Assembly (NCBI GenBank): GCA_964036195.1
Contig: OZ038450.1
Coordinates: forward strand, 24,581,208-24,645,207
DNA from: Sphaerolaimus hirsutus
Taxonomy: Eukaryota > Nematoda > Chromadorea > Monhysterida > Sphaerolaimidae
Length of the DNA stretch: 64,000 nt
Direction of reading: 5' to 3'
In this document: positions 1 to 64,000 of the stretch, piece after piece
How the letters are laid out: each line of letters starts with the position of its first letter
Position numbering within the stretch: position 1 is the first letter of the stretch
Notes under the pieces: model-generated
What the model was told of the DNA's origin: nothing
The model's input: the letters and a program-made list of their open reading frames with translations, nothing else
Databases searched by the model: none
Position numbers and translations under genes: made by a program

Positions 1-221
1 TTATTAGTTTTTCACCTAAAAAATACAAACTTATGTTGCTTATTGCTTATTTTCAGCTAATATTTGGTACTTTATGTACTTATATACCAAATATAGCTTT
101 TTCACCTACTTTCAGTGATTTCACTACCTTTTCTTCATTCTACACCTTGAATAAGCCCACCTATATATTGAAGTCCTGCAACCACCCACCCCCATAAATT
201 TTTAGACATTTGTACAGTTTG

Positions 222-515
222 AAACAACGCGGTTCAAAGTAACTTGAACCGCGTTATAATAACTGCAAACGTGTTGCACACAATTCTGAAACGCGCTGAT
301 GCATGTGCAGCGCGGTTCAGAATTTTCTGAAACTGCGCGCCACATGCATCAGCGCGTTTCACAATCGGGCATGAAACGCGCAAGCGCTCGCTAGCGCGGT
401 TCACGATGCATGTGAACCGCGCTGGGTTCAAGACAGCGCGTTTCACATTTTCATGTGAAACGCATAGAATGAAACGCGCTGGAACCACAACGCGTTTCAC
501 CAATGGACAGCCTGG
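222..515. repeat. Cluster of short palindromes (GAAACGCG / GGTTCA type)
   Basis: About 290 bp packed with inverted pairs such as AACGCGGTTCAA...TTGAACCGCGTT and GAAACGCGC...GCGCGTTTC, several with only 4-20 bp loops. It ends with a unit CCAATGGACAGCCTG that recurs inverted near 7715. Open frames on both strands here are a by-product of the symmetry. Probably a non-autonomous transposon with a hairpin-rich end. Confidence 0.8.
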
Positions 516-793
516 TTCCCAGCTATCCCCTCCTGCCATTGTCACAGTTAATGTGTTTGCAGTGTATATGGCCAAACCTCCCAAACTGTTTTCTGGTTTT
601 GGGATCATGTTCAGCCTATACCCTATGAGATCAGGGAGGTCTAACATAATGGTCACACCTGTGCACACAGTGCAATCACATGGTACTTTGTTTGTCCCAG
701 TTGGGTTAGCTGCCCAAGTTTTCTCTTAGCAGAATTCACATTCTGGAAAAATGATTTAAGTGATTCTGCACTGTGCCCATTAGCGTTTAATGG

Positions 794-2223
794 ATCAAAT
801 CAAATCAAATAGGTTTACTTGTCTCAGACCTCGAAAGCCAAATGCAAGTAAATATCAATACCATATTGAACACCCATCGACTACCCCTAATTGCAGTCTA
901 AACAGGTGAGTTTTTCGTAGTGCTGTGAAGATTGTTGTTGAGGGGAGTATAGAGAAAAACACCTAAACAACCTAAAAACATAGTTGCAAGATATGCGGCA
1001 GACAACATTGCCAGGTACACCGAGAAAAAAAAAAACTCTAGCACCCCACGACCCGGGTTTGACTGCTCCAAGAAAAGCGTTGAGCAAACGTAAGCGAAAA
1101 ATAAAAGTAAATGTAAGTGAAAAGTAAGATTTCCAGGGATTATCACTACAGTACAAAAAATCCATTTGTTGGTGTTAGATCATTCCAATAGTCTTCACAT
1201 TTTTGAAGACAGCATTTGAAAGTGTGTGATTCCCAGTTTCCAATTTGGATATTGCTACAGTTTTGTACAGTTTTGATATTTACAGTTTCCTGGTTTTCCA
1301 TCAATCAGCGTGCTGGCCGACCGGGTCTCCCGCTTGTGAACGATAAACCGTCGCTGCGCTCCACCCAATCTGCCAGCAATCTGGTCAATTTGTCCAGGTG
1401 TTGCGACACATCAATACACATTTTATGGCACACTGCGGCATCAAAAACTGTGCTTGGAATCTGTCTCTCAATGTTATGGGTTGTTTGTTGTGGTATTAAT
1501 GCTGCCGTCGCCTCTGGTGTGGTAAACGTTTTCCCACACCGTCGACTACAGCAGTCTTCACTAATCCACTTTGCCCATGATTCGCGCCAGATCCAGATTT
1601 GCACCGTTGGATGTTGACACTCTCCCAGGTAATGGGACAATGTCATCCAAAATGACCACCCCAGTGTCTCACATAGCGGACAGTTATTCCATTGTCTCGT
1701 TTGATTGTGCCTGAAGTGCATTTGTTGTGTTTTTGGTAGCCAGCCATGTCTCCCAGCAAACCACCCATGTTCAGTCACCTGTAGCGTTTCAGGCAACAGT
1801 GGTGTGATTTCCTGTACTACTTGATTTTCATGTTGTATACTCCTAGTTGTTTTTGTTTGTGGTTTCAGTCCTTCCTCCCACCTGTAAAGTTTGCATGCGT
1901 TTAGAATCTCGTGTTTCCCTAATGTTTCTGTATTCTCCATATTTACCTCTCTTTTTGCTGTGGTTGCTCTTCCCTCAGGTGAATTTTTCTGTGTTGTCCC
2001 CGCTGTTCCCCTTCGAGCACCCCATATTTTTGCTGCAATTTTTGTCATTTCTGAGGATTTGTTTGAGTTTAAAAAGTCATTGTATCTAATGACACTGTAT
2101 TTGTACCAACACTCCATTGTCCTAATGTTCCAGTCCATTCCCAGCAACTTGTTTGAGATGTGTTTCCCTACATTCCCCACCTGACGGTAGAGTCCCATCT
2201 GTGAAGCCGTCATTTGTTTCAGC
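794..2223 (-). mobile_element. LINE 3' fragment in duplication copy 1
   Basis: Minus-strand 3' part of the same LINE as 11569-16650, ending at a short TTTGATTTGATT repeat (plus-strand CAAATCAAATCAAAT near 797-811). Holds the C-terminal coding part with a CPLCETLGWSFW...HYLGEC zinc-binding motif. Cut at 2224 by the hAT insertion and by the duplication breakpoint beyond it. Confidence 0.85.
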
Positions 2224-2520
2224 CAGGGACGTATCCAGGATTTTTGAGCAGGGGGGGCTGCTTGTTTACGGGGGCCAGCGAGCGGGGGGGGGGGGGGCTC
2301 AGCCCCCCCCCTTAATTTTTTCCCTATATAGGAACAGAAAGGTGTTTTGGCGCTAGCGCCATACCAAGGCGCCACGCCATGGCGCTATTGGCGTTGGCGC
2401 CAACGCCAGGAACCACTTTATATAGATGTAAATATGCATACATATGCAGCGAACGTCGCAAAAATGTGTTCATTTTCAAGGATTTTTGTTTACGGGGGAC
2501 CAATCTGCTAAAAATACAAT
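2224..2520. mobile_element. Truncated hAT-type element at the duplication breakpoint
   Basis: Starts CAGGGACGTATCCAGG after the target GTTTCAGC, as in the intact copy at 12999. Sequence identity to that copy stops at 2520; the right inverted terminus and second target copy are absent and gag-like sequence follows. Confidence 0.85.
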
Positions 2521-4044
2521 ATTTTGGATATGTGCTGGATATGGTTTCTGTTTCTACCATTTCTGGTCCAGCTTCTTCCACATTGACACAATTCACTGTG
2601 GCTTTTCTCTGCTGGCTCTGTGCTGGTTGACCAACTGTCAGCACAGACTTTCTGCCATTGTTTGCTGATTGCTGGCCATTCTGTTGACCATTTGCTCTGA
2701 ATGCTGGAACTTGCCGTCCAGAATTTCCATATCCATTGTCTCCAAACTTCTCTGGGCACACTGCACTGTGTTGCCTATTGGATTTGCAATAGAAACAATT
2801 TCTCGTAAATTGACACTGAGCCATGTAATGCCCTTTCTGCAGGCATCTCATGCATCGCTCTGCCTTTGACAAAATCATTCTCCTTTCTCTGGCAGTTTTG
2901 AACTTTGGACACTTATCATTGAAGTGTAATTGCTGTGTGTCATTACAGAACACACACGGCCTCCCAGGATTCATGAATCCAGCCTGCAGTGCACTCTGAC
3001 CATTCTGGATCACAGACATGCTCAGGACCAGCAGGCTGTGCTGGTCCTAGGATTCTCTGGCCCTCTGAATCGATTCCCATTGCCCTGGAACCGATTATTG
3101 AATTGCTGTGCGCGTGGATTATTCCCGAATCCCTGGCATGATTGCTGAACTGGTGCATCAGTGTGCTGTGCATGCTGTACAGCCTCACTGAGCGCTAGCT
3201 GTTTGCCAAACAGCTTTCTGAACTTCTACACTGTCAAGGCTTCCTCAGTTCCCTGTTCCTTCTGGATTTCCCTGAGAACCTCTGGTGGAACCTTCTGTTG
3301 CGCCTTCTTGAGCATTGCGATTGTGGGTGCATAATTTTCTGCAGTCACACTCAATCCACTGATCATACCGAATGCTGAGCCCTTCAGCAAGCTCCTCAAA
3401 TATGAGAACTTGGAAATGTCCTCCAAATCTGTTCTGTTATGTATATGAGATTCGAACATTTGCCACCATGATCGAAATTTGACAATTTCCCAAGAAAACT
3501 GTTCCACTTCCAGTTTCTGTAATTTGATGCTCTTTGCAGTAGTTGCATTGGTTGAACTGGCTCCTGAAGCAGCTCCCTGAGCTGTTAGAGCCATCTGAGA
3601 AGCCATCTGTTGTATGAATGCTGTATTAACTTCATACATGGTACTTCCGCTCAATTGCTGGATCATATCTTGCAACTCTTCGATGTACACATTCATGGCT
3701 GCAATTCTCTGTGTCACCAAGTCTGACATATTTGCGTATTCATCATATGAATCTTGGTACATCTTTTGTTCTTGTTCCAATTGATCGGGATCGTCAATGT
3801 CCTTGACGATATCTCTCCATGCGTCAAATTGAGTTCTCACTGTATTCATTGCACCCTCCAATTTTGCACCTTCCTGTTTGATAGATGCAATCACTCTTCT
3901 CATTTCTGTTCTCTTCTCATCCTTTGACGCCTCCGCATATACTTCCGGATCATATTTTGCAAATTCTCTTTGCAATCTGCTGTCCACCCTGTGCTTTGCT
4001 GGATCCAGGGTCTTCCTGATATGACCCATTGGTGAAACCACCAT
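2521..4044 (-). pseudogene. BEL/Pao-type retrotransposon gag, broken
   Basis: The N-terminal frame 4044-3226 encodes a coiled-coil-rich region followed by a DUF1759-like stretch (KLEVEQFSWE, FRSWWQMFESHI, KFSYLRSLLKG), characteristic of Pao-type Gag. A second frame, 3019-2521, carries zinc knuckles (CVFCND, CMRCLQKGHYMAQC, CFYCKSNRQHSAVC). The two frames are out of register and separated by about 200 bp. No protease, reverse transcriptase or integrase follows because the sequence switches at 2520. It is a dead fragment. Confidence 0.85.
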
Positions 4045-5350
4045 TTTTGCTGATGAAAATTTCTTTCACTGTTTCTTTTTATAGTGCGTCACCTGTGACG
4101 CTTGCGACGCTTCCCTGCGCCTTCTGGTGCACTTCTCTGTGCACCACGGATTTGTTGTGCCATGCACAATACCAATGCAGTCCTACAGGCCCCTGACGTG
4201 TCCTCATGCGTTGACCTTTACTGCATTGGCACCAGGTGTGTTCCTAAAGCCCCTGACATGATTGTTTACACACGTTGACTTCAACACACTGGTCAAATCC
4301 CCCTGGACAATTCTCTGCCCAGCAGTGTGCGCCCAAAGAGGGTCCGTACACACTAGTGTGCACGCGAAATGGGTCCGTACCGTACACACTTTTCCGAGCG
4401 CTCGCTCTGGCGCTCTTTCTGGCACGCCTGCGTGCCCCATGACCACGCTGGCCACTTGCTTTCTGAGCAGCTCCTGTGCCGCTGTGCGCAGTGCGCTGTG
4501 CTTACTGTGTCACCTGTGACACGTTTCTGTGCACTCTGGTGCACTTTCTGATTCTGGGCAATGTTTCTGCACACTGCTCTGCAATTGCGCCTGTGCAATG
4601 CAGAATTCTGGCACTTTTGTGCTGTCTGATCTGACGGTACCGAGCAGGCACAGCGTGTATATTTGATGGGAGCTCCGCAAAGCCCCTACACGCTACCAAG
4701 TATCCTAATACTTGGTTTTCAAATCCACTCTCTGTCAGCTACAGCCCTCTGTCAGCTACAGCCCTTTATACACTGATACCCCTACTTTTGCACTTCTGAG
4801 GTATGAGTCCACCCTAACCCAGTGGAGCGAGGGACCTCCGCAAATGCCCAAAAAACAGCCCTTTGACTAGCGTGGCTCTGTGGCGATCCTGTCTCCGTCA
4901 GGTCACCGTCCCTTGGCATAGGAAGGACGTGCAAGCGGTCACTGGTGTCGGGATGTCCAGGAGCGTCCAGCGAAAGTTTGACCACCGTCCGACAATGACA
5001 CCTTGTCAAATGCCGGTGCCGCCCAGTCTCTAGCACCTTGCTAGAACACTGGTGAAAGCTGCCTGAAATCCTGACAGGCTTGTCAGAACTCCAGTGTCCT
5101 CCGCGCGTGAGCGTAGAACCGCTCCCAGGATGTAGACAGGAGTGCCGTGACTTTGGCACAATGCTGTCTGCAAATCAACAGCCAATGCTCAGCCAAGGCC
5201 AGTTGATGTTCAGCAGGACTTTTGAAGTTCTGCCAACTGCCGCACAATGTTTGTTCCGGCTTGGTGATAGCACAATGTCATGCAATCACCCTGCTCGCTG
5301 CGCCATGTGATGAAGCCACTGAAGTCAGCGTCTTCTACCACTGATGTCGG
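4045..5350 (-). other. Probable 5' leader / LTR region of the gag element
   Basis: GC-richer than its surroundings and directly upstream of the gag ATG, with a TATAAAAAG motif about 35 bp before that ATG and a tandem 18-bp repeat near 4733-4768. I could not define LTR ends or a primer-binding site. The open frames here have no recognisable product. Confidence 0.4.
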
Positions 5351-5379
5351 CAACTCCAAGACCGTAGTGAGAAACGGCC

Positions 5380-6640
5380 TTTAGAGTGGTTTTATTTCCC
5401 GTTGTAGCCAAACGTCCACTTGTCAACAGCCAAGTTGAGTTTATTTTGTGGTTGTGTGTTGAAAAGGGTTTCAAGATTGTTTCAGGTACTTTATTTGATC
5501 AGATGCAGCTAAATACAAAAGCGCAAAGCCTAGCAAGCTTCCTAGTCGAAGTTTCTATCGCTAGCTTATTTTCGTTCACAAGCTTGGGGACAGAAGACTG
5601 AAGTAAAAACTTCCAAAGTAGCCGAGACATGGAAATTGTGTATAAAAACATGGCCACAATAATTCTCTAAATACAAATGCACAAATAAGACATAACTGCA
5701 ACAATAAGACACATCTAGCCAAAACAGTTGGCTTATTTTACGTGTGCACACATTAAAAAAAATTATGGTAAAGAAATACCAGGTACAAATTGGGCTAATA
5801 GAAAAACTATTAATCTTGTGAGGCGCGAAGTTGGCAAACTTGGCCGTTTACTAATCTGTTTCAATTTGTCAGAAAACATTGACACACTTTGGAAACTAAT
5901 ATAATAGGGTTTGGAAATTGGAAAAAGCAATGTAAATGTTCCTAATGACATAAGTAGAGCAGGGTATGTTTAACATAAATAATAATCACTTCCTGAAAAC
6001 GTATATATCATAATTGACAAATTGGGACTTATTTGAGGTAAATGGGTATATTAATTAAGCAGGGTTAATAACATATATTTGATATAACTTGAGCAGGGTA
6101 TTTACTATGAATGTCAAAATAGTATAAATATAAAGCATTGAGAAGCTAATATAATTATGCCTATGTGAAGGGCTTGGTGATTACGTACTGTAAATGCTAG
6201 TCACTCACAGGGCACCATTTCTCTATTGGGACACTGGCCTAAGTAAATATGTAGAACGTAAATAATTACAAGATTTGAGTTTCCCAAATTGCAAGCAAAC
6301 CATGTAAATGTATATATAATAATAATCAGAAAATTATGGCGAGTTGAATGAGCCTAATTTCATATCCATAAACCTAATAATAACTTATTTGACCTTTTAA
6401 CCTAAATATTCTACATAAATCTGTAAATGACTTATAAAACACTTTCTTAATTGAATATTCTCCATGGATAAATAATATAGTGCAGGAAATAGATTTGCGT
6501 GGTAAATTAATATAGTGTGTGAAACATAAAATAGTGCAAATAGATAAATGGGCAAATATGAACCTATTTATCAAATCTCTGTATTTCTTTATCCATCCAT
6601 TTTGCCACGGTTGACACAGTAACCGTGAGATGTCAGTCCT
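5380..6640. other. AT-rich stretch without recognisable genes
   Basis: About 1.3 kb of AT-rich sequence. Open frames are short and have no motif I recognise. No clear inverted repeat or target duplication seen. Confidence 0.5.
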
Positions 6641-7566
6641 GCCCATGGAATTGGGTGATTGAACCTTATCCCAGAACTGCTTTTAGAGTCCATTCATCTC
6701 TTCTGCAGTTTCAGCAGTTTTCCCTGTTTCAGTATGCAGAGCTGGGTACTCAACTGCTGGAGATCTGAACCTTTAGGCTAAACTGTACAAATCTGTTTTC
6801 ACATTATTTGTACTAAGTTCAGATGTCAGCCTCCAAGAATTTTCCACTGCCTGGGTGGCAATCTCAGTAGTTTGAATTTCTATTTTTCAATCCATCCACC
6901 ATGCACTTATAGTCTTCATAGCCTATTTGAGTCTTCATAACCTGCCTATCATAGCCAGGTTTTTTGAATGTTGGCTTTTTGTTTACAAACTTTTTTTACA
7001 AAAGGTGTCAACTCGAGCTTTTGGCTGCTTCTTAGAAGAATTATATTTAGCAATCATTTAAAGACATTGTAGCACATTCTCATATGAGCAGTTAGACTGT
7101 GGCACTGATGTCAGCACTGCTTCACAATGATCACTGAATTGTGCTACTTTGTCTTCACCCCTGACACACCACACAAGTGTTTCAACATTTTTGTGCAGCA
7201 CACGGGTGTTTGCCTGTAGTATCATGTTCACATTTATCTTAAGTGCTGAATGATCAGACAGAATTGATTTGGGACTATTTCAATGTGTTTAAAGTGCAGC
7301 CAATGAAATAGTATACACTTGTAGAGAGTGATGTCCAGGAAAGTGGATGCATGCCATGAAAAATATGTCTGCAACTGACCCCTTTCCAGTATTGCAATAC
7401 TGAGTTCACTGGTTTCCAGCATTGCCAATACCAAGAGCCTGTTGTAGTTCCTATGTGGGCTGTTGGATTCCAGTCCTGGGTAAGTCTTACCTATGTGCCC
7501 ACTAAAATCACTTAATAGGACATAGGGAGTACTGTTCCCATCATACTTAGCACATTGTTTACCCAA
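6640..7566 (-). pseudogene. Decayed LINE endonuclease fragment
   Basis: The frame 7566-7234 reads LLSDFSGHIG, then YPGLESNSPHRNYNRLLVL and TYFSWHASTFLDI, the pattern of an APE-type endonuclease (x-x-DFN-x-HIG, N-x-NG-x-x-L, T-x-x-D). In another frame TCTGATCATTCAGC near 7250 gives the terminal SDHSA motif, so a frameshift separates them. Sequence below 7230 may be the decayed region toward reverse transcriptase. Confidence 0.65.
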
Positions 7567-7707
7567 ATCGGAGACAATCCATGTGTTTTATATTTTAAAA
7601 CAATACTCTCTTTGTGTCTTCCCCTGGTCATGTAAATATGCTATACCCACATGGCATTCAGAGTCATCCCACATACACCTAACCCACATTACATTAGAAG
7701 ATGGTTC

Positions 7708-7985
7708 CCAGCAGGCTGTCCATTGGTGAAACGCGCTAAGAGTGAAACACGTAACTGCGCTCTTAGCGCGGTTCACAAATTGGTCAACCGCGTACCCCAT
7801 GCCCGGGAACGCGGTTCAACTTTCTTGAACCGCGCAGCTAATCACGCTGCGCGGTTCACATGTTATTTCAACTGCGCATGCACATTTCATGTGCGTTTAT
7901 CGATCTTATTTGAAACGCGCTGCTATTGAACAGCGCGTTTCATTTATAACATGAACCGCATGATATTTATAACTTAAACCGCGTG
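7708..7985. repeat. Related palindrome cluster in inverted orientation
   Basis: Begins with CAGGCTGTCCATTGGTGAAA, the reverse complement of the end of the 222-515 cluster. It continues with alternating GCGCGTTTCA and TGAACCGCGC hairpins. Sequence between the hairpins differs from the other copies, so only the termini and hairpin vocabulary are shared. Confidence 0.75.
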
Positions 7986-9121
7986 TGAACCACGCTGTGT
8001 AATTCGTAAATAAATAGGTGCAAAATAAAATGTTGAAATGTAACACAGCGGGAATTTCAAAGTAAAATGTCAGAAATGTCAGAACATTGGTAATAAATAT
8101 GGTAACAATCTTTTGGGACATTTTGGCCCTAGTAAAATTGAACCAAAGGGCACACCGCAAAAAAATTCAATAGCTGTTTGAGCAAAAAATAAGAAAATCA
8201 GCAGTGAAAATTAGGTAGTGATTAGCAGTGAAAAAATTGGTGCATGGGAAATACAAATAGAAAGCTCCAAAAAAATGACTTTTGACACTTTGTATTGCAT
8301 TTAACATTTTACAGGGCATTTATCATGACTTTTGACACTTTGTACTGACTTTTGACACTTTGTAACTCAAATATGTCTCTGAGCTGATCTGTGAGTTTTC
8401 GAAATTTTGTGTGAAAACCAGGCATATTCATCAACTGTTGGTGCTCTGCTGTAATTCTGATTTATTACAGGGTGACTTAACATAATTTAACTATTGGAGT
8501 CGTTCTATTTTTTCACCAAGACAAAAATACTTTTTGTGAGCCCTAAAATAGATTTATCATTATTTTTCATGGATAATTCTAATATGCTCGAATGAAATTT
8601 TTTTCTGTACATGCAATTTCGCACCAACATTGTGCCACCATGTAAAATTGACTCTCATGGGTTTTACTTTTAGGCAAACTTTAATTTCACTTCTCACTTC
8701 CCATTTCACTTCTCACGTCTCCACTTGCGGAACCGGTACCGATATGTTTAGGGAAAATTGCAGTGTGAAATAACGCAGCGAGACTACCCGTGCCTGCGCG
8801 GAGCAACTGGGCGCAGGCAGTGCTGCTGAAATATTATTCATAATGTGTATTTGATCACTTTATATTTACGTATTTAAACATTACAAAAAATTTTTAAAAT
8901 AATTTTATTCTTTATTTAATTACTAATTAATAAATTACAATTTCATTAAATGCCCTCATTAAATGCCCTTATTAAATGTTCTCATTTTATCTAATTGATC
9001 AATCAAAATTCTTGTACAAATTTCACACAACTTTTTTAGCCCACGGTCCATTGATTTGTGTGTGGATTGCCTAAAAATCAATAAACAGAGAAAGCCCAGT
9101 GCCACTTGGGTTTTTTGTGTA
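7986..9121. other. Non-coding AT-rich region with short direct repeats
   Basis: Contains TGACTTTTGACACTTTGTA repeated near 8275, 8330 and 8345, fragments of the ATGTCATGTAAAA-type repeat seen throughout the window, and a CACTTCTCACTTCCC stretch near 8690. No gene seen. Confidence 0.5.
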
Positions 9122-9491
9122 CAGTGTGGCCAATAAATGTATTTTAAAAAATTGTTTACACTTGTTGCTTTCTTCATCAAGCATGATCATCAATCAGCAT
9201 TTATACTCTTTAAATATCCAAAAATAGTGAAAAAAACTTATATTTATTTATTTGTTTTTCTACAGAGATTTAATTTTATTTTCTCTACATTTTTCAGAAA
9301 GATTTACTTTATTTTTTGGGAGTTTCTGAGATTATTTTTCATAAAATTTCCTCAAAGTCACCCATTTTTTATGTTTTCCCAATCATTGTTTTCAGATAAA
9401 TATCCACTAAATATTCAAATGCAAGTAGGAATGTACACTTTCAGGAATAATTAAAAATCGCGCTAATTCATACCATTGTTGGGCCACCCTG
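9122..9491. mobile_element. Mariner/Tc1-like non-autonomous element
   Basis: Imperfect inverted termini CAGTGTGGCCAA and TTGGGCCACCCTG, flanked by TA on both sides (9120-9121, 9492-9493), 370 bp. The CAGGGTGGCC-type end and TA target are typical of Tc1/mariner elements. The internal open frame is low-complexity and not a transposase. Confidence 0.7.
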
Positions 9492-10168
9492 TATACTAGA
9501 ATGGCGTGAAAATTCACTTTCATTATACTTGGTGGACAACAAAGTATCTGCAGAATCCTACCAGAATTTAATGAATAAAATCTTGTGATAAATTTCATAG
9601 GAACATTATAAAAACAAAATATTATGATAGGTTGTCAAAAAGTATTTCAATGTAAGTTCTTCAATGCAAGTAAGTGTAATGTCTTCCCACATGTATCAAG
9701 TGCATACAGTGTGAACAAAGTGAACGCGATTGCGTACTTGTCAAGTAGGTTGAATACTACCGTATTTCTTCTGATAGAACGACATACCCTGCAATAGAAT
9801 GGAGGTTTCATTACTTCTTTCTTTGTCTTATTAATATTTCATTTTTACTATGGAATAATTAATTTACAAAATTATCACAGGTTTGTATTCATTGAATTAT
9901 GATACGATTGTGTGCATACTTTGCAGTCCACTAGTTGACGATCAAATGTTCAATGTTCATACAAAAGTTTTGAACTTATTTGAGTTTACTAAAATGACTG
10001 AATTTTGATTGTCATCAGCAGTAGTTAATGTGCTCCTCATCAAGGTAAACTCAAATGTGTACAAACTGGATGTATGAGTTTCCCAAATTCCGGTGGTGGT
10101 ATAAATACGACAGTGCTATTGCATTTCAAATTTTTTGTTTGCAGTCTTGTCGCGCTGTATCCACAGAT
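9492..10168. other. AT-rich interval with repeat fragments
   Basis: Around 9560-9600 and 9800-9900 there are fragments related to the CTCGGC family interior (TTTACTATGGAATAATTAAT, TTATTCATTAAATT). No gene seen. Confidence 0.45.
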
Positions 10169-10345
10169 ACCGTATTTCCTCGAATTATTCCGGGGGAGTT
10201 TATTTTTTTGGGGTGGAAATTTTGAGGGTTAAACGAGGGGGAGGGGGTTATTATTTTGCCAGAAATTTTTCGAAATCCCAGTACTAAATTGTTGTTTGTC
10301 ACGTAAATACACAGACGTCGAAAAATGCAAAAACCGCCATTTATA
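10169..10345. mobile_element. Truncated CCGTATT-type TA-target element
   Basis: Left end only: TA then CCGTATTTCCTCGAATTATT followed by G-rich tracts, then GTCGAAAAATGCAAAAACCG, which matches the interior of the element at 48154-48604. No right terminus. Confidence 0.6.
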
Positions 10346-10496
10346 ACACTATAGACTTAAATAAATATGTATGTAGACCCTGTAAAGTGTAATGTCAAGC
10401 AATAAATGTCATGCAAAGTGACAATTGTCATCACAAATTTTTCGTTTTGATTGACGTTTTACATGACATTTGACCCTTTATTTCACACTCTACAAA

Positions 10497-10582
10497 CACA
10501 AAGGTGCCACTGAGTTGCCGCGCAGCTCTGTGAACATGCCGACGAACATGCTGCGCGGAAACTCAGCAGCACCTTTGTGTTT
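10497..10582. repeat. Inverted repeat hairpin
   Basis: ACACAAAGGTGCCACTGAGT pairs with ACTCAGCAGCACCTTTGTGT, and CCGCGCAG with CTGCGCGG inside, around a short loop. It sits 200 bp before the duplication boundary. Confidence 0.7.
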
Positions 10583-10996
10583 GCCGCTGGTATGTCCCAT
10601 TGGCGAAGTGGCATGAAGCCGCGCGGCTGTCAAACACGTCAATTGACAATGCGGCAATACGAATCGAGAAGCGCAACAATGGAACTGTTGAAAAATGTAT
10701 TGGAAGAGTTAAGCTCAGCTATGGCAAGCACTTTTTGAGAAGTTTTAGCAAAATTTTCACCCAATTTTCATACCATTATTAGTTTTTCACCTAAAAAATA
10801 CAAACTTATGTTGCTTATTGCTTATTTTCAGCTAATATTTGGTACTTTATGTACTTATATACCAAATATAGCTTTTTCACCTACTTTCAGTGATTTCACT
10901 ACCTTTTCTTCATTCTACACCTTGAATAAGCCCACCTATATATTGAAGTCCTGCAACCACCCACCCCCATAAATTTTTAGACATTTGTACAGTTTG

Positions 10997-11290
10997 AAAC
11001 AACGCGGTTCAAAGTAACTTGAACCGCGTTATAATAACTGCAAACGTGTTGCACACAATTCTGAAACGCGCTGATGCATGTGCAGCGCGGTTCAGAATTT
11101 TCTGAAACTGCGCGCCACATGCATCAGCGCGTTTCACAATCGGGCATGAAACGCGCAAGCGCTCGCTAGCGCGGTTCACGACGCATGTGAACCGCGCTGG
11201 GTTCAAGACAGCGCGTTTCACATTTTCATGTGAAACGCGTAGAATGAAACGCGCTGGAACCACAACGCGTTTCACCAATGGACAGCCTGG
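10997..11290. repeat. Cluster of short palindromes, duplicate copy
   Basis: Duplicate of the cluster at 222-515 within the long direct duplication. One of the changes (CGCATAG to CGCGTAG) restores a better palindrome in this copy. Confidence 0.8.
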
Positions 11291-12079
11291 TTCCCAGCTA
11301 TCCCCTCCTGCCATTGTCACAGTTAATGTGTTTGCAGTGTATATGGCCAAACCTCCCAAACTGTTTTCTGGTTTTGGGATCATGTTCAGCCTATACCCTA
11401 TGAGATCAGGGAGGTCTAACATAATGGTCACACCTGTGCACACAGTGCAATCACATGGTACTTTGTTTGTCCCAGTTGGGTTAGCTGCCCAAGTTTTCTC
11501 TTAGCAGAATTCACATTCTGGAAAAATGATTTAAGTGATTCTGCACTGTGCCCATTAGCGTTTAATGGATCAAATCAAATCAAATAGGTTTACTTGTCTC
11601 AGACCTCAAAAGCCAAATGCAAGTAAATATCAATACCATATTGAACACCCATCGACTACCCCTAATTGCAGTCTAAACAGGTGAGTTTTTCGTAGTGCTG
11701 TGAAGATTGTTGTTGAGGGGAGTATAGAGAAAAACACCTAAACAACCTAAAAACATAGTTGCAAGATATGCGGCAGACAACATTGCCAGGTACACCGAGA
11801 AAAAAAAAAACTCTAGCACCCCACGACCCGGGTTTGACTGCTCCAAGAAAAGCGTTGAGCAAACGTAAGCGAAAAATAAAAGTAAATGTAAGTGAAAAGT
11901 AAGATTTCCAGGGATTATCACTACAGTACAAAAAATCCATTTGTTGGTGTTAGATCATTCCAATAGTCTTCACATTTTTGAAGACAGCATTTGAAAGTGT
12001 GTGATTCCCAGTTTCCAATTTGGATATTGCTACAGTTTTGTACAGTTTTGATATTTACAGTTTCCTGGTTTTCCATCAA

Positions 12080-12990
12080 TCAGCGTGCTGGCCGACCGGG
12101 TCTCCCGCTTGTGAACGATAAACCGTCTCTGCGCTCCACCCAATCTGCCAGCAATCTGGTCAATTTGTCCAGGTGTTGCGACACATCAATACACATTTTA
12201 TGGCACACTGCGGCATCAAAAACTGTGCTTGGAATCTGTCTCTCAATGTTATGGGTTGTTTGTCGTGGTATTAATGCTGCCGTCGCCTCTGGTGTGGTAA
12301 ACGTTTTCCCACACCGTCGACTACAGCAGTCTTCACTAATCCACTTTGCCCATGATTCGCGCCAGATCCAGATTTGCACCGTTGGATGTTGACACTCTCC
12401 CAGGTAATGGGACAATGTCATCCAAAATGACCACCCCAGTGTCTCACATAGCGGACAGTTATTCCATTGTCTCGTTTGATTGTGCCTGAAGTGCATTTGT
12501 TGTGTTTTTGGTAGCCAGCCATGTCTCCCAGCAAACCACCCATGTTCAGTCACCTGTAGCGTTTCAGGCAACAGTGGTGTGATTTCCTGTACTACTTGAT
12601 TTTCATGTTGTATACTCCTAGTTGTTTTTGTTTGTGGTTTCAGTCCTTCCTCCCACCTGTAAAGTTTGCATGCGTTTAGAATCTCGTGTTTCCCTAATGT
12701 TTCTGTATTCTCCATATTTACCTCTCTTTTTGCTGTGGTTGCTCTTCCCTCAGGTGAATTTTTCTGTGTTGTCCCCGCTGTTCCCCTTCGAGCACCCCAT
12801 ATTTTTGCTGCAATTTTTGTCATTTCTGAGGATTTGTTTGAGTTTAAAAAGTCATTGTATCTAATGACACTGTATTTGTACCAACACTCCATTGTCCTAA
12901 TGTTCCAGTCCATTCCCAGCAACTTGTTTGAGATGTGTTTCCCTACATTCCCCACCTGACGGTAGAGTCCCATCTGTGAAGCCGTCATTT
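12080..12990 (-). pseudogene. LINE C-terminal domain
   Basis: Separated from the reverse transcriptase by the hAT insertion. The insertion plus one target copy is 469 bp, so its removal brings both frames into register. Contains CPLCETLGWSFWMTLSHYLG (C-x2-C-x12-H-x4-C) and ends INPT-free at a stop near 12080. The relative at 55406-56464 shows the uninterrupted order. Confidence 0.88.
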
Positions 12991-12998
12991 GTTTCAGC

Positions 12999-13459
12999 CA
13001 GGGACGTATCCAGGATTTTTGAGCAGGGGGGGCTGCTTGTTTACGGGGGCCAGCGAGCGGGGGGGGGGGGGGCTCAGCCCCCCCCCTAAATTTTTTCCCT
13101 ATATAGGAACAGAAAGGTGTTTTGGCGCTAGCGCCATACCAAGGCGCCACGCCATGGCGCTATTGGCGTTGGCGCCAACGCCAGGAACCACTTTATATAG
13201 ATGTAAATATGCATACATATGCAGCGAACGTTGCAAAAATGTGTTCATTTTCAAGGATATTTGTTTACGGGGGACCAATCCGCTAAAAATACAATGTATG
13301 GGGAAGAAATTGCGCACTTGCGCGCAAAATTTTTAAGAAATTTCAAAAAATGTATAGGAAAAACTTGCATTTTCTGGTACTTTTTAGGTCTCACCCCGGA
13401 AGGAGGGGGGGGGGGGGGGGGCTGCAGCCCCCCCCCGCCCCCCCCTGGATACGGCCCTG
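12999..13459. mobile_element. hAT-type non-autonomous element inside the LINE
   Basis: Termini CAGGGACGTATCCAGG and CCTGGATACGGCCCTG, flanked by an exact 8-bp duplication GTTTCAGC (12991-12998, 13460-13467). 461 bp, with long G and C homopolymers near both ends. Eight-base duplications and CA(G)GG ends point to the hAT superfamily. No transposase. Confidence 0.9.
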
Positions 13460-13467
13460 GTTTCAGC

Positions 13468-15449
13468 GTAGTTTTTGACACTCCAGTTATTTCTATGCCG
13501 TACATTACCATACTGGCAACGTATGCCCCCCATAGCATGTTCAGCACCCAGATTTGCCTTCTGCTGTGTTTTGTAACCTCTTTTGTGAGAAATCTGCCTT
13601 TTATCAGCTTATCTAGGTATCCACTCTTTTGTTTTTGGAATGGATCATGTCCACTGCATAGTACAATACCTAGATACTTGGTCTCATCACATTCTCTAAT
13701 TGTTTGTTTTTTCCCATCCTCCCCTATGCCCAGGTGCCATTCTTTGTTCTTGTCCGCTTTCCTTCTGAAGTGCATAATCATGCTTTTTTGCTCACTGATC
13801 GCAATCCCCCATTCATGACTCCAATCTGTGAATATGTTTATTATCTTCTGCAGTGCGATGTCATTGTTCGCCATGAGTACAACATCATCCACAAAGAACC
13901 CGGCTGGTATTTGTTTGCCTCCAAGCCTTGCTCCCAGTCCACTTCTCTCTAGTTTTGTTCTCAGGTCTGCCATATACAGCACATATAGTGTTGGACTTAG
14001 GCAGCAGCCCTGTCGTACTCCCAATGGGTATTCCAGTTCCTCCGTGTGGACTTCCTTGTACTGCAGGTAACATTTTTCATCCGTGTAGGTGCTTTTTATC
14101 GCGCTGCAAAGCTTTTCTCCATATCCGTAGTCTCTTAGCTTTATCCAAGGGTGTTGTCGGTCCACTCTATCGAAGGCTTTCACTGCATCCACGAAGCACG
14201 TTGACAGTTTGTTTGTTTCTGTCAGACACCCCTGCAGTATAAAATGGTTATCTGTGGTTCTTCGGTTTGCTCTGAATCCTGCCTGCATATCACCAAAGGT
14301 GTTATTACATTCGAAGGCATCCATCAGCCATTTGTTCAGGATGGAGCAGTACAGCTTAAGTATGTTGCACTGTATCCCCACTGTTCTGTAGTTATTCACA
14401 TCCGATTTTGCGCCCTTTTCATGCAACAGAACAAGTTTGCATGTTTTTGCCACATCAGGTATTTTTTCTCGGCCACTGAACCACCTGTTCATTTGATTTG
14501 TCAGGGCAATGATGAGTTTCAGTCCAGGCATCCTTATCATCTCATGTGATATCCCCGTTGTTCCTGCAGACTTGCCCAACTTGAGTCGCCTACATGCCGC
14601 TCCAGTATCAACTGTAGATATTTCTCCGTCCATTTTTCCCGCTAGGCTTTTGTCAATTATCCCTATCATCCCCCTGTCTGTTCGGAAAGTCGCTTTTGCA
14701 GGATTGGGTTTTTGTATCCTCTTCCAGAAGTCAATAAGGACTTGCTTTAGTTCATTGTTGTCTTTGCATGGTCTGTTTCCATTTTTGAGCATTGGATATT
14801 TCACATCTGCTTCCCGGAGCTTCTTTGCCAGTTTGTACAGGTTAGTGTTCTCCAGACCGTAGCGTAGTTCATTTTCCATTATCTGGTCAAGTCTTTCTTC
14901 ATGAGCTGACACTTCCTGCTGTCTCACATCCTGCAGTCCCTTTCTCCGGTGTTCACAGTATTCTGACAAACCGAACCTGCCTTCGTGAAGCGCCCTTCTC
15001 TTCTGCCGGAGAATGCGTTTGATTTCCCGTATATTCTTACTATAATTTGTTTCTCGCTTCTTAACCTCTTTGATCCCAAACCAGCTTTTCACCCATTGCT
15101 GTAAAAATTCAAGCAGGGTGTCATAGTTGGTTGGGGGATCATTCAGGTCAAGAACATTTTCAGTCTCATGCAGAAACTTTGTAGACTTTTCTTTACCCCT
15201 GATGGACCACTCTTGTTTCTGGGTCATTGCATCTCTGTGGTCCACTCCATTTGACACAAGTGATATGTCAATTTCTAGCCCACTGTGGTCGGATGTCAGA
15301 GGACTGTTCCCGTGCCCTAGGTTCTTCATTGTGGCTTTTGTTATTTCAGCCTGGTTGTCCACGAGACAATGATCTATTCTCGTTTTTGTAAGTCCAGATT
15401 CAAATGTCCACCACTGCCCCATCGTGTCATCCAACACACCCATATCCAT
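13468..15449 (-). pseudogene. LINE reverse transcriptase region
   Basis: Begins with the end of the endonuclease (TKTRIDHCLV, TSDHSGLEI). Reverse transcriptase motifs follow in order: NNYRTVGIQ, CFVDAVKAFDRVDRQHPW, GVRQGCCLSP and the catalytic GFFVDDVVLMANN, then TKYLGIVL. After 13468 the open frame runs into the hAT element, which adds a Gly/Pro-rich tail that is not part of the protein. Confidence 0.92.
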
Positions 15450-15470
15450 TGCCGGTATCCAGCCTCTTAC

Positions 15471-16413
15471 TTATTTGCCATTGCTGTTGGGTGTATCATG
15501 ACATCTCCCTGGACCGAATTGCTCTGCTCCTAACGAGCCGTTGAAATCCCCTATAACAATTGTGTCTTTCCCTGAACTGCGGTTGCAGTTGATCAGGTCT
15601 CCAATTTTTTCCAAAATTTGCGAATTGACGTTCCTTTGGCTTTTATCACGTTGGATCCGCCCTTGATCTAGAAGATACACTGCAACTATGTCCACCTTAC
15701 CTGCCAGTGTGGAAATTGTCATTGCCACAGTGTTACTCTCTATGTCCCCATCTAAGATCGGACCTTGAATGTATGAAGAGACTGTACTCTTTATATAGAC
15801 CAGGAACCCCCCATTGTTTGTTTGTGGTTTTCTTATCAAGGTGAGATTGTAGCCCGGCACTTCTATCGTCTCCAATCTTGTTTTCACATTGTTTTCACAC
15901 TACTACATCTTAGCGTTCTGTCTTGAGCATCTCTGAAATTTGCTCATGTTTTCTCTGGGCAGAGTGTACATTCTGGAAGAGCATTGTTATTGTGTTCCCC
16001 CAGCGTACTCCCTTTCTTGCTGATTCTCTGTTTTTCCCTTTAGACATCCCTATCGTTACGTCTGGTTTTTGTTGTTTAAGTATTCCTGTGATCCTACCCA
16101 CTTCCCATTGTTTTTGTGTGCGCATCTTACTTGTTTGTTTCGTACCTCCCACATAGGGATTTGTGGTGCTTTCGTTTGTATCTGCCTCATTTATGGGGCA
16201 TCTAGATTGGTGCGACACGTCATTCAGTTTCCCCCAAGGAGTTTTGTGTTTGGTTTTACCCAACCATCTTGTACAACAAAGCGTATTTCTCACTCCCCAT
16301 AGCATTGTGAGACAGACTCCTATGCGCGATGAAATATCACAAACGCCTAAAGAAAACTGCTGCCACACTGCAACCGTCCATTTTCTGCCTAGCGCGCCAA
16401 GCCGCACGCACAC
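15471..16413 (-). pseudogene. LINE endonuclease region (two frames)
   Basis: The frame 16413-15910 contains LFQNVHSAQRKHEQI, the N-terminal Asn motif of APE-type endonucleases. The frame 15887-15471 contains VIGDFNGSLGAEQF, the DFN motif. The two frames are out of register near 15890, and a TAA follows NSNGK. The last motif, TSDHSGLEI, lies in the next open frame. Confidence 0.85.
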
Positions 16414-16651
16414 TCCAAACCCGTGTCTGCATAGAGATAGCGTGTTTGTATTGCCGCGTATTGCATATCCCAGTCTAACCAGGAACGTTTTTGATTGAGC
16501 ACCAGCGCGTTCTGCATGACACTGTCGGCGACCTGACGCATTGGCACTCTGCCAAAAGTGCCTCCTATTTGCCCTCTGACAGCGCTGTCTCCGGCTGTGA
16601 AATGTTGACTGCTGCTTGCTCCACTGGTAGCCACGATGCGTGGTTGCGCTT

Positions 16652-17700
16652 AAATCATGGTGTTGGCATTTTTTCAGTCAATAAATGCTCCTTGCAGTGG
16701 TGCAGTTGATTTTCAGTGGTTTCTTGGTAACTAGTGATGGGAAAAGTGTCATGGCATTGATGCCAAAATCATGGTGTTGGCGTTTTTCCCATCACTAGTT
16801 TTTGTTTCTGGGTCCCATTCTTGTGCACCGTCCAGGGCGCTTACACCTGCCGGTGCACAAGTGCTCATGCAACAGGAGCACAAGAATCTGCCTGGCCCAG
16901 TACACAAGTACAGGTGTCATACACTGAGTAGGCTTGTGCATCGGGGTAACTTGTGCACTGAGTTTACTTGTGCACTGGTCATCAGCCGTCCAGATGCACA
17001 TGATTGTAATTTTAAACTACCTGCCCGGCAGCAATCAGCATTTGCTCCGGTGGACATGCAATAAAGTTTATTAAAAACTTCCTGCCTGGCAGAAGTCTGT
17101 GTAGTATTATAAAATAGAAAATAAATGCTATGTGTGACCCATATTGCTAGGGTCATCATCAGTAGCAAAGCAACTCAGTGAGAACTTACTATATCTAAAA
17201 GCAATAAAGTTTTTCAAAAACTTCCTGCCAGGCAGAATCCTGTAAATATGTATGGATAAACACAGAAGCATTTACTTGCTCAGATGCACATGCATTTAAA
17301 ATAGCAAAAAAATGGAGAAAATTTTTTTTACAACCTCTTTAGAAAGAAACATTTCAAAAATAAAAATAAAACATTTTAAATTGTTTTTTAAAAGCTTTCA
17401 GATATGGTTATGAGTAATATTGTATTTGCTCAAATAATTCCACCCCTTGAATAATTCCCCCCTCAAATAGTTCCCCCCTCAAAAATGTGACAAAATAATA
17501 GTCCCCCAGGGGGATTATTCAAGCAAATATGGTCATTAACTGAATAGAATCCAAGTAATTAAAGCAACTAAGTTGGTCAACCATAGAATAGTTAACTGAA
17601 TAGAATCAAAGTAATTCAAGCAACTAAGGTGGTCAACCATATAATAGTTGACCAATTGAAGTGGAATTAACATAATTTAAGCAGTTGTCATGGCATGGGT
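16652..17700. repeat. 1-kb dispersed repeat, copy 1 (with an extra insertion)
   Basis: Shares TTTTTTCAGTCAATAAATGC, GGTTTCTTGGTAACTAGTGA, the CTTCCTGCCTGGCAGAAGTC segment and the GGTCAACCATA segment with 18421-19292. Copy 1 holds an additional CCGTATT-type element near 17418-17532 and a tandem duplication of the AACTGAATAGAATC unit. Confidence 0.85.
17418..17532. mobile_element. Short TA-target element with TTGTATTTGCTC ends
   Basis: Begins near TTGTATTTGCTCAAATAATT and ends ATTCAAGCAAATATGGTCAT, with C-rich tracts (CCCCCTCAAA) inside and an inverted terminal match GTATTTGCTC / AAGCAAATA. Absent from the paralogous position in 18421-19292. A small member of the CCGTATT group. Confidence 0.75.
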
Positions 17701-18420
17701 AGTAAGGATGTAAAAATCAGTTCTTTTTATGACCTTGCTTTTTTAAACCGCTTTTTCAAAAGATGTACAGATATCTCTAAATTTACCAAGTTTACAATCA
17801 GGGTTGGTTTGAGTAAAATTATTCTTACTAAAATTGTAGTAAAACTTTATTTAAATTTTATTTATTTATTTTTTCATGTTTCATTTTATTCTAATTTATT
17901 CTTCAATTTTCCATTATATTTTTAGTTTTATTTTAGTTCGTGAACAGGATTAGTTTGAGTAAAATTATTTAATTCTTTAATTTAATTTTGATTTCATTCA
18001 TGTTTCATTTTATTTTTGTATTTTTCTTCAATTTTCCATATTTTTTTTGAGATTCTGCCAACCCTGCTCAATACACACTTCTTTGTGACCTTTTTGCCAA
18101 TTTTAACTTTCAAAATAACTACTGTATTTCCTCGAAATACCCCCCTCCCCATCAAAATGGCCACTAAGAATTCATCCCCTCCCTGCCTCATAGTACCCCC
18201 AGTGGTTGTTATTGTTGCATTTTCCTATGTCTGCATTTGTTACATAGTTACATTTGTGTTTTCCTATTTTCATCATTTTTCCTTTGTATGCCTTTAAAAA
18301 GTCTATATAAAAGTCTCTGAAATAGATTTTCAGTACTTGAGTACTTTCAAAAAGTAATACATTACCATAAAAGCGAGTACAGTAACTCATAGGAAACATT
18401 TTTACATTTTAACAACTATG
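17700..18420. other. AT-rich interval with element fragments
   Basis: Contains a left-end fragment CTGTATTTCCTCGAAATACC near 18122, and near 18300-18420 a right part ending TTTTAACAACTATG, the same terminus as the element ending at 53918. No gene supported. Confidence 0.5.
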
Positions 18421-19292
18421 AAATCATGGCATTTTTTCAGTCAATAAATGCTCCTTGCAGTGGTGCAGTTGATTTTCAGTGGTTTCTTGGTAACTAGTGA
18501 TGGCAAAAGTGCCATAACATTGATGCCAAAATCATGGTGTTGGCATTTTTCCATCACTAGTTTTTGTTTGTGGGCCCCCATTCTTGTGCACAAGCCGGGG
18601 CACTTATACCTGCCCGGTGCACAAGTGCTCATGCACCCGGAGCACAAGAATCTGCCTGGCCCAGTACATAAGTACAGGCCAGGGATCATACACTGAGTAG
18701 ACTTGTGCATTGGGGTAACTTGTGCACTGAGTTTACTTGTGCACTGGTCCTGAGCCGTCCAGATGCACATGAATAGAGTTGTAATTTTAAACTACCTGCC
18801 CAGCAGCAATCAGCATTTGCTCCGGTGGACATGCAATAAAGTTTATAAAAAACTTCCTGCCTGGCAGAAGTCTGTGTAGTATTAAAAAATAGGACATAAA
18901 TGCTATGTGTGACCCATATTGCTAGGGTCATCATCAGTAGCAAAGCAACTCAGTGAGAACTTACTATATCTAAGAGCAATAAAGTTTATCAAAAACTTCC
19001 TGCCAGGCAGAAGTCTGTATGTATGGATAAACACAGAAGCATGTAAATTACTTGCTCAGATGCACATGCATTAAAAATAGTGTAAAAAATGGAGAGAAAA
19101 ATTTTGAAGACCTCTTTAAAAAGAAACATTAAAAAAAGCATTTTTAACTGTTTTTTAAAAGCTCCCAGATATGGTTATGAGTAATAGTTAACTGAATAGA
19201 ATCAAAGTAAGGAAAGCAACTAAGGTGGTCAACCATATAATAGTTGACCAATTGAGGTGGAATTGACATAATTTAAGCAGTTGGCATGGGTA
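18421..19292. repeat. 1-kb dispersed repeat, copy 2
   Basis: Direct repeat of 16652-17700. Here GAGTAATAGTTAACTGAATA is continuous, so it acts as an empty site for the insertion in copy 1. Both copies contain a small hairpin that starts TAGTGATGG and ends CCATCACTA. Confidence 0.85.
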
Positions 19293-19298
19293 CTGGGC

Positions 19299-19379
19299 AT
19301 GCCAGGTGCCCTTTTCACGCGATGGGAGAGGTGCCTGTGCGGGGTGGTTCCATATTTCCCGGTGTCTTTAACATCACTA
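19299..19379. mobile_element. Solo right end of a TAGTGATG hAT element
   Basis: CCAGGTGCCCTTTTCACGCG to CTTTAACATCACTA, closely matching the right end of the intact element at 30760-31696 (CCGGTGCCTTTAACATCACTA). The left part is missing. Confidence 0.7.
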
Positions 19380-19388
19380 CCCACCCAC

Positions 19389-19624
19389 AAGTGTGGATCA
19401 TGCTACGGGTCTACAATTTTCTAAGGATAATATATGAATCAATACCTTAATCGTGTCCAATACTGAGTGTTATCAGTCACAACTAGAGCGAATTGAAAAA
19501 TTCAATTTTTATCATTCCACGCCATCATCATTTCACGTCACAGTGTAGACCCGTGGACACGATTAAGGTATTGATTCATATATTATCCTTAGAAAATTGT
19601 AGACCCGTAGCATGATCCACACTC
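19389..19624. repeat. Long hairpin with about 65-75 bp arms
   Basis: AGTGTGGATCATGCTACGGG on the left pairs with CCCGTAGCATGATCCACACT on the right, and pairing continues through AGGATAATATATGAATCAAT to CGTGTCC. The loop is about 100 bp. Arms look nearly perfect, indicating a young fold-back element. Confidence 0.85.
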
Positions 19625-20093
19625 GTGTAATTAATTTCACAACGTCATTTCACGTCGTCATTTCACGTCGAATCCACGCTGAGCTCTAATTCTGGCTTTA
19701 GAATTGGATGACTCATTTTCATTACACCTAACAATGATGCCAGTGTCATGGTTGGTACTTTGTACCATTATGCAATTACAACCTTGCTTATTCACATAAT
19801 TACTTGCTTTTGGTGTAAACCCATTTACTGATTCCTAGCCAAGAGGAACCTGTGCCTCTGCGCAAGTATACCCGGCACAAGGCGCATGTATGTCTACTCC
19901 ATATGTATTTCCATAGAAATATGTAAAAATTTATTGATGTGAATATGTTAATGAATAACCTTATAACAACAATCAATTTTGTGATCTTTTTATGAAACTC
20001 GCACGCGTTAACTATCGTTGGCACACTTCCAATGGGAACCATGCGTGCAAGGTGTAAAGTAACCGGAGTATAACCTCTGCCCACCCTTGAGTT

Positions 20094-20478
20094 GCATTCT
20101 AAAAATTCAGTTCAAATCGCCTTTGTGTTAGACACTTTAAAAGTTGGTTTAGGATGCCCTCTTGGAGATAGTTTAAGGTATAAAGGTGCGTAAAAGACTT
20201 TACTCCAAAAGTGCCCTGCTGAAGAATTTTGATGGGGGTCAATTTGATAATGTCAATGACATCATTGTGGTACAAATCTCTACTGCAATGATGTCATATA
20301 TGTGATGTCATCACATTGACCCCCATTAAAATTCTTTACCAGGACATTTTTGGGGTAAGGTCTTTTATGCAACTTTATACCTTGAACTATCCCCAAGAGG
20401 GCATCGTAAACCAACTTTTAAAGTGTCTTACAAAAAATCGATTTTAAGTGTATCTTAAGTATTTATGCAACTCAAGGG
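20094..20478. mobile_element. Fold-back element with CCCTTGAGTTGCAT ends
   Basis: Termini CCCTTGAGTTGCAT and ATGCAACTCAAGGG; inner arms GACACTTTAAAAGTTGG / CCAACTTTTAAAGTGTC, CCCTCTTGG / CCAAGAGGG and TTGACCCCCATTAAAATTCT. Almost the whole 385 bp is self-complementary. No convincing target duplication. Confidence 0.75.
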
Positions 20479-20479
20479 A

Positions 20480-21735
20480 GGTCAGAAGTTCACACTGGAC
20501 AGGAAATTTTGTACAGTATGGTATATACTGTATGATTGTAAATCTTACAAAAACAGACTGTTTACTGTAAATACGGACAGTGCGTACTTAAAACAGTGCG
20601 TCTAGATGTGGACAGTGTGTCCATAAAAAAATGCATGATAAGCGGCGAGTGACACTTATTGTGTGCTCGCAATCCTTTGTACAGTAAGTGGTGGATGTCG
20701 CCTTTAACCCCTCAAGTTTGAGATTCATCCTGCTCGCGTATCTGGATTTGTGGCACCCGAAGTGGTGAAGAACCACTGGGTGCCAGACTTGATCCGGACA
20801 GCGAAAACCGCACAATTTGTTTCCGCATATACGGCGACCCACACTAAAACGGGTCGCAGTTGCATCTGCATTGGTGTATAGTAGGGGGAGTATGTCGACT
20901 ATATTCCCTCCAAATTGAGGCACTTAACTCCCCCCATAGCGTGAGTTATAGCGTTAGAAGTCCGTTGAAAAAGTGACTGCCGGACTTGATCCGAACGCAG
21001 TTTAGAAGGCTATACACGTAGGCGGACATCCATGCGCAGCAGGCACCCACATGCGCACAGATGGCCTCAGTCCATTTTTCTTGTCAGTTTACCACTGACC
21101 ACTAAAAAGTGGAAAAGTGACAAGAAAATTGTTGATTTACCACGTTTTTTATTGGGGAAAATTAATAAATCAACATTTTTCTTGTCACTTTATCACTTTT
21201 TCTCAATGAAAAAAGTTGTAAATCACCAGTAATCAGTGGTAAAATGTGGCAAATCCGAAAACGGGCAAATCGAAAAAGTGGCACCAACACCCCCCGCTGG
21301 TAGTTGATTTGCTGCCCGGCGCACATGTGGGTGCCCGCTGCGCCTCGAGCGCCCGGAGCGCATGATGCCACCCTACATGTGCTCCAGCAGGTCTAGATGC
21401 GATCCGGGTATACATATTTACAAGTGCGTCGGGACTGCATGCGCTCTGCAGGTATAAATACAATACGCTTGCACATGCCCTCGGCAGTGAGGGATGTTAC
21501 TGGCATGCCAACCCAATTGGGTTAATAGTATTTAGTTGACAGACACCTCATTCCGGTGAACTCATGTGTAAAATGCTGATTTATCAATTCCAGAATTTTT
21601 GCCCGTGAACTAGTGATTTTGAGCAGTGAAAAAGCACATTTTGTCCATGATTCGATGAATAATGTGAAATTTCGTTCATTCACAAATCACGACACATAAT
21701 TATACACGCAATAAATAAATATGATTTCAATTGAC
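20480..21735. other. Interval downstream of gene B exon 16; no exon recognised
   Basis: Includes a GC-richer part (20590-20930) with an open minus frame lacking known motifs, and an inverted pair GGCACCCACATGCGCA (near 21045) / CGCACATGTGGGTGCC (near 21320) marking another fold-back repeat. Further gene B exons may lie here but I could not support one. Confidence 0.4.
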
Positions 21736-21879
21736 TCTCAAGTGATTCAAATCGTGTAATCTGGTGAACGGCGCTTTTTCTGGACAAGTATTTTCAATAG
21801 TTTTGCCAGTGAAAATCTGTAAATTCCACAGACAACAGCCGCCCTTGTTTTTGGCCCTCATCGAACAACGAAATTCAAT
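21736..21879 (-). CDS. Gene B exon 16 (putative): start of a further MAM-like unit
   Basis: Acceptor AATCGCAG, phase 0. Encodes IEFRCSMRAKNKGGCCLW and NTCPEKAPF. The Cys pattern resembles the opening of MAM2 and MAM3. The 3' border (GTCAAT at 21735) is a guess; the frame stays open to a TGA just beyond. Confidence 0.5.
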
Positions 21880-24800
21880 CTGCGATTATAGGTACCATAT
21901 TTTGCTGTATATAATTTCGTCAACTGTTTACTCGCCGTTCTATCGGTCCCCGTTCCGGATACCTAGTTGCTTTTACGCTTTACCTGAGTAAAACTACAGG
22001 TTTTTACATTTACTTACCTTTTACGCAGTGTAAAGTTTAAAAATATTTACTTTACGTTTTCTGTAAATAAATAAATTCCATGGGTACATAAAAATAAATA
22101 CATTAAATTTATGTTTAGTGACTGAAAAGTTTTGGACATTTAACAACTCTACATTTTACATGACTTTTGATACTTTGCATGCCATTTGACAGTTGAAAAG
22201 GCATTTTACAGAGTACACAGCAAAAAATTGGTGTGTGGATGCGCGGTGAAGCGTCGGGAAGTGTCTTCACGCCAACACTTCCCGAACGCTTCACCAAGCT
22301 GCCAGCGCTTCTCAATATGGCGCTTCCACGCAAATGTATACGCGGGGGAAGCATGTGGAAGCGCCAGCGCCGTGAAGTGTCTTCCACATGTTTGGATGCG
22401 CGTGAAGCGCGTGGTGAAGCTAGGTGAAGCGTGTGGAAGACACTCACCCAGAATCTCGTGATGTTGATGGAAGCGTGCGGAAGCGTGTGGAAGCGCGCCG
22501 CTTCACGCGCATCCAGCCCGCTTTCCACACGCATCACGGATCCATTTTTTGCTGTGGTATTTGTTATGGGTTTTTGACACCAGAGTTGTTAAAAGTACTG
22601 AACTTTCAAATGTTTCAAAGTAAACATAAATGAAAGTACCGTATTACCTCGAAATACCCCCATGGGGGTTTATTATTTCGCCAGCAAAATTTGAGGGGGG
22701 GTTAATTCGAGGGGGGGTTTATTCGAGGGGGGTCTTATTATTCCGTCAGAAATTTTCGTAAGGGTCGTAGTAAATAGTAGGCATTTGCATGCCCAAAACA
22801 GTTAAATGTGTCCAAACAAAATATATTTGGACATAAAAACGTAGATTAGCTACACAAACATGTCCATGTGTAGCTGCAATACAAATAAACGGTAATATAC
22901 ATCATGTACATTGCATACATGACGTATTTATTATGTACATGACGTACGTCATTCCGAAGGGGGGGTATTTCGAGGGGGGGGGGTTTATTATTTCCCCAGC
23001 CGATTTTGAGGGGGGGTTAATTCGAGGGGGGGGGTTAATTCAAGGGGGGGATAATTCGAGGTAATACGGTATTTATTTTTTACTCACCGCCTCACCCCTG
23101 TGTACAGAGAACGTTAACGGTTAGTATTTTTTTTCTTTTACTCGCATGTGTAAACACCAGTAAAATACTTATTTCACCGGAAAACGTAGAAGTGAGTATT
23201 TTTGATAAATTTTTGCCCGATTTTTCACTTAAAATCACTTAAAATCGGAGGTGCCGTTCTATCGGAAACTGCCATTCTATTGATTCCATTTATAAAAAAA
23301 GTGATAAAACCTGCCGTTCTATTCGAGGTGCCCTTCCATCGGCGGCATGCCATTCTATTATAACAAATAAGGTAATCCACGTTAAATTCAAATATAACTC
23401 AAGTCTCAACCAGAGTTGTTAAAATACCGGTATTTTTGGAAAGTGTAAGTGTAAGTGTAAATACACTTTCCAAATTTTGAGTATGGATACCAAAAGTGTA
23501 AGGTATTTTAAAAATACCTAGGAAAGTGTAAAAAAGTGTAAGTGTAAAAAGTTTTTATAGAAAGAGCTCTCACTGTTAAGCATTAGAATACACCACTGTT
23601 TTCACCTTTATATCAATATATTTGTCATTTTTATGCATCATTTCACATTTTACTGCCTTTTATGAAACATTTCAGACTGTAGCAAATACTGTAGTGGTAT
23701 GAAGTTCACAAATAATGGCACTTTTTTGGTGTTAATATTTACTGATTAAGCAATGCGATACACACTGCTTAAATGCAAGATTGGACATGCAGCAAATGTC
23801 AATGCAAAAGCCAGTTGACTTTGTGTCCAGCTAGTGAATTTCCATTGATCTTGTCCTTTTTCAAAAGTATGATGAAACTGTAGAATACCTGAGTATTGAT
23901 CAAAGGTTGGAGATCAAAGGCTAGTTTGTACATTTGCCATATTTTCTACATTCAATGCATGACTGCATGTGTGCACTGTGCAGTTATTTTTTGTACATGA
24001 CCCTATTTAATGCTTTCTCAAAAGCATAAAACAGGGCAATCTGAAAGAAAAAAATACACTTTCTGTACCCGGGTATTTTGCTCAGGAAAGTGTAAAAAAA
24101 GTGTATGGGTATTTTATGAAAGTGTAAGTGTAAGTGTAAATATAAATACCCATTTACCCGGGTATTTCGGGTAAGTGTAAATACACTTTCGCAACTCTGG
24201 TCCCAAACCCTGTAAAATGTCATGTGTAATGTAAAAGACCCTGTAAAATGTCACCTGTCATGTAAAAGACGCTGTAAAATGTCATATGTCATGTAAAAGA
24301 CCCAGTAAAGTGTCATGGGTATCCTAATCTTATTTTGTCATACCAAATCTTATTTTTTGTATCCAAATGTTACTTTTTTACAAAAGATTTGGATACAACA
24401 GCATATATTTGGGTATGGGTACACATGACACATTACAGGGTATTATGTCAAAAAGTGAGATTTGGATACACATGACACTCTACAGGGTCTAGTACAGGGT
24501 CTGGGAGTGGCACCCGATCACAAACCGAATCGGTGCCGGATTCGCAAATGGCTTCGCCCTGTATCCAATCCTGATTCTGCACGGTGACCTCTTCATCGTC
24601 GGCGGGGTAAACGTAAGCTCGTTTTTTGCCGCACCACACCTGCGAGTGAAATTAGGGGTTTTGTTGGAAGTTTTTATGGGTACTGTATTTGATTGAATAA
24701 TGGCCCATGGGGTATTATTTTTCGGCGGACTTTTTTGAGGGGGCTATAAGAGGGGAAATATTCAAGGAGGAGTTATTTTTTGTAAATATTTTCAAGCGTG

Positions 24801-27800
24801 TTTCTATCAACTCATTACACAAAAAATGCTTTATGAACGTAATAAAGTGCATTTTTGTTCAAATTGATCATATTCCATAAAGGGGGAATAAATATTTTTT
24901 CCTTCTTCTTCTTCTCAGGGGGGAATTATGCAAGGGCGGAACTATTCAGGGGGGAATTATTCAAGCAAACACGGTATGTTGAATGTGCTGATTGAAAAGT
25001 AAAATGCAGGAAACGCAGTTTTAAACTTAATCAAATTTTTAGCTTTGGAATGGGAAATTAGGCTTTAGCTTTGTCTACCAAGGAGTATGAAAAAAATTGT
25101 CAGCAAAGTTACATATTAGTGCAACAATACCATGCTTGAATTTGATACACTGCACGAATCCTATGCTATTATAAGAAAGTTGAGAAAAAAATAGTGCCAT
25201 GTTTCCAAATAAGCTAATGCACCATCATAATGATTAATGGCATATTTACTTATGGCACCAATGAAAAAATGGGCTTTTAGAACAAAATCTAAAATAATTT
25301 TATAGCCTTGGTGACCCGCAAATTGAAGCAAAATTAAAAATTTCACCTCAAAAACAGTGCCAGGAGTGCCGACCCAGCGCCAAAATCTTATTACAGACGA
25401 TGTTGCCAATGAAAATCCAGATAATTTTTGTACCGCCTGTTCACCTGCCCAACCGTCGAATAAAACGCCCAGGTAGAATTCATCCCCTGAAAAACAATAC
25501 AATAATGTTACATTACTTTCTTAGAACTTTTTATTCAGAGCCTAAAAGTGGTCACAAACTAGAACTGAAAAGTTTGCAATGCAATGTTCCTGGTGAGTTG
25601 AAAAACTCGAATGTACTGATGAGTGACAATATTTACACTGATGGGAAATATCGCCAAGAACAACAAAAATACCGCATTTTCTCGAAATACCACCAGGGGG
25701 TTTATTTTTAGAAATTTTGAGAAGGAGGGGTATTTCGAGGCTGGTTTCCTCAGTTCAAAAACACCTGGGGGTATTTCGAGGGTGGCGGTAAATTCAAGGG
25801 GGGTATTTCGAGGAAATACGGTATGTAATTGACATGGTGTCTGATTCGCCAAAATCCAACAATAATGTGTTGTTAAAATAACAACACTTACCAGTTTATA
25901 GCCGAATTTCCTCAAATCTGTTAGAAACATATTTGAGTTTGCCAGAATGAATAATTTCAGAGCTCCGCCTACACTAGTTTACGGGCTTTCCATTCCGGTG
26001 AACTCAAATGTATAAAGAATAATTCCCCAGTTTTAGAAATTCAGCAATAACGGAATAAAAAAACGAGAACCCCCCACCCCCCAAAGAAAAGAAGAAATAA
26101 AAAAACACCCCCCAATTAAACCCACCCGGAGTCGCTTTGCACCCAGTCAACCTGTGGCCTAACCTCCCACTAGTAACATGAAATTCCCTCCTTTTTATTT
26201 CCACATCAAATTCTTGCGGGTCGGGTACAGATAAATCGCAGCACCTTTCATCGGTGATAAAACCGCGCACGCATTCGACTAGATACTGTATATGCAGTCC
26301 CGGAACATGTGAAAGACTGTGTAAAATGTCAAATGTCATGTAAAATGTGAAATGTCATGTAAAATGCACTTTCAAGTGTCCAATGTTAAGCAAAGTGTCA
26401 AAAGTCATGTAAAATGCCTTGTAAAATCTCAGAAATTATGTAAAGTGTTAAGAGTCAAAATGCACTGTAAAATGGCAACTGGGTAGATTTTTTACAATTA
26501 CCGTATTACCTCGAATTATCCCCCCCCTTGAATTAACCCCCCCCTCGAATTAACCCCCCCTCAAAATGGGCTGGGGAAATAATAAACCCCCCCCTCGAAA
26601 TACCCCCCCCCCTTCGGAATGATGTACGTCATGTACATAATAAATACGTCATGTACGCAATGTACATGATGTATATTACTGTTAATTTGCATTGCAGCTA
26701 CACATAGAGTAGTTTGTGTAGCTATCTACGTTTTTATGTCCAAATATATCCTGTTTGGAAACATTTATTACCTATTTTGGGTACGCAAATGCCTACTATT
26801 TACTACGATCCTTACGAAAATTTCTGACGAAATAATAAACCCCCCCCCTCGAATAAACCCCCCCCTCGAATTAACCCCCCCTCAAATTTTGCTGGCGAAA
26901 TAATAAACCCCCATGGGGGTATTTCGAGGTAATACGGTAATTTTACATGACTTTAGACACTTTGCATGACACATGACATTTTACACGGTCATTTACAGGG
27001 TCTGGGACTGGTACCTGTAGGCAGCAGTGAGCCGTTCCAGGGGGGATTGTAGAGGCTGGGATTAGAATTGGGGTGTCTGCAATTTTAGGGGAGGGAATGT
27101 GATTTTTATGGTTACCGTATAAACTTGAATAAACCCGCTTCCGACGGAAGACCCACAAATGTGAGGGAGAAATTATCCCCCCGGAAATTAATGTGAGCAC
27201 AGAAATTATAAATGTAGCGTCACGAGATGACACCCCCCCCCCCAATCAAACCTCCTCAACGTTTTCTGGTTATCTAATAAACCAGCCGAGGGTATTTCCA
27301 CAATATGGGGTGGGGATCACTATTCAGGTATTTACAGTGCTGGGTAAAAGCGATCAATGCTAAAGCATTTTGAAGCATTTACAAATGAAATGAACATGTA
27401 AACTACAGTATACTCGGCAGACACAATACTCTACAAACAGATAGGAGTTATGTCTTCGGCTGGCAGACGGCCAGCCGAGAACTTATGGAAGGCGTGATGG
27501 CGAGAGATGATGATGAGGACGAAAGTGATCACGTCATGATTAGGGTGTCAAAAAAAATTTTTTACGGAAAATGGAAACGGAAAAAAATTTTCAGCGGCCG
27601 GAAAACGGAAATGGAAAAATCAAAATTTGCACGGAAATGGAAAAGCTGGCTGAAATTTTGCTGGAAAACGGATAAAATTTGCTTAAATTTTGCTGTAAGT
27701 GGAAAAAATTTGCAGTAATTTTGCTGGAAACTGAAAAAATTTTACATCATTGACAATCTGCATGAATTTTTACTAGTTTGGCTGATCAGAAAACAGAAAG

Positions 27801-30800
27801 ATGAGCCAGAAAAAGGTAAAATGAGGCGGAAAAATGGAAAATTGAGGCAAAAAATGGAAAAAAAGGTGGAAAAACTGGAAATTGAGGCAGAAAACAGAAA
27901 GAGGCAGAAAAACTGAAAGTTTAGCCGGAAAACGGAAAATGAGCCGGAAAAACGGAAACAGAAAAAAAGTTGCCAGAAACGGAATGGAAAATGGAGAAAA
28001 AAATTCAGCAGCCGGAAAACAGAAAAAATTTGCCTGCGGAAAACGGAAACGGAAAACGGAAAATGGAAATTTGACACCCTAGTCATGATGGAGTGTTTCC
28101 TCCGGGAAAATGTATGACGTAATGTCATCCGAGTATACACAAAACGAACTAGGACAAGCCTTGAAGTTGACAACGATATTGTCGATAAACACAAATTCCT
28201 TCCGGTCGCCGGTGAACCCATCTGCAACCAGCATAATCTGCGTGTCTACTTGCCATGCAATTTTGGTCCAATTATGTACGATTGCTTTGTCTTAAAATTG
28301 AATTTGAAGGGATGGATTCCGTTCGGTTCATAGTTGATTTTTTCATCCTACCTTTTCATGCATTATCAACCATACATGCCGTATATCCTTGAATACGCCC
28401 CGTTAAATGACTCCACAGTAAAACAATTCTGATGAAAAAATAACTCCCCTGGCCCTGGGGACTTAATCGAGGATATAGGTAAAGTAAATACCGCATTACC
28501 TCGAAATACCCCCAGGGGGTTTATTATTTCGCCAGCAAAATTTGAGGGGGGATAATTCGAGGTGGGGTTTATTTGAGGGGGGGTCTATTATTTCGCCAGA
28601 AATTTTCGGAAATTCCCCATACGCAGACGTAGAAAAATCAAACAATTACATAGATGTATATTTGTTTATAGGCATATATAACTGTATATGCACAAAAACC
28701 CTTCCCTAACGTCACTTAATCATCAGTTTTGACGTGTGTTCTGCATTGTACAGATCACAAACTGCGGTATCTGTCATGTACGTTCACGTTACACTCAATT
28801 TTAGGGGGGGGGGGGGGGGGTATTTCGAGGGGGGGTTTATTGGTTCCTCAGCCGAAATTTAGAGGGGGGGGGGGTATTTCGAGGGGGGGGGGTTAATTCG
28901 AGGTAATACGGTACATGCCAAACAACCCTACCGAACATACTGTTTACCGAGAAAAACTCATTCCAGTCAACTCGAATGTATTCAAAACTGGTCAACCGAC
29001 TGGTTCAAGATTTATAAGTTGACTAAATTTTCCATTAGTGAACAAGTGTATCCAACGACGAATAAATACACACACAAAAACAGCCCCCCCCCCCAAAAAA
29101 AAAAACGCACCTCAAACGCCTCACCAGGGGGCAAAACTAAATGCGCGGGGCCTGGGTTCTGTTTTTTTTCAATGTCAACTAGTTGACACGCGAGTTGCGG
29201 GTGCAACTCGGGGTGGTTGAAAAAAGCTCCGCGGATGCACGCGCGAAGTTTCGCACCCGGCGTCAGCCAGTGACTGCGGGTGGGTACTTTTGGGTATTCG
29301 TGGGTACTTTGAACCTACACTAGTGCTGTGAAAACGCCTCACTCACTGAAAAGACACAGTAACTGGAGATGCGGCGCAGATAATTGGACAAGAAATCAAA
29401 ATTGCTTCAGATTTTGGCCCGTGTCCTTGCCCGCCCAGAAAGAAAAACTTGTGATCTGTAAAAATAAACAATTTGAAGTAAAAACTGGGAAAAAGTTTCA
29501 ACTTTTTCAATAAAAAATCACCAAGTGCAAAAAACTCACGCGGCAAAATGCCAGTGCCAAACCAGTATTCAAAATCGATCAATCTGCCCAGTTTTTGACC
29601 GTCCAAAATGAGAAAGTTCAATCGATCCACTTTTGGGTTGGCATTCTTCCAACAACAAGGCAAATCCACATCACAATCTAAGTCTCCGGGGTAAAAAGTG
29701 CCCAAACCAAAAAGTTTATCATATACTGTAAAAAAATTGTGTAAAATTTTAGATGAAAGTTTTTCAGTGGGGACAGTGACTTTTTATTTGTGAAGGGTTA
29801 TTATTTGTAAAATGACAATGAGTTATGTGAAATAAACTCGGCAGACATGAAAGGAATCAGTGATTCGGCCCTTACGTACCAATTTTAAATTTCGTTAAAA
29901 TTGTTAAGTTAATTTTGAATTTGAATGAATGCATTCCAATCGATTCATGGTAAATCTTATTCAATCCGACGTTTTATGCGAGAACATGATAAACTGAACA
30001 CGCATATTGTCATATGAAAGCAGATAACAAGGTATTTTATTGTAACAGCCCGGACAAATTCCAACAAAAAGGTACGTATGTGTGCGTGCGATTGAACAAG
30101 GGAAGAACGACCCTGTACACTGTACACCACTAGCTAAATCTGGATCGTTTTGAAAATCTAAAAATTGCTCTGAATAACATAAAATGCTCACTATGTTCGT
30201 AATAATAAGAAATTATCGTAAATTTATCAAGTGTAGATCTTAAATTCAAATTTCGACGGTGACGTTCAGTTATCTAATTGAAAAATTTGTTGATGGTCAT
30301 CCCTACGCATGAAATACGAGTGTCAATAACAATGAAATTGGGTTAGAATGGCACTTGTACAAAAATTCGTTAGACCATTGACTCGCATAATGTCTGCCGA
30401 GTATAACAGTTAAATTTTAAGAGTCGAGTTAAAAGTTAAAAGTTGAGTAAAAGGTTAAAAGGTGAGTTAAAAGTTGAGTTAAGAGTTGCGAGTTAAGAGA
30501 CAAGTGTAAAATGATGGTAAAATAAATAAATAAATACAAATGTGAGATTAGTATCGATACCGCTGTTCGTTGGCATGGTGCCAATGTTGAATGCACGACA
30601 TTTAAAAATAACGTATCCAAAAAAATTATCGCTAAAGAAAAAAATCGCGGAACAGTGTTGCAAAATGGCGTTCACTATACACTTTTGTTTGATTTAGACG
30701 GAAGCATTTTTTTAATAGGCCCTCATTTTCGGTTCCGAAATTGCAACGCAACTGGTGAATAGTGATGTAAAGGCACCGGGGCACCGGTGCCCCGGTGCTG

Positions 30801-33800
30801 GGCACTGAAGGGCACCAGCACCGGTGCTGGTGCGGTGCCATTGCAATCTTCAGGGGTGCCATGCCGGTGCCGGTGCCATTTTTTTCAGAATAGCACCGGT
30901 GCCGGTGCGGTGCGGTGCCATTTTTTTGCCGGTGCCAAAGGTGCTAGCACCAGGGCCAAAGTAAAAGGCACCAGAAAGGCACCGGCCAAGGCTTCATGTG
31001 CTGCGCAATTTTGTCCATAGTATGTGCTTATTCATATTTCAAAAAAACAGCGATATATTTACCCAACCGCTTTTGCCTATTTTGTAAACCTCCCATCAAA
31101 TAAATATACCTACTGTGAAATCCATTATACCCGATACGTGATCTGATGAGCGAATCTAAAATTTTGTTGAATTTTAAATCATTTTCATATTTTTTATTTC
31201 TCTTACTTTTTTGTTCAAAATTTGTTGTCAGTTTATGACAGAGATAGTTCCATTCTCTGTACAGCAACGACTCCGATCAGTAGACAATAGTGGCTATGGA
31301 CATTGTAGTGAATGAAATATTTTATCTTTCATTTGTAATCATTGTAATTGCTTCATAAAAGTGATTGCCACATCATTCTGATCATTTTAAGTGCTCAACC
31401 ATCATAATCGGTTGAAAATTCATGGAAATATGCACTTCCAAATGTGAGACCACTGAGAAACTGCCCGATATTTACTACAGAAATTCCAGCCCGGTGCGGT
31501 GCCTTTCGGTGCTAGCACCGGCAACCCGCCGGTGCCCTTCGGTGCCGGTGCCATTTTTTCCAAAAGGCACCGGTGCCGGTGCGGTGCGGTGCCATTTTCT
31601 GGCCGGTGCCCCAGGGTGCCAGGTGCCCTTTTCATGCGTTGGCAAAGGTGCCGGTGCGGTGCGGTGCCATTTTTCCCGGTGCCTTTAACATCACTACTGG
31701 TGAATCGTTGCCTTCCGCTCAAATTCCTCCGAGTCAAGAACAACGCTCTCAAGATACGAATTCATTTTTTCTTTTCTTTTTTAATTTACATTTTTCCCAT
31801 TTGTCATTTAAATCAACTTTTAACTCACCTTTTAACTTTTTCTCAACTCTTAACTCAACTTTTAACTCGACTTTTAACCTTTCACTCAACTCTTAACATT
31901 TAACTCAACTTTTAAATCAGCTCTTAAATTTCAACTTTTCTCTTAAACTTTCACTTTACTCTTAACTCGCCATTTGTAATTTTACTCAACTCTTATGTTT
32001 TAACTCTTAACTTGTCCACTTGCAAAATGAGAAGTGAGAAGTGAAATGGCAAATGCGAAGTGAAATGAGAAGTGAGAAGTGAATTGAGAAGGCCCTGACC
32101 CAAGATAGGGTGGGTCTGAAAAAAGGCACATTTTTCGATCTTTTTCGCTGTCGCTCCGAGCGTGCAAACTTTGCAGCGCTATAACTCTACCATTTCATGA
32201 CCGATTTTGATCGTTTAACCCTTAAAATGATGCAGAACACCTGCAGATTCCATTTTTGTAGTCGTATTAGTGTTGTCTAAATTCCGTATGCCAATTTGAC
32301 CCGGTTTTTCAACACTAAAAATAAATTTTTCTGAACATGCTATCAAATACTTTAGACGACGAGAACTCATATAAAACAAAAATGAGTTCAATATATCTTT
32401 CCAATCAAAAGTTATAGCGTGTCAAACTTTCCCTCCCATCCACATAAATACCGTAAATCCTCGAATAAGTCCCCGGGGGAGTTATTTTTTCCTCAGAATT
32501 TTTTGAGGGGGGACTTATTCGAGGGGGGGAGTTATTTCTTCATCGGAATATTGAATAAAATACTTGATCAGTATATCATCTGAATGGGGTTAAGTAGGCT
32601 GCATAAACGTGTGAGCCAGAATAGAAATCCCGTAATTCATGCAATAAAATCAATGCTAGTGTGCATAAACTGCAAAATAATGAATGCTTTTAATGATCAT
32701 ATACATACATACGTTTTTTATACGTGGACTTTGTTCCCACCCACAAAAGAGGGGGGAGTTATTCGAGGGGGGGAGTTATTTTTTCCTCAGTCAGTTTACA
32801 GGGGGGAGTTATTCGAGGGGGGAGTTATTCGAGGGGGGACTTATTCGAGGATTTACGGTAACCACATAAAGAACAAAGCAAAGAACAAAGCAAAGAACTT
32901 CAAAACTCCATATCTCGACCATTTCTCAGCCGATTTTCACCAACAAATACTTAAAATGATCAGAATAACATGGGAATATCGTTTTTATTATCAGTTTATC
33001 TGTATGCACTTTCATTATGGTAATTTCATTCAAGAGTTCTGATTGTTTTCTTGTACGGTAGAACTTATAAAATACACAGATAATTCACAGACAAAAATTA
33101 TATCTCCATGTCATTTTGATCATTTTAAGTGTTCATTGGTGAAAATCGGCTGAGAAATGGTCAAGATATGGAGTTTTGAATTTGAATGCCTTGTTCTTTA
33201 CCTGGTTATTTATGTGGATGGGAGGGAATGTTTGACACGCTAAAACTTTTGATTGGAAAAAGCTATTGAAGTCATTTTTGTTTTATATGAGTTCTCGTCG
33301 TCTAAAGTATAAATATGATAGCATCTTCAAAAACAAAATTTACTCAAAATTTGGCATTCAGAAATTGGGTCAAATCGATATGACCGCAATTGTACTTCAT
33401 CCAAAATGACCTCAAAAATGGAATCTCCAAAGATTTTAGTTCATTTTAGAAGTTAAATTAACAAAATGGGGCGTGAAATAACGGAGTTATTGACATTCAA
33501 AGTTTGCGTGTTCAAGGCGACACCCGAAAAAAATCGAAAAATGTGCCATTCTTCAGACCCACCCTATCTCGGGTCAGGGGGGTCGTAGTAAATCGAATTC
33601 GATTTTCAATACCGCCCGACCTGAAACATCATTATGTTAAATTTTCGACAAATTTTGCCAAGTGGTTGCAGAGTTAAAACCATGCAAACTTTGGCGGACC
33701 CCCCACACCCTTAAAATGCTACCCCGAAAATCCCCTATGCCCCCCCCCCCCGCTGTGCACAGGGGATCCAATGAAACATGCAAGCGCATGTCACATTTTG

Positions 33801-36800
33801 TATCATTACACACGCCCATGCGCCCATGAAACACTTTGTATCATTACACACGCCCATGAAACAAGGGAATCCCGATCGGTAACCTTCCCGATCGGTAAGC
33901 TCTCGATCGGTAAGCCAAAGTATGGCGATCGGTAAGCCAAAGTGTGTCGATGGGTAAGCCGCAGGCAATTTTTATTTTTGACTCGATCGGTAAGCCACAG
34001 TGTATCGATTGTTAACCCGACTATCTTGATTGGTAAGCCGCGAGCGTACATATGTGTAATACATGGAATAATTACTGAGGTAAATATGTACAAACAATAC
34101 ATGAGGCAATTATGACTGGGCGCCTTTCATCAAATGTACAAACTGCGAAGACGCTCACTTCTGATAAAAAGGATTGGCTTGTTTTGTGTTGACAGGCCAT
34201 GGATGATATGCTCATCGGTTATTTTACCAAAAGTTGCAGCAGCCATAGCTGCTACCATAGCCAGTGGGGGGGGGGGTAAATAGATTAAATAGATTCAACA
34301 AAAATATGTAACAAATGTGAAACACAATAAAAATGATGCAACGAGCTATTGAATAACGTGCGTGTGGACACATCGCCGAAAAGTCTACTATCTTTCTGCC
34401 GCAACTAATTATTACGTATGTATTTTTATGCGTGTTGTATGTTTGTATTGCGGCTTACCGATCGAGACATTGGCTTTACAATTGATATACCATGGGTTAC
34501 CAATCGAGATACTTTGTTAGACTTTGTGTGGCTTACCCATCGACACACTTTGGCTTACCGATGGACATACTTTGGCTTACCGATCGAGAGCTTACCGATC
34601 GGGAAGGTTACCGATCGCTATACTCTCCATGAAACGCGCCGGTTTGATCATGAAACACACACACGCGCGGTGTCATAGCAAACCAATATTAACCATTATT
34701 CAACATTGTATTTTGTCTTAGATTTTCAACAGTGGTGAGGTTTGAAATGTACTAACATCATAGATATTTTGATTAACAAATTAACCATATTTCATACTGT
34801 ATTTGCGGTAACAAAGTTATTTGTGGTAACATAATGAATAATTTTAATATTACTAATTGGTCAAACAATGTCTAAACATTTTTTATACAGATTATCTATT
34901 GTAAATATTTTTGGTTGGATATTTGCTGTGCTACAGTTGATTGAGTCACTCCGATGAATTAATTGCTTATTTTGACACAATTAACACATCTAACAATGTT
35001 TACTGTGCATGTTTAACTATCATTTGGCATGCATGTAAATAGGTAATATAAAGCGCTGAAAATGGTTGATTATACTTACAAAATAAATAAGTAAATGCGA
35101 TGCGCGCACATACATTGCTATGACACCGCGCGCGTGTGTGTTTCATGAGCAAACCAGCGTGTTTCATGGGCGCATGGGCGGCGTGTTTCATGGGCGCATG
35201 GGCGTGTGTAATGATACAAAGTGTTTCATGGGCACGTGTGTGTGTGTAATGATACAAAATGTTTCATGCACTTGCATGTTTTGTGTAGCACTCTCGCTGT
35301 GCACAACGCCCAGAGTGTTACGCAGCTTTACGCGCCTCCGGTCAGTATGTTTGGTTGCAAAACCTTTGCAAAAATTTCACAAATGAAGTGACACTGACAG
35401 TAATGAAATGTACACTAGATTTGAACTGTTTGAATGTTGTGCCTTGGTGCACTTACTGAAATTCCGTTGCATGCACAGTTTTCTCCATTGAATTAGGTGC
35501 ATGCTGATTAGTTCTCCATGGTATAAAGTTGCCAAAATGGTGAAACATTACCAGCAATGGGAAATGCAGTGTGAGTGCATTTACACATTCCACATTTCAC
35601 ATATTTTACCAGTGGCCAGCATTCCTCCGATACTTGTAAGAACACTGCCCATCACTGGAGCAAATCTGTTCAATCAAGTGACTTTATGGCACTACTTACA
35701 AGGTTCAGTTGTAGCACTGTCAGAGGTTGTGTTTGCTGATGGTGTCTTGGTTGTAACTATGGTTTCAGTTTTTGGTGTGGTTGTGGTTGTGCTTGTAGTT
35801 GTGGTTGTGGTCATTAGCTAGCAATAATCAATTTTTTAGTACTTAAATTGAGAATAAAAAAATGTGGAATGATAAACCTTCCGCATTTGCAATTCATCTA
35901 TTCCACATGAGCCTTCCCATTTCCCAAAGTTTTCACAGATGAAAATGATCTGCATAAAAAAAATAAAACATGAATAAAACACAGACCAGTGCTTTTTCAA
36001 AACACTATTTGCTTGAAAAGGAAATATAATAGAGATAATTTAGAAAACCAGCTTTATTTGCAACACAGTTGACTTTGCCAGTTCTCCACAATTTACTTTT
36101 ATTGTATGGTCTTTTACACTTTCCAATGTACCAAGGACAATCCGCCCCAAATCTGCATGGTTTGGTTTGCTATGTTTCCGGTTACTCTGATTCCTGATGA
36201 AGAAAAAGTCTATTTCATGTGCCTGCCTTCAAGAAACATCACCTCATCACAGAGTTGCAAAAACGCATTTATGGTTACCTAAATCTATTTGGGTATTTAT
36301 CCTTACATTTACATTTATGGTTTAAAAAAATGCCATTACATTTTATTACGTTTTCCTGACCGAAATACATGGGTACTGGAGAAAACGTAAAAATATTATG
36401 TTTGTAATTCATAAAAGTTGAAACACTCTATATAACAATTGATTTTTGAGCCAATAGATTGTCAAAACTATACAGCGAGAATGATGTCTAACTATGTTCA
36501 GATGTAAATTAGACACAAAGAGTGGTAAAAAGTGGAAATGTCTCTTCCAACCACCACAAACAATGTGTTCAATTCAATTGAAAATCACTGATTCCAGTGA
36601 CCTTTTGTGTTTTTGGGTGGGAAATTGTAAAAATTGGGTTTTTGGATAGTCATTGCCGCCATAAAGCATTCCGTCCCTGACTTTTAGTGAAGTGGAATAG
36701 TGCCAGCATAAGGTTATAAGATAAAGCTAATACATTGTCAGTGATGTGTCACAACTGTTGAAGTATGTGGTACATTTTTAGTACAGCTTATATCACAGCT

Positions 36801-39800
36801 AGGAAGTACAGCTTATTGCGAAATAGCGTGAACAAATGGATGTTTTTTTACACACAAAATGTCTCAAAACCAATGAAAACAACCACCAATGGTAATAGAT
36901 ATGTGAAATTGTGCATATGCTTGCAAAAATTGCAAAATACCAAGCACATAGGTAAGTTCCAAAAAGTTGGCTGATGTTAAAAAAATGGTTTCGACCAACA
37001 CCCATGTTTAAAACACACACATTTTTTCATAAAACAATTAAAAAACATTGACCATCCCTAGACAATACAATGGATGTTTGTAATAAAAGAAACTAACTCA
37101 AAGAATTTACCCTGCGAACTTCCACACAATACCCTCAATCTCTGATACTGTGTAACTTGGAAGAACTGAAATGTGATTTTTGTGATAGCAGTGATGCCAC
37201 CAGGCAGATTGAGATCTACAGAAGCTGATCCACCAGGATAGAGGTAACAAGCCAAATATTGGGGGCTTGTAGTAGCTGAAGGAGTATTTGACAGTCTGTA
37301 TTTACACCATATAGCTAGGGTTCAAATGGGATCCCGATCCCGATCCCAATGCCAAATCCATAGTTGTTAAAATGTATTTACGTTTACTCAAAAAGTATGT
37401 ATACTCGAGTACTGAGTAAATACACTTACGTATACTTTGAAAAAAGTTCCTGTACTCGCATTTCCATATACTTTTTTATATACTCGAGTACAGAAAACAT
37501 ATTTCAGATAGGTTTTTTAGGCTTTTTCCAGGCATAGATGGGAAAAATGTAGAAAAAAAGTGTCAAATAGAGGAAAAATGTCAAGAATATCTGAAGATAG
37601 ACAAATAACACATGAACTAGTGAATTTGAAGGTTTAAATGGCGAAAAAGTTAAATTAGAAATTTTCAGTGAAACCTGAGACAAAAATTACTAAAAAATAC
37701 TTACGTTAACGTTTTCTCTGGGAAAAAGTATTTTACTCATGTTTACTCATGAGTAAAAGTTTTAACAACTCTGGCCGAATCCCAATTTTTTTTTGGATTT
37801 TGCAGTCCTGATCAGGGTTAGCATTCCAAAAATCGCTGGGAGATTTATATTTAAAAAATATAATTAAATATAAAAAATCTCTTAAGTTTTCTCCAGTTTT
37901 TTCCAGGAAGATTTAATTATATATTTTCGTGAGAAAAAAATATAATTAAATCTCTCATTTTTATTTATTTTTATTTTCTCAGCATTTTTTCAGAGAGAAT
38001 TAATTATATTTTATTGTTTGAGAGATTTTCTGAGATTATATGTAATTATATATTTTTTTGAAAATCACCCATTTCTTGGAACGCGGATCCCAGTATCGAA
38101 ACCCCCAGGTTCCGATCCCTATCCCGAAATCTCAAAAAAACGAATCTTGATCCGGATCCCAATCCTGAAAAGTCAATCCCATTTGAACCCTACATATAGC
38201 CCATATGTCGTGAACAGGGTTGGTTTTTTTAACATAATACATTTGCATACAAATTGTGATCAATAAAATAAAATAACACCATGTTACAAAAAAAATTACA
38301 AAAAGTAAAATTTGTAAAAAGAAATTTTACAAAAAATCTGAATCATGCATGCAAAACCAGTAAAAAATTATCATTAAGTGTCAAGTGTCAAGACAAATGT
38401 ACAGTAAAGTGCCAATTGTCATGCAAAATGTCAAGTGTAATGTCAAATGTCAAGCAAAGTGACAATTGTCATGACAAATGTCAGCAAAGTGGCCATTGTC
38501 ATGACAAATGTCACGCAAAGTGTAAATTGTTTATCCAAATCTTATGTTTTTGTATCCAAAGTTTATGTTTTGTATCTAAATTTTATTTTGTTTATATCCA
38601 AATGTCCACATAAGATTTGGATCCAAAACAAGACAAAAGATAAACCGAATATTTTCAAGAACAACTCACATGGACCAAAGGAAATGCCAGTCGAACGGTT
38701 GGCTAAACCTTTCGGTATTTTTTGTCTCCATTTTTGCAAACCCCAAGGTACACCATTTTTTGCAGGATTCACTTTCCAGCCATCACAAAAGTGATCAAAA
38801 TTGCATGACAGATCTGGGGAGAATTGAGTAGTTATGCGTGTCTCATGATACTATGTATATCAATCTGTACTACCGTATTTACTACCGTTTACTAGCGTTT
38901 ACTACTGTACTACCGTTTATAGCACCCCCCCGTGCATAACACCCGGGGTGTTATATAGTTTTATAGCACCCCGGGGGTGCTATAAAAGGTTTCAAAAAAT
39001 GGCTCGAATTGAATGGTTTAAATATTGTGTGTGGCGCCATTCATTGTAATTCCGGCGCGCACGCACATTTTTTTCCGTTGAATTAGCTGCACGCGGGAAC
39101 CAAAAAAATACGTAAAGACGTTTGTATTTAGAAAATGAAAAAACACGGAATTTCTATGCACTTATTTTGCTGTTTTTTGCTGTTTGAAAATTTGTCCATG
39201 TATAGCACCCCCATTGACCTACACCCGGGTGTTATACAAGTTTTAAAAAAGTTTGCTGAAAATTGCTCCTATCTTGTATAACCCCAGGGTGTTATAAACG
39301 TAGAAATACGGTAGTGCTTGCACCCTGTTTAGCACCAGCAATGTGGGGCACTGGTAGCTGCTCACCGTGTACATCATCGTGTGCCCACAGTATGCTGCCA
39401 CAAGGTAAAAATACCTAAGTAGATTTAAGTTTTAATAATGTTCATATTTTATTTTATTACATTCATGATTATTTGATGTGATAAAATTCCAAAACAATTT
39501 ATTTGCCTCTTCTCACTTGAGTTTTTCCCCTCTTGTATGAAGCACATTTCCCCAATTCAATTTGCTATTATTCCTCAAAAGGTGCTGCAATATATTCAAA
39601 TTATTGGTTTTGCCAACCCTAGTGCTGAGACTGATGACAGTGCAGCCGTGTCCCGTTCCAAGGATGTTTATGTTTGGCTGCACATTTGGTTCTCATCAAA
39701 ATGGGTTGTGCAGTGTGCTTGATATGATGCCTGTGGCTAGGGTGTCAAAAAAAAATTTTTACGGAAAATGGAAAACGGAAAGGTAAATTTTTTTCACTTT

Positions 39801-42800
39801 ACGGAAAACGGAAAACGAAAAGGTAAAAAAAATTTGTGCCAGAAAACGGACAATGGAAAGGTAAAAAAATTTCACTCAGCGGGAAACGGAAAGGTAAAAA
39901 AAATTGTCGGCCAGAAAATGGAAAACAAAAAATGAAATGCCGGAAAACGGAAAAAGGAAAGTGAAATTTTCACGGTAATAGACAAATTTGCAGAAGGAAA
40001 ACCTGCATGCAGGTTTGCCTGTTTGGCTTTGATTGTGGTAGCTGTATACTCGGCGAACATGATACTCTGCCCTCGCACTGATTTATGTCTCGTGTTGGAA
40101 GCGTGCCAATGATTGTTAAATCATGCGATTTCCATAAAAAGATGGAACAATTATCGATGTGAATCTGTTAATGAATAACATTAGAGCAACAATCAATTTT
40201 GTCATCTTTTTATGAAACTTGGACGCGTTAACCATCGTTGGCACACTTCCAGCGGGAACAACGCGTGCAAGGTGTAAAGTAACCGGAGTATACATTCTGC
40301 AACTATGGATCATGCCAGTAACTTCACTTGTAGTTCAAGCTTAACTGAACCAACAAAAAATCATCAAAAGGTAGCAAAAATACACTACAACAACAATAAG
40401 AATTTAGCGAAAGTGAACTTTGCAGTCTGCTGAGTATATACTTTTTACTGTTCAGTTACATCAAAGTTCACTTTCGCTAAATTCTGAACAGTAAAAAGTA
40501 TACTCAGCGGTCTGCAAAGTATGTATCCAAAATTAGTTTGTGTTTTTTACAGATTTGGATACAGATAAAAATTATGAATGACAGAAGAACCTTGTAGTTA
40601 AAAACACCGTAGTGGAAAAAGATATATACAGATTGGAAAAACAATGGAAAAATGCCAGAAAACTGAAAATCGAGCCAGAAAATGGAAAAATGGCCTGGTA
40701 AAACAGAAACGGAAAGGTAAACATTTTTCAGCCGGAAAATGGGAAAATGGGCCGGAAAAATGGAAACAGAAAGGTAAAAAAATTTCAGCTGCTGGAAAAC
40801 AGAAAACGGAAAGGTAAAAAATTTTCGGCTGCCGGAAAACAGAAAACGGAAAGGTAAAATTTTTTTTGGCTGCGGGAAAACGGAAAACGGAAAGGTAAAA
40901 AAAATTTCTGCGGAAAGGCGGAAACGGAAACGGAAATTTGACACCCTACCTGTGGCTATACAATTTGAATTGCCGAAGCTCGTTTTTCTTATAAGATGAG
41001 CTTGGCATTCTCGGATTCGAAGGGTCGAACTAAGTGATAATTGGCGGAACCCGGTCATAGTGAGCTGGACTAGTGATGTGAAAGCGCCATGGCACTCGCA
41101 CCTGGCGCTAATGCCAAAGATGAAATGACCATGGCGCTTTTGGCGCTTGGTGCTAAAATGCTCTAGCGCCATTGGCGCTTGGCGCCATGCTTCCGAAATG
41201 CGCTATGGCCCCTGACTCCTGGATGTTTGTATCATTCATTAGATGGGTGAAAATAAAATTAATGCATTACCGATGGATTGTGCAAGTTCTTGCCTCCTTT
41301 TGTGTTGCCTTCGCAGTCGATAGAGTTGCCTAATGCGTACTGGCAGTCTGTGAGTTGTTCCACACATTTTGGTGCAGTTGATGTAAAATGTCATCTGCAT
41401 ATTATGCTTTACTACATTGGAGTGGGAATAATGTAATCCTGCTTCCTGCAGTTAGTACCCATGTAGATGAATGTGGCTTCCCAGAAAATGTGTCTAAATG
41501 GAAATGTGCCTGTGTCTGCTTCACAAATATGTTTTTATGAGATCATTGCTGAGAACAATCATGCCACTTTTTGCAATAGCCCAACATTTTGATTTCAATT
41601 TGTTTTTGCTATACTCGGCAGACACGATACTCTACAAACAGATAGGAGTTAGGTCTACCGCTGGCAGACGGCCAGCCGAGAACTTATGGGTGGCGTGATG
41701 ACGGCGGAGTGATGACGTCATGACGACGACTTGATGGCGAGAGATGAGGATGGCGACGAAAGTGATCACGTCATGATGGAGTGTTTCCTCCGGAAAAATG
41801 TACGGCGTAATGTCATCCAAGTATAGGCAGTTGAGATCATCTCTCAACTGCAGTATACATTTTGTCAATGATTTTTGTTCATACTGTCACTAGTCCACTT
41901 TTTTCTGTCAGATGGTTATCATGTCGTTACAACCACAACTACTAGTTCATTTTGGTCCCTGAAGTAGGATGGCTGATGGTACAGTTTTGCAGTAAATGGT
42001 ATGCTATGCAAAATTTTCTATTTTGTGGTGGTATGGTACAGTAAATCTTTATTTTTTTTGTTATACAGTAGGGTTCAAATAGGATCCCAAGCCCAATCCT
42101 GAATACCCAAATCCAGGAGCAAATTATGTCCCACCGGAAGCCAAATTTATTTCTATTGTCGGCAGAACTCATAGCTGACCACGCTGTGAAACGCTTAGAA
42201 AGTGGCATTTAGAATCAGGAAATATTCCATTCCAACTGCACATCAAACAATATTGAATCGATGGATCGGATCATGTATGACAAGTTGGCCCACATTCAAG
42301 TTACCGGTCGCATAATATACTTTGGTCGATTTGTTCCCAATTTGGCTCAATAACATCATAACTTGCTCCATTTTGCAAGTGTAACCTCAATGATCGCTAT
42401 TTTTGCCTATATACACAATCATATTACCTATGTATTTTGAGTCTATTTTATTTACATTTATAACGATTTCAAAATGTTTGGCTGGCTGCCAACTTGTCAT
42501 ACGGGGTATCTCCGGAATCGTGAATATTCCACAGATTATCTTTTTCGTATTTCACACTGGAAGAAGTTGGACAGCGGCTAAAATTGATGACGTATTGTCA
42601 CCACTGAGCGTTTCTTCAGGAAAAATGTAAATATGACATAAAGTACCCTGAGTATACCTACTCACATTGCATAATGGAAAACTGACCTATCCATAGCCAT
42701 CCTTTTGCACACATTCAACCTTACACTGCCAAATCGCGAAGTCCATTTTTGCAGAAATTGCCTACAGTCATTTTTCACAAGATACAAATGCAAATAAAGC

Positions 42801-43045
42801 ACAAATAATAAAAAAATAGGAAAATTTGATGAGGAAATTTATAGGTTTGCAGCAAAATAAAGGCCAAACAACATAATGCACCGATCAGAGTACTGCTGCA
42901 GTGTGGCATTTGGGCACTCTCGAAACCTCAGTCTCCTTCTGAATGCTCGGAAATGCTTCTTTTGTGCATTTGTGTTGCTGTTAATGAATGTGAAAAGACA
43001 ATATGCTATGCTGATTGTGATGCATAAAATAGTAATGGTTCTCAT
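21736..43045 (-). CDS. Gene B: secreted multi-MAM-domain protein with Thr-rich linker (16 exons modelled, 3' end not found)
   Basis: Spliced model from ATG 43045: 43045-42927, 39394-39366, 38813-38670, 37275-37111, 36676-36589, 36226-36049, 35817-35700, 29725-29540, 29455-29347, 29274-29125, 28290-28150, 27076-27015, 26285-26126, 25486-25347, 24639-24514, 21879-21736. Phases agree at every junction except one extra T in exon 10. Parts: signal peptide, MAM1 (exons 3-6), Thr-rich linker (7), MAM2 (8-11), linker (12), MAM3 (13-15), start of another MAM (16). MAM hallmarks seen: DLSCNFDHFCDGW, DLDCDVDLPCCW, SPVTVSF, FVFIDNIVV. MAM domains are extracellular adhesion or assembly modules. Exons 1, 2, 5, 6 and 16 are the weakest. 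Either no stop was reached or further exons lie below 21.7 kb. Confidence 0.68.
22220..22556. mobile_element. Hairpin-rich element with CACAGCAAAAAAT ends
   Basis: Inverted termini CACAGCAAAAAATTGG and CCATTTTTTGCTGTG enclose about 300 bp dominated by the unit GGAAGCG/GAAGCGTG and its complement (GTGTCTTCAC, CTTCCACACG), giving many short hairpins. A TA lies at or one base from each end. No coding content. Confidence 0.7.
22639..23069. mobile_element. CCGTATT-type TA-target element
   Basis: CCGTATTACCTCGAAATACC at the left and GGTAATACGG at the right, both flanked by TA. Subterminal G runs (GAGGGGGGGTT) and an interior with repeated TACATGACGT-like motifs. 431 bp. Closest relatives here are at 26501 and 57837. 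Confidence 0.85.
23411..24199. mobile_element. hAT-type element with CAGAGTTG ends
   Basis: Termini CAGAGTTGTTAAAATACCGG and CACTTTCGCAACTCTG; flanks GTCTCAAC and GTCCCAAA agree at 6 of 8 positions. Subterminal AAGTGTAAGTGTAAGTG arrays. 789 bp. An intact sister with a perfect duplication is at 46483-47318. Confidence 0.75.
24200..24510. mobile_element. CCCTGTAAAATGTCA repeat forming the start of a gene B intron
   Basis: Plus-strand CCCAAACCCTGTAAAATGTC at 24202 and GACACTCTACAGGGTCTAG / ACAGGGTCTGGGAGTGG at 24473-24508 are inverted. The latter end abuts the 5' splice site of gene B exon 15. A hAT element (23411-24199) is inserted at its other side. Confidence 0.6.
24514..24639 (-). CDS. Gene B exon 15: MAM3 third segment
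   Basis: Acceptor TCACTCGCAG, donor GATCGG|GTGCCA, phase 0, 42 codons. Encodes VWCGKKRAYVYPADDEEVTV and two more Cys. Joined to exon 14 it gives GTVFE-VWCG, matching the L-x-VC strand of MAM1. Markedly GC-richer than its flanks. Confidence 0.75.
24683..24974. mobile_element. CCGTATT-group TA-target element (CTGTATTTGATTG end)
   Basis: TA-flanked, ends CTGTATTTGATTGAATAATG and ATTCAAGCAAACACGG, with GGGGGGAATTATT-like tracts. 292 bp, in the intron between gene B exons 14 and 15. Confidence 0.7.
25347..25486 (-). CDS. Gene B exon 14: MAM3 strand segment
   Basis: Acceptor TTTTTCAG, donor TTTGAG|GTGAAA, phase 1 to 0. Encodes DEFYLGVLFDGWAGEQAV, GFSLATSSVIRFW and GTPGTVFE, equivalent to exon 9 plus the start of exon 10 in MAM2. 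Confidence 0.78.
25672..25821. mobile_element. Short CCGTATT-type TA-target element
   Basis: CCGCATTTTCTCGAAATACC to GAGGAAATACGG with TA on both sides, 150 bp, almost only termini and GGGGTATTTCGAGG blocks. Lies upstream of gene B exon 14. Confidence 0.8.
26126..26285 (-). CDS. Gene B exon 13: N-terminal part of MAM3
   Basis: Acceptor ATATACAG, donor CCGG|GTGGGT, phase 0 to 1. Encodes YLVECVRG, DERCCDLSVPDPQEFDVEI and TGCKATPG, placed like the CxxD..CCW start of the other MAM units though more diverged. Confidence 0.65.
26286..27014. mobile_element. Transposon-derived intron between gene B exons 12 and 13
   Basis: On the minus strand it starts GTACCAGTCCCAGACCCTG at the donor and ends TTCCGGGACTGCATATACAG at the acceptor; AGTCCC and GGGACT are inverted. 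The body is ATGTCATGTAAAATG repeats plus a nested TA-target element (26501-26937). TACAG occurs at the end of exon 12 and again at the intron end. Confidence 0.6.
26501..26937. mobile_element. CCGTATT-type TA-target element
   Basis: CCGTATTACCTCGAATTATC to GAGGTAATACGG between TA dinucleotides, 437 bp. The interior (ACGTCATGTACATAATAAA) is shared with 57837-58274 in the same orientation and 22639-23069 in the opposite one. Confidence 0.88.
27015..27076 (-). CDS. Gene B exon 12: short Pro/Thr linker
   Basis: Acceptor AAATTGCAG, donor CTACAG|GTACCA, phase 1 to 0. Encodes TPILIPASTIPPGTAHCC. The following intron begins with a transposon terminus right at the splice site. Confidence 0.65.
27411..28135. 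mobile_element. CTCGGC-family element interrupted by a hAT
   Basis: TACTCGGCAGACACAATACT to AATGTCATCCGAGTA, flanked by TA. It carries the hAT 27541-28081; without it the element closely matches 41612-41823. Confidence 0.8.
27541..28081. mobile_element. hAT-type element with TAGGGTGTCAAA ends
   Basis: Ends TAGGGTGTCAAAAAAA and AAATTTGACACCCTA with an exact 8-bp duplication GTCATGAT (27533-27540, 28082-28089). Interior is a GGAAAACGGAAA-type array. 541 bp, no transposase. The empty site is visible at 41775-41782. Confidence 0.92.
28150..28290 (-). CDS. Gene B exon 11: C-terminal part of MAM2
   Basis: Phase 1 to 1, 47 codons, acceptor AATTTTAAG (an alternative lies 6 nt downstream in the same frame), donor CCTA|GTTCGT (weak). 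Encodes AWQVDTQIMLVADGFTGD and FVFIDNIVV then the final Cys, the signature end of a MAM domain. A CTCGGC-ended element begins about 15 nt beyond the donor. Confidence 0.8.
28491..28911. mobile_element. CCGTATT-type TA-target element
   Basis: CCGCATTACCTCGAAATACC to GAGGTAATACGG, TA-flanked, 421 bp, with G runs of up to about 18. In the intron between gene B exons 10 and 11. Confidence 0.85.
29125..29274 (-). CDS. Gene B exon 10: MAM2 third segment, one T too many
   Basis: Acceptor ACCCGCAG, donor CCTG|GTGAGG. Reads HWLTPGAKLRACIRGAFF, then after a T7 run (29220-29226) the frame must shift by one to continue HPQLACQLVD and GPAHLVLPP. Length is 150 nt, where phases 2 and 1 require one base fewer. 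Either a real frameshift or a homopolymer error in the assembly. Confidence 0.75.
29347..29455 (-). CDS. Gene B exon 9: MAM2 strand segment
   Basis: Acceptor TTTTTACAG, donor TTTTCA|GTGAGT, phase 1 to 2. Encodes HGPKSEAILISCP and ASPVTVSF, equivalent to the GP-x-A-x-L-x-S-P and VTV-F strands of MAM domains. Confidence 0.82.
29540..29725 (-). CDS. Gene B exon 8: N-terminal part of MAM2
   Basis: Strong acceptor (poly-T then ACAG), donor CCGC|GTGAGT, phase 1 to 1, 62 codons. Contains DLDCDVDLPCCWKN and FEYWFGTG, clear MAM landmarks equivalent to exon 3. The intron separating it from exon 7 is about 6 kb and wholly repetitive. Confidence 0.82.
29835..30403. mobile_element. CTCGGC-family element, 570 bp
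   Basis: Ends AACTCGGCAGACATG and ATGTCTGCCGAGTA. The same element occurs inverted at 53974-54538 with matching interior (for example ATTGACTCGCATAATGTCTG against CAGATATTATGCGAGTCAAT). Confidence 0.8.
30404..30505. repeat. GAGTTAAAAG array, left arm
   Basis: Repeats of AAAAGTTGAGTTAAAAG-type units. The complementary array (CAACTTTTAACTC) lies at 31807-32010, so the two arms flank the hAT at 30760-31696 like the arms of a larger fold-back element. Confidence 0.65.
30760..31696. mobile_element. hAT-type element with TAGTGATG ends and GGTGCC arrays
   Basis: TAGTGATGTAAAGGCACCGG to CCGGTGCCTTTAACATCACTA minus overlap, with an exact duplication CTGGTGAA on both sides. Both subterminal regions are dense in GCACCGGTGC palindromes. 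937 bp. The interior between the arrays has no transposase. Confidence 0.92.
31807..32010. repeat. CTTTTAACTCAAC array, right arm
   Basis: Unit CAACTTTTAACTCAAC and variants, complementary to 30404-30505. Followed by a GAGAAGTGAGAAGTGAAATG array up to about 32090. Confidence 0.65.
32093..33579. mobile_element. Long fold-back element with CCCTGACCCAAGATAGGG ends
   Basis: CCCTGACCCAAGATAGGGTG pairs with CACCCTATCTCGGGTCAGGG. Arms several hundred bp long match through CACATTTTTCGAT and CCAATCAAAAGTTATAGCGT. A TA-target element sits at 32451-32858; the right arm (ATTTATGTGGATGGGAGGGA) is its unoccupied equivalent. Related to 59338-60967 (shared GCCGATTTGACCC and TTAAAATGATC motifs). Confidence 0.85.
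32451..32858. mobile_element. CCGTAAATCC-type TA-target element
   Basis: CCGTAAATCCTCGAATAAGT to CTTATTCGAGGATTTACGG, TA-flanked, 408 bp, with GGGGGGAGTTATTCGAGG blocks. Nested in the left part of 32093-33579. Confidence 0.85.
33771..35281. repeat. Compound fold-back element with nested hairpins
   Basis: Outer arms A (33771-33864) and A' (35163-35281) pair through GTATCATTACACACGCCCAT. Between them lie two separate hairpins: B/B' (33873-34040 with 34441-34620), built of GATCGGTAAGCC units, and C/C' (34626-34683 with 35112-35162) through CACACGCGCGGTGTCATAGC. Folded, this gives a three-way junction. It lies inside the large gene B intron. Confidence 0.8.
35700..35817 (-). CDS. Gene B exon 7: Thr-rich linker
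   Basis: Acceptor ATTGCTAG, donor GTAAGT, phase 0 to 1. Encodes MTTTTTTSTTTTTPKTE and a further Thr/Ser/Ala stretch. Such linkers between extracellular domains are usually O-glycosylated. The opposite strand shows a long Val-rich open frame that is only its shadow. Confidence 0.7.
36049..36226 (-). CDS. Gene B exon 6 (putative): C-terminal part of MAM1
   Basis: Phase 2 to 0, 59 codons, acceptor TTTCTTGAAG, donor AAGCTG|GTTTTC. Encodes EIDFFFIRNQS and GRIVLGTLESV to CGELAKSTVLQI, an alternating hydrophobic strand pattern. The phase fits both neighbours. Confidence 0.5.
36589..36676 (-). CDS. Gene B exon 5 (putative): MAM1 loop
   Basis: Phase 1 to 2, 28 full codons, acceptor AAAAGTCAG, donor AATCA|GTGATT. 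Encodes GTECFMAAMT to KGHWN. No strong MAM motif; supported by open frame, splice sites and phase. Confidence 0.45.
37111..37275 (-). CDS. Gene B exon 4: middle of MAM1
   Basis: Acceptor CTCCTTCAG, donor CAGG|GTAAAT, phase 1 to 1, 55 codons. Encodes ASVDLNLPGG, ITKITFQFFQ and RLRVLCG, matching the MAM beta-strand pattern and third Cys. A nested pair of hAT elements lies just upstream in the intron. Confidence 0.75.
37316..38192. mobile_element. hAT-type element with TAGGGTTCAAATGGGAT ends
   Basis: TAGGGTTCAAATGGGATCCC to ATCCCATTTGAACCCTA with exact duplication CATATAGC (37308-37315, 38193-38200). Interior of ATCCCGATCCC repeats and a TATAATTAAAT-rich centre. Another end of the same kind lies alone near 42069. 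Confidence 0.9.
37359..37773. mobile_element. Nested hAT-type element with CATAGTTG/CAACTCTG ends
   Basis: CATAGTTGTTAAAATG to AGTTTTAACAACTCTG, flanks GCCAAATC and GCCGAATC (7 of 8). Subterminal ACTCGAGTAC / TTACTCATG motifs. Inserted in 37316-38192. Confidence 0.8.
38670..38813 (-). CDS. Gene B exon 3: N-terminal part of MAM1
   Basis: Acceptor TTCTCCCCAG, donor GTGAGT, phase 1 to 1, 48 codons. Starts DLSCNFDHFCDGWKVNP, the typical MAM opening (two Cys around an acidic/aromatic stretch, then Trp), followed by QKW and GISFGP. Confidence 0.75.
38873..39311. mobile_element. CCGTATT-group TA-target element with ACCCGGGTGTTATA blocks
   Basis: TA then CCGTATTTACTACCG on the left, GTAGAAATACGG then TA on the right. 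Interior repeats GCACCCCCGG / CACCCGGGTGTTATA resemble 50855-51141. Left terminus is internally duplicated (CTACCGTTTAC repeats). Confidence 0.65.
39366..39394 (-). CDS. Gene B exon 2 (putative microexon)
   Basis: A 29-nt exon between GTGGCAG and GTGAGC, phase 2 to phase 1, encoding ILWAHDDVH. It is the only piece found that links the phase-2 leader exon to the phase-1 exon 3. Phase agreement is the main evidence. Confidence 0.35.
39738..40948. mobile_element. hAT-type element, TAGGGTGTCAAA family, with nested sequence
   Basis: TAGGGTGTCAAAAAAAAA to AATTTGACACCCTA with exact duplication CCTGTGGC (39730-39737, 40949-40956). GGAAAACGGAAAGGTAAA arrays at both sides; the middle (about 40040-40550) is a CTCGGC-type insertion with a palindrome around AACAGTAAAAAGTATAC. 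Same family as 27541-28081. Located in the first intron of gene B. Confidence 0.9.
41071..41210. mobile_element. Left-end fragment of a TAGTGATG hAT element
   Basis: TAGTGATGTGAAAGCGCC followed by GGCGCTTTTGGCGCTTGG-type palindromes. No right end. Confidence 0.65.
41612..41823. mobile_element. CTCGGC-family element (empty-site sister of 27411-28135)
   Basis: TACTCGGCAGACACGATACT to AATGTCATCCAAGTA, TA on both sides, 212 bp. Contains ATCACGTCATGATGGAGTGT uninterrupted, where the sister carries a hAT. Confidence 0.85.
41830..42830. other. Gene B first-intron sequence with element fragments
   Basis: No exon recognised. Contains a lone TAGGGTTCAAATAGGATCCC end near 42066 and a CTGAGTATA end near 42650. 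Otherwise AT-rich. Confidence 0.45.
42927..43045 (-). CDS. Gene B exon 1 (putative): signal peptide
   Basis: ATG at 43045 opens a hydrophobic leader (MRTITILCITISIAYCLF) with a plausible cleavage site after NTNA, then basic residues. Donor CTGAG|GTTTCG, phase 2, matches exon 2. Alternatively it is a separate 68-residue secreted ORF ending at 42839. Confidence 0.45.
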
Positions 43046-43735
43046 GTTGAAATATTTATGGTCTTATGTTTATATTGAACTACTATATTCCTTCTTTAAA
43101 CTGAATAAATCAGGTATACAGACACTAAAAATTTTCACATAAACATCTCTGATGTCTGCTTTCCTTTGTCAATTACTTTTCAACAGAATCTGTGAGATAT
43201 CATTTCAATTCATGGGACTTTATCTTGCATCATATTGTATTCATTCCATTGTCCATTTACTTACCATTGTCATCATTACATAACTGTTGCAATAATCAAG
43301 CAAACTATCGATGATTTGAATTGCATAATTCTTTCAAGAAAATGTTGAAACATTTTGTAATGAAAATGTGGGAAAATATTTACTATTCCTAGTACATTCC
43401 ATCCAACATTATCTTTATGGTTACCTAAATTTAATTACAAAGAATCCCCTTTTTGTCAAATACATGAGTGTATGACTTGGCATACTGATATGACATATAT
43501 CACTCAAGACACTACAGTAGTGATTGAATGGTGCTGGCACCCTAATATGTATTGTTTTCACAGATGAAATATCATTTAAGTATGACAAAACAGCACAATA
43601 ATTACAATGAAAAAATAAATATTAAGTACTGAACAGTGTTGTTGTTTTTGTTACTTATACTTTACTCATTTAGCCAATGCTTAGAAAGGGATTGATTTAA
43701 AATCAAGATACTGGCACTTTTGCCAGCCAGTTCAT

Positions 43736-43747
43736 TTTATTTTTATT
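43736..43747 (-). terminator. Gene A tandem poly(A) signals
   Basis: Two adjacent AATAAA hexamers on the minus strand, about 100 bases downstream of the gene A stop. Position and orientation fit 3' end formation; usage is not shown by sequence alone. Confidence 0.6.
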
Positions 43748-43848
43748 TACAAAATATAATTTCAGAAAATCAAAAATACTGACTAGACACAAAAAAAACA
43801 TTTTGTCAAGATAAATTACAACAAAAACAATATCACACAGCAATTGGA

Positions 43849-44015
43849 TTACTGCTCTGCACCCTCGCCACACTGAGCATCACTCAATTGGTTCCACTGC
43901 TCATCATAGAATATGGCATTGCAGCCATCACAGTAGTCAGACTTGCAGTGTGTTGCAGCTGGGCATTCGGTTACCATGCATGGATCAGCAAAGCATTGTA
44001 CACTCTGCTGGCCCT
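43849..44015 (-). CDS. Gene A exon 10: terminal half-cassette and stop
   Basis: Acceptor CTTCGCAG, phase 1. Encodes a single DYCDGCNA module (one Gly replaced by Asp) and stops at TAA 43851-43849 after GEGAEQ. The second half of the cassette is missing. The open frame runs further upstream to 44115, but the splice junction and homology place the exon start at 44015. Confidence 0.83.
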
Positions 44016-47000
44016 CTGCGAAGTTGTGGCATTTCAATATTACAAATTTTTTTGGTTTGGATTCACTCTTACCAAATGAAACCTCTACTTCTAAAAGGTT
44101 ATAAACCCCAACCATTCAATTTTAACAGAATGTGAACGTTAGACAGAATAACCAAGTGATGCTGAAATTGTTTTGAAAAGATTGAAAAATCTGTGAAACC
44201 AATTCCATGTGCATAGGTAACTGATTCTGTGGTTAACCTCATTTTTGAAATTTTGGGGTTTTCAACTTTTAGAATGGGATGTCTCATATGCGAGTTCTTC
44301 AGTAAGGAACATACCTCTACAACAGGCCCCATCACCCCTAATGCACTTTGGCTGACCCTCAACATCAACACACTGGTCACATTTGTGACATCTGTGGCCC
44401 AGACAAACGTCTTTTGTCGCATTCCCACCAGTGGTGCACTGATCTCCACTAATTTCATTCCACTTCTCATCATAGAATATCGCGTTGCATCCACCACAGT
44501 AATCAGATTTGCAGTGTGTTGCAGCTGGGCATGGGGTCACCATGCAGGGATCCGCAAAGCATCGAACCAGCTGGTCATCTGTAAAAGTAGTCACCTATCA
44601 TAATTTAATAGATGCATCACATTCTTCCATGCCACATTGCTTGAATTGAACTTTACACTGGTGGAATAATTTACAAAATTTGGTGTAATCTTTACTTATT
44701 ATACCAAGAAAATTATGCACTTTAGTAGCATGGTGTCCTACAACCAACCCACCTGGACAACAACTGCCTTGGCGGACACATTTCGCCTGCCCATCTACTT
44801 CCACACAATCTGTGCATTTCTCACACAGAGTGGCCGCACACGAAGCCCCTCCTGTAGGCAGTGGTTCAATGATTGGCCCAGCATTGCACTGATCTCCACT
44901 GATTTCATTCCACTTCTCATCAAAGAAAATTGCATTGCATCCACCGCAATAATCAGATTTGCAGTGTGGTGCAGCTGCACATTTGGTCACCGTGCAGGGA
45001 TCAACAAGGCATTGCTGTTTCTGGTCATCTGTAAGGTAGTTACCTATCATAATCAAATATAATGCCTATGATCCTCCCATTTCCAATGACTTTCTGTATT
45101 TTAAGTTTTTCAAAATATGTGTGAATATGTGTTTTGAGATTTTCATGAAAAACTTGAGTTTCCTCATTTTGTTCCTGTGTTCTTGTAAGAACTTGTTAAA
45201 GTCAAGTTTTTTTTGAGTAAAAACTCAACTTTCAACATAAGGTTTGTGTAAAAATCAAGAGTTTTACAAAATTTGTGTTAAACATCATTTTGATGTATCA
45301 AATATTGGTTTTGTGCATGTTTAGATCCCACACAGCAACAGCATATTCATGCAACCCACCTGGACAACAATTTCCTTGGCGGACACACTTGGCCTGCCCA
45401 TCCACTTCCACACAATCTGTGCATTTCTCACACAGAGTGGCCGCACACGAAGCCCCTCCTGTAGGCAGTGGTTCAATGACTGGCCCAGCATTGCACTGAT
45501 CTCCACTGATTTCATTCCACTTCTCATCGAAGAAAATTGCATTGCATCCACCACAATAATCAGATTTGCAGTGTGGTGCAGCTGCACATTTGGTCACCAT
45601 GCAGGGATCAGCTTTACATCTAAACTGCTGGTCATCTGTAATGTGGTTGCCTATTATAATTGAATAGCACAGCGCATTTTTGAAGTGCACTTTTACTGCT
45701 GACATAAAGCAAAATTCAATTCAAATTTTGCTGATGAGACCAAGATAATTATGCACTACACAGCATGTGCACTAAGCACTTGGTAAAAAGTCAAAAAAAA
45801 GAATACTGTATTTCCTCAAAATACCCCCCCCCCCTCGGAATACCACCCCGCTCGAAATAACACCCGTCTCGAAATACCTACCCCCAAAATGAGTACTATG
45901 AATTTATTAGCCCCCCCCCCCTTGAAATAGCGCCTCCCCTCATTTGAGTGTAAAGGGAACATAAATTACGAAAGCTGCTGTTCGTGTTCTGGAAGTTCAA
46001 AAAATTTCTGGCGAAATAACAGACCCCCCCCCCTCGAAATCCCCCCCATCGTTCGAGGAAATACGGTACCCTGCTGGTGTAGCGTCCTACATTCGTGCAA
46101 CCCACCTGGACAACAACTGCCTTGACGCACACATTTTGCCTGCCCATCCACTTCCACACAATCTGAGCACTTCTCGCACAGGGTGGCCGCACACGAAGCC
46201 CCTCCTGTAGGCAGTGGTTTGGCAGTCGGCAAGGTTGGCCCAACTTCACCGCACACCAATTTGTAGGTGGGGCACCCTGCATCTCCAGGTGGGTAGACTG
46301 TGTTGTAGTGACAACCTTCGGGTGGTGCCGCAATCGGTGGAATCAGGCACATTTTACAGGTTGGTCCATTTTTGGGGTCCTCAATGCAGTAGGTGTCTGT
46401 AATTTTGGCATTGAAATGAGTTAGCAACATGAAATTCAATTAGGAAGGAATATACGTGACAATTTTCGGTGTACGACTACACCAGAGTTGTACAAATACT
46501 GGTATTTTTGGAAAACGTAAACGTAAACGTAAATACCTTTTGCGAATCAAAATTATAAATACTCAAACGTAAGGTATTTTTAAAATACCGTGGAAAACGT
46601 AAAATAAAACGTAAACGTAAAAATTATATTAAGTGCTTCTGCTATCAGAGAATACAAAAACGCAATGTTTTTTAAACAATATGGATGTTCATATGATCTC
46701 CGTCAATATTTCCTGCTTACCTGTATTTTATATATATATATATATATATTTAGAATGATGGGATCAGGATATTGAATTGGGATTGGAGTTGACATTTTGC
46801 ATTGTTGTCAACTTCTGGGTGTAACGCCATAAGGTGCCAATTCCGTAAGAGGAAAACTGAAAAATTATGAGTAAGAAGTAATGGCAAGTTGAATGGCAAG
46901 TAAAAATTGAAAGAAGAGCAAATTTGTAAGTGAAATCACAAGTTAAAAGACAAATGGTCAGTCATGAGAAAACACTAAAAATGTTTTAGACTTATCTTTG

Positions 47001-50000
47001 CATTTCAGTTCTCCCTCACAAAAAACTTTCCTTCAACTTTTTACTTTTCACTTGCAAATTGGTGTTTGAGTTCTCCAATTGCGGAATTAGAACTCCTCAA
47101 CATTAGAACATGTTGAACTCATCATAATACACTATATTTGTCAAACAATACAGTTCCGTGTAGCATATTTTTACGTTTTCTCTGGTACCCGGGTAATTGT
47201 GCCAGGAAAACGTAACAAAGCGTAACGGTATTTTTGGAAAGCGTAAACGTAAACGTAAGTATAAATACCCGAATAACCGGGTATTTCGGGTAAACGTAAA
47301 TACGTTTTCGCAACTCTGGACTACACTTGTCACTTGTCCGCTTGCTGAATTGGCCCCTGGCGCCAAAATTCCACGTCGAAATGCACAACAGGATTTGACA
47401 AAAAAACACCCACCTTTTTCACAATGCATCGTGGTGCAATTTTGCGCAAACGTTTCGTTGCACTTCACCACCCACTGTACACAACCAGTGTCCCCCAGTG
47501 GATAGGTTTTCTCGTAGTGGCACCCCTCTGGGGGTGCCATAAGCTTGTATACGGGACATTCCCTGCACTCCAGCCCGTCGGGGCCGTCGGCACATTTGGT
47601 ATCTGAATTGTCAATTGGTGGGTTTTGTCAACTGTATACCTATGCTAGGTCACTCATTAAACGATTACGATGGAATAGGGCACAAGTATGTTTTTGCGAT
47701 TCTCATCACCGCACGAAAAAGAGTTTTAAGAATTTTAAACATTCAACCAACCCCGTCCACAGGGGTTGTGCCGCTCGCACGTTTTCTTTTCACAGCCCGG
47801 CCCACCCTTGGGCACGCATTTTCCATTGCCGACGCATTGGTGGCACGCGGCGCAGCGAACTGTCGCGCAGCCAGCTGTGCGGTTTTAAGAAAAGGGTGAT
47901 TTTTAAAAAAATTGAAGATTATCTACAGAGATTTAAATTCTTTTTTGAATAACATGGTTAGTCACACTTTCAGACACTGTGAAATGCATGTAAAATGTAA
48001 AATGTCATGTAAGGGGTCAATCTTTCTTTTTATGTTTTACTGATCGTTTGACATTTTTTATTACGGTTTACATGACTTCTGAAATTTTACATGACATTTG
48101 ACATGGCTTTGGAGCGTGACCTTTCTTCAAAAAAAGTTGTCTGTGAGTACATACCGTATTTCCTCGAAATACCCCCCCCCCTTGAAATACCCCCCCCTCG
48201 TTTGACCCCCCCCCTCTCGAGACCACTATGAAACAATCACCCCCCCCCTCGAAATACCCCCCCCCCCCAAATTGAGTGTAAATAGAACGTACATGACAAA
48301 TACGGCAGTTTGTGTTCTGTGTACTGCAGAACACACGTTAAAACAATGTCGGTGTCACGTTAGAACAGTGTACATACCATCTACATACTAATATTAGTCT
48401 ACAGAACCTTATAAATGGCGGTTTTTGTTGCATTTTTCGACGTCTGCGTACGTTTCAGACGACAATTTCGTACTTGGTTTTCAAAAATTTTCTTGTGAAA
48501 TAATAACCCCCCCCTCGAAATACCCCCCCCCCTCGTTTAACCCCCACCCTCTCGGGACCACTATGAAACAATCACCCCCCGGGGGGTATTTCGAGGAAAT
48601 ACGGTAAGTGGAAATGGACTATTTAGACAACAGCGGCAATCATTACCTCCACATTATGTAAACAGTGACAGAATTTCTTACATAGAGGGGGCTATCCAAT
48701 GGAAATTTTTCCACGCCAACAAGCAAGGGGGGTAAAACCAATCAACTCACACAACGGCTTATCATCCTTCACCTTCACCGGCTCCCTGCACTTGACGCCG
48801 CAGCCCACGTCGCAGCACTTCATGTCCCCCTCACATTGACCATCCATGCGACATTCGGCGCCGCACAATCTGCCGAACTTGGACAGAATATACCAGTACC
48901 ACCTAGTTGGAGGGCACGTGCCCTCCTTTTCGTAGGGCTTGGCTGTCATGGGTCCGGGGGTGGGCGTGGCGGGCTGGGGGACCAACGCCCTTTGGCAGGT
49001 GTGCCCGCAGCCGTTGCGGCAGCACTTGTGGATGTCGGGACAGTCGGAATCGTTGGTACATTCTTCCACGCAGAGGCCCAAGGTGTTGGGTTTTAGGGGC
49101 GGGCAGATTCCCTGAGAGGGGTTTTTTATTTTGTGAAAGTGGGGATCCAGTGTATATTTAACCACGTTTAAATGTGACAAATTATTTATCCTACTTATCC
49201 CAAATGTTAGAGGATGGGAGAGAAAATTTACCTAATTTTGCTGGAAAAAATAGTATTTTGACACCAATTTGTTCGTATTTTTTTCTCTAAATTTTGCATA
49301 TTTTTTAAAATAATATTGTTTGATTGATAAACTATTATGTGCGTTCTCTAAGATCATTCAATACATCATCCGATACCCCTAGACACCCAAGTATAGGCCC
49401 AAAGAAATATCACCAAAAACGTACCACCTTGCTGCCTTCCTCAACCACAGGTCCACTCGGTGGCATTTCAGGCAGGGGCGGCTGGGCCAGCTGGCAGGTG
49501 TGTCCGCAGCCGTTGCTGCAGCACTTGTGGTCCATGTCGCAGTCGGTGTCCGAGCTGCACACCTCCACGCACGTGCCCATCAGGTCGGGGTTGGGCGTGG
49601 GGCAGACCCCCTTGTGCGTGCCGCTGTCGATGAGGGTGGGCGGCGCGGCCAGCTGCGATTTGGATTTTTTTATGTTTTCTACTAATTTTTTATACTTTTT
49701 AAAAAATTTCAGTTTCACAAATATGATGAAAAAAATTTTTCGGGAGAAGGCCCGGTGCCCCTGTGCGAAATTGAACTAGGCTTGACTAGGTGTCGTCAAG
49801 CTTACTTGACTCGTTTTGAACCTCGGCGCCAATCAGAAAAAATAAAATCGGGATCAGGTCAATTTTTATGTAAATACAATATTCATGTCATGTACCTCAT
49901 ATACCTATTCTAACACCCCAAAAGAACATGCTGAGGCAAATACAGTATTTCCTCAAAATACCCCCATCCCCTTGAATTACCCCCTTGATTTACACCCCCC

Positions 50001-50267
50001 CCCCTCTCGAACTACATCCAGGTCTTTTCGAGCTGAGGAAAAAGTACCCCCAGTTGAAATGCACCCTCAAGATTTGAACTCTGAAAAAATAAACACCCTG
50101 GGGGTATTTCGAGGAAATACGGTAGACTACCTCAGTTTTGGCATTTTCCATTTGAAAATGCACTAAACGCCGATAAATTTGGGCTAAAAACTCTGCTATT
50201 TTTGTATCACCAACGAACTCACCGCAGTGGCTGCAAGAAATCCAATAAGTAGAAGAAATTTCGTCAT
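43849..50267 (-). CDS. Gene A: secreted multidomain protein with three WAP domains and Cys-rich cassettes (10 exons)
   Basis: Hand-built spliced model on the minus strand. Exons: 50267-50223, 49652-49428, 49111-48751, 47874-47752, 47602-47414, 46396-46106, 45635-45360, 45028-44753, 44578-44315, 44015-43849. All introns are GT..AG, every junction keeps frame, and the total is 2217 nt (738 residues plus stop). Order of parts: signal peptide (about 15 residues), WAP1, WAP2, WAP3, a short Cys-rich exon, two modules with an APPEGCHY core, then four modules with a DYCGGCNA-type core (DYCDGCNA in the last), most followed by a CxxCxxC/CC module. Each WAP domain has all eight cysteines. WAP domains are extracellular and often inhibit proteases; here an extracellular, possibly inhibitory or matrix role is inference only. 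Introns hold a hAT and several TA-target elements. The exon 2 donor is uncertain by 3 nt. Confidence 0.85.
44315..44578 (-). CDS. Gene A exon 9: diverged DYCGGCNA cassette
   Basis: Phase 1 to 1, 88 codons, acceptor TTTTACAG, donor AGAG|GTATGT. Same two-module plan as exons 7 and 8, but the second module reads CHKCDQCVDVEGQPKC then GACC and a spacer is shortened. Nucleotide divergence from exons 7 and 8 shows an older duplication. Confidence 0.85.
44753..45028 (-). CDS. Gene A exon 8: DYCGGCNA cassette (copy 2)
   Basis: Same length (276 nt), same phases and same splice-site sequences as exon 7. Protein differences cluster at the N-terminal end (DDQKQQCLV versus DDQQFRCKA) with only a few elsewhere. 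Flanking intron sequence is not obviously shared, so the duplication is limited to the exon and its borders or the introns have since diverged. Confidence 0.88.
45360..45635 (-). CDS. Gene A exon 7: DYCGGCNA cassette (copy 1)
   Basis: Phase 1 to 1, 92 codons, acceptor TTACAG|ATGACCAG, donor CCAG|GTGGGT. Module D has DPCMVTKC, HCKSDYCGGCNAIFF and GDQC; it is followed by the CAATLCEKC / CCPG module. Near-identical in length and sequence to exon 8. The DYCGGCNA motif recurs in several extracellular invertebrate proteins as I recall, but I cannot name the domain. Confidence 0.88.
45806..46066. mobile_element. CCGTATT-type TA-target element in gene A intron 6
   Basis: CTGTATTTCCTCAAAATACC to TTCGAGGAAATACGG between TA dinucleotides, 261 bp, with C runs of 7-10 and CTCGAAATA blocks. 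Confidence 0.82.
46106..46396 (-). CDS. Gene A exon 6: APPEGCHY module plus CxxCxxC module
   Basis: Phase 1 to 1, 97 codons. The first half repeats the exon 5 module (CKMCLIPP, APPEGCHY, PPGDAGC). The second half is the CAATLCEKCSDC then CVRQGSCC module shared with exons 7 and 8. The junction with exon 5 spans a hAT insertion in the intron. Confidence 0.85.
46483..47318. mobile_element. hAT-type element with CAGAGTTG ends in gene A intron 5
   Basis: CAGAGTTGTACAAATACTGG to CGTTTTCGCAACTCTG with exact duplication GACTACAC (46475-46482, 47319-47326). AAACGTAAACGTAAACGT arrays are placed where the 23411-24199 relative has AAGTGTAAGTG arrays. 836 bp; no transposase. Confidence 0.92.
47414..47602 (-). 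CDS. Gene A exon 5: APPEGCHY Cys module
   Basis: Phase 1 to 1, 63 codons, acceptor AATTCAG, donor GTGGGT. Encodes CRECPVYKLMAPPEGCHY followed by YPLGDTGC and three more Cys. The same core (APPEGCHY, Y-P-G-D-x-G-C) recurs in exon 6. I do not recognise a named family for this module. Confidence 0.8.
47752..47874 (-). CDS. Gene A exon 4: short Cys-rich module
   Basis: Phase 1 to phase 1 exon of 41 codons, acceptor CCGCACAG, donor GGG|GTTGGT (weak). Encodes CATVRCAACHQCVGNGKC and two further Cys pairs. It resembles the CAATLCEKCTDC module of exons 6 to 8 in spacing, so it is probably a diverged member. No open frame on this strand marks it; it was found by phase and cysteine pattern. Confidence 0.7.
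48154..48604. mobile_element. CCGTATT-type TA-target element in gene A intron 3
   Basis: CCGTATTTCCTCGAAATACC to TTCGAGGAAATACGG, TA-flanked, 451 bp, with long C runs at both sides and a CGACGTCTGCGTAC interior. Confidence 0.87.
48751..49111 (-). CDS. Gene A exon 3: WAP domains 2 and 3
   Basis: Acceptor CCCTCTCAG, donor GTGAGT after phase 1. Two WAP cores in one exon. The first reads CTNDSDCPDIHKCC then GCGHTC. The second has a longer loop between Cys1 and Cys2 (containing RWYWYILSKF) before CRMDGQCEGDMKCC. A Pro/Thr linker joins them. All 16 expected cysteines are present. Confidence 0.88.
49428..49652 (-). CDS. Gene A exon 2: WAP domain 1
   Basis: Acceptor AATCGCAG. The exon encodes a linker, then a complete WAP core with the eight-Cys spacing, including CSSDTDCDMDHKCC and NGCGHTC. 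The donor is either AAG|GTGGTA (49428) or three bases further, GTG|GTACGT (49425); both keep phase 0. The exon is much more GC-rich than its introns, as are the other gene A exons. Confidence 0.85.
49943..50122. mobile_element. CCGTATT-type TA-target element in gene A intron 1
   Basis: CAGTATTTCCTCAAAATACC to TTCGAGGAAATACGG, TA-flanked, 180 bp. Lies about 100 bp from the signal-peptide exon. Confidence 0.82.
50223..50267 (-). CDS. Gene A exon 1: signal peptide
   Basis: Forty-five nucleotides starting at ATG 50267 encode MTKFLLLIGFLAATA, a typical secretory leader (Lys then a hydrophobic core ending Ala-x-Ala). A GTGAGT donor follows directly, phase 0. Too short to stand out as an open frame. 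Chosen as start because it is the only ATG-led hydrophobic exon upstream of WAP1 with a matching phase. Confidence 0.8.
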
Positions 50268-50854
50268 TTTGCTGATGTGAATTAGTAGTCGTTAGCTTTA
50301 GAAAAGTGGTAAACTTTTTCAAATCGCTCGAAAACTGCTTCTAAAAAAATGGTCGTTCGTTCGTTCGCAGGTTCGTTTAGAATGAGTTCGCAAAATTTCG
50401 GTACCGGTTTAAAAATAAAAATTTATTGACAGATGTTGCACAAAGTAAATACGTAAACAGGGGGCGCAAATTGCGGCGATATGTTTATTATTCTATTTTG
50501 AAAAACAAAATTCCTCAATGGCTGTGTAAAAATGACGCACGGTGTGTTTGCCTACCTACCACTTCACACATAGTATGGAAGCCTACCATAACCCATCTGA
50601 ATAAGGAACCAAAAATTATACAGTTTTTTAATCGTAATATTTCATTTTTACTGTGGCATATTTAATTACGAAATTTATCACAAGATTTTATTCATTAAAT
50701 TATGGTAGGATTCTGCGCATACTTTGCGGTCCGCCGAGAGACCGATTTACATTTATTTACCCACCCATTTATCAATATTTATCTGGTGGGAGGGTGATTT
50801 TCTAGCCAGTTTGGCTTCCAGTAAAATCTGGAAAGTGTACTTTTGCCACATGTA

Positions 50855-51141
50855 GTATTTCTCCGTGTAAAGCACCCGGGTGCTACACAAAATTGAGACA
50901 CTTTGCAGCAACCTTTTTTTAACCTTGTATAACACCCGGGTGTTAGGTCAGGGGTATTATACACGGAAACACAAAAATCCAATTTTTTTTATTCCCAGCC
51001 TAAGCGCGCGCCACGCTACGTATTTAAGTAATTCAAATCGGGTGATCTTTTTGAAACCTAGCATAGCACCCCGGTGTGATATGCAGCTGTATAACACCCC
51101 GGGTGTTGTGCACGGGGGGTCCTTTACACGGAGAAATACGG
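50855..51141. mobile_element. TATTTCTCCGTG-ended relative of the CCGTATT group
   Basis: TATTTCTCCGTGTAAAGC pairs with CTTTACACGGAGAAATACGG. Interior blocks ACACCCGGGTGTTA are self-complementary. The left end has lost the CCG. Confidence 0.7.
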
Positions 51142-51151
51142 TAAACAGTAT

Positions 51152-51346
51152 TACACTCGGCGGACAGCACACCTAGTATGAAAACCTACCATAATTTAAT
51201 GAATAAAATTTTCAGAAAAATTTCGTGATTAATCAATTCGTAGTAAAACAACAAAATATAATGATAAAAAATTGTTTAATTTTTGGTTCATTATTCAGAT
51301 GGGTTGTGGTAGGTTTTCATACTAAGTGTGATGTCGGCCGAGTGTA
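51152..51346. mobile_element. Short CTCGGC-family element
   Basis: TACACTCGGCGGACAGC to GATGTCGGCCGAGTGTA, 195 bp, with CCTACCATAATTTAATGAAT and its relatives inside. The interior recurs near 50565-50735, 53080-53150 and 57765-57830. Confidence 0.75.
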
Positions 51347-51787
51347 CCTAATTTATATTATCTCAGCCGACAAACTAGTATAATATAATCAGTTCAAATA
51401 CGTCTATTTTAATTAAACTTTAAAAAAGTTATGTACTTTTGACAACTGCCTGTACATGCACGATTGCAATGTCAGCTAGTTTAGTGTTTAATTGAACTTA
51501 ATTTTACAACCGATAGTGACACTTTTCCATATGGGAAGTTTTCTTTTTATGATCCACTGACTGTTGGCACGAAATTCTACCGGTAAAACACATGAATAAT
51601 TCAGCAAATCATTTGTAATTTTCCATCACAATTTACTTACATTGCTTTTACTATTTTACAGTATTGAGCATAGAAATTATCACATGGGTGATAAATTTTC
51701 ACATCATAGTAATGGTAACATTGTGTACCAATTACAAATTCTGCATAGGCTGGCCGATTAAAAAAATTTCATCATTATGTATGTATA

Positions 51788-51965
51788 CCAGAGTTGCGAA
51801 AGCGTATTTACGCTTACCCGAAATACCCGGGTAAATGGGTATTTATACTTACGCTTACGCTTACGCTTTCGTAAAATACCCGTACGCTTTTTTACGCTTT
51901 CCCGGCCAAAATACCCGGGTACTAATAGCGTAAAAAAGCTTTTCACACAGTTTCTTTTACGCTTT
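51788..51965. mobile_element. Truncated CAGAGTTG hAT element
   Basis: CAGAGTTGCGAAAGCGTATT followed by TTACGCTTACGCTTACGC and CCCGGGTA blocks. Only one end is present. Confidence 0.6.
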
Positions 51966-52306
51966 TGAAAAGGCGTAAAACCACAAAAAAAACACGAGTG
52001 GACGAGACTGCGTACCAACAAAAATGACTGCGTGTGTGCAGTAATGCACTGGAAATGTACAAATTGTGTCGCAATATGAATGTCTTGTGAATATGTACTG
52101 TGTCATCGAGCAAAATCGTGGCTTCAGATTATAAATTTTGTTGCTGAAAATGGATCCCGACGACGATTTTATCGCCGTTGACAGCACTAACTCCACGTTA
52201 GAAGACTTAAGTGTTGCTGCCGATGAATAACCAAACAAAATATGAGGGCAGACTATACTAAATGGACATCCATAAAATGTCACAGAGAGCTTGATTTGGA
52301 AAGAAT

Positions 52307-53028
52307 TAGTGATGGAAAAGCGCCAGAAAAAATGGCGCGAGGCGCCAAGGGCACCATGGCGCCATTCGGAAAGTGGGCGCCAAGGGCGCCACAGAAAAAG
52401 GGCGCCAGGCGCCAAGGGCGCCATGGCGCCATTCAGAAAGTGGGCGCCAGGCGCCAGGGGCGCCACGGAAAGAGGGCGCCAAGCGCCATTTGGAAAATAG
52501 GGCGCCAGGCGCCAAGGGCGCCAGGATGAAAAAGTGCCTACAACACCATGCGTGTGCTAAAAATGTTTCTGCAGTACCATTGTACGCACATTCACTTATT
52601 AATTCTCGTTCTCCAGGATGTAATGAACAAAAACAAGGCTAGCAAGAAATTTTTATTAATAAATTCCACATGACGAATTCAAACGCAATGGAAATTGTCA
52701 TTTGACAACAATCCATTCATTACAAATAGACCTTTCCAAACAATGTTTCCTAATTGCAACGATTTAAATCCGTTTATTTATGATTTTGCAAGTTAGACGG
52801 TCCATCATTCTTGTCTTCTGATCCGTCAGACAGATCTGATGAAACGTTGGACAAATTATTTCCACCCACTCACACCACTCCGTCCATTTTTCTGGCGAAT
52901 TTAGATCATCCACGGATGCGTTTTTCATTTTTTATTCTTCTACACAGCACTCACCGTGAAACCCTGCTGGCGCCTTTTTGGCGCCCTTCTAAAGCAGGGC
53001 GCCAGGCGCCAAGGGCGCCACGGAAAAA
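52307..53028. mobile_element. TAGTGATG hAT element with GGCGCC arrays, right end missing
   Basis: Left end TAGTGATGGAAAAGCGCC, GGCGCCAAGGGCGCC arrays at 52325-52530 and again at 52970-53028. The interior is diverged but alignable to 57130-57600 (GGCGAATTTAGATCATCC versus GGCGAATTTCTATTATCC). Open frames through the arrays are compositional. Confidence 0.8.
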
Positions 53029-53181
53029 GTTGTTCTTTGTGATAAATTTAGTAATCAATTATTCCATTCTAAAGACGAAATATTATGATGAAAAACTGTA
53101 TAATTTTTGGTTCATCATTCAGATGGGTTATGGTAGGTTTCCATACTAAGTGTGATGTCCACCTGGTATACAAAAATATTG

Positions 53182-53566
53182 AGGCGGTGTTTACAGTACA
53201 TTTAGTGACGACGCGACAATTTTTTTAAAAGTGTCATATCTCAATGGAAAAGTTCCGTATTTTCGTGAAAAGGCAGTGAACTATAGATACTATAAGAATC
53301 AACATGCATGCAAAGTTTCAGGTGATTTCCGTGTCGTTCGTAAGTTATAGGCTTTAACAAAAAAAATTCGTCGTCGCAAACCGCGACGAACATGCGACAA
53401 CAAATTTTTTTTTAAAAGCCTATAACTTACGAACGACAAGAAGAAATCACCTGAAACTTTGCATGCATGTATATTCCGTTTCACGACAATACGAAACTTT
53501 TCCATTGAGATATGACACTTTTTAAAAAAAAGTCGCGTCGTCACTAAATGAGTGTAAACACCGCCT
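53182..53566. mobile_element. Fold-back element with AGGCGGTGTTTACA ends
   Basis: AGGCGGTGTTTACAGTACAT pairs with GAGTGTAAACACCGCCT. Arms of roughly 170 bp pair through AAAAGTGTCATATCTCAATG and TGCATGCAAAGTTTCAGGTG. The loop near 53370 holds GTCGCAAACCGCGAC. Confidence 0.85.
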
Positions 53567-53973
53567 AAAATCAATGGAAAAATTTTGATTTTCGAGATTT
53601 TCGAGAAATGTCGCTCATTTTCATAACTTTTTACTAAATTTACGCAATTTTTGATAATATATTTGGTTATATACCTATTTTCGACTAGTTTCCCATATTT
53701 TAGCACATTTTCCCATTTTCCCTTCTATGCCTTTAAAAACCTAAATATATAAAAGACTATCTAAAATACGTTTTCTGTACTCGAGTACTTTCAAAAAGTA
53801 TACGTAAAAGCGAGTACCAGAACTTTTTTCAGAGGAAACGTAAACGTATTTACTCTGTACTCGAGTATACGTATTTATCGAGTAAAAGTAAATACGTTTT
53901 AACAACTATGGTGTAAATACCTTATGGGCTACTTTAATCAAACCGCTTTATTTTAGATATTTATGTACCTGTA

Positions 53974-54538
53974 AACTCGGCAGATATTATGCGAGTCAAT
54001 GGTCTAACGAATTTTAGTACAAGTGCCATTCTAAACCAATTTCATTGTAATCGACACTCGTATTTCATGCTTAGGGATGACCATCAACAAATTTTTCAAT
54101 TAGATTTGAAGCCATCGACGAAATTTGAATTTAAGATCTACACTTGATAAATATACGATAATTTCGTATTATTACAAACAAAGTGAGCATTTTATGTTAT
54201 TCAGAGCAATTTTTAGATTTTCAAAATGATCCAGATTTCGCTAGTGGTGTACAGTGATTAGGGTCATTCTTCCCTTGTTCTTTCACACGCCCACGTACGT
54301 ACTTTTTTGTTGGAATTTGTCCGGGCTGTTACACTAAGATACCTTGCTGTCCGCTTTCATATGACAATATGTGCGTCCAGTTTATTCTGTTCTCGCATAA
54401 AATGTTGGATTGAATAAGATTTACTGTGAATCGAATGGAATCCATTCATTCAAATTCGAAATTAACTTAACAATTTTAACGAAATTTGAAATTGGTATGT
54501 AAAGGCGAATCGCTCACTCCTTTCATGTCTGCCGAGTT
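53974..54538. mobile_element. CTCGGC-family element, inverted copy of 29835-30403
   Basis: AACTCGGCAGATATTATGCG to CCTTTCATGTCTGCCGAGTT. Similar length and recognisable line-by-line similarity to the reverse complement of 29835-30403. Confidence 0.8.
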
Positions 54539-54595
54539 TACCTACTTCGATTCCAATCACGAGATAAACCTGTCCTTAAGGCGTTCTATCATTTT

Positions 54596-56540
54596 TCAAT
54601 TCAATTCAATTCAATTAAAGTTTACTTGGCTCGGACCTCACGAGTCTAATGCAAGTAAAATAACACAACACATTGAACATCCATCGATTACTCCTACGTT
54701 GCGGCCTTACACAGGTGAGTTTTGAACGACATGTAAACATATGTATACCAACAGCCGGCGGCATCTAAGTTACTTAATATAAACTTAAAAATGGTGGCGA
54801 CAAGAATTGAAAAATCTAAACGTGTCCTAAGCACTGAGAATGAACGCGGCAAACAACATTGCCAGTAGCACCGAAATAACACTCTAAGACCCCACGACCC
54901 GGGTTTGAACTGCTCACATAAAACGGTGAGCCACACAACTGCTTAGAAAAAGAAAAGAACGCAATGAATAGCAGAATAAAGAATTACATTCACAGGAAAT
55001 GTATCATACAGAAGTTGTACACTTTGTCCGTAAGTCCTTAACTTTTGTATCTTTCCGGTTTCCGATAAATTCGCAATTTTCCCAAAATGTTGTTGACTTT
55101 GAATGTCCATATTGCATACGGTTTTGAGCTTTTCCAGAATTTCCAATTATTTGCCAAAAGAAAAGAAAAATCCCAATTGCACAGTTTTGCAGACTTTATA
55201 TATCCTCATTGAACATCATTTACTGGAGATCTCCTAAGTTTACCCGTCACAGAAGAGATTGTTTGTTTCATACCACATCGTTTCATCATTGACCAAATCA
55301 TAAATATTGTGTCGCAAAACTCGTATCCACTTCACATTATCTACACTATTGCTACATCTTTGTACATTGCAATGCACATGGTGGCTGAGATCTGCTGGCT
55401 CACCCTCACTGGTGCGGCGTCCCGCTCGCGAACGATAAACCGTCACAGCGTTCTGCCTCCCCAGCGAGGACACCAGACAGTATCTCCAAATATTCCGATG
55501 CTTGGATACGCATTTTGTGGCACACTGCGGCATCAAACACATTACTAGGAATCTGTCTCTCAATATTATGGGGAATTTGTCTTGAATTCAAAGCCGCCGC
55601 TGCCTCGGATGTAGAGAGCATCTCTCCACACCGTCGGCTGCAGCAGTCTTCACTGAGCGACCTCACCCAGGCGTTGCGCCAGAGTGTCACCGTCGGATGT
55701 TGGCACTGTCCCAAGTAATGGGACAGTGTCATCCAAAATGACCACCCTAGTGCTTCGCATAATGGACAGTTAATCCATTGCCTAGTGTTGTTGTGCCTAT
55801 AGCGTACTTGTTGTATTTTTGGAAGCCACCCATGTCTCCCCGCGAACCATGTGTGTTCATTTGTTTGTAATGTTTCTGGTAATAGTGGTGTTATCTCGTC
55901 TAGCACTTGATTTTCTTTTTGTACACTTCTTTGCCCTGTTGTCCTAGATTTCAAGCCCACTTCCCAGCCGTAGTGTTTACATGCGGTTAGTATTTCGTTT
56001 TTAGAGCAGTTTTGCAAATTTTCTAAGCCTACTTCCCTCCTTGCTCCTATTGCACGCCCCCGTGGTGAATTTTTCCTCATTGCGCCCGCGTTCCCCCGTT
56101 GAGTTTGTGCCCCCCATATTCTTGCTGCTAGTTTAGTTGTTCCCGAGGCTTTGTTAGATTCTAGATAGTCGTTGTATCTGATCACATTATACTTGTACCA
56201 ACACTCCATGGTTCTAATGTCCCAGTCTATCCCCAGCAGCTTGTTTGAAATGTTTCTCCCCACCCCGCCCAGCTGTCGGTACAGCCCTAATTGTAAGGCT
56301 GTCATTTGTTTCAGCGTCGTTTTTGATATCCCAGTTATTTCACTTCCGTACATTACTGTACTTGCCACATACGCCCCCCAGAGCATATTCAGTGCCCATA
56401 TCTGCCGTCTGCTGTGTCTTCCAACCTCCCTAGCCAGGAATCTGCCTTTTGTGAGTTTGTCCATGTAGCCATTTTTCTGCGCCTGAAAAGGGTCTCGTCC
56501 GCTACTTAGCTTAATTCCCAGGTATTTTGTTTCATCACAT
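54596..56540 (-). mobile_element. 5'-truncated LINE, relative of 11569-16650
   Basis: The 3' end is an ATTGAATTGAATTGAATTGA repeat at 54596-54617; the 5' truncation falls at about 56540, within the region after the reverse transcriptase catalytic core. The 3' UTR aligns with the other LINE (CATTGAACATCCATCGATTA versus CATATTGAACACCCATCGAC). Confidence 0.87.
55406..56464 (-). pseudogene. C-terminal ORF of the truncated LINE
   Basis: A 352-codon open frame matching the C-terminal part of the other LINE, uninterrupted at GISKTTLKQMTA, where the other copy has the hAT. Carries CPLCEALGWSFW...HYLGQC and ends SFASGTPHQ. Open, but it lacks endonuclease and reverse transcriptase, so it is a remnant. 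Confidence 0.88.
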
Positions 56541-56846
56541 CACATTTTGTTACAAATTGCGGCATTGGTAATTACGATTTATTAAACCAAATTTCTTTCA
56601 AATTTCAAAGAACCATATTACATTTTTTTCACAAGCAACGGATTATCTTCTAATTCACAGTGAATCATTTCGCGAAGTTGAGTTTTACCAATATGAACAA
56701 TGTGGCTGTAAAAATTTCATTATTTCTCTGAATTTCACACGCATATGTTAAGAACACGGAGGGATGAATAAACATGGATACGGTGTTTATGTATTTATAT
56801 CAATACATATTTCGTAGCAATATCTGTAAACAAGCAAATTTAGGTA

Positions 56847-56887
56847 TACTCGGCGGACATCCACTTTGTATGGAAACCTACCATAAC
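56847..56887. mobile_element. Left part of a CTCGGC-family element split by a hAT
   Basis: TACTCGGCGGACATCC and GGAAACCTACCATAAC precede the hAT at 56888; the family interior resumes at 57770 (CCATCTGAATAACGAACC). The right end is lost beyond about 58310. Confidence 0.7.
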
Positions 56888-57761
56888 TAGTGATGGAAAA
56901 GCGCCAGAAAAAAGGGCGCCAAGCGCCAATGGCGCCATGGCGCCATTCGGAAAGTGGGCGCCAGGCGCCAAGGGCGCCACAGGAAAAGGGCGCCAAGCGC
57001 CAAGGGCGCCATGGCGCCTTTCAGAAAGTGGGCGCCAGGCGCCAATGGCGCCACAGAAAGAGGGCGCCAAGCGCCAAGGGCGCCAGGGCGCCATTTGGAA
57101 AATAGGGCGCCAGGCGCCAAGGGCGCCAGAATAGATACTTATATACAATACCCTGCCTTTGCCTTAATTATTACTTCAGCACCGTACTGCACACATTTCA
57201 CTTGTTCTTTCGTTTAAAATGCCCTGTAAAGTGTCAAATGTCATGCAAGGTATGAATAGTTATGTAAAATACCCTGTAAAATGGTAAACAACGTATACCT
57301 ACACCCCTTTTCCCATAGATGTTTTCTTGAAATGGACAAAAACTGAATTGCGATGATTTGAATAAGTTGATACACGAGTTTGCGAGTTCAAGGGCCCATC
57401 ATTCCCAGCTTCTGATCCGTCATATGTGTCTGATCTACCGTTGGACGAAAGATTTTAGCCCAATCGCACCACTTCATCCCTTCTTTGCGGCGAATTTCTA
57501 TTATCCGCGCATGCGCATCTTCATTTTTTATTATATTTTAATCATTTACGCCGTATTCTCCTTGAAACCTTGCTGGCGACATTCTGGCGCCCTTTTTGGG
57601 CAGGGCGCCAGGCGCCAAGGGCGCCACGGAGAGAGGGCGCCAAGCGCCAGGGGCGCCATGGCGCCTTTCAGAAAAAGGGCGCCAAGCGCCAATGGCGCCA
57701 TGGCGCGGCGCCCTTTGGCGCCCTCAAATGGCGCCAGCGCCATGGCGCCATTCCATCATTA
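56888..57761. mobile_element. hAT-type element, TAGTGATG ends, GGCGCC arrays
   Basis: TAGTGATGGAAAAGCGCC to GGCGCCATTCCATCATTA with exact duplication ACCATAAC (56880-56887, 57762-57769). 874 bp. Arrays of GGCGCCAAGCGCC at both ends, a non-coding middle. Best-preserved copy of this variant. Confidence 0.93.
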
Positions 57762-57836
57762 ACCATAACCCATCTGAATAACGAACCAAAAATTATACAG
57801 TTTTTCAGCATAATGTTTCGTTTTTACTATGGAATA

Positions 57837-58274
57837 CCGTATTACCTCGAATTATCCCCCCCCTTGAATTGACCCCCCCCTCGAATAAACCCCCCCTCAA
57901 AATGGGCTGGGGAAATAATAAACCCCCCCCTCGAAATACCCCCCCCCCCCCTTCGGAATGATGTACATCACGTACATAATAAATACGTCATGTATGCAAT
58001 GTACATGATGTATATTACTGTTAATTTACATTGCAGCTACACATAGACTAGTTTGTGTAGCTATCTACGTTTTTATGTCCAAATATATCCTGTCTGGACA
58101 CATTTTTTACCTGTTTTGGGTATGAAAATGCCTACTATTTACTACGGTCCTTACGAAAATTTCTGAGGAAATAATAAAACCCCCCCTCGAATAAACCCCC
58201 CCCTCGAATTAACCCCCCTCAAATTTTGCTGGCGAAATAATAAACCCCCATGGGGGTATTTCGAGGTAATACGG
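57837..58274. mobile_element. CCGTATT-type TA-target element
   Basis: CCGTATTACCTCGAATTATC to GAGGTAATACGG, TA-flanked, 438 bp, clearly the same subfamily and orientation as 26501-26937. Confidence 0.88.
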
Positions 58275-58776
58275 TAATTACGTAATTACGAAATCTATCA
58301 CAGTAGTGCAGGCCTGATAAAACAAGCACTTTTCAAATCACTTTTACCCAGTTGAGCAACATTGTAAAATTTTAAAAAAAAATTTTAATTTTAATTTTTA
58401 TACCCATTATACTTATGCTGTAATTTTACACTATTTTATCCATACTAATCATTTTGTAATTTTACAATGTCTGATCACAAATGCCATTGAAAGTGTTGGA
58501 TTCCATTTTATTTTTGTTTGTTTTTTTTGCTTCCTTGACTTTTGAAAATGTGTTGAAACTTTACTCAAAGTACCACATTTTATATTGGCACCAAAATATC
58601 AAAATATGATTTAATTATTTTATAAATCTGTTCAAGTTTTACACACATAATGCAATGTAAATTATCTTAATAATTTAGATAATTTTCTAATCACTTCTTG
58701 ATCCAATTTGTCACGTTGTTTAATTCAATTTCACTAATTCAACCAATTTCACTAATTTCTTGATCGAATTTGTCAA

Positions 58777-59066
58777 GTTCTAATTTGATTAAGTGTATGT
58801 GTGTACACACCCTCTGACGGAAGAAGTTTTGCTGTAAAAATATCTGAGTCACTGAGTCACGTAAAATACTTTTTAGATTTGGGTGGGGAGACAGCCAGTG
58901 TTCTAATTTGATTAAGTGTATGTGTGTACACACCGTCTGTCATGTTCTAATTTGATTAAGTGTATATGTGTACACACCTTCTGTTGGAAGAAGTTTTGCT
59001 GTAAAAATATCTGAGTCACTGAGTCACGTAAAATACTTTTTAGATTTGGGTGGGGAGACAGCCAGC
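58777..59066. repeat. Tandem repeat of a 120-170 bp unit
   Basis: TTCTAATTTGATTAAGTGTA starts units at about 58778, 58900 and 58944; the first and third continue through GAAGAAGTTTTGCTGTAAAA and GGGTGGGGAGACAGCCAG with few changes. The middle unit is partial. Confidence 0.85.
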
Positions 59067-59337
59067 GTGAACGTTTTCTAAATTCAAAATTTTGAACGTA
59101 ACAAGTTTTCTTCAAAATGAATCGATAGCTTGTAACTATCCTAAATATGAATTAGATCAAATGTATGTAAATGTATAATCAAAAATTTGCAGCACCTATC
59201 AGCACAAAAATTGGAGTAAACGAGTGCGTAAAGAACAGCACATTTTTATTTTCCTTCTTACTATCTTTATATTTTCTTTTTTACTAATTTCCTTTCTTGT
59301 TCGCTCTACAAGAACAAAATATAACTTTACGATTTTG

Positions 59338-60967
59338 TATTAGGGTGTAAACTACCGTATTTACTTGAATAATTCCCCCCCACTTGAATAATTCCCCCCC
59401 TCGAATAATTCCCCCCTGTTAGACAGGTGAGGAAAAAATAATTCCCCCACTTGAATAATCCCCCCCGCAATGACGGATGGTAGATAATGCACATGCTTTT
59501 AACAAAAAAAACAATCGATGAAGCCAAACCATACAAAAGAGCTGTGTCCGGTTTGATTCATCGAATGGAAATACAGCACATTCGGGTGCAAAGATGCAAT
59601 GGAATGTGCACTATCAATGGAAACAGGACATACATGTGTATGTAGTGTGATAGAAACGTGCTTGAAAATTGTGATGAAATAATAATCCCCCCACTTGAAT
59701 AATTCCCCCCCTCGAATAGTTCCCCCCTCAAAAATGTCTGACAAAAAAATAATTCCCTGGGGGAATTATTCGAGTAAATACGGTAAGTTTCTTATATTTT
59801 TTGCGATCTCATAGAAATGCACATTCCTGCGTCCCATTCTGTTGTACATTGGCCGATTTTCATGCCCTTTGAGTATGTTGGGGTTTGGGGTCTGCGCTAT
59901 GCCGAATTGTTTTGGTATGCTCGTATAATCCCCCAGTCCCGAGATAAGGGGGGTCTATAAAATGGTGGTCATTTTGCACAGATTATCTGTACATTGAGTT
60001 TGAAGCTTAATAACTTGGCCATTTCTGGGCCGATTTGAATCATTCAACAATTAAAATGATCGGGAAAACCTGAATATTTCATATTTGCGGTCGGATTAGT
60101 GATGTCTGAATTTCGTATGCCGATTTGACCCAGTTTTTAAACATGAAAAATAGTCGTAATAATACTTTTTAAAGACAGTTGTTTTGAACATGCTATCATA
60201 TACTATAGACAAAAAGAATGAATCTGGCCCAAAAATTATTTCAATATCTCTTTCCAGTCGAAAGTTATAGTACTTTGAACTTTCACCTACCGCTCATAAA
60301 ATAACTGCATGAAGAACAAAGCATGCAAATTCAAAACTCTATATCTCAGTCATTTCTCTGCCGATTTTCACCTATGAATGCTTAAAATGATCATAATGAC
60401 CTGTAGATTTCATTTTTATGTTCTGATTATATGTATGCACTGTTCTTCATGCAGTTATTTTATGAGCGGTAGGTGAAAGTTCAAAGTACTATAACTTTTG
60501 ATTGGAAAGAGATATTGAACTCATTTTTGTTTTAGATCAATTCTCGTTGCCTAAAGTATATGATAGCATGTTTAAAAAATTATTTTTTTCCATGTTCAAA
60601 AACCGGGTCAAATCGGCATACGGAATCTAGACATCACTAATCCGACTTCAAAAATGGAATCTTCAGGTTTTCCCGATAATTTTAAGTGTCGAATGATTCA
60701 AATCGGCCCAGAAATGGGCAAGTTTTTAAGCTCGAAAGTCAATGTGCAAATCATCCGTGCAAAATGACCACCATTTTATAGACCCCCCTTATCTTGGGAC
60801 TGGGGGATTATTCGAGCAAACCAAAACAATTCGCCATAGCCCAGACCCCAAACCCTAACATACTCGAAGGGCATCAAAATCGGCCAATGTACAACAAAAT
60901 GGGATGCAGGAATGTGCATTTTTATGAGATTTCAAAAAATATAAGAAACGTAGTTTACAGCCTAATA
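59338..60967. mobile_element. Very long fold-back element with a nested TA-target insertion
   Basis: Ends TATTAGGGTGTAAACTA and TAGTTTACAGCCTAATA; arms of several hundred bp continue through CCAATGTACAACA-type and CCCCAGTCC(C)GAGATAAG sequence. The left arm holds an insertion (59355-59783) that the right arm lacks. Most of the element pairs with itself. Confidence 0.88.
59355..59783. mobile_element. CCGTATT-type TA-target element
   Basis: CCGTATTTACTTGAATAATT to ATTCGAGTAAATACGG with TA on both sides, 429 bp. The unoccupied right arm of the host fold-back reads AAACTACGTTTCTTAT at the same point. Confidence 0.9.
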
Positions 60968-62437
60968 GAATGATATGTCTGTTGACTATACAGTTTCACA
61001 TATTCGCGACCCACTGTACACCGTTTTTCTACTGTATTTAAGATGTATCGCACTTCGCTGTTCAGTAAGGCGTTGAATTTCATTGACGCTCAGCGAAACA
61101 TAAGTAAACCAAACTTGTAGAGTATCATGTATGCCGAGTATACATGATGTATGAATTGCTGCCAATGTGCATCACAGTTACACATACCTGGACTAAGGTA
61201 GACTGTGCAACCATCTACGTTGATATGTCTACCTAAATTGATCCTGTATAAAACATTTGTCACATGTTTTGGGTAATGTAAAAGCCTATCTTCATTATGA
61301 TCCGTCTCTAAAATTCATGGGGAAATAATAAACACCCCCCACGAATAAGCCCCCCCCCCTGAAATACCTCCCACATAATATGCACTTTGAAAAAATAATC
61401 ACTCATAGAAAAACACTAAAAGTAATTGGAGTGCACATTTCAGCATGTGTCAAATCGCTGTCGAGTGGTTTCCCTTCGACAACCAGGTGTGCAACATGAA
61501 ATTTGTTGAGTTTTTATGCCTTCTGACGTTATTAAAAGCAGGCATTTATTTTGGGTCCTATTTGGGTCAAAATTTATGATTTTTCTGTTTGATTCGGTGC
61601 CAGTGAGTGATGGAATGGCGCCACTGCGCAACGCCATTTGATGGCACCAAGCGACTGGCCAACGAATTATTAGTGCCAGGACGCGCAGTTATCTCCGTCG
61701 CAAGACTTTGACGTTTCTAACTCCCAGCTCAAGAACCAAAGCAAATAATGGTGCCATAAAGGGGATTTACAGCACAATGATAAATAAAAGGTGATACAAC
61801 AAATAAAACATCACCGATAAATACACTCTTTTCAAGTTTGCAAGTTTTTTTATTCACAATTCATGTTCAATACTCAAATTAGAATGAAAATGTATCATAT
61901 GGTAAAGTCGGCGGACATTTCACCCTTCAAAATCGGAGAGTTAGAATTTGCTCGTGAATAGAGCAAACAACGAAACTTGTGACCCACGTGGATGCTAGAA
62001 ATTGAAAAAGAAAATCATATTAAACGAAAAATGGACGTTTCGCTGCGCCTGTGCGTGCCACGCCCTTGTTACCTACATTTTCAGCGTTGCTCGTAAAGAA
62101 TTTGACTGTTCAAACTACTGTTATTGTTTTTATTTGATTTTTTCATTTGTTGGCTCTGTTCCAACAGAAGAGAACTTGGCAGCTGGCCAAAATTTCGAAA
62201 TCCGCTATTAATATGAATAAAATAGGCTCACAATAGCTATATAACCATGTATATAAACAAAAATAGCTATTACGAAGGTGGAAATTGGCAAAGGGAAGCA
62301 AATTTAAACGATTTTTAGCTAACTTTCAGTTTTCACTCTCATCTGTATATTACGCAACTGGTAACTCGGATAAGGGCCAAGTTTTCATAGTGACCCGATC
62401 TATTCCAATGGTTAAAATATTGCGCCACAATACCTAA
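60968..62437. other. Repeat-fragment region without genes
   Basis: Near 61135-61380 a decayed CCGTATT-group interior (CTACGTTGATATGTC, CCCCCACGAATAAGC). GGCGCCACTGCGCAACGCC-like sequence lies near 61617, and a segment near 61755-61930 is repeated at 63110-63260 (AAATAAAAGGTGATAC). No gene supported. Confidence 0.45.
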
Positions 62438-62966
62438 TGGCGCTACACACACTGAAGCCGAAATATTCGGCATACGCACGTTTTTGACAAATGCCGAATT
62501 AAATGCTGAATAGAAAAAAACTTGCTGAACTTAAATTGTCCGTACTCTTGAAAATTAAGCTGTTTGTCAATTCAGCATGTATTTCAGCATTCAAAAGATG
62601 CGTACACTTTTACATGCGGAAACCATTCGGCAAAATCAGATGAAATGTTGAATGCTGAACTGCAAAAAATGTACACTTGTCGAAATTGCGAGTACGGTAC
62701 GGTACGCAAGCCAATACGGTAAATACACACATTCAGCTATCGTCCTGATCATAGAAAATGCCGAAGTATGTTCCTTTCGACATACTTTAGCGTCTAAAAA
62801 TTAACGCTCAAATTCGTCCAAATATCGTGCGCACGTTTTCAAAATTCAATATGGCGGCCCCTTAAATGCCGAACTTAAAACGTCCGAACGGCAATTTTTC
62901 AATTCGGATTCGGCAGATAAAAACGTGTGTATGCCGAATATTTCGGCTTCAGTGTGCGTAGCGCCA
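62438..62966. mobile_element. Inverted-repeat element with TGGCGCTAC ends
   Basis: TGGCGCTACACACACTGAAG pairs with CTTCAGTGTGCGTAGCGCCA, and GCCGAAATATTCGGCATAC follows on both sides. 529 bp with further AATGCTGAA / TTCAGCATT pairs inside. Target duplication unclear. Confidence 0.8.
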
Positions 62967-63360
62967 ATGCCGTCATGCACTCTCCACTGAAGAGATTGAC
63001 ACAAATGTTTGTAGGGTGATACATCTGCCAACTTTAGATGTTAAGTTAGAATTTGAATGAAAAACGTTGGATGAAAAATGGTCCACTGACAAATCAATTT
63101 TACGGTTAAGCTGGAGTTACAGCATAACAATAAATAAAAGGTGATACGACAAATAAAACGTCACCAATAAAACCATTATTTTCATGTTTTCAAGTTTTTT
63201 TATTGAAAATAAATGTTAAATTCTCAAATTTAAATAATAAAAAATCATATTGGAGATGTAAAATTCAAATTTGAATGAAAAATGTTCGATGAAAAATGGT
63301 CCGCCAACAAATCAATTTCACGGTGATGCCATAAAATCAATTTGTCAGTGGAAATTGCTG

Positions 63361-63552
63361 GTAAAAGGTTGCCCGTCGGTGCGGTGGGAGGGCGAATCGC
63401 GACCCGATTAATCGCTGACTTTGACTGGCAAACTTTTAATTTATTGGATATTTGCAATACCGTTTATTCTTTGTAAATACATTAACCAGTCAAAGCCGGC
63501 GATTAATCGGGTCGCAATTCACCCGCCCATCGCACCGTAGGGCAATTTTTAC
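63361..63552. repeat. Inverted repeat with about 70-bp arms
   Basis: GTAAAAGGTTGCCCGTCGGT pairs with the region ending GGCAATTTTTAC, and CGACCCGATTAATCGCTGAC with CGGCGATTAATCGGGTCG. Loop about 50 bp. Confidence 0.8.
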
Positions 63553-63559
63553 CCGACTA

Positions 63560-64000
63560 GAAAATTGGGCGCGACCAAGCATTCTACCCATGCGGCTGGC
63601 AACTTTTGACCCGACTCAAAAATCGGGTAAAATGATATAAACTGGTGGAAAATATAAATGGAAAATTCACAAAATAACATTTTAAAAATCACACAAGCAA
63701 GTCATTAGGCTGTCACTTAGTGTGAGGGTGCCCCAAAGTATATACTATATATAACCAAAGTGGCACCCCCTCAGGCCACCCTTGTTGCTGAAAATATTTT
63801 TTTCACTTTTTTTCTGGTAAATATAAATGCAAAATCCATACAAATTTTTGTTCAGGCCGGAATTTGATTTACTTATAAAATAAGTTGGGGATGGTTTAAG
63901 CCATAGGTTTTTTTGGACATATGAGATGGTAACTTCCTGCAACTTTTCCACCCCCTCACAACCACCACAATCCCCACACCAAAATTTTGCCAAAGATCAA
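63560..64000. other. Window end, no gene supported
   Basis: Holds a short near-palindrome (GAGGGTGCCCCAAAGTATAT with TGGCACCCCCTC). A minus-strand open frame 63993-63745 has no motif I recognise. Confidence 0.4.

Follow-up and report, generated by a model that had tools for sequence, protein, structure and literature searches.

The window (the whole 64-kb stretch of Sphaerolaimus hirsutus DNA that was analysed) contains two introns of a gene that lead to what is very probably an introner family, in which a palindromic DNA transposon with CWG target site duplications (TSDs) makes spliceosomal introns upon insertion into exons. The element is a miniature inverted-repeat element (MITE) of about 190 bp with a 3-bp CAG or CTG duplication at both sides. 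We regard the elements as introners because their removal restores proteins and their retention adds stops. The intact architecture at CAG targets, consisting of a GT end, a hairpin of about 190 bp and a duplicated CAG, was found in 339 copies of one length class, at an OSCP1 junction and in a leucine-rich repeat (LRR) frame. For this CAG type, exact frame restoration was demonstrated from sequence and homology, and splicing would accomplish it in the transcript.

Both copies in the window lie on the minus strand in gene B. The first-pass annotation had claimed that two gene B introns begin with the same transposon end, and both borders are present: the donor G of intron 1 is at 27014 (CTACAG|GTACCAGTCCCAGACCCTG) and that of intron 2 at 24513 (GATCGG|GTGCCACTCCCAGACCCTG). 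With one mismatch or fewer, CCCAGACCCTG occurs three times in the window (two of them exact) compared with 0.38 expected, a count reached in 2 of 100 shuffles. Exon 12 (27015..27076, minus strand) is an open frame that follows the acceptor TTGCAG|ACACC and ends in CTACAG, and its last CAG (27017-27015) is the 5' member of the duplicated target. Based on its borders and the family architecture, intron 1 (26286..27014, minus strand) is introner copy 1, running from GTACCAGTCCCAGACCCTG to CCGGGACTGCATATA plus CAG. Its GT donor comes from the terminus and its AG from the 3' TSD copy, the acceptor CAG at 26286..26288 on the minus strand. An inverted terminus had also been proposed to close this intron, and GGGACTGCATATACAG was indeed located at its end (26301-26286). 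The intron reaches 729 nt because another repeat, a palindromic ACCGTATTACCTCGAAATACCCCC repeat at 26496..26943 without assigned strand (repeat families D5, D10-D12 and D15), is nested inside it. The proposal that TACAG is the duplicated target did not hold, as only CAG is duplicated; the TSD across the family is CWG, 3 bp in length, which rules out a 5-bp duplication, and the longer match is therefore read as CAG preceded by two bases that agree by chance.

Exons 12 and 13 of gene B join in phase 0 (...HCCLQ|YLVECVRG...), where the phase refers to the exon 12/13 junction, that is, to the downstream border of exon 12. Exon 13 (26126..26285, minus strand) was placed using this join, and its 3' end, chosen by eye at CCGG|GTGGG, is tentative. 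Exon 15 (24514..24639, minus strand; VWCGKKRAYVYPADDEEVTVQNQDWIQGEAICESGTDSVCDR) follows the acceptor CTCGCAG and ends in GATCGG at introner copy 2 (24197..24513, minus strand), which extends from GTGCCACTCCCAGACCCTG to CAGGGTTTGGGACCAG. The 3' inverted terminus of intron 2, TTTGGGACCAGAG at 24207-24195, is without the usual TGCCCC and merges into another repeat. No acceptor or following exon was found for it; the donor side of intron 2 is confirmed and its 3' end is damaged. No Pfam family matched the joined exons 12-13 or exon 15, so the support for these exons is their open frames and their splice signals. A Pfam search of two of the three whole minus-strand frames of window positions 24000-38998 likewise gave no match, and a WAP domain (Pfam, 7.2e-13) lies farther upstream on the same strand as gene B.

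The genome-wide search for the terminus that the first-pass annotation had suggested returned 10,742 occurrences of the 13-mer CCCAGACCCTGTA (5414 + 5328) in the 348-Mb genome, compared with 21 (13 + 8) for its reversed control. We estimate roughly 20,000 copies in total, inside or outside genes. Two end types, CAG/CTG|GTGCCA and CAG/CTG|GGGGCA, were found in the family, with one terminal repeat being GTGCCA and the opposite one GGGGCA, so that a GT donor is provided at one end; among 58 sampled copies, GT was present at both ends in four and at neither in eight. An exact TSD was found in 27 of the 58 and was absent in 31. The shuffles averaged 14.5 with a maximum of 26 (0 of 10,000 reached 27), and control offsets gave 0 to 3 of 58. 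Where both flanking triplets were CWG, 26 pairs were concordant (CTG/CTG 15, CAG/CAG 11) and six discordant. These duplications, together with terminal inverted repeats (TIRs) in a palindromic consensus of 43 copies, are of the DNA-transposon type, and similarity among the introns extends to both splice borders. The element is nearly perfectly palindromic. Its consensus folds as a 93-bp RNA hairpin (MFE -165 kcal/mol) in which only the outer four bases are unpaired, GTGC versus CCCC, GTGC giving the GT donor; across 68 copies the median folding z was -13 relative to single-base shuffles.

Orientation relative to coding sequence was assessed in the 58 unselected copies. Coding-looking flanks were found for 18; in 15 of these the GT end lies upstream on the strand that was called, and homology assigns two of the three exceptions to the opposite strand, giving 17 of 18 GT-first. 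The orientation of one copy (L038) is ambiguous, and in a CAG-selected sample two near-identical loci (L066 and L067) score higher on the GG-first strand. Coding-like flanks were not shown by the other 40 copies, and many copies therefore need not be introns. None of 20 ORFs chosen by length from strands on which a GT end does not come first matched Pfam. For joined ORFs from GT-first strands, which were chosen by eye (one source list held 100 ORFs) so that the match rates are not estimates, matches were obtained for 3 of 10 in one set and 1 of 10 in another; in a third set the OSCP1 chain matched, L097 did so only below the cut-off (0.07 and above) and eight gave none. Readings of L057, L072 and L033 by eye as SMYD-like, peptidase-S9-like and kinase-like were dropped, since the searches produced no match.

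These orientation data bear on two other accounts of the family. The element might be cut precisely out of the DNA, in a programmed or somatic process like that of a ciliate IES, with no splicing involved; exact loss of the element plus one TSD copy suits transposase-type excision, which needs no AG. However, such excision supplies no reason for an upstream GT on the coding strand, whether in the scored or the homology-corrected count, the non-GT-first control ORFs speak against it, and the assembly retains copies in conserved genes, all of which makes it very improbable. The family is also present in non-coding flanks (the 40 copies above), as would be expected if the element had merely landed beside the splice sites of older introns, but in the homology-checked cases both TSD copies adjoin exon sequence, so that the element spans the entire intron and an older intron is hardly credible.

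Conserved genes indicate that the elements behave as introns. Deleting the element and one TSD copy restores the conserved proteins DDX47 (two copies), OSCP1 (two), a TPT transporter and a DNA primase, and yields an open LRR frame; the copies lie in coding exons, with six junctions in four genes aligned in addition to the LRR frame. When the element is retained, a stop codon falls inside it in all seven junction copies. In DDX47 (C1:3,426,950-3,433,150, minus strand), 81 exonic residues align without gaps to human DDX47 over two introners (1.6e-34), both CTG-type, and the five other mapped introns are GT-AG (four) or GC-AG (one). The gene is single-copy, with matches outside its own locus at most 60% identical, and no gap was found within 8 residues of either junction in any of 32 relatives. 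The query for the relatives, tree and single-copy searches was 377 aa, one residue short at an ordinary intron. Among the 120 database matches listed, none was more than 78% identical across the full query; an entry with a higher score had 70% identity over 70% of it, and the tree places the S. hirsutus sequence on a long branch. The OSCP1 chain (C1:3,591,600-3,593,450, minus strand), joined partly by hand, aligns 86 residues on 86 profile positions over two introners (7e-41). The TPT (1.3e-15) and DNA_primase_lrg (1.6e-12) matches each cross an introner junction, and the LRR_6 match (2.6e-12) lies in a frame open at the junction, with no match over the cut-off shown to cross it.

At five of the seven junction copies the 3' triplet is CTG, and the intron there would be GT...TG. 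The protein alignments require that the same exact segment be removed in CTG copies, which would place the 3' splice border at TG. The earlier idea that the terminus supplies the GT and the duplicated target the AG is supported for the family, apart from TACAG, and the CTG targets, occupied by a comparable number of copies, had not been foreseen with their predicted TG border. We consider it somewhat better than an even chance that introns born from transposons number in the thousands in this genome and that a substantial fraction are constitutive GT-TG introns, in which the hairpin base and the CWG copy, not an AG, set the 3' border and the spliceosome accepts a TG presented by the hairpin.

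Alternatively, only CAG-target copies could be true GT-AG introns, with genic CTG copies explained as defects left unspliced or wrongly spliced, as errors of the assembly or as pseudogenes. Among intact copies of one length class, not all of them in genes, CAG targets do outnumber CTG targets (339 versus 211), and the human introns described in PMC2374985 do not include TG as a sole 3' site. Yet single-copy DDX47 bears two CTG-type copies in an 8-exon frame that apart from them stays open for 378 aa, and OSCP1 holds one CAG-type and one CTG-type copy. The median divergence from the consensus (8.3% for 10 CTG copies, 9.5% for 15 CAG copies) speaks against fresh unpurged insertions, and the GT end comes first in most coding-strand copies. 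On balance this restriction to CAG copies is unlikely.

A little less likely still is the use by CTG-type introns of a nearby canonical AG, at either GGGAG|TGCCCCCTG (+9 nt) or TTTTACAG|GGTCTGGGACTGCCCCCTG (+19 nt). Some CTG copies, such as L021, L051, L082, L049 and L050, do have GGGAG near the 3' end, but it is missing from both DDX47 copies and from the OSCP1 copy L089, and an AG there is not commoner in CTG-ending (5 of 14) than in CAG-ending copies (10 of 18). The +9 site would insert three extra residues where none of the 32 DDX47 relatives shows a gap, while the +19 site disrupts the frame whichever donor (0, +6 or +18) is used. Reading the sequence of both L079 copies and of L089 revealed no in-frame AG alternative. 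The absence of GGGAG from these copies, the AG counts and the lack of gaps in the DDX47 relatives led us to reject an AG within the 3' terminus as a general acceptor for CTG copies.

In the introner model that we favor, a non-autonomous element that lands in an exon would become a new spliceosomal intron. Landing at CAG with the GT end upstream would give exon-CAG|GTGCCA...TGCCCC-CAG|exon, with GT from the element and AG from the duplicated target, while landing at CTG would give ...CTG|GTGCCA...TGCCCC-CTG|exon and a GT...TG intron. The transcript would form a hairpin of about 93 bp, burying internal AGs and bringing the two borders side by side. The GT would be read by U1, TTTTACAG, located 19 nt upstream of the 3' border in the consensus, may act as the first-step AG, and exon ligation would use whichever triplet, CAG or CTG, lies exposed at the base of the hairpin. 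Branch-point use should be hindered by a 93-bp hairpin, which counts against this explanation.

How new introns arise has long been asked, and introners are considered rare in animals, according to the account in PMC9860276. With a recognisable element, target site and donor end and a natural CAG/CTG series, intron birth can be followed stepwise. Should the CTG class prove to be spliced exactly, the human-derived rule that TG is an alternative 3' site only would be broken, and hundreds of intact, matched CAG and CTG copies would be at hand for studying how a 3' AG might be replaced by a hairpin.

Judged by its TSD, the family comes closest to the NuwaI group of PHIS (PIF/Harbinger-like) elements. 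NuwaI elements, as characterized in PMC4482050, have a 5'-CWG-3' TSD and termini that usually start with GGG. The family described here shares the CWG duplication, and one of its termini is GGGGCA. Unlike NuwaI, its donor end begins GTGC (GTGCCA) and not GGG, and for this reason it is filed as NuwaI-like and not as a member; the element is known here from non-coding copies. PF13359, the PHIS DDE transposase, gave 163 genome matches with 150 of 306 candidates scored, many with near-identical scores. A 192-nt surplus in PF13359 matches equals the element plus TSD in length. According to the genome terminus list, the C1 PF13359 copies near 2.16-2.19 Mb do not contain the exact terminus, and we do not claim the surplus as the element.

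Introners of the DNA-transposon type were reportedly described by Huff et al. in 2016, and non-canonical introns of Fritillaria borealis by Henriet in 2019. The survey of Gozashti et al. 2022, as presented in PMC9860276, places introners in only two animal groups and puts the number of introner copies between 5 and more than 2,000 for each family in a genome, against our estimate of roughly 20,000 copies, genic or not. Like the DNA-transposon introners of that account, the elements are short and non-autonomous, with ends that are the intron borders; as in the Chrysochromulina introner, which has 4-bp TSDs and no TIRs, one splice site comes from the element and the other from the TSD. The 3-bp CWG TSD, the hairpin formed by the whole element and the two 3' border types in one family differ from the introners it describes. 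Fungal introns of recent origin contain PIF/Harbinger remains (PMC8476143), which link the same wider DNA-transposon group to new introns, but those described there are degenerate remains of several classes, whereas here the ends of a single abundant family form the borders. Fritillaria borealis, in the account of PMC13326754, is likewise an animal with mass non-canonical introns and a border triplet repeat (YAY there, CWG here); AG/AC and AG/AT are its commonest non-canonical classes and 5% of its introns are canonical, whereas here a GT-TG form is expected for the introner class alone, the few ordinary introns checked being GT-AG or GC-AG. The Amoebophrya introner elements presented in PMC7789003 share hairpin-forming inverted repeats and border direct repeats (3-5 nt there) and have non-canonical splice sites, but their borders vary widely and they lack an inverted repeat specific to a family, unlike the one TIR, GT donor and CAG/CTG 3' border seen here. 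In the human U2 introns covered by PMC2374985, a TG 3' site is reported only as a second option beside a nearby AG and never alone; the GT...TG border with an AG within 28 nt is shared, given TTTTACAG at 19 nt upstream, whereas TG here would be the sole in-frame 3' site. Some introns with TG or CG acceptors are reported from Micromonas in PMC3879977.

Two introns of gene B, on the minus strand of the window, begin with the same transposon terminus, as the first-pass annotation had proposed and as we confirm here. At the first, CTACAG closes exon 12 and GTACCAGTCCCAGACCCTG comes next (donor at 27014, minus strand); at the second, GATCGG closes exon 15 and the sequence continues with GTGCCACTCCCAGACCCTG, its donor lying at 24513 (minus strand). 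The 11-mer CCCAGACCCTG occurs three times within the window at no more than one mismatch, against 0.38 expected. Intron 1 terminates in GGGACTGCATATACAG at 26286, and exon 13 resumes in phase 0. The element copy that it holds, copy 1, carries CAG at both borders, is 729 nt long because another repeat is nested inside, and is an introner. Copy 2, after exon 15, has the donor end, while its 3' terminus lacks TGCCCC and merges into another repeat. A WAP domain was found in gene B upstream of exons 12-15; exons 12-13 and 15 matched no known family.

Other repeats were seen in the window. A second abundant palindromic repeat (ACCGTATTACCTCGAAATACCCCC...) lies at 22634-23074, 26496-26943 and 57833-58279, among other places, one of them nested in copy 1, and a low-complexity tract at 27564-28100, between gene B exons, is built of CCGTTTTCC units, which read GGAAAAC on the opposite strand. 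Repeats at 99-100% identity cover 1-3000 and 10776-13700 at a spacing of 10,775 bp and are accompanied by a long ORF (13254-15470, minus strand) that is RT-like as judged by eye; they represent either a large segment duplicated recently or a pair of LINE copies.

The genome search for the termini that had been suggested as a check returned a large excess: the 13-mer CCCAGACCCTGTA has 5414 + 5328 occurrences in the 348-Mb genome, against 13 + 8 for its reversed control. Among the first 100 exact termini, 26 were in inverted pairs within 700 bp, which points to very roughly 20,000 elements. Genome-wide counts were 1604 for CAGGTGCCASTCCCAGACC and 1353 for CTGGTGCCASTCCCAGACC, with zero control matches, and intact copies of one length class had CAG at both ends in 339 cases and CTG at both ends in 211, also with zero control matches. 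Copies and their flanks were taken from the head of the terminus list for one contig (C1), covering part of the listed sites, with additional sites picked for carrying CAGGTGCCASTCCCAGACC (20) or CTGGTGCCASTCCCAGACC (4). Apart from the last four sites, 78 paired copies were identified, namely 18 CAG-selected, 2 from the window and 58 at unselected sites, the last being the first sites on one contig rather than a random genome sample.

The termini are of two types, C(A/T)G followed by GTGCCA(C/G)TCCC and C(A/T)G followed by GGGGCA(C/G)TCCC. Flanking triplets were identical in 27 of the 58 unselected copies (mean 14.5 and maximum 26 in 10,000 shuffles), and control offsets 3, 6, 9 and 12 bases farther out gave 2, 3, 1 and 0 matches. 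Where both triplets were CWG, 15 of these copies were CTG/CTG, 11 CAG/CAG and 6 discordant; 46 had one GT end, 4 had both and 8 neither. Oriented copies of 150-200 bp (n = 43) gave a consensus of 189 nt, from which they diverge by a median of 9.8%. It folds into a single hairpin with 93 base pairs or close to that number (-165 kcal/mol), leaving unpaired four outer bases per end (GTGC, CCCC) and a small loop. The median fold z-score over 68 copies was -13 relative to single-base shuffles, in which dinucleotides are not kept.

On the sequence evidence, the element appears to make introns, since removal of the element and one copy of its target site duplication (TSD) yields conserved proteins. 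Alignments cross the junction for TPT (L021, 1.3e-15), for DNA_primase_lrg (L051, 1.6e-12, with the PDB alignment ungapped there) and for Oscp1 (L064, 3.4e-19). Taken together, L064 and L089 give an Oscp1 match of 7e-41, with 86 residues on 86 profile positions, the ordinary intron in between being joined by hand. Removing two elements at L079 leaves 81 exonic residues ungapped against human DDX47 (PDB 3ber, 1.6e-34). At L047 the reading frame runs through the junction (near residue 40) without a stop, and LRR_6 matches at 2.6e-12 in two stretches, best at 73-95, none of the matches above cut-off being shown to extend over the junction itself. Read-through of the element meets a stop within the element in 7 of 7 cases, L052 being left out of the count as a near copy of L051. 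In each of these cases exon sequence lies directly against the two TSD copies, which makes element and intron one and the same. At L066/L067, L049/L050 and L051/L052, similar gene segments have an introner insertion in common, and those insertions may thus predate the duplications.

Restored frames would also be expected from DNA excision, and here orientation is informative. We trained a codon score on 609 codons (from DDX47, L047, L021 and L051, so that it is circular for those loci) and applied it to either strand of each of 76 copies (58 unselected, 18 CAG-selected), with the 99th percentile of random positions as threshold. It was passed by 24 copies, 18 of them unselected, and in 15 of these 18 the GT end came first on the called strand (p = 0.0075). 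Of the exceptions, L052 and the second L079 copy had, as judged from homology, been called on the wrong strand, and L038 was ambiguous (8.2 vs 7.5). Four of the six passing CAG-selected copies were GT-AG; the other two, at the near-identical loci L066 and L067, scored higher on the strand where GG comes first. In a control of 20 joined ORFs, strands with the non-GT end first gave no Pfam match. This orientation dependence speaks for splicing over DNA excision.

Splicing at these introns would involve two kinds of 3' border. The TSD is CAG at L047 and L064, giving GT...AG, and the 3' triplet is CTG at L021 and L089 (TSD CTG), at L051 (CGG with CTG) and in both L079 copies (CTG; CCG with CTG). 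For both L079 copies and L089, no border shift within the local repeat yields GT-AG, and the last 19 bases contain no AG; using TTTTACAG, 19 nt upstream, would shift the frame. At the GGGA(G/C)TG position, 5 of 14 copies that end in CTG have an AG, as do 10 of 18 that end in CAG, indicating that CTG copies do not depend on it. When the 46 unselected copies with one GT were oriented GT-first, the 3' triplet ended in TG in 23 copies, in AG in 12 and in neither in 11.

The exons of DDX47 (C1:3,426,950-3,433,150, minus strand; L078, L093 and L079) were located with a human sequence. The eight that were mapped join into a single uninterrupted 378-aa reading frame, which stops short of the far N and C termini. 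The gene's seven mapped introns comprise two introners with predicted GT...TG borders, four GT-AG introns and one GC-AG intron. The last, an ordinary intron, reads ATAG/GCACGT...CACAG/CC and restores IIATPGRL. No gaps occurred within 8 residues of either introner junction in 32 relatives. Other DDX47 matches in the genome reach at most 60% identity, so this is the only DDX47 gene found, and it carries two CTG-type introners.

In the mechanism that we propose, GT and the hairpin would come from the element and the 3' border from the target copy. The hairpin would bury internal TTTTACAG sites and set the two intron borders side by side. Human TG sites are described as accompanied by an AG within 28 nt (PMC2374985), and the element consensus likewise has an AG 19 nt upstream, which may be used in the first step, with CAG or CTG serving in the second. 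This hairpin-based mechanism is a model of how both border types may be spliced.

Introners of this species may already be reported in a later survey (PNAS 2025). An earlier survey (PMC9860276) names introners in only two animal groups, in families whose size per genome ranges from 5 copies to more than 2,000; according to it, DNA-transposon introners can owe one of their splice sites to the element and the other to the TSD. Hairpin introners are described in Amoebophrya (PMC7789003), non-canonical introns with repeated border triplets in Fritillaria (PMC13326754), and, in Micromonas, 34 introns of a non-introner class whose acceptor is TG or CG (PMC3879977). Our literature search for introners together with Harbinger found one fungal paper, which lists PIF/Harbinger among transposon remains in recently gained introns (PMC8476143). 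The PHIS transposase family PF13359 has at least 163 matches in the genome, many nearly identical in score. About 100 or more copies of near-identical score, for example C1:24535477-24536109, span 633 bp over 147 profile positions, with an in-frame TGA and a 192-nt surplus that equals the length of element plus TSD, as if an intron of that size lay inside. NuwaI, of the PHIS transposons, has a CWG TSD and GGG termini as hallmarks (PMC4482050); the element shares the CWG TSD, but its donor end is not GGG, and we therefore call it NuwaI-like.
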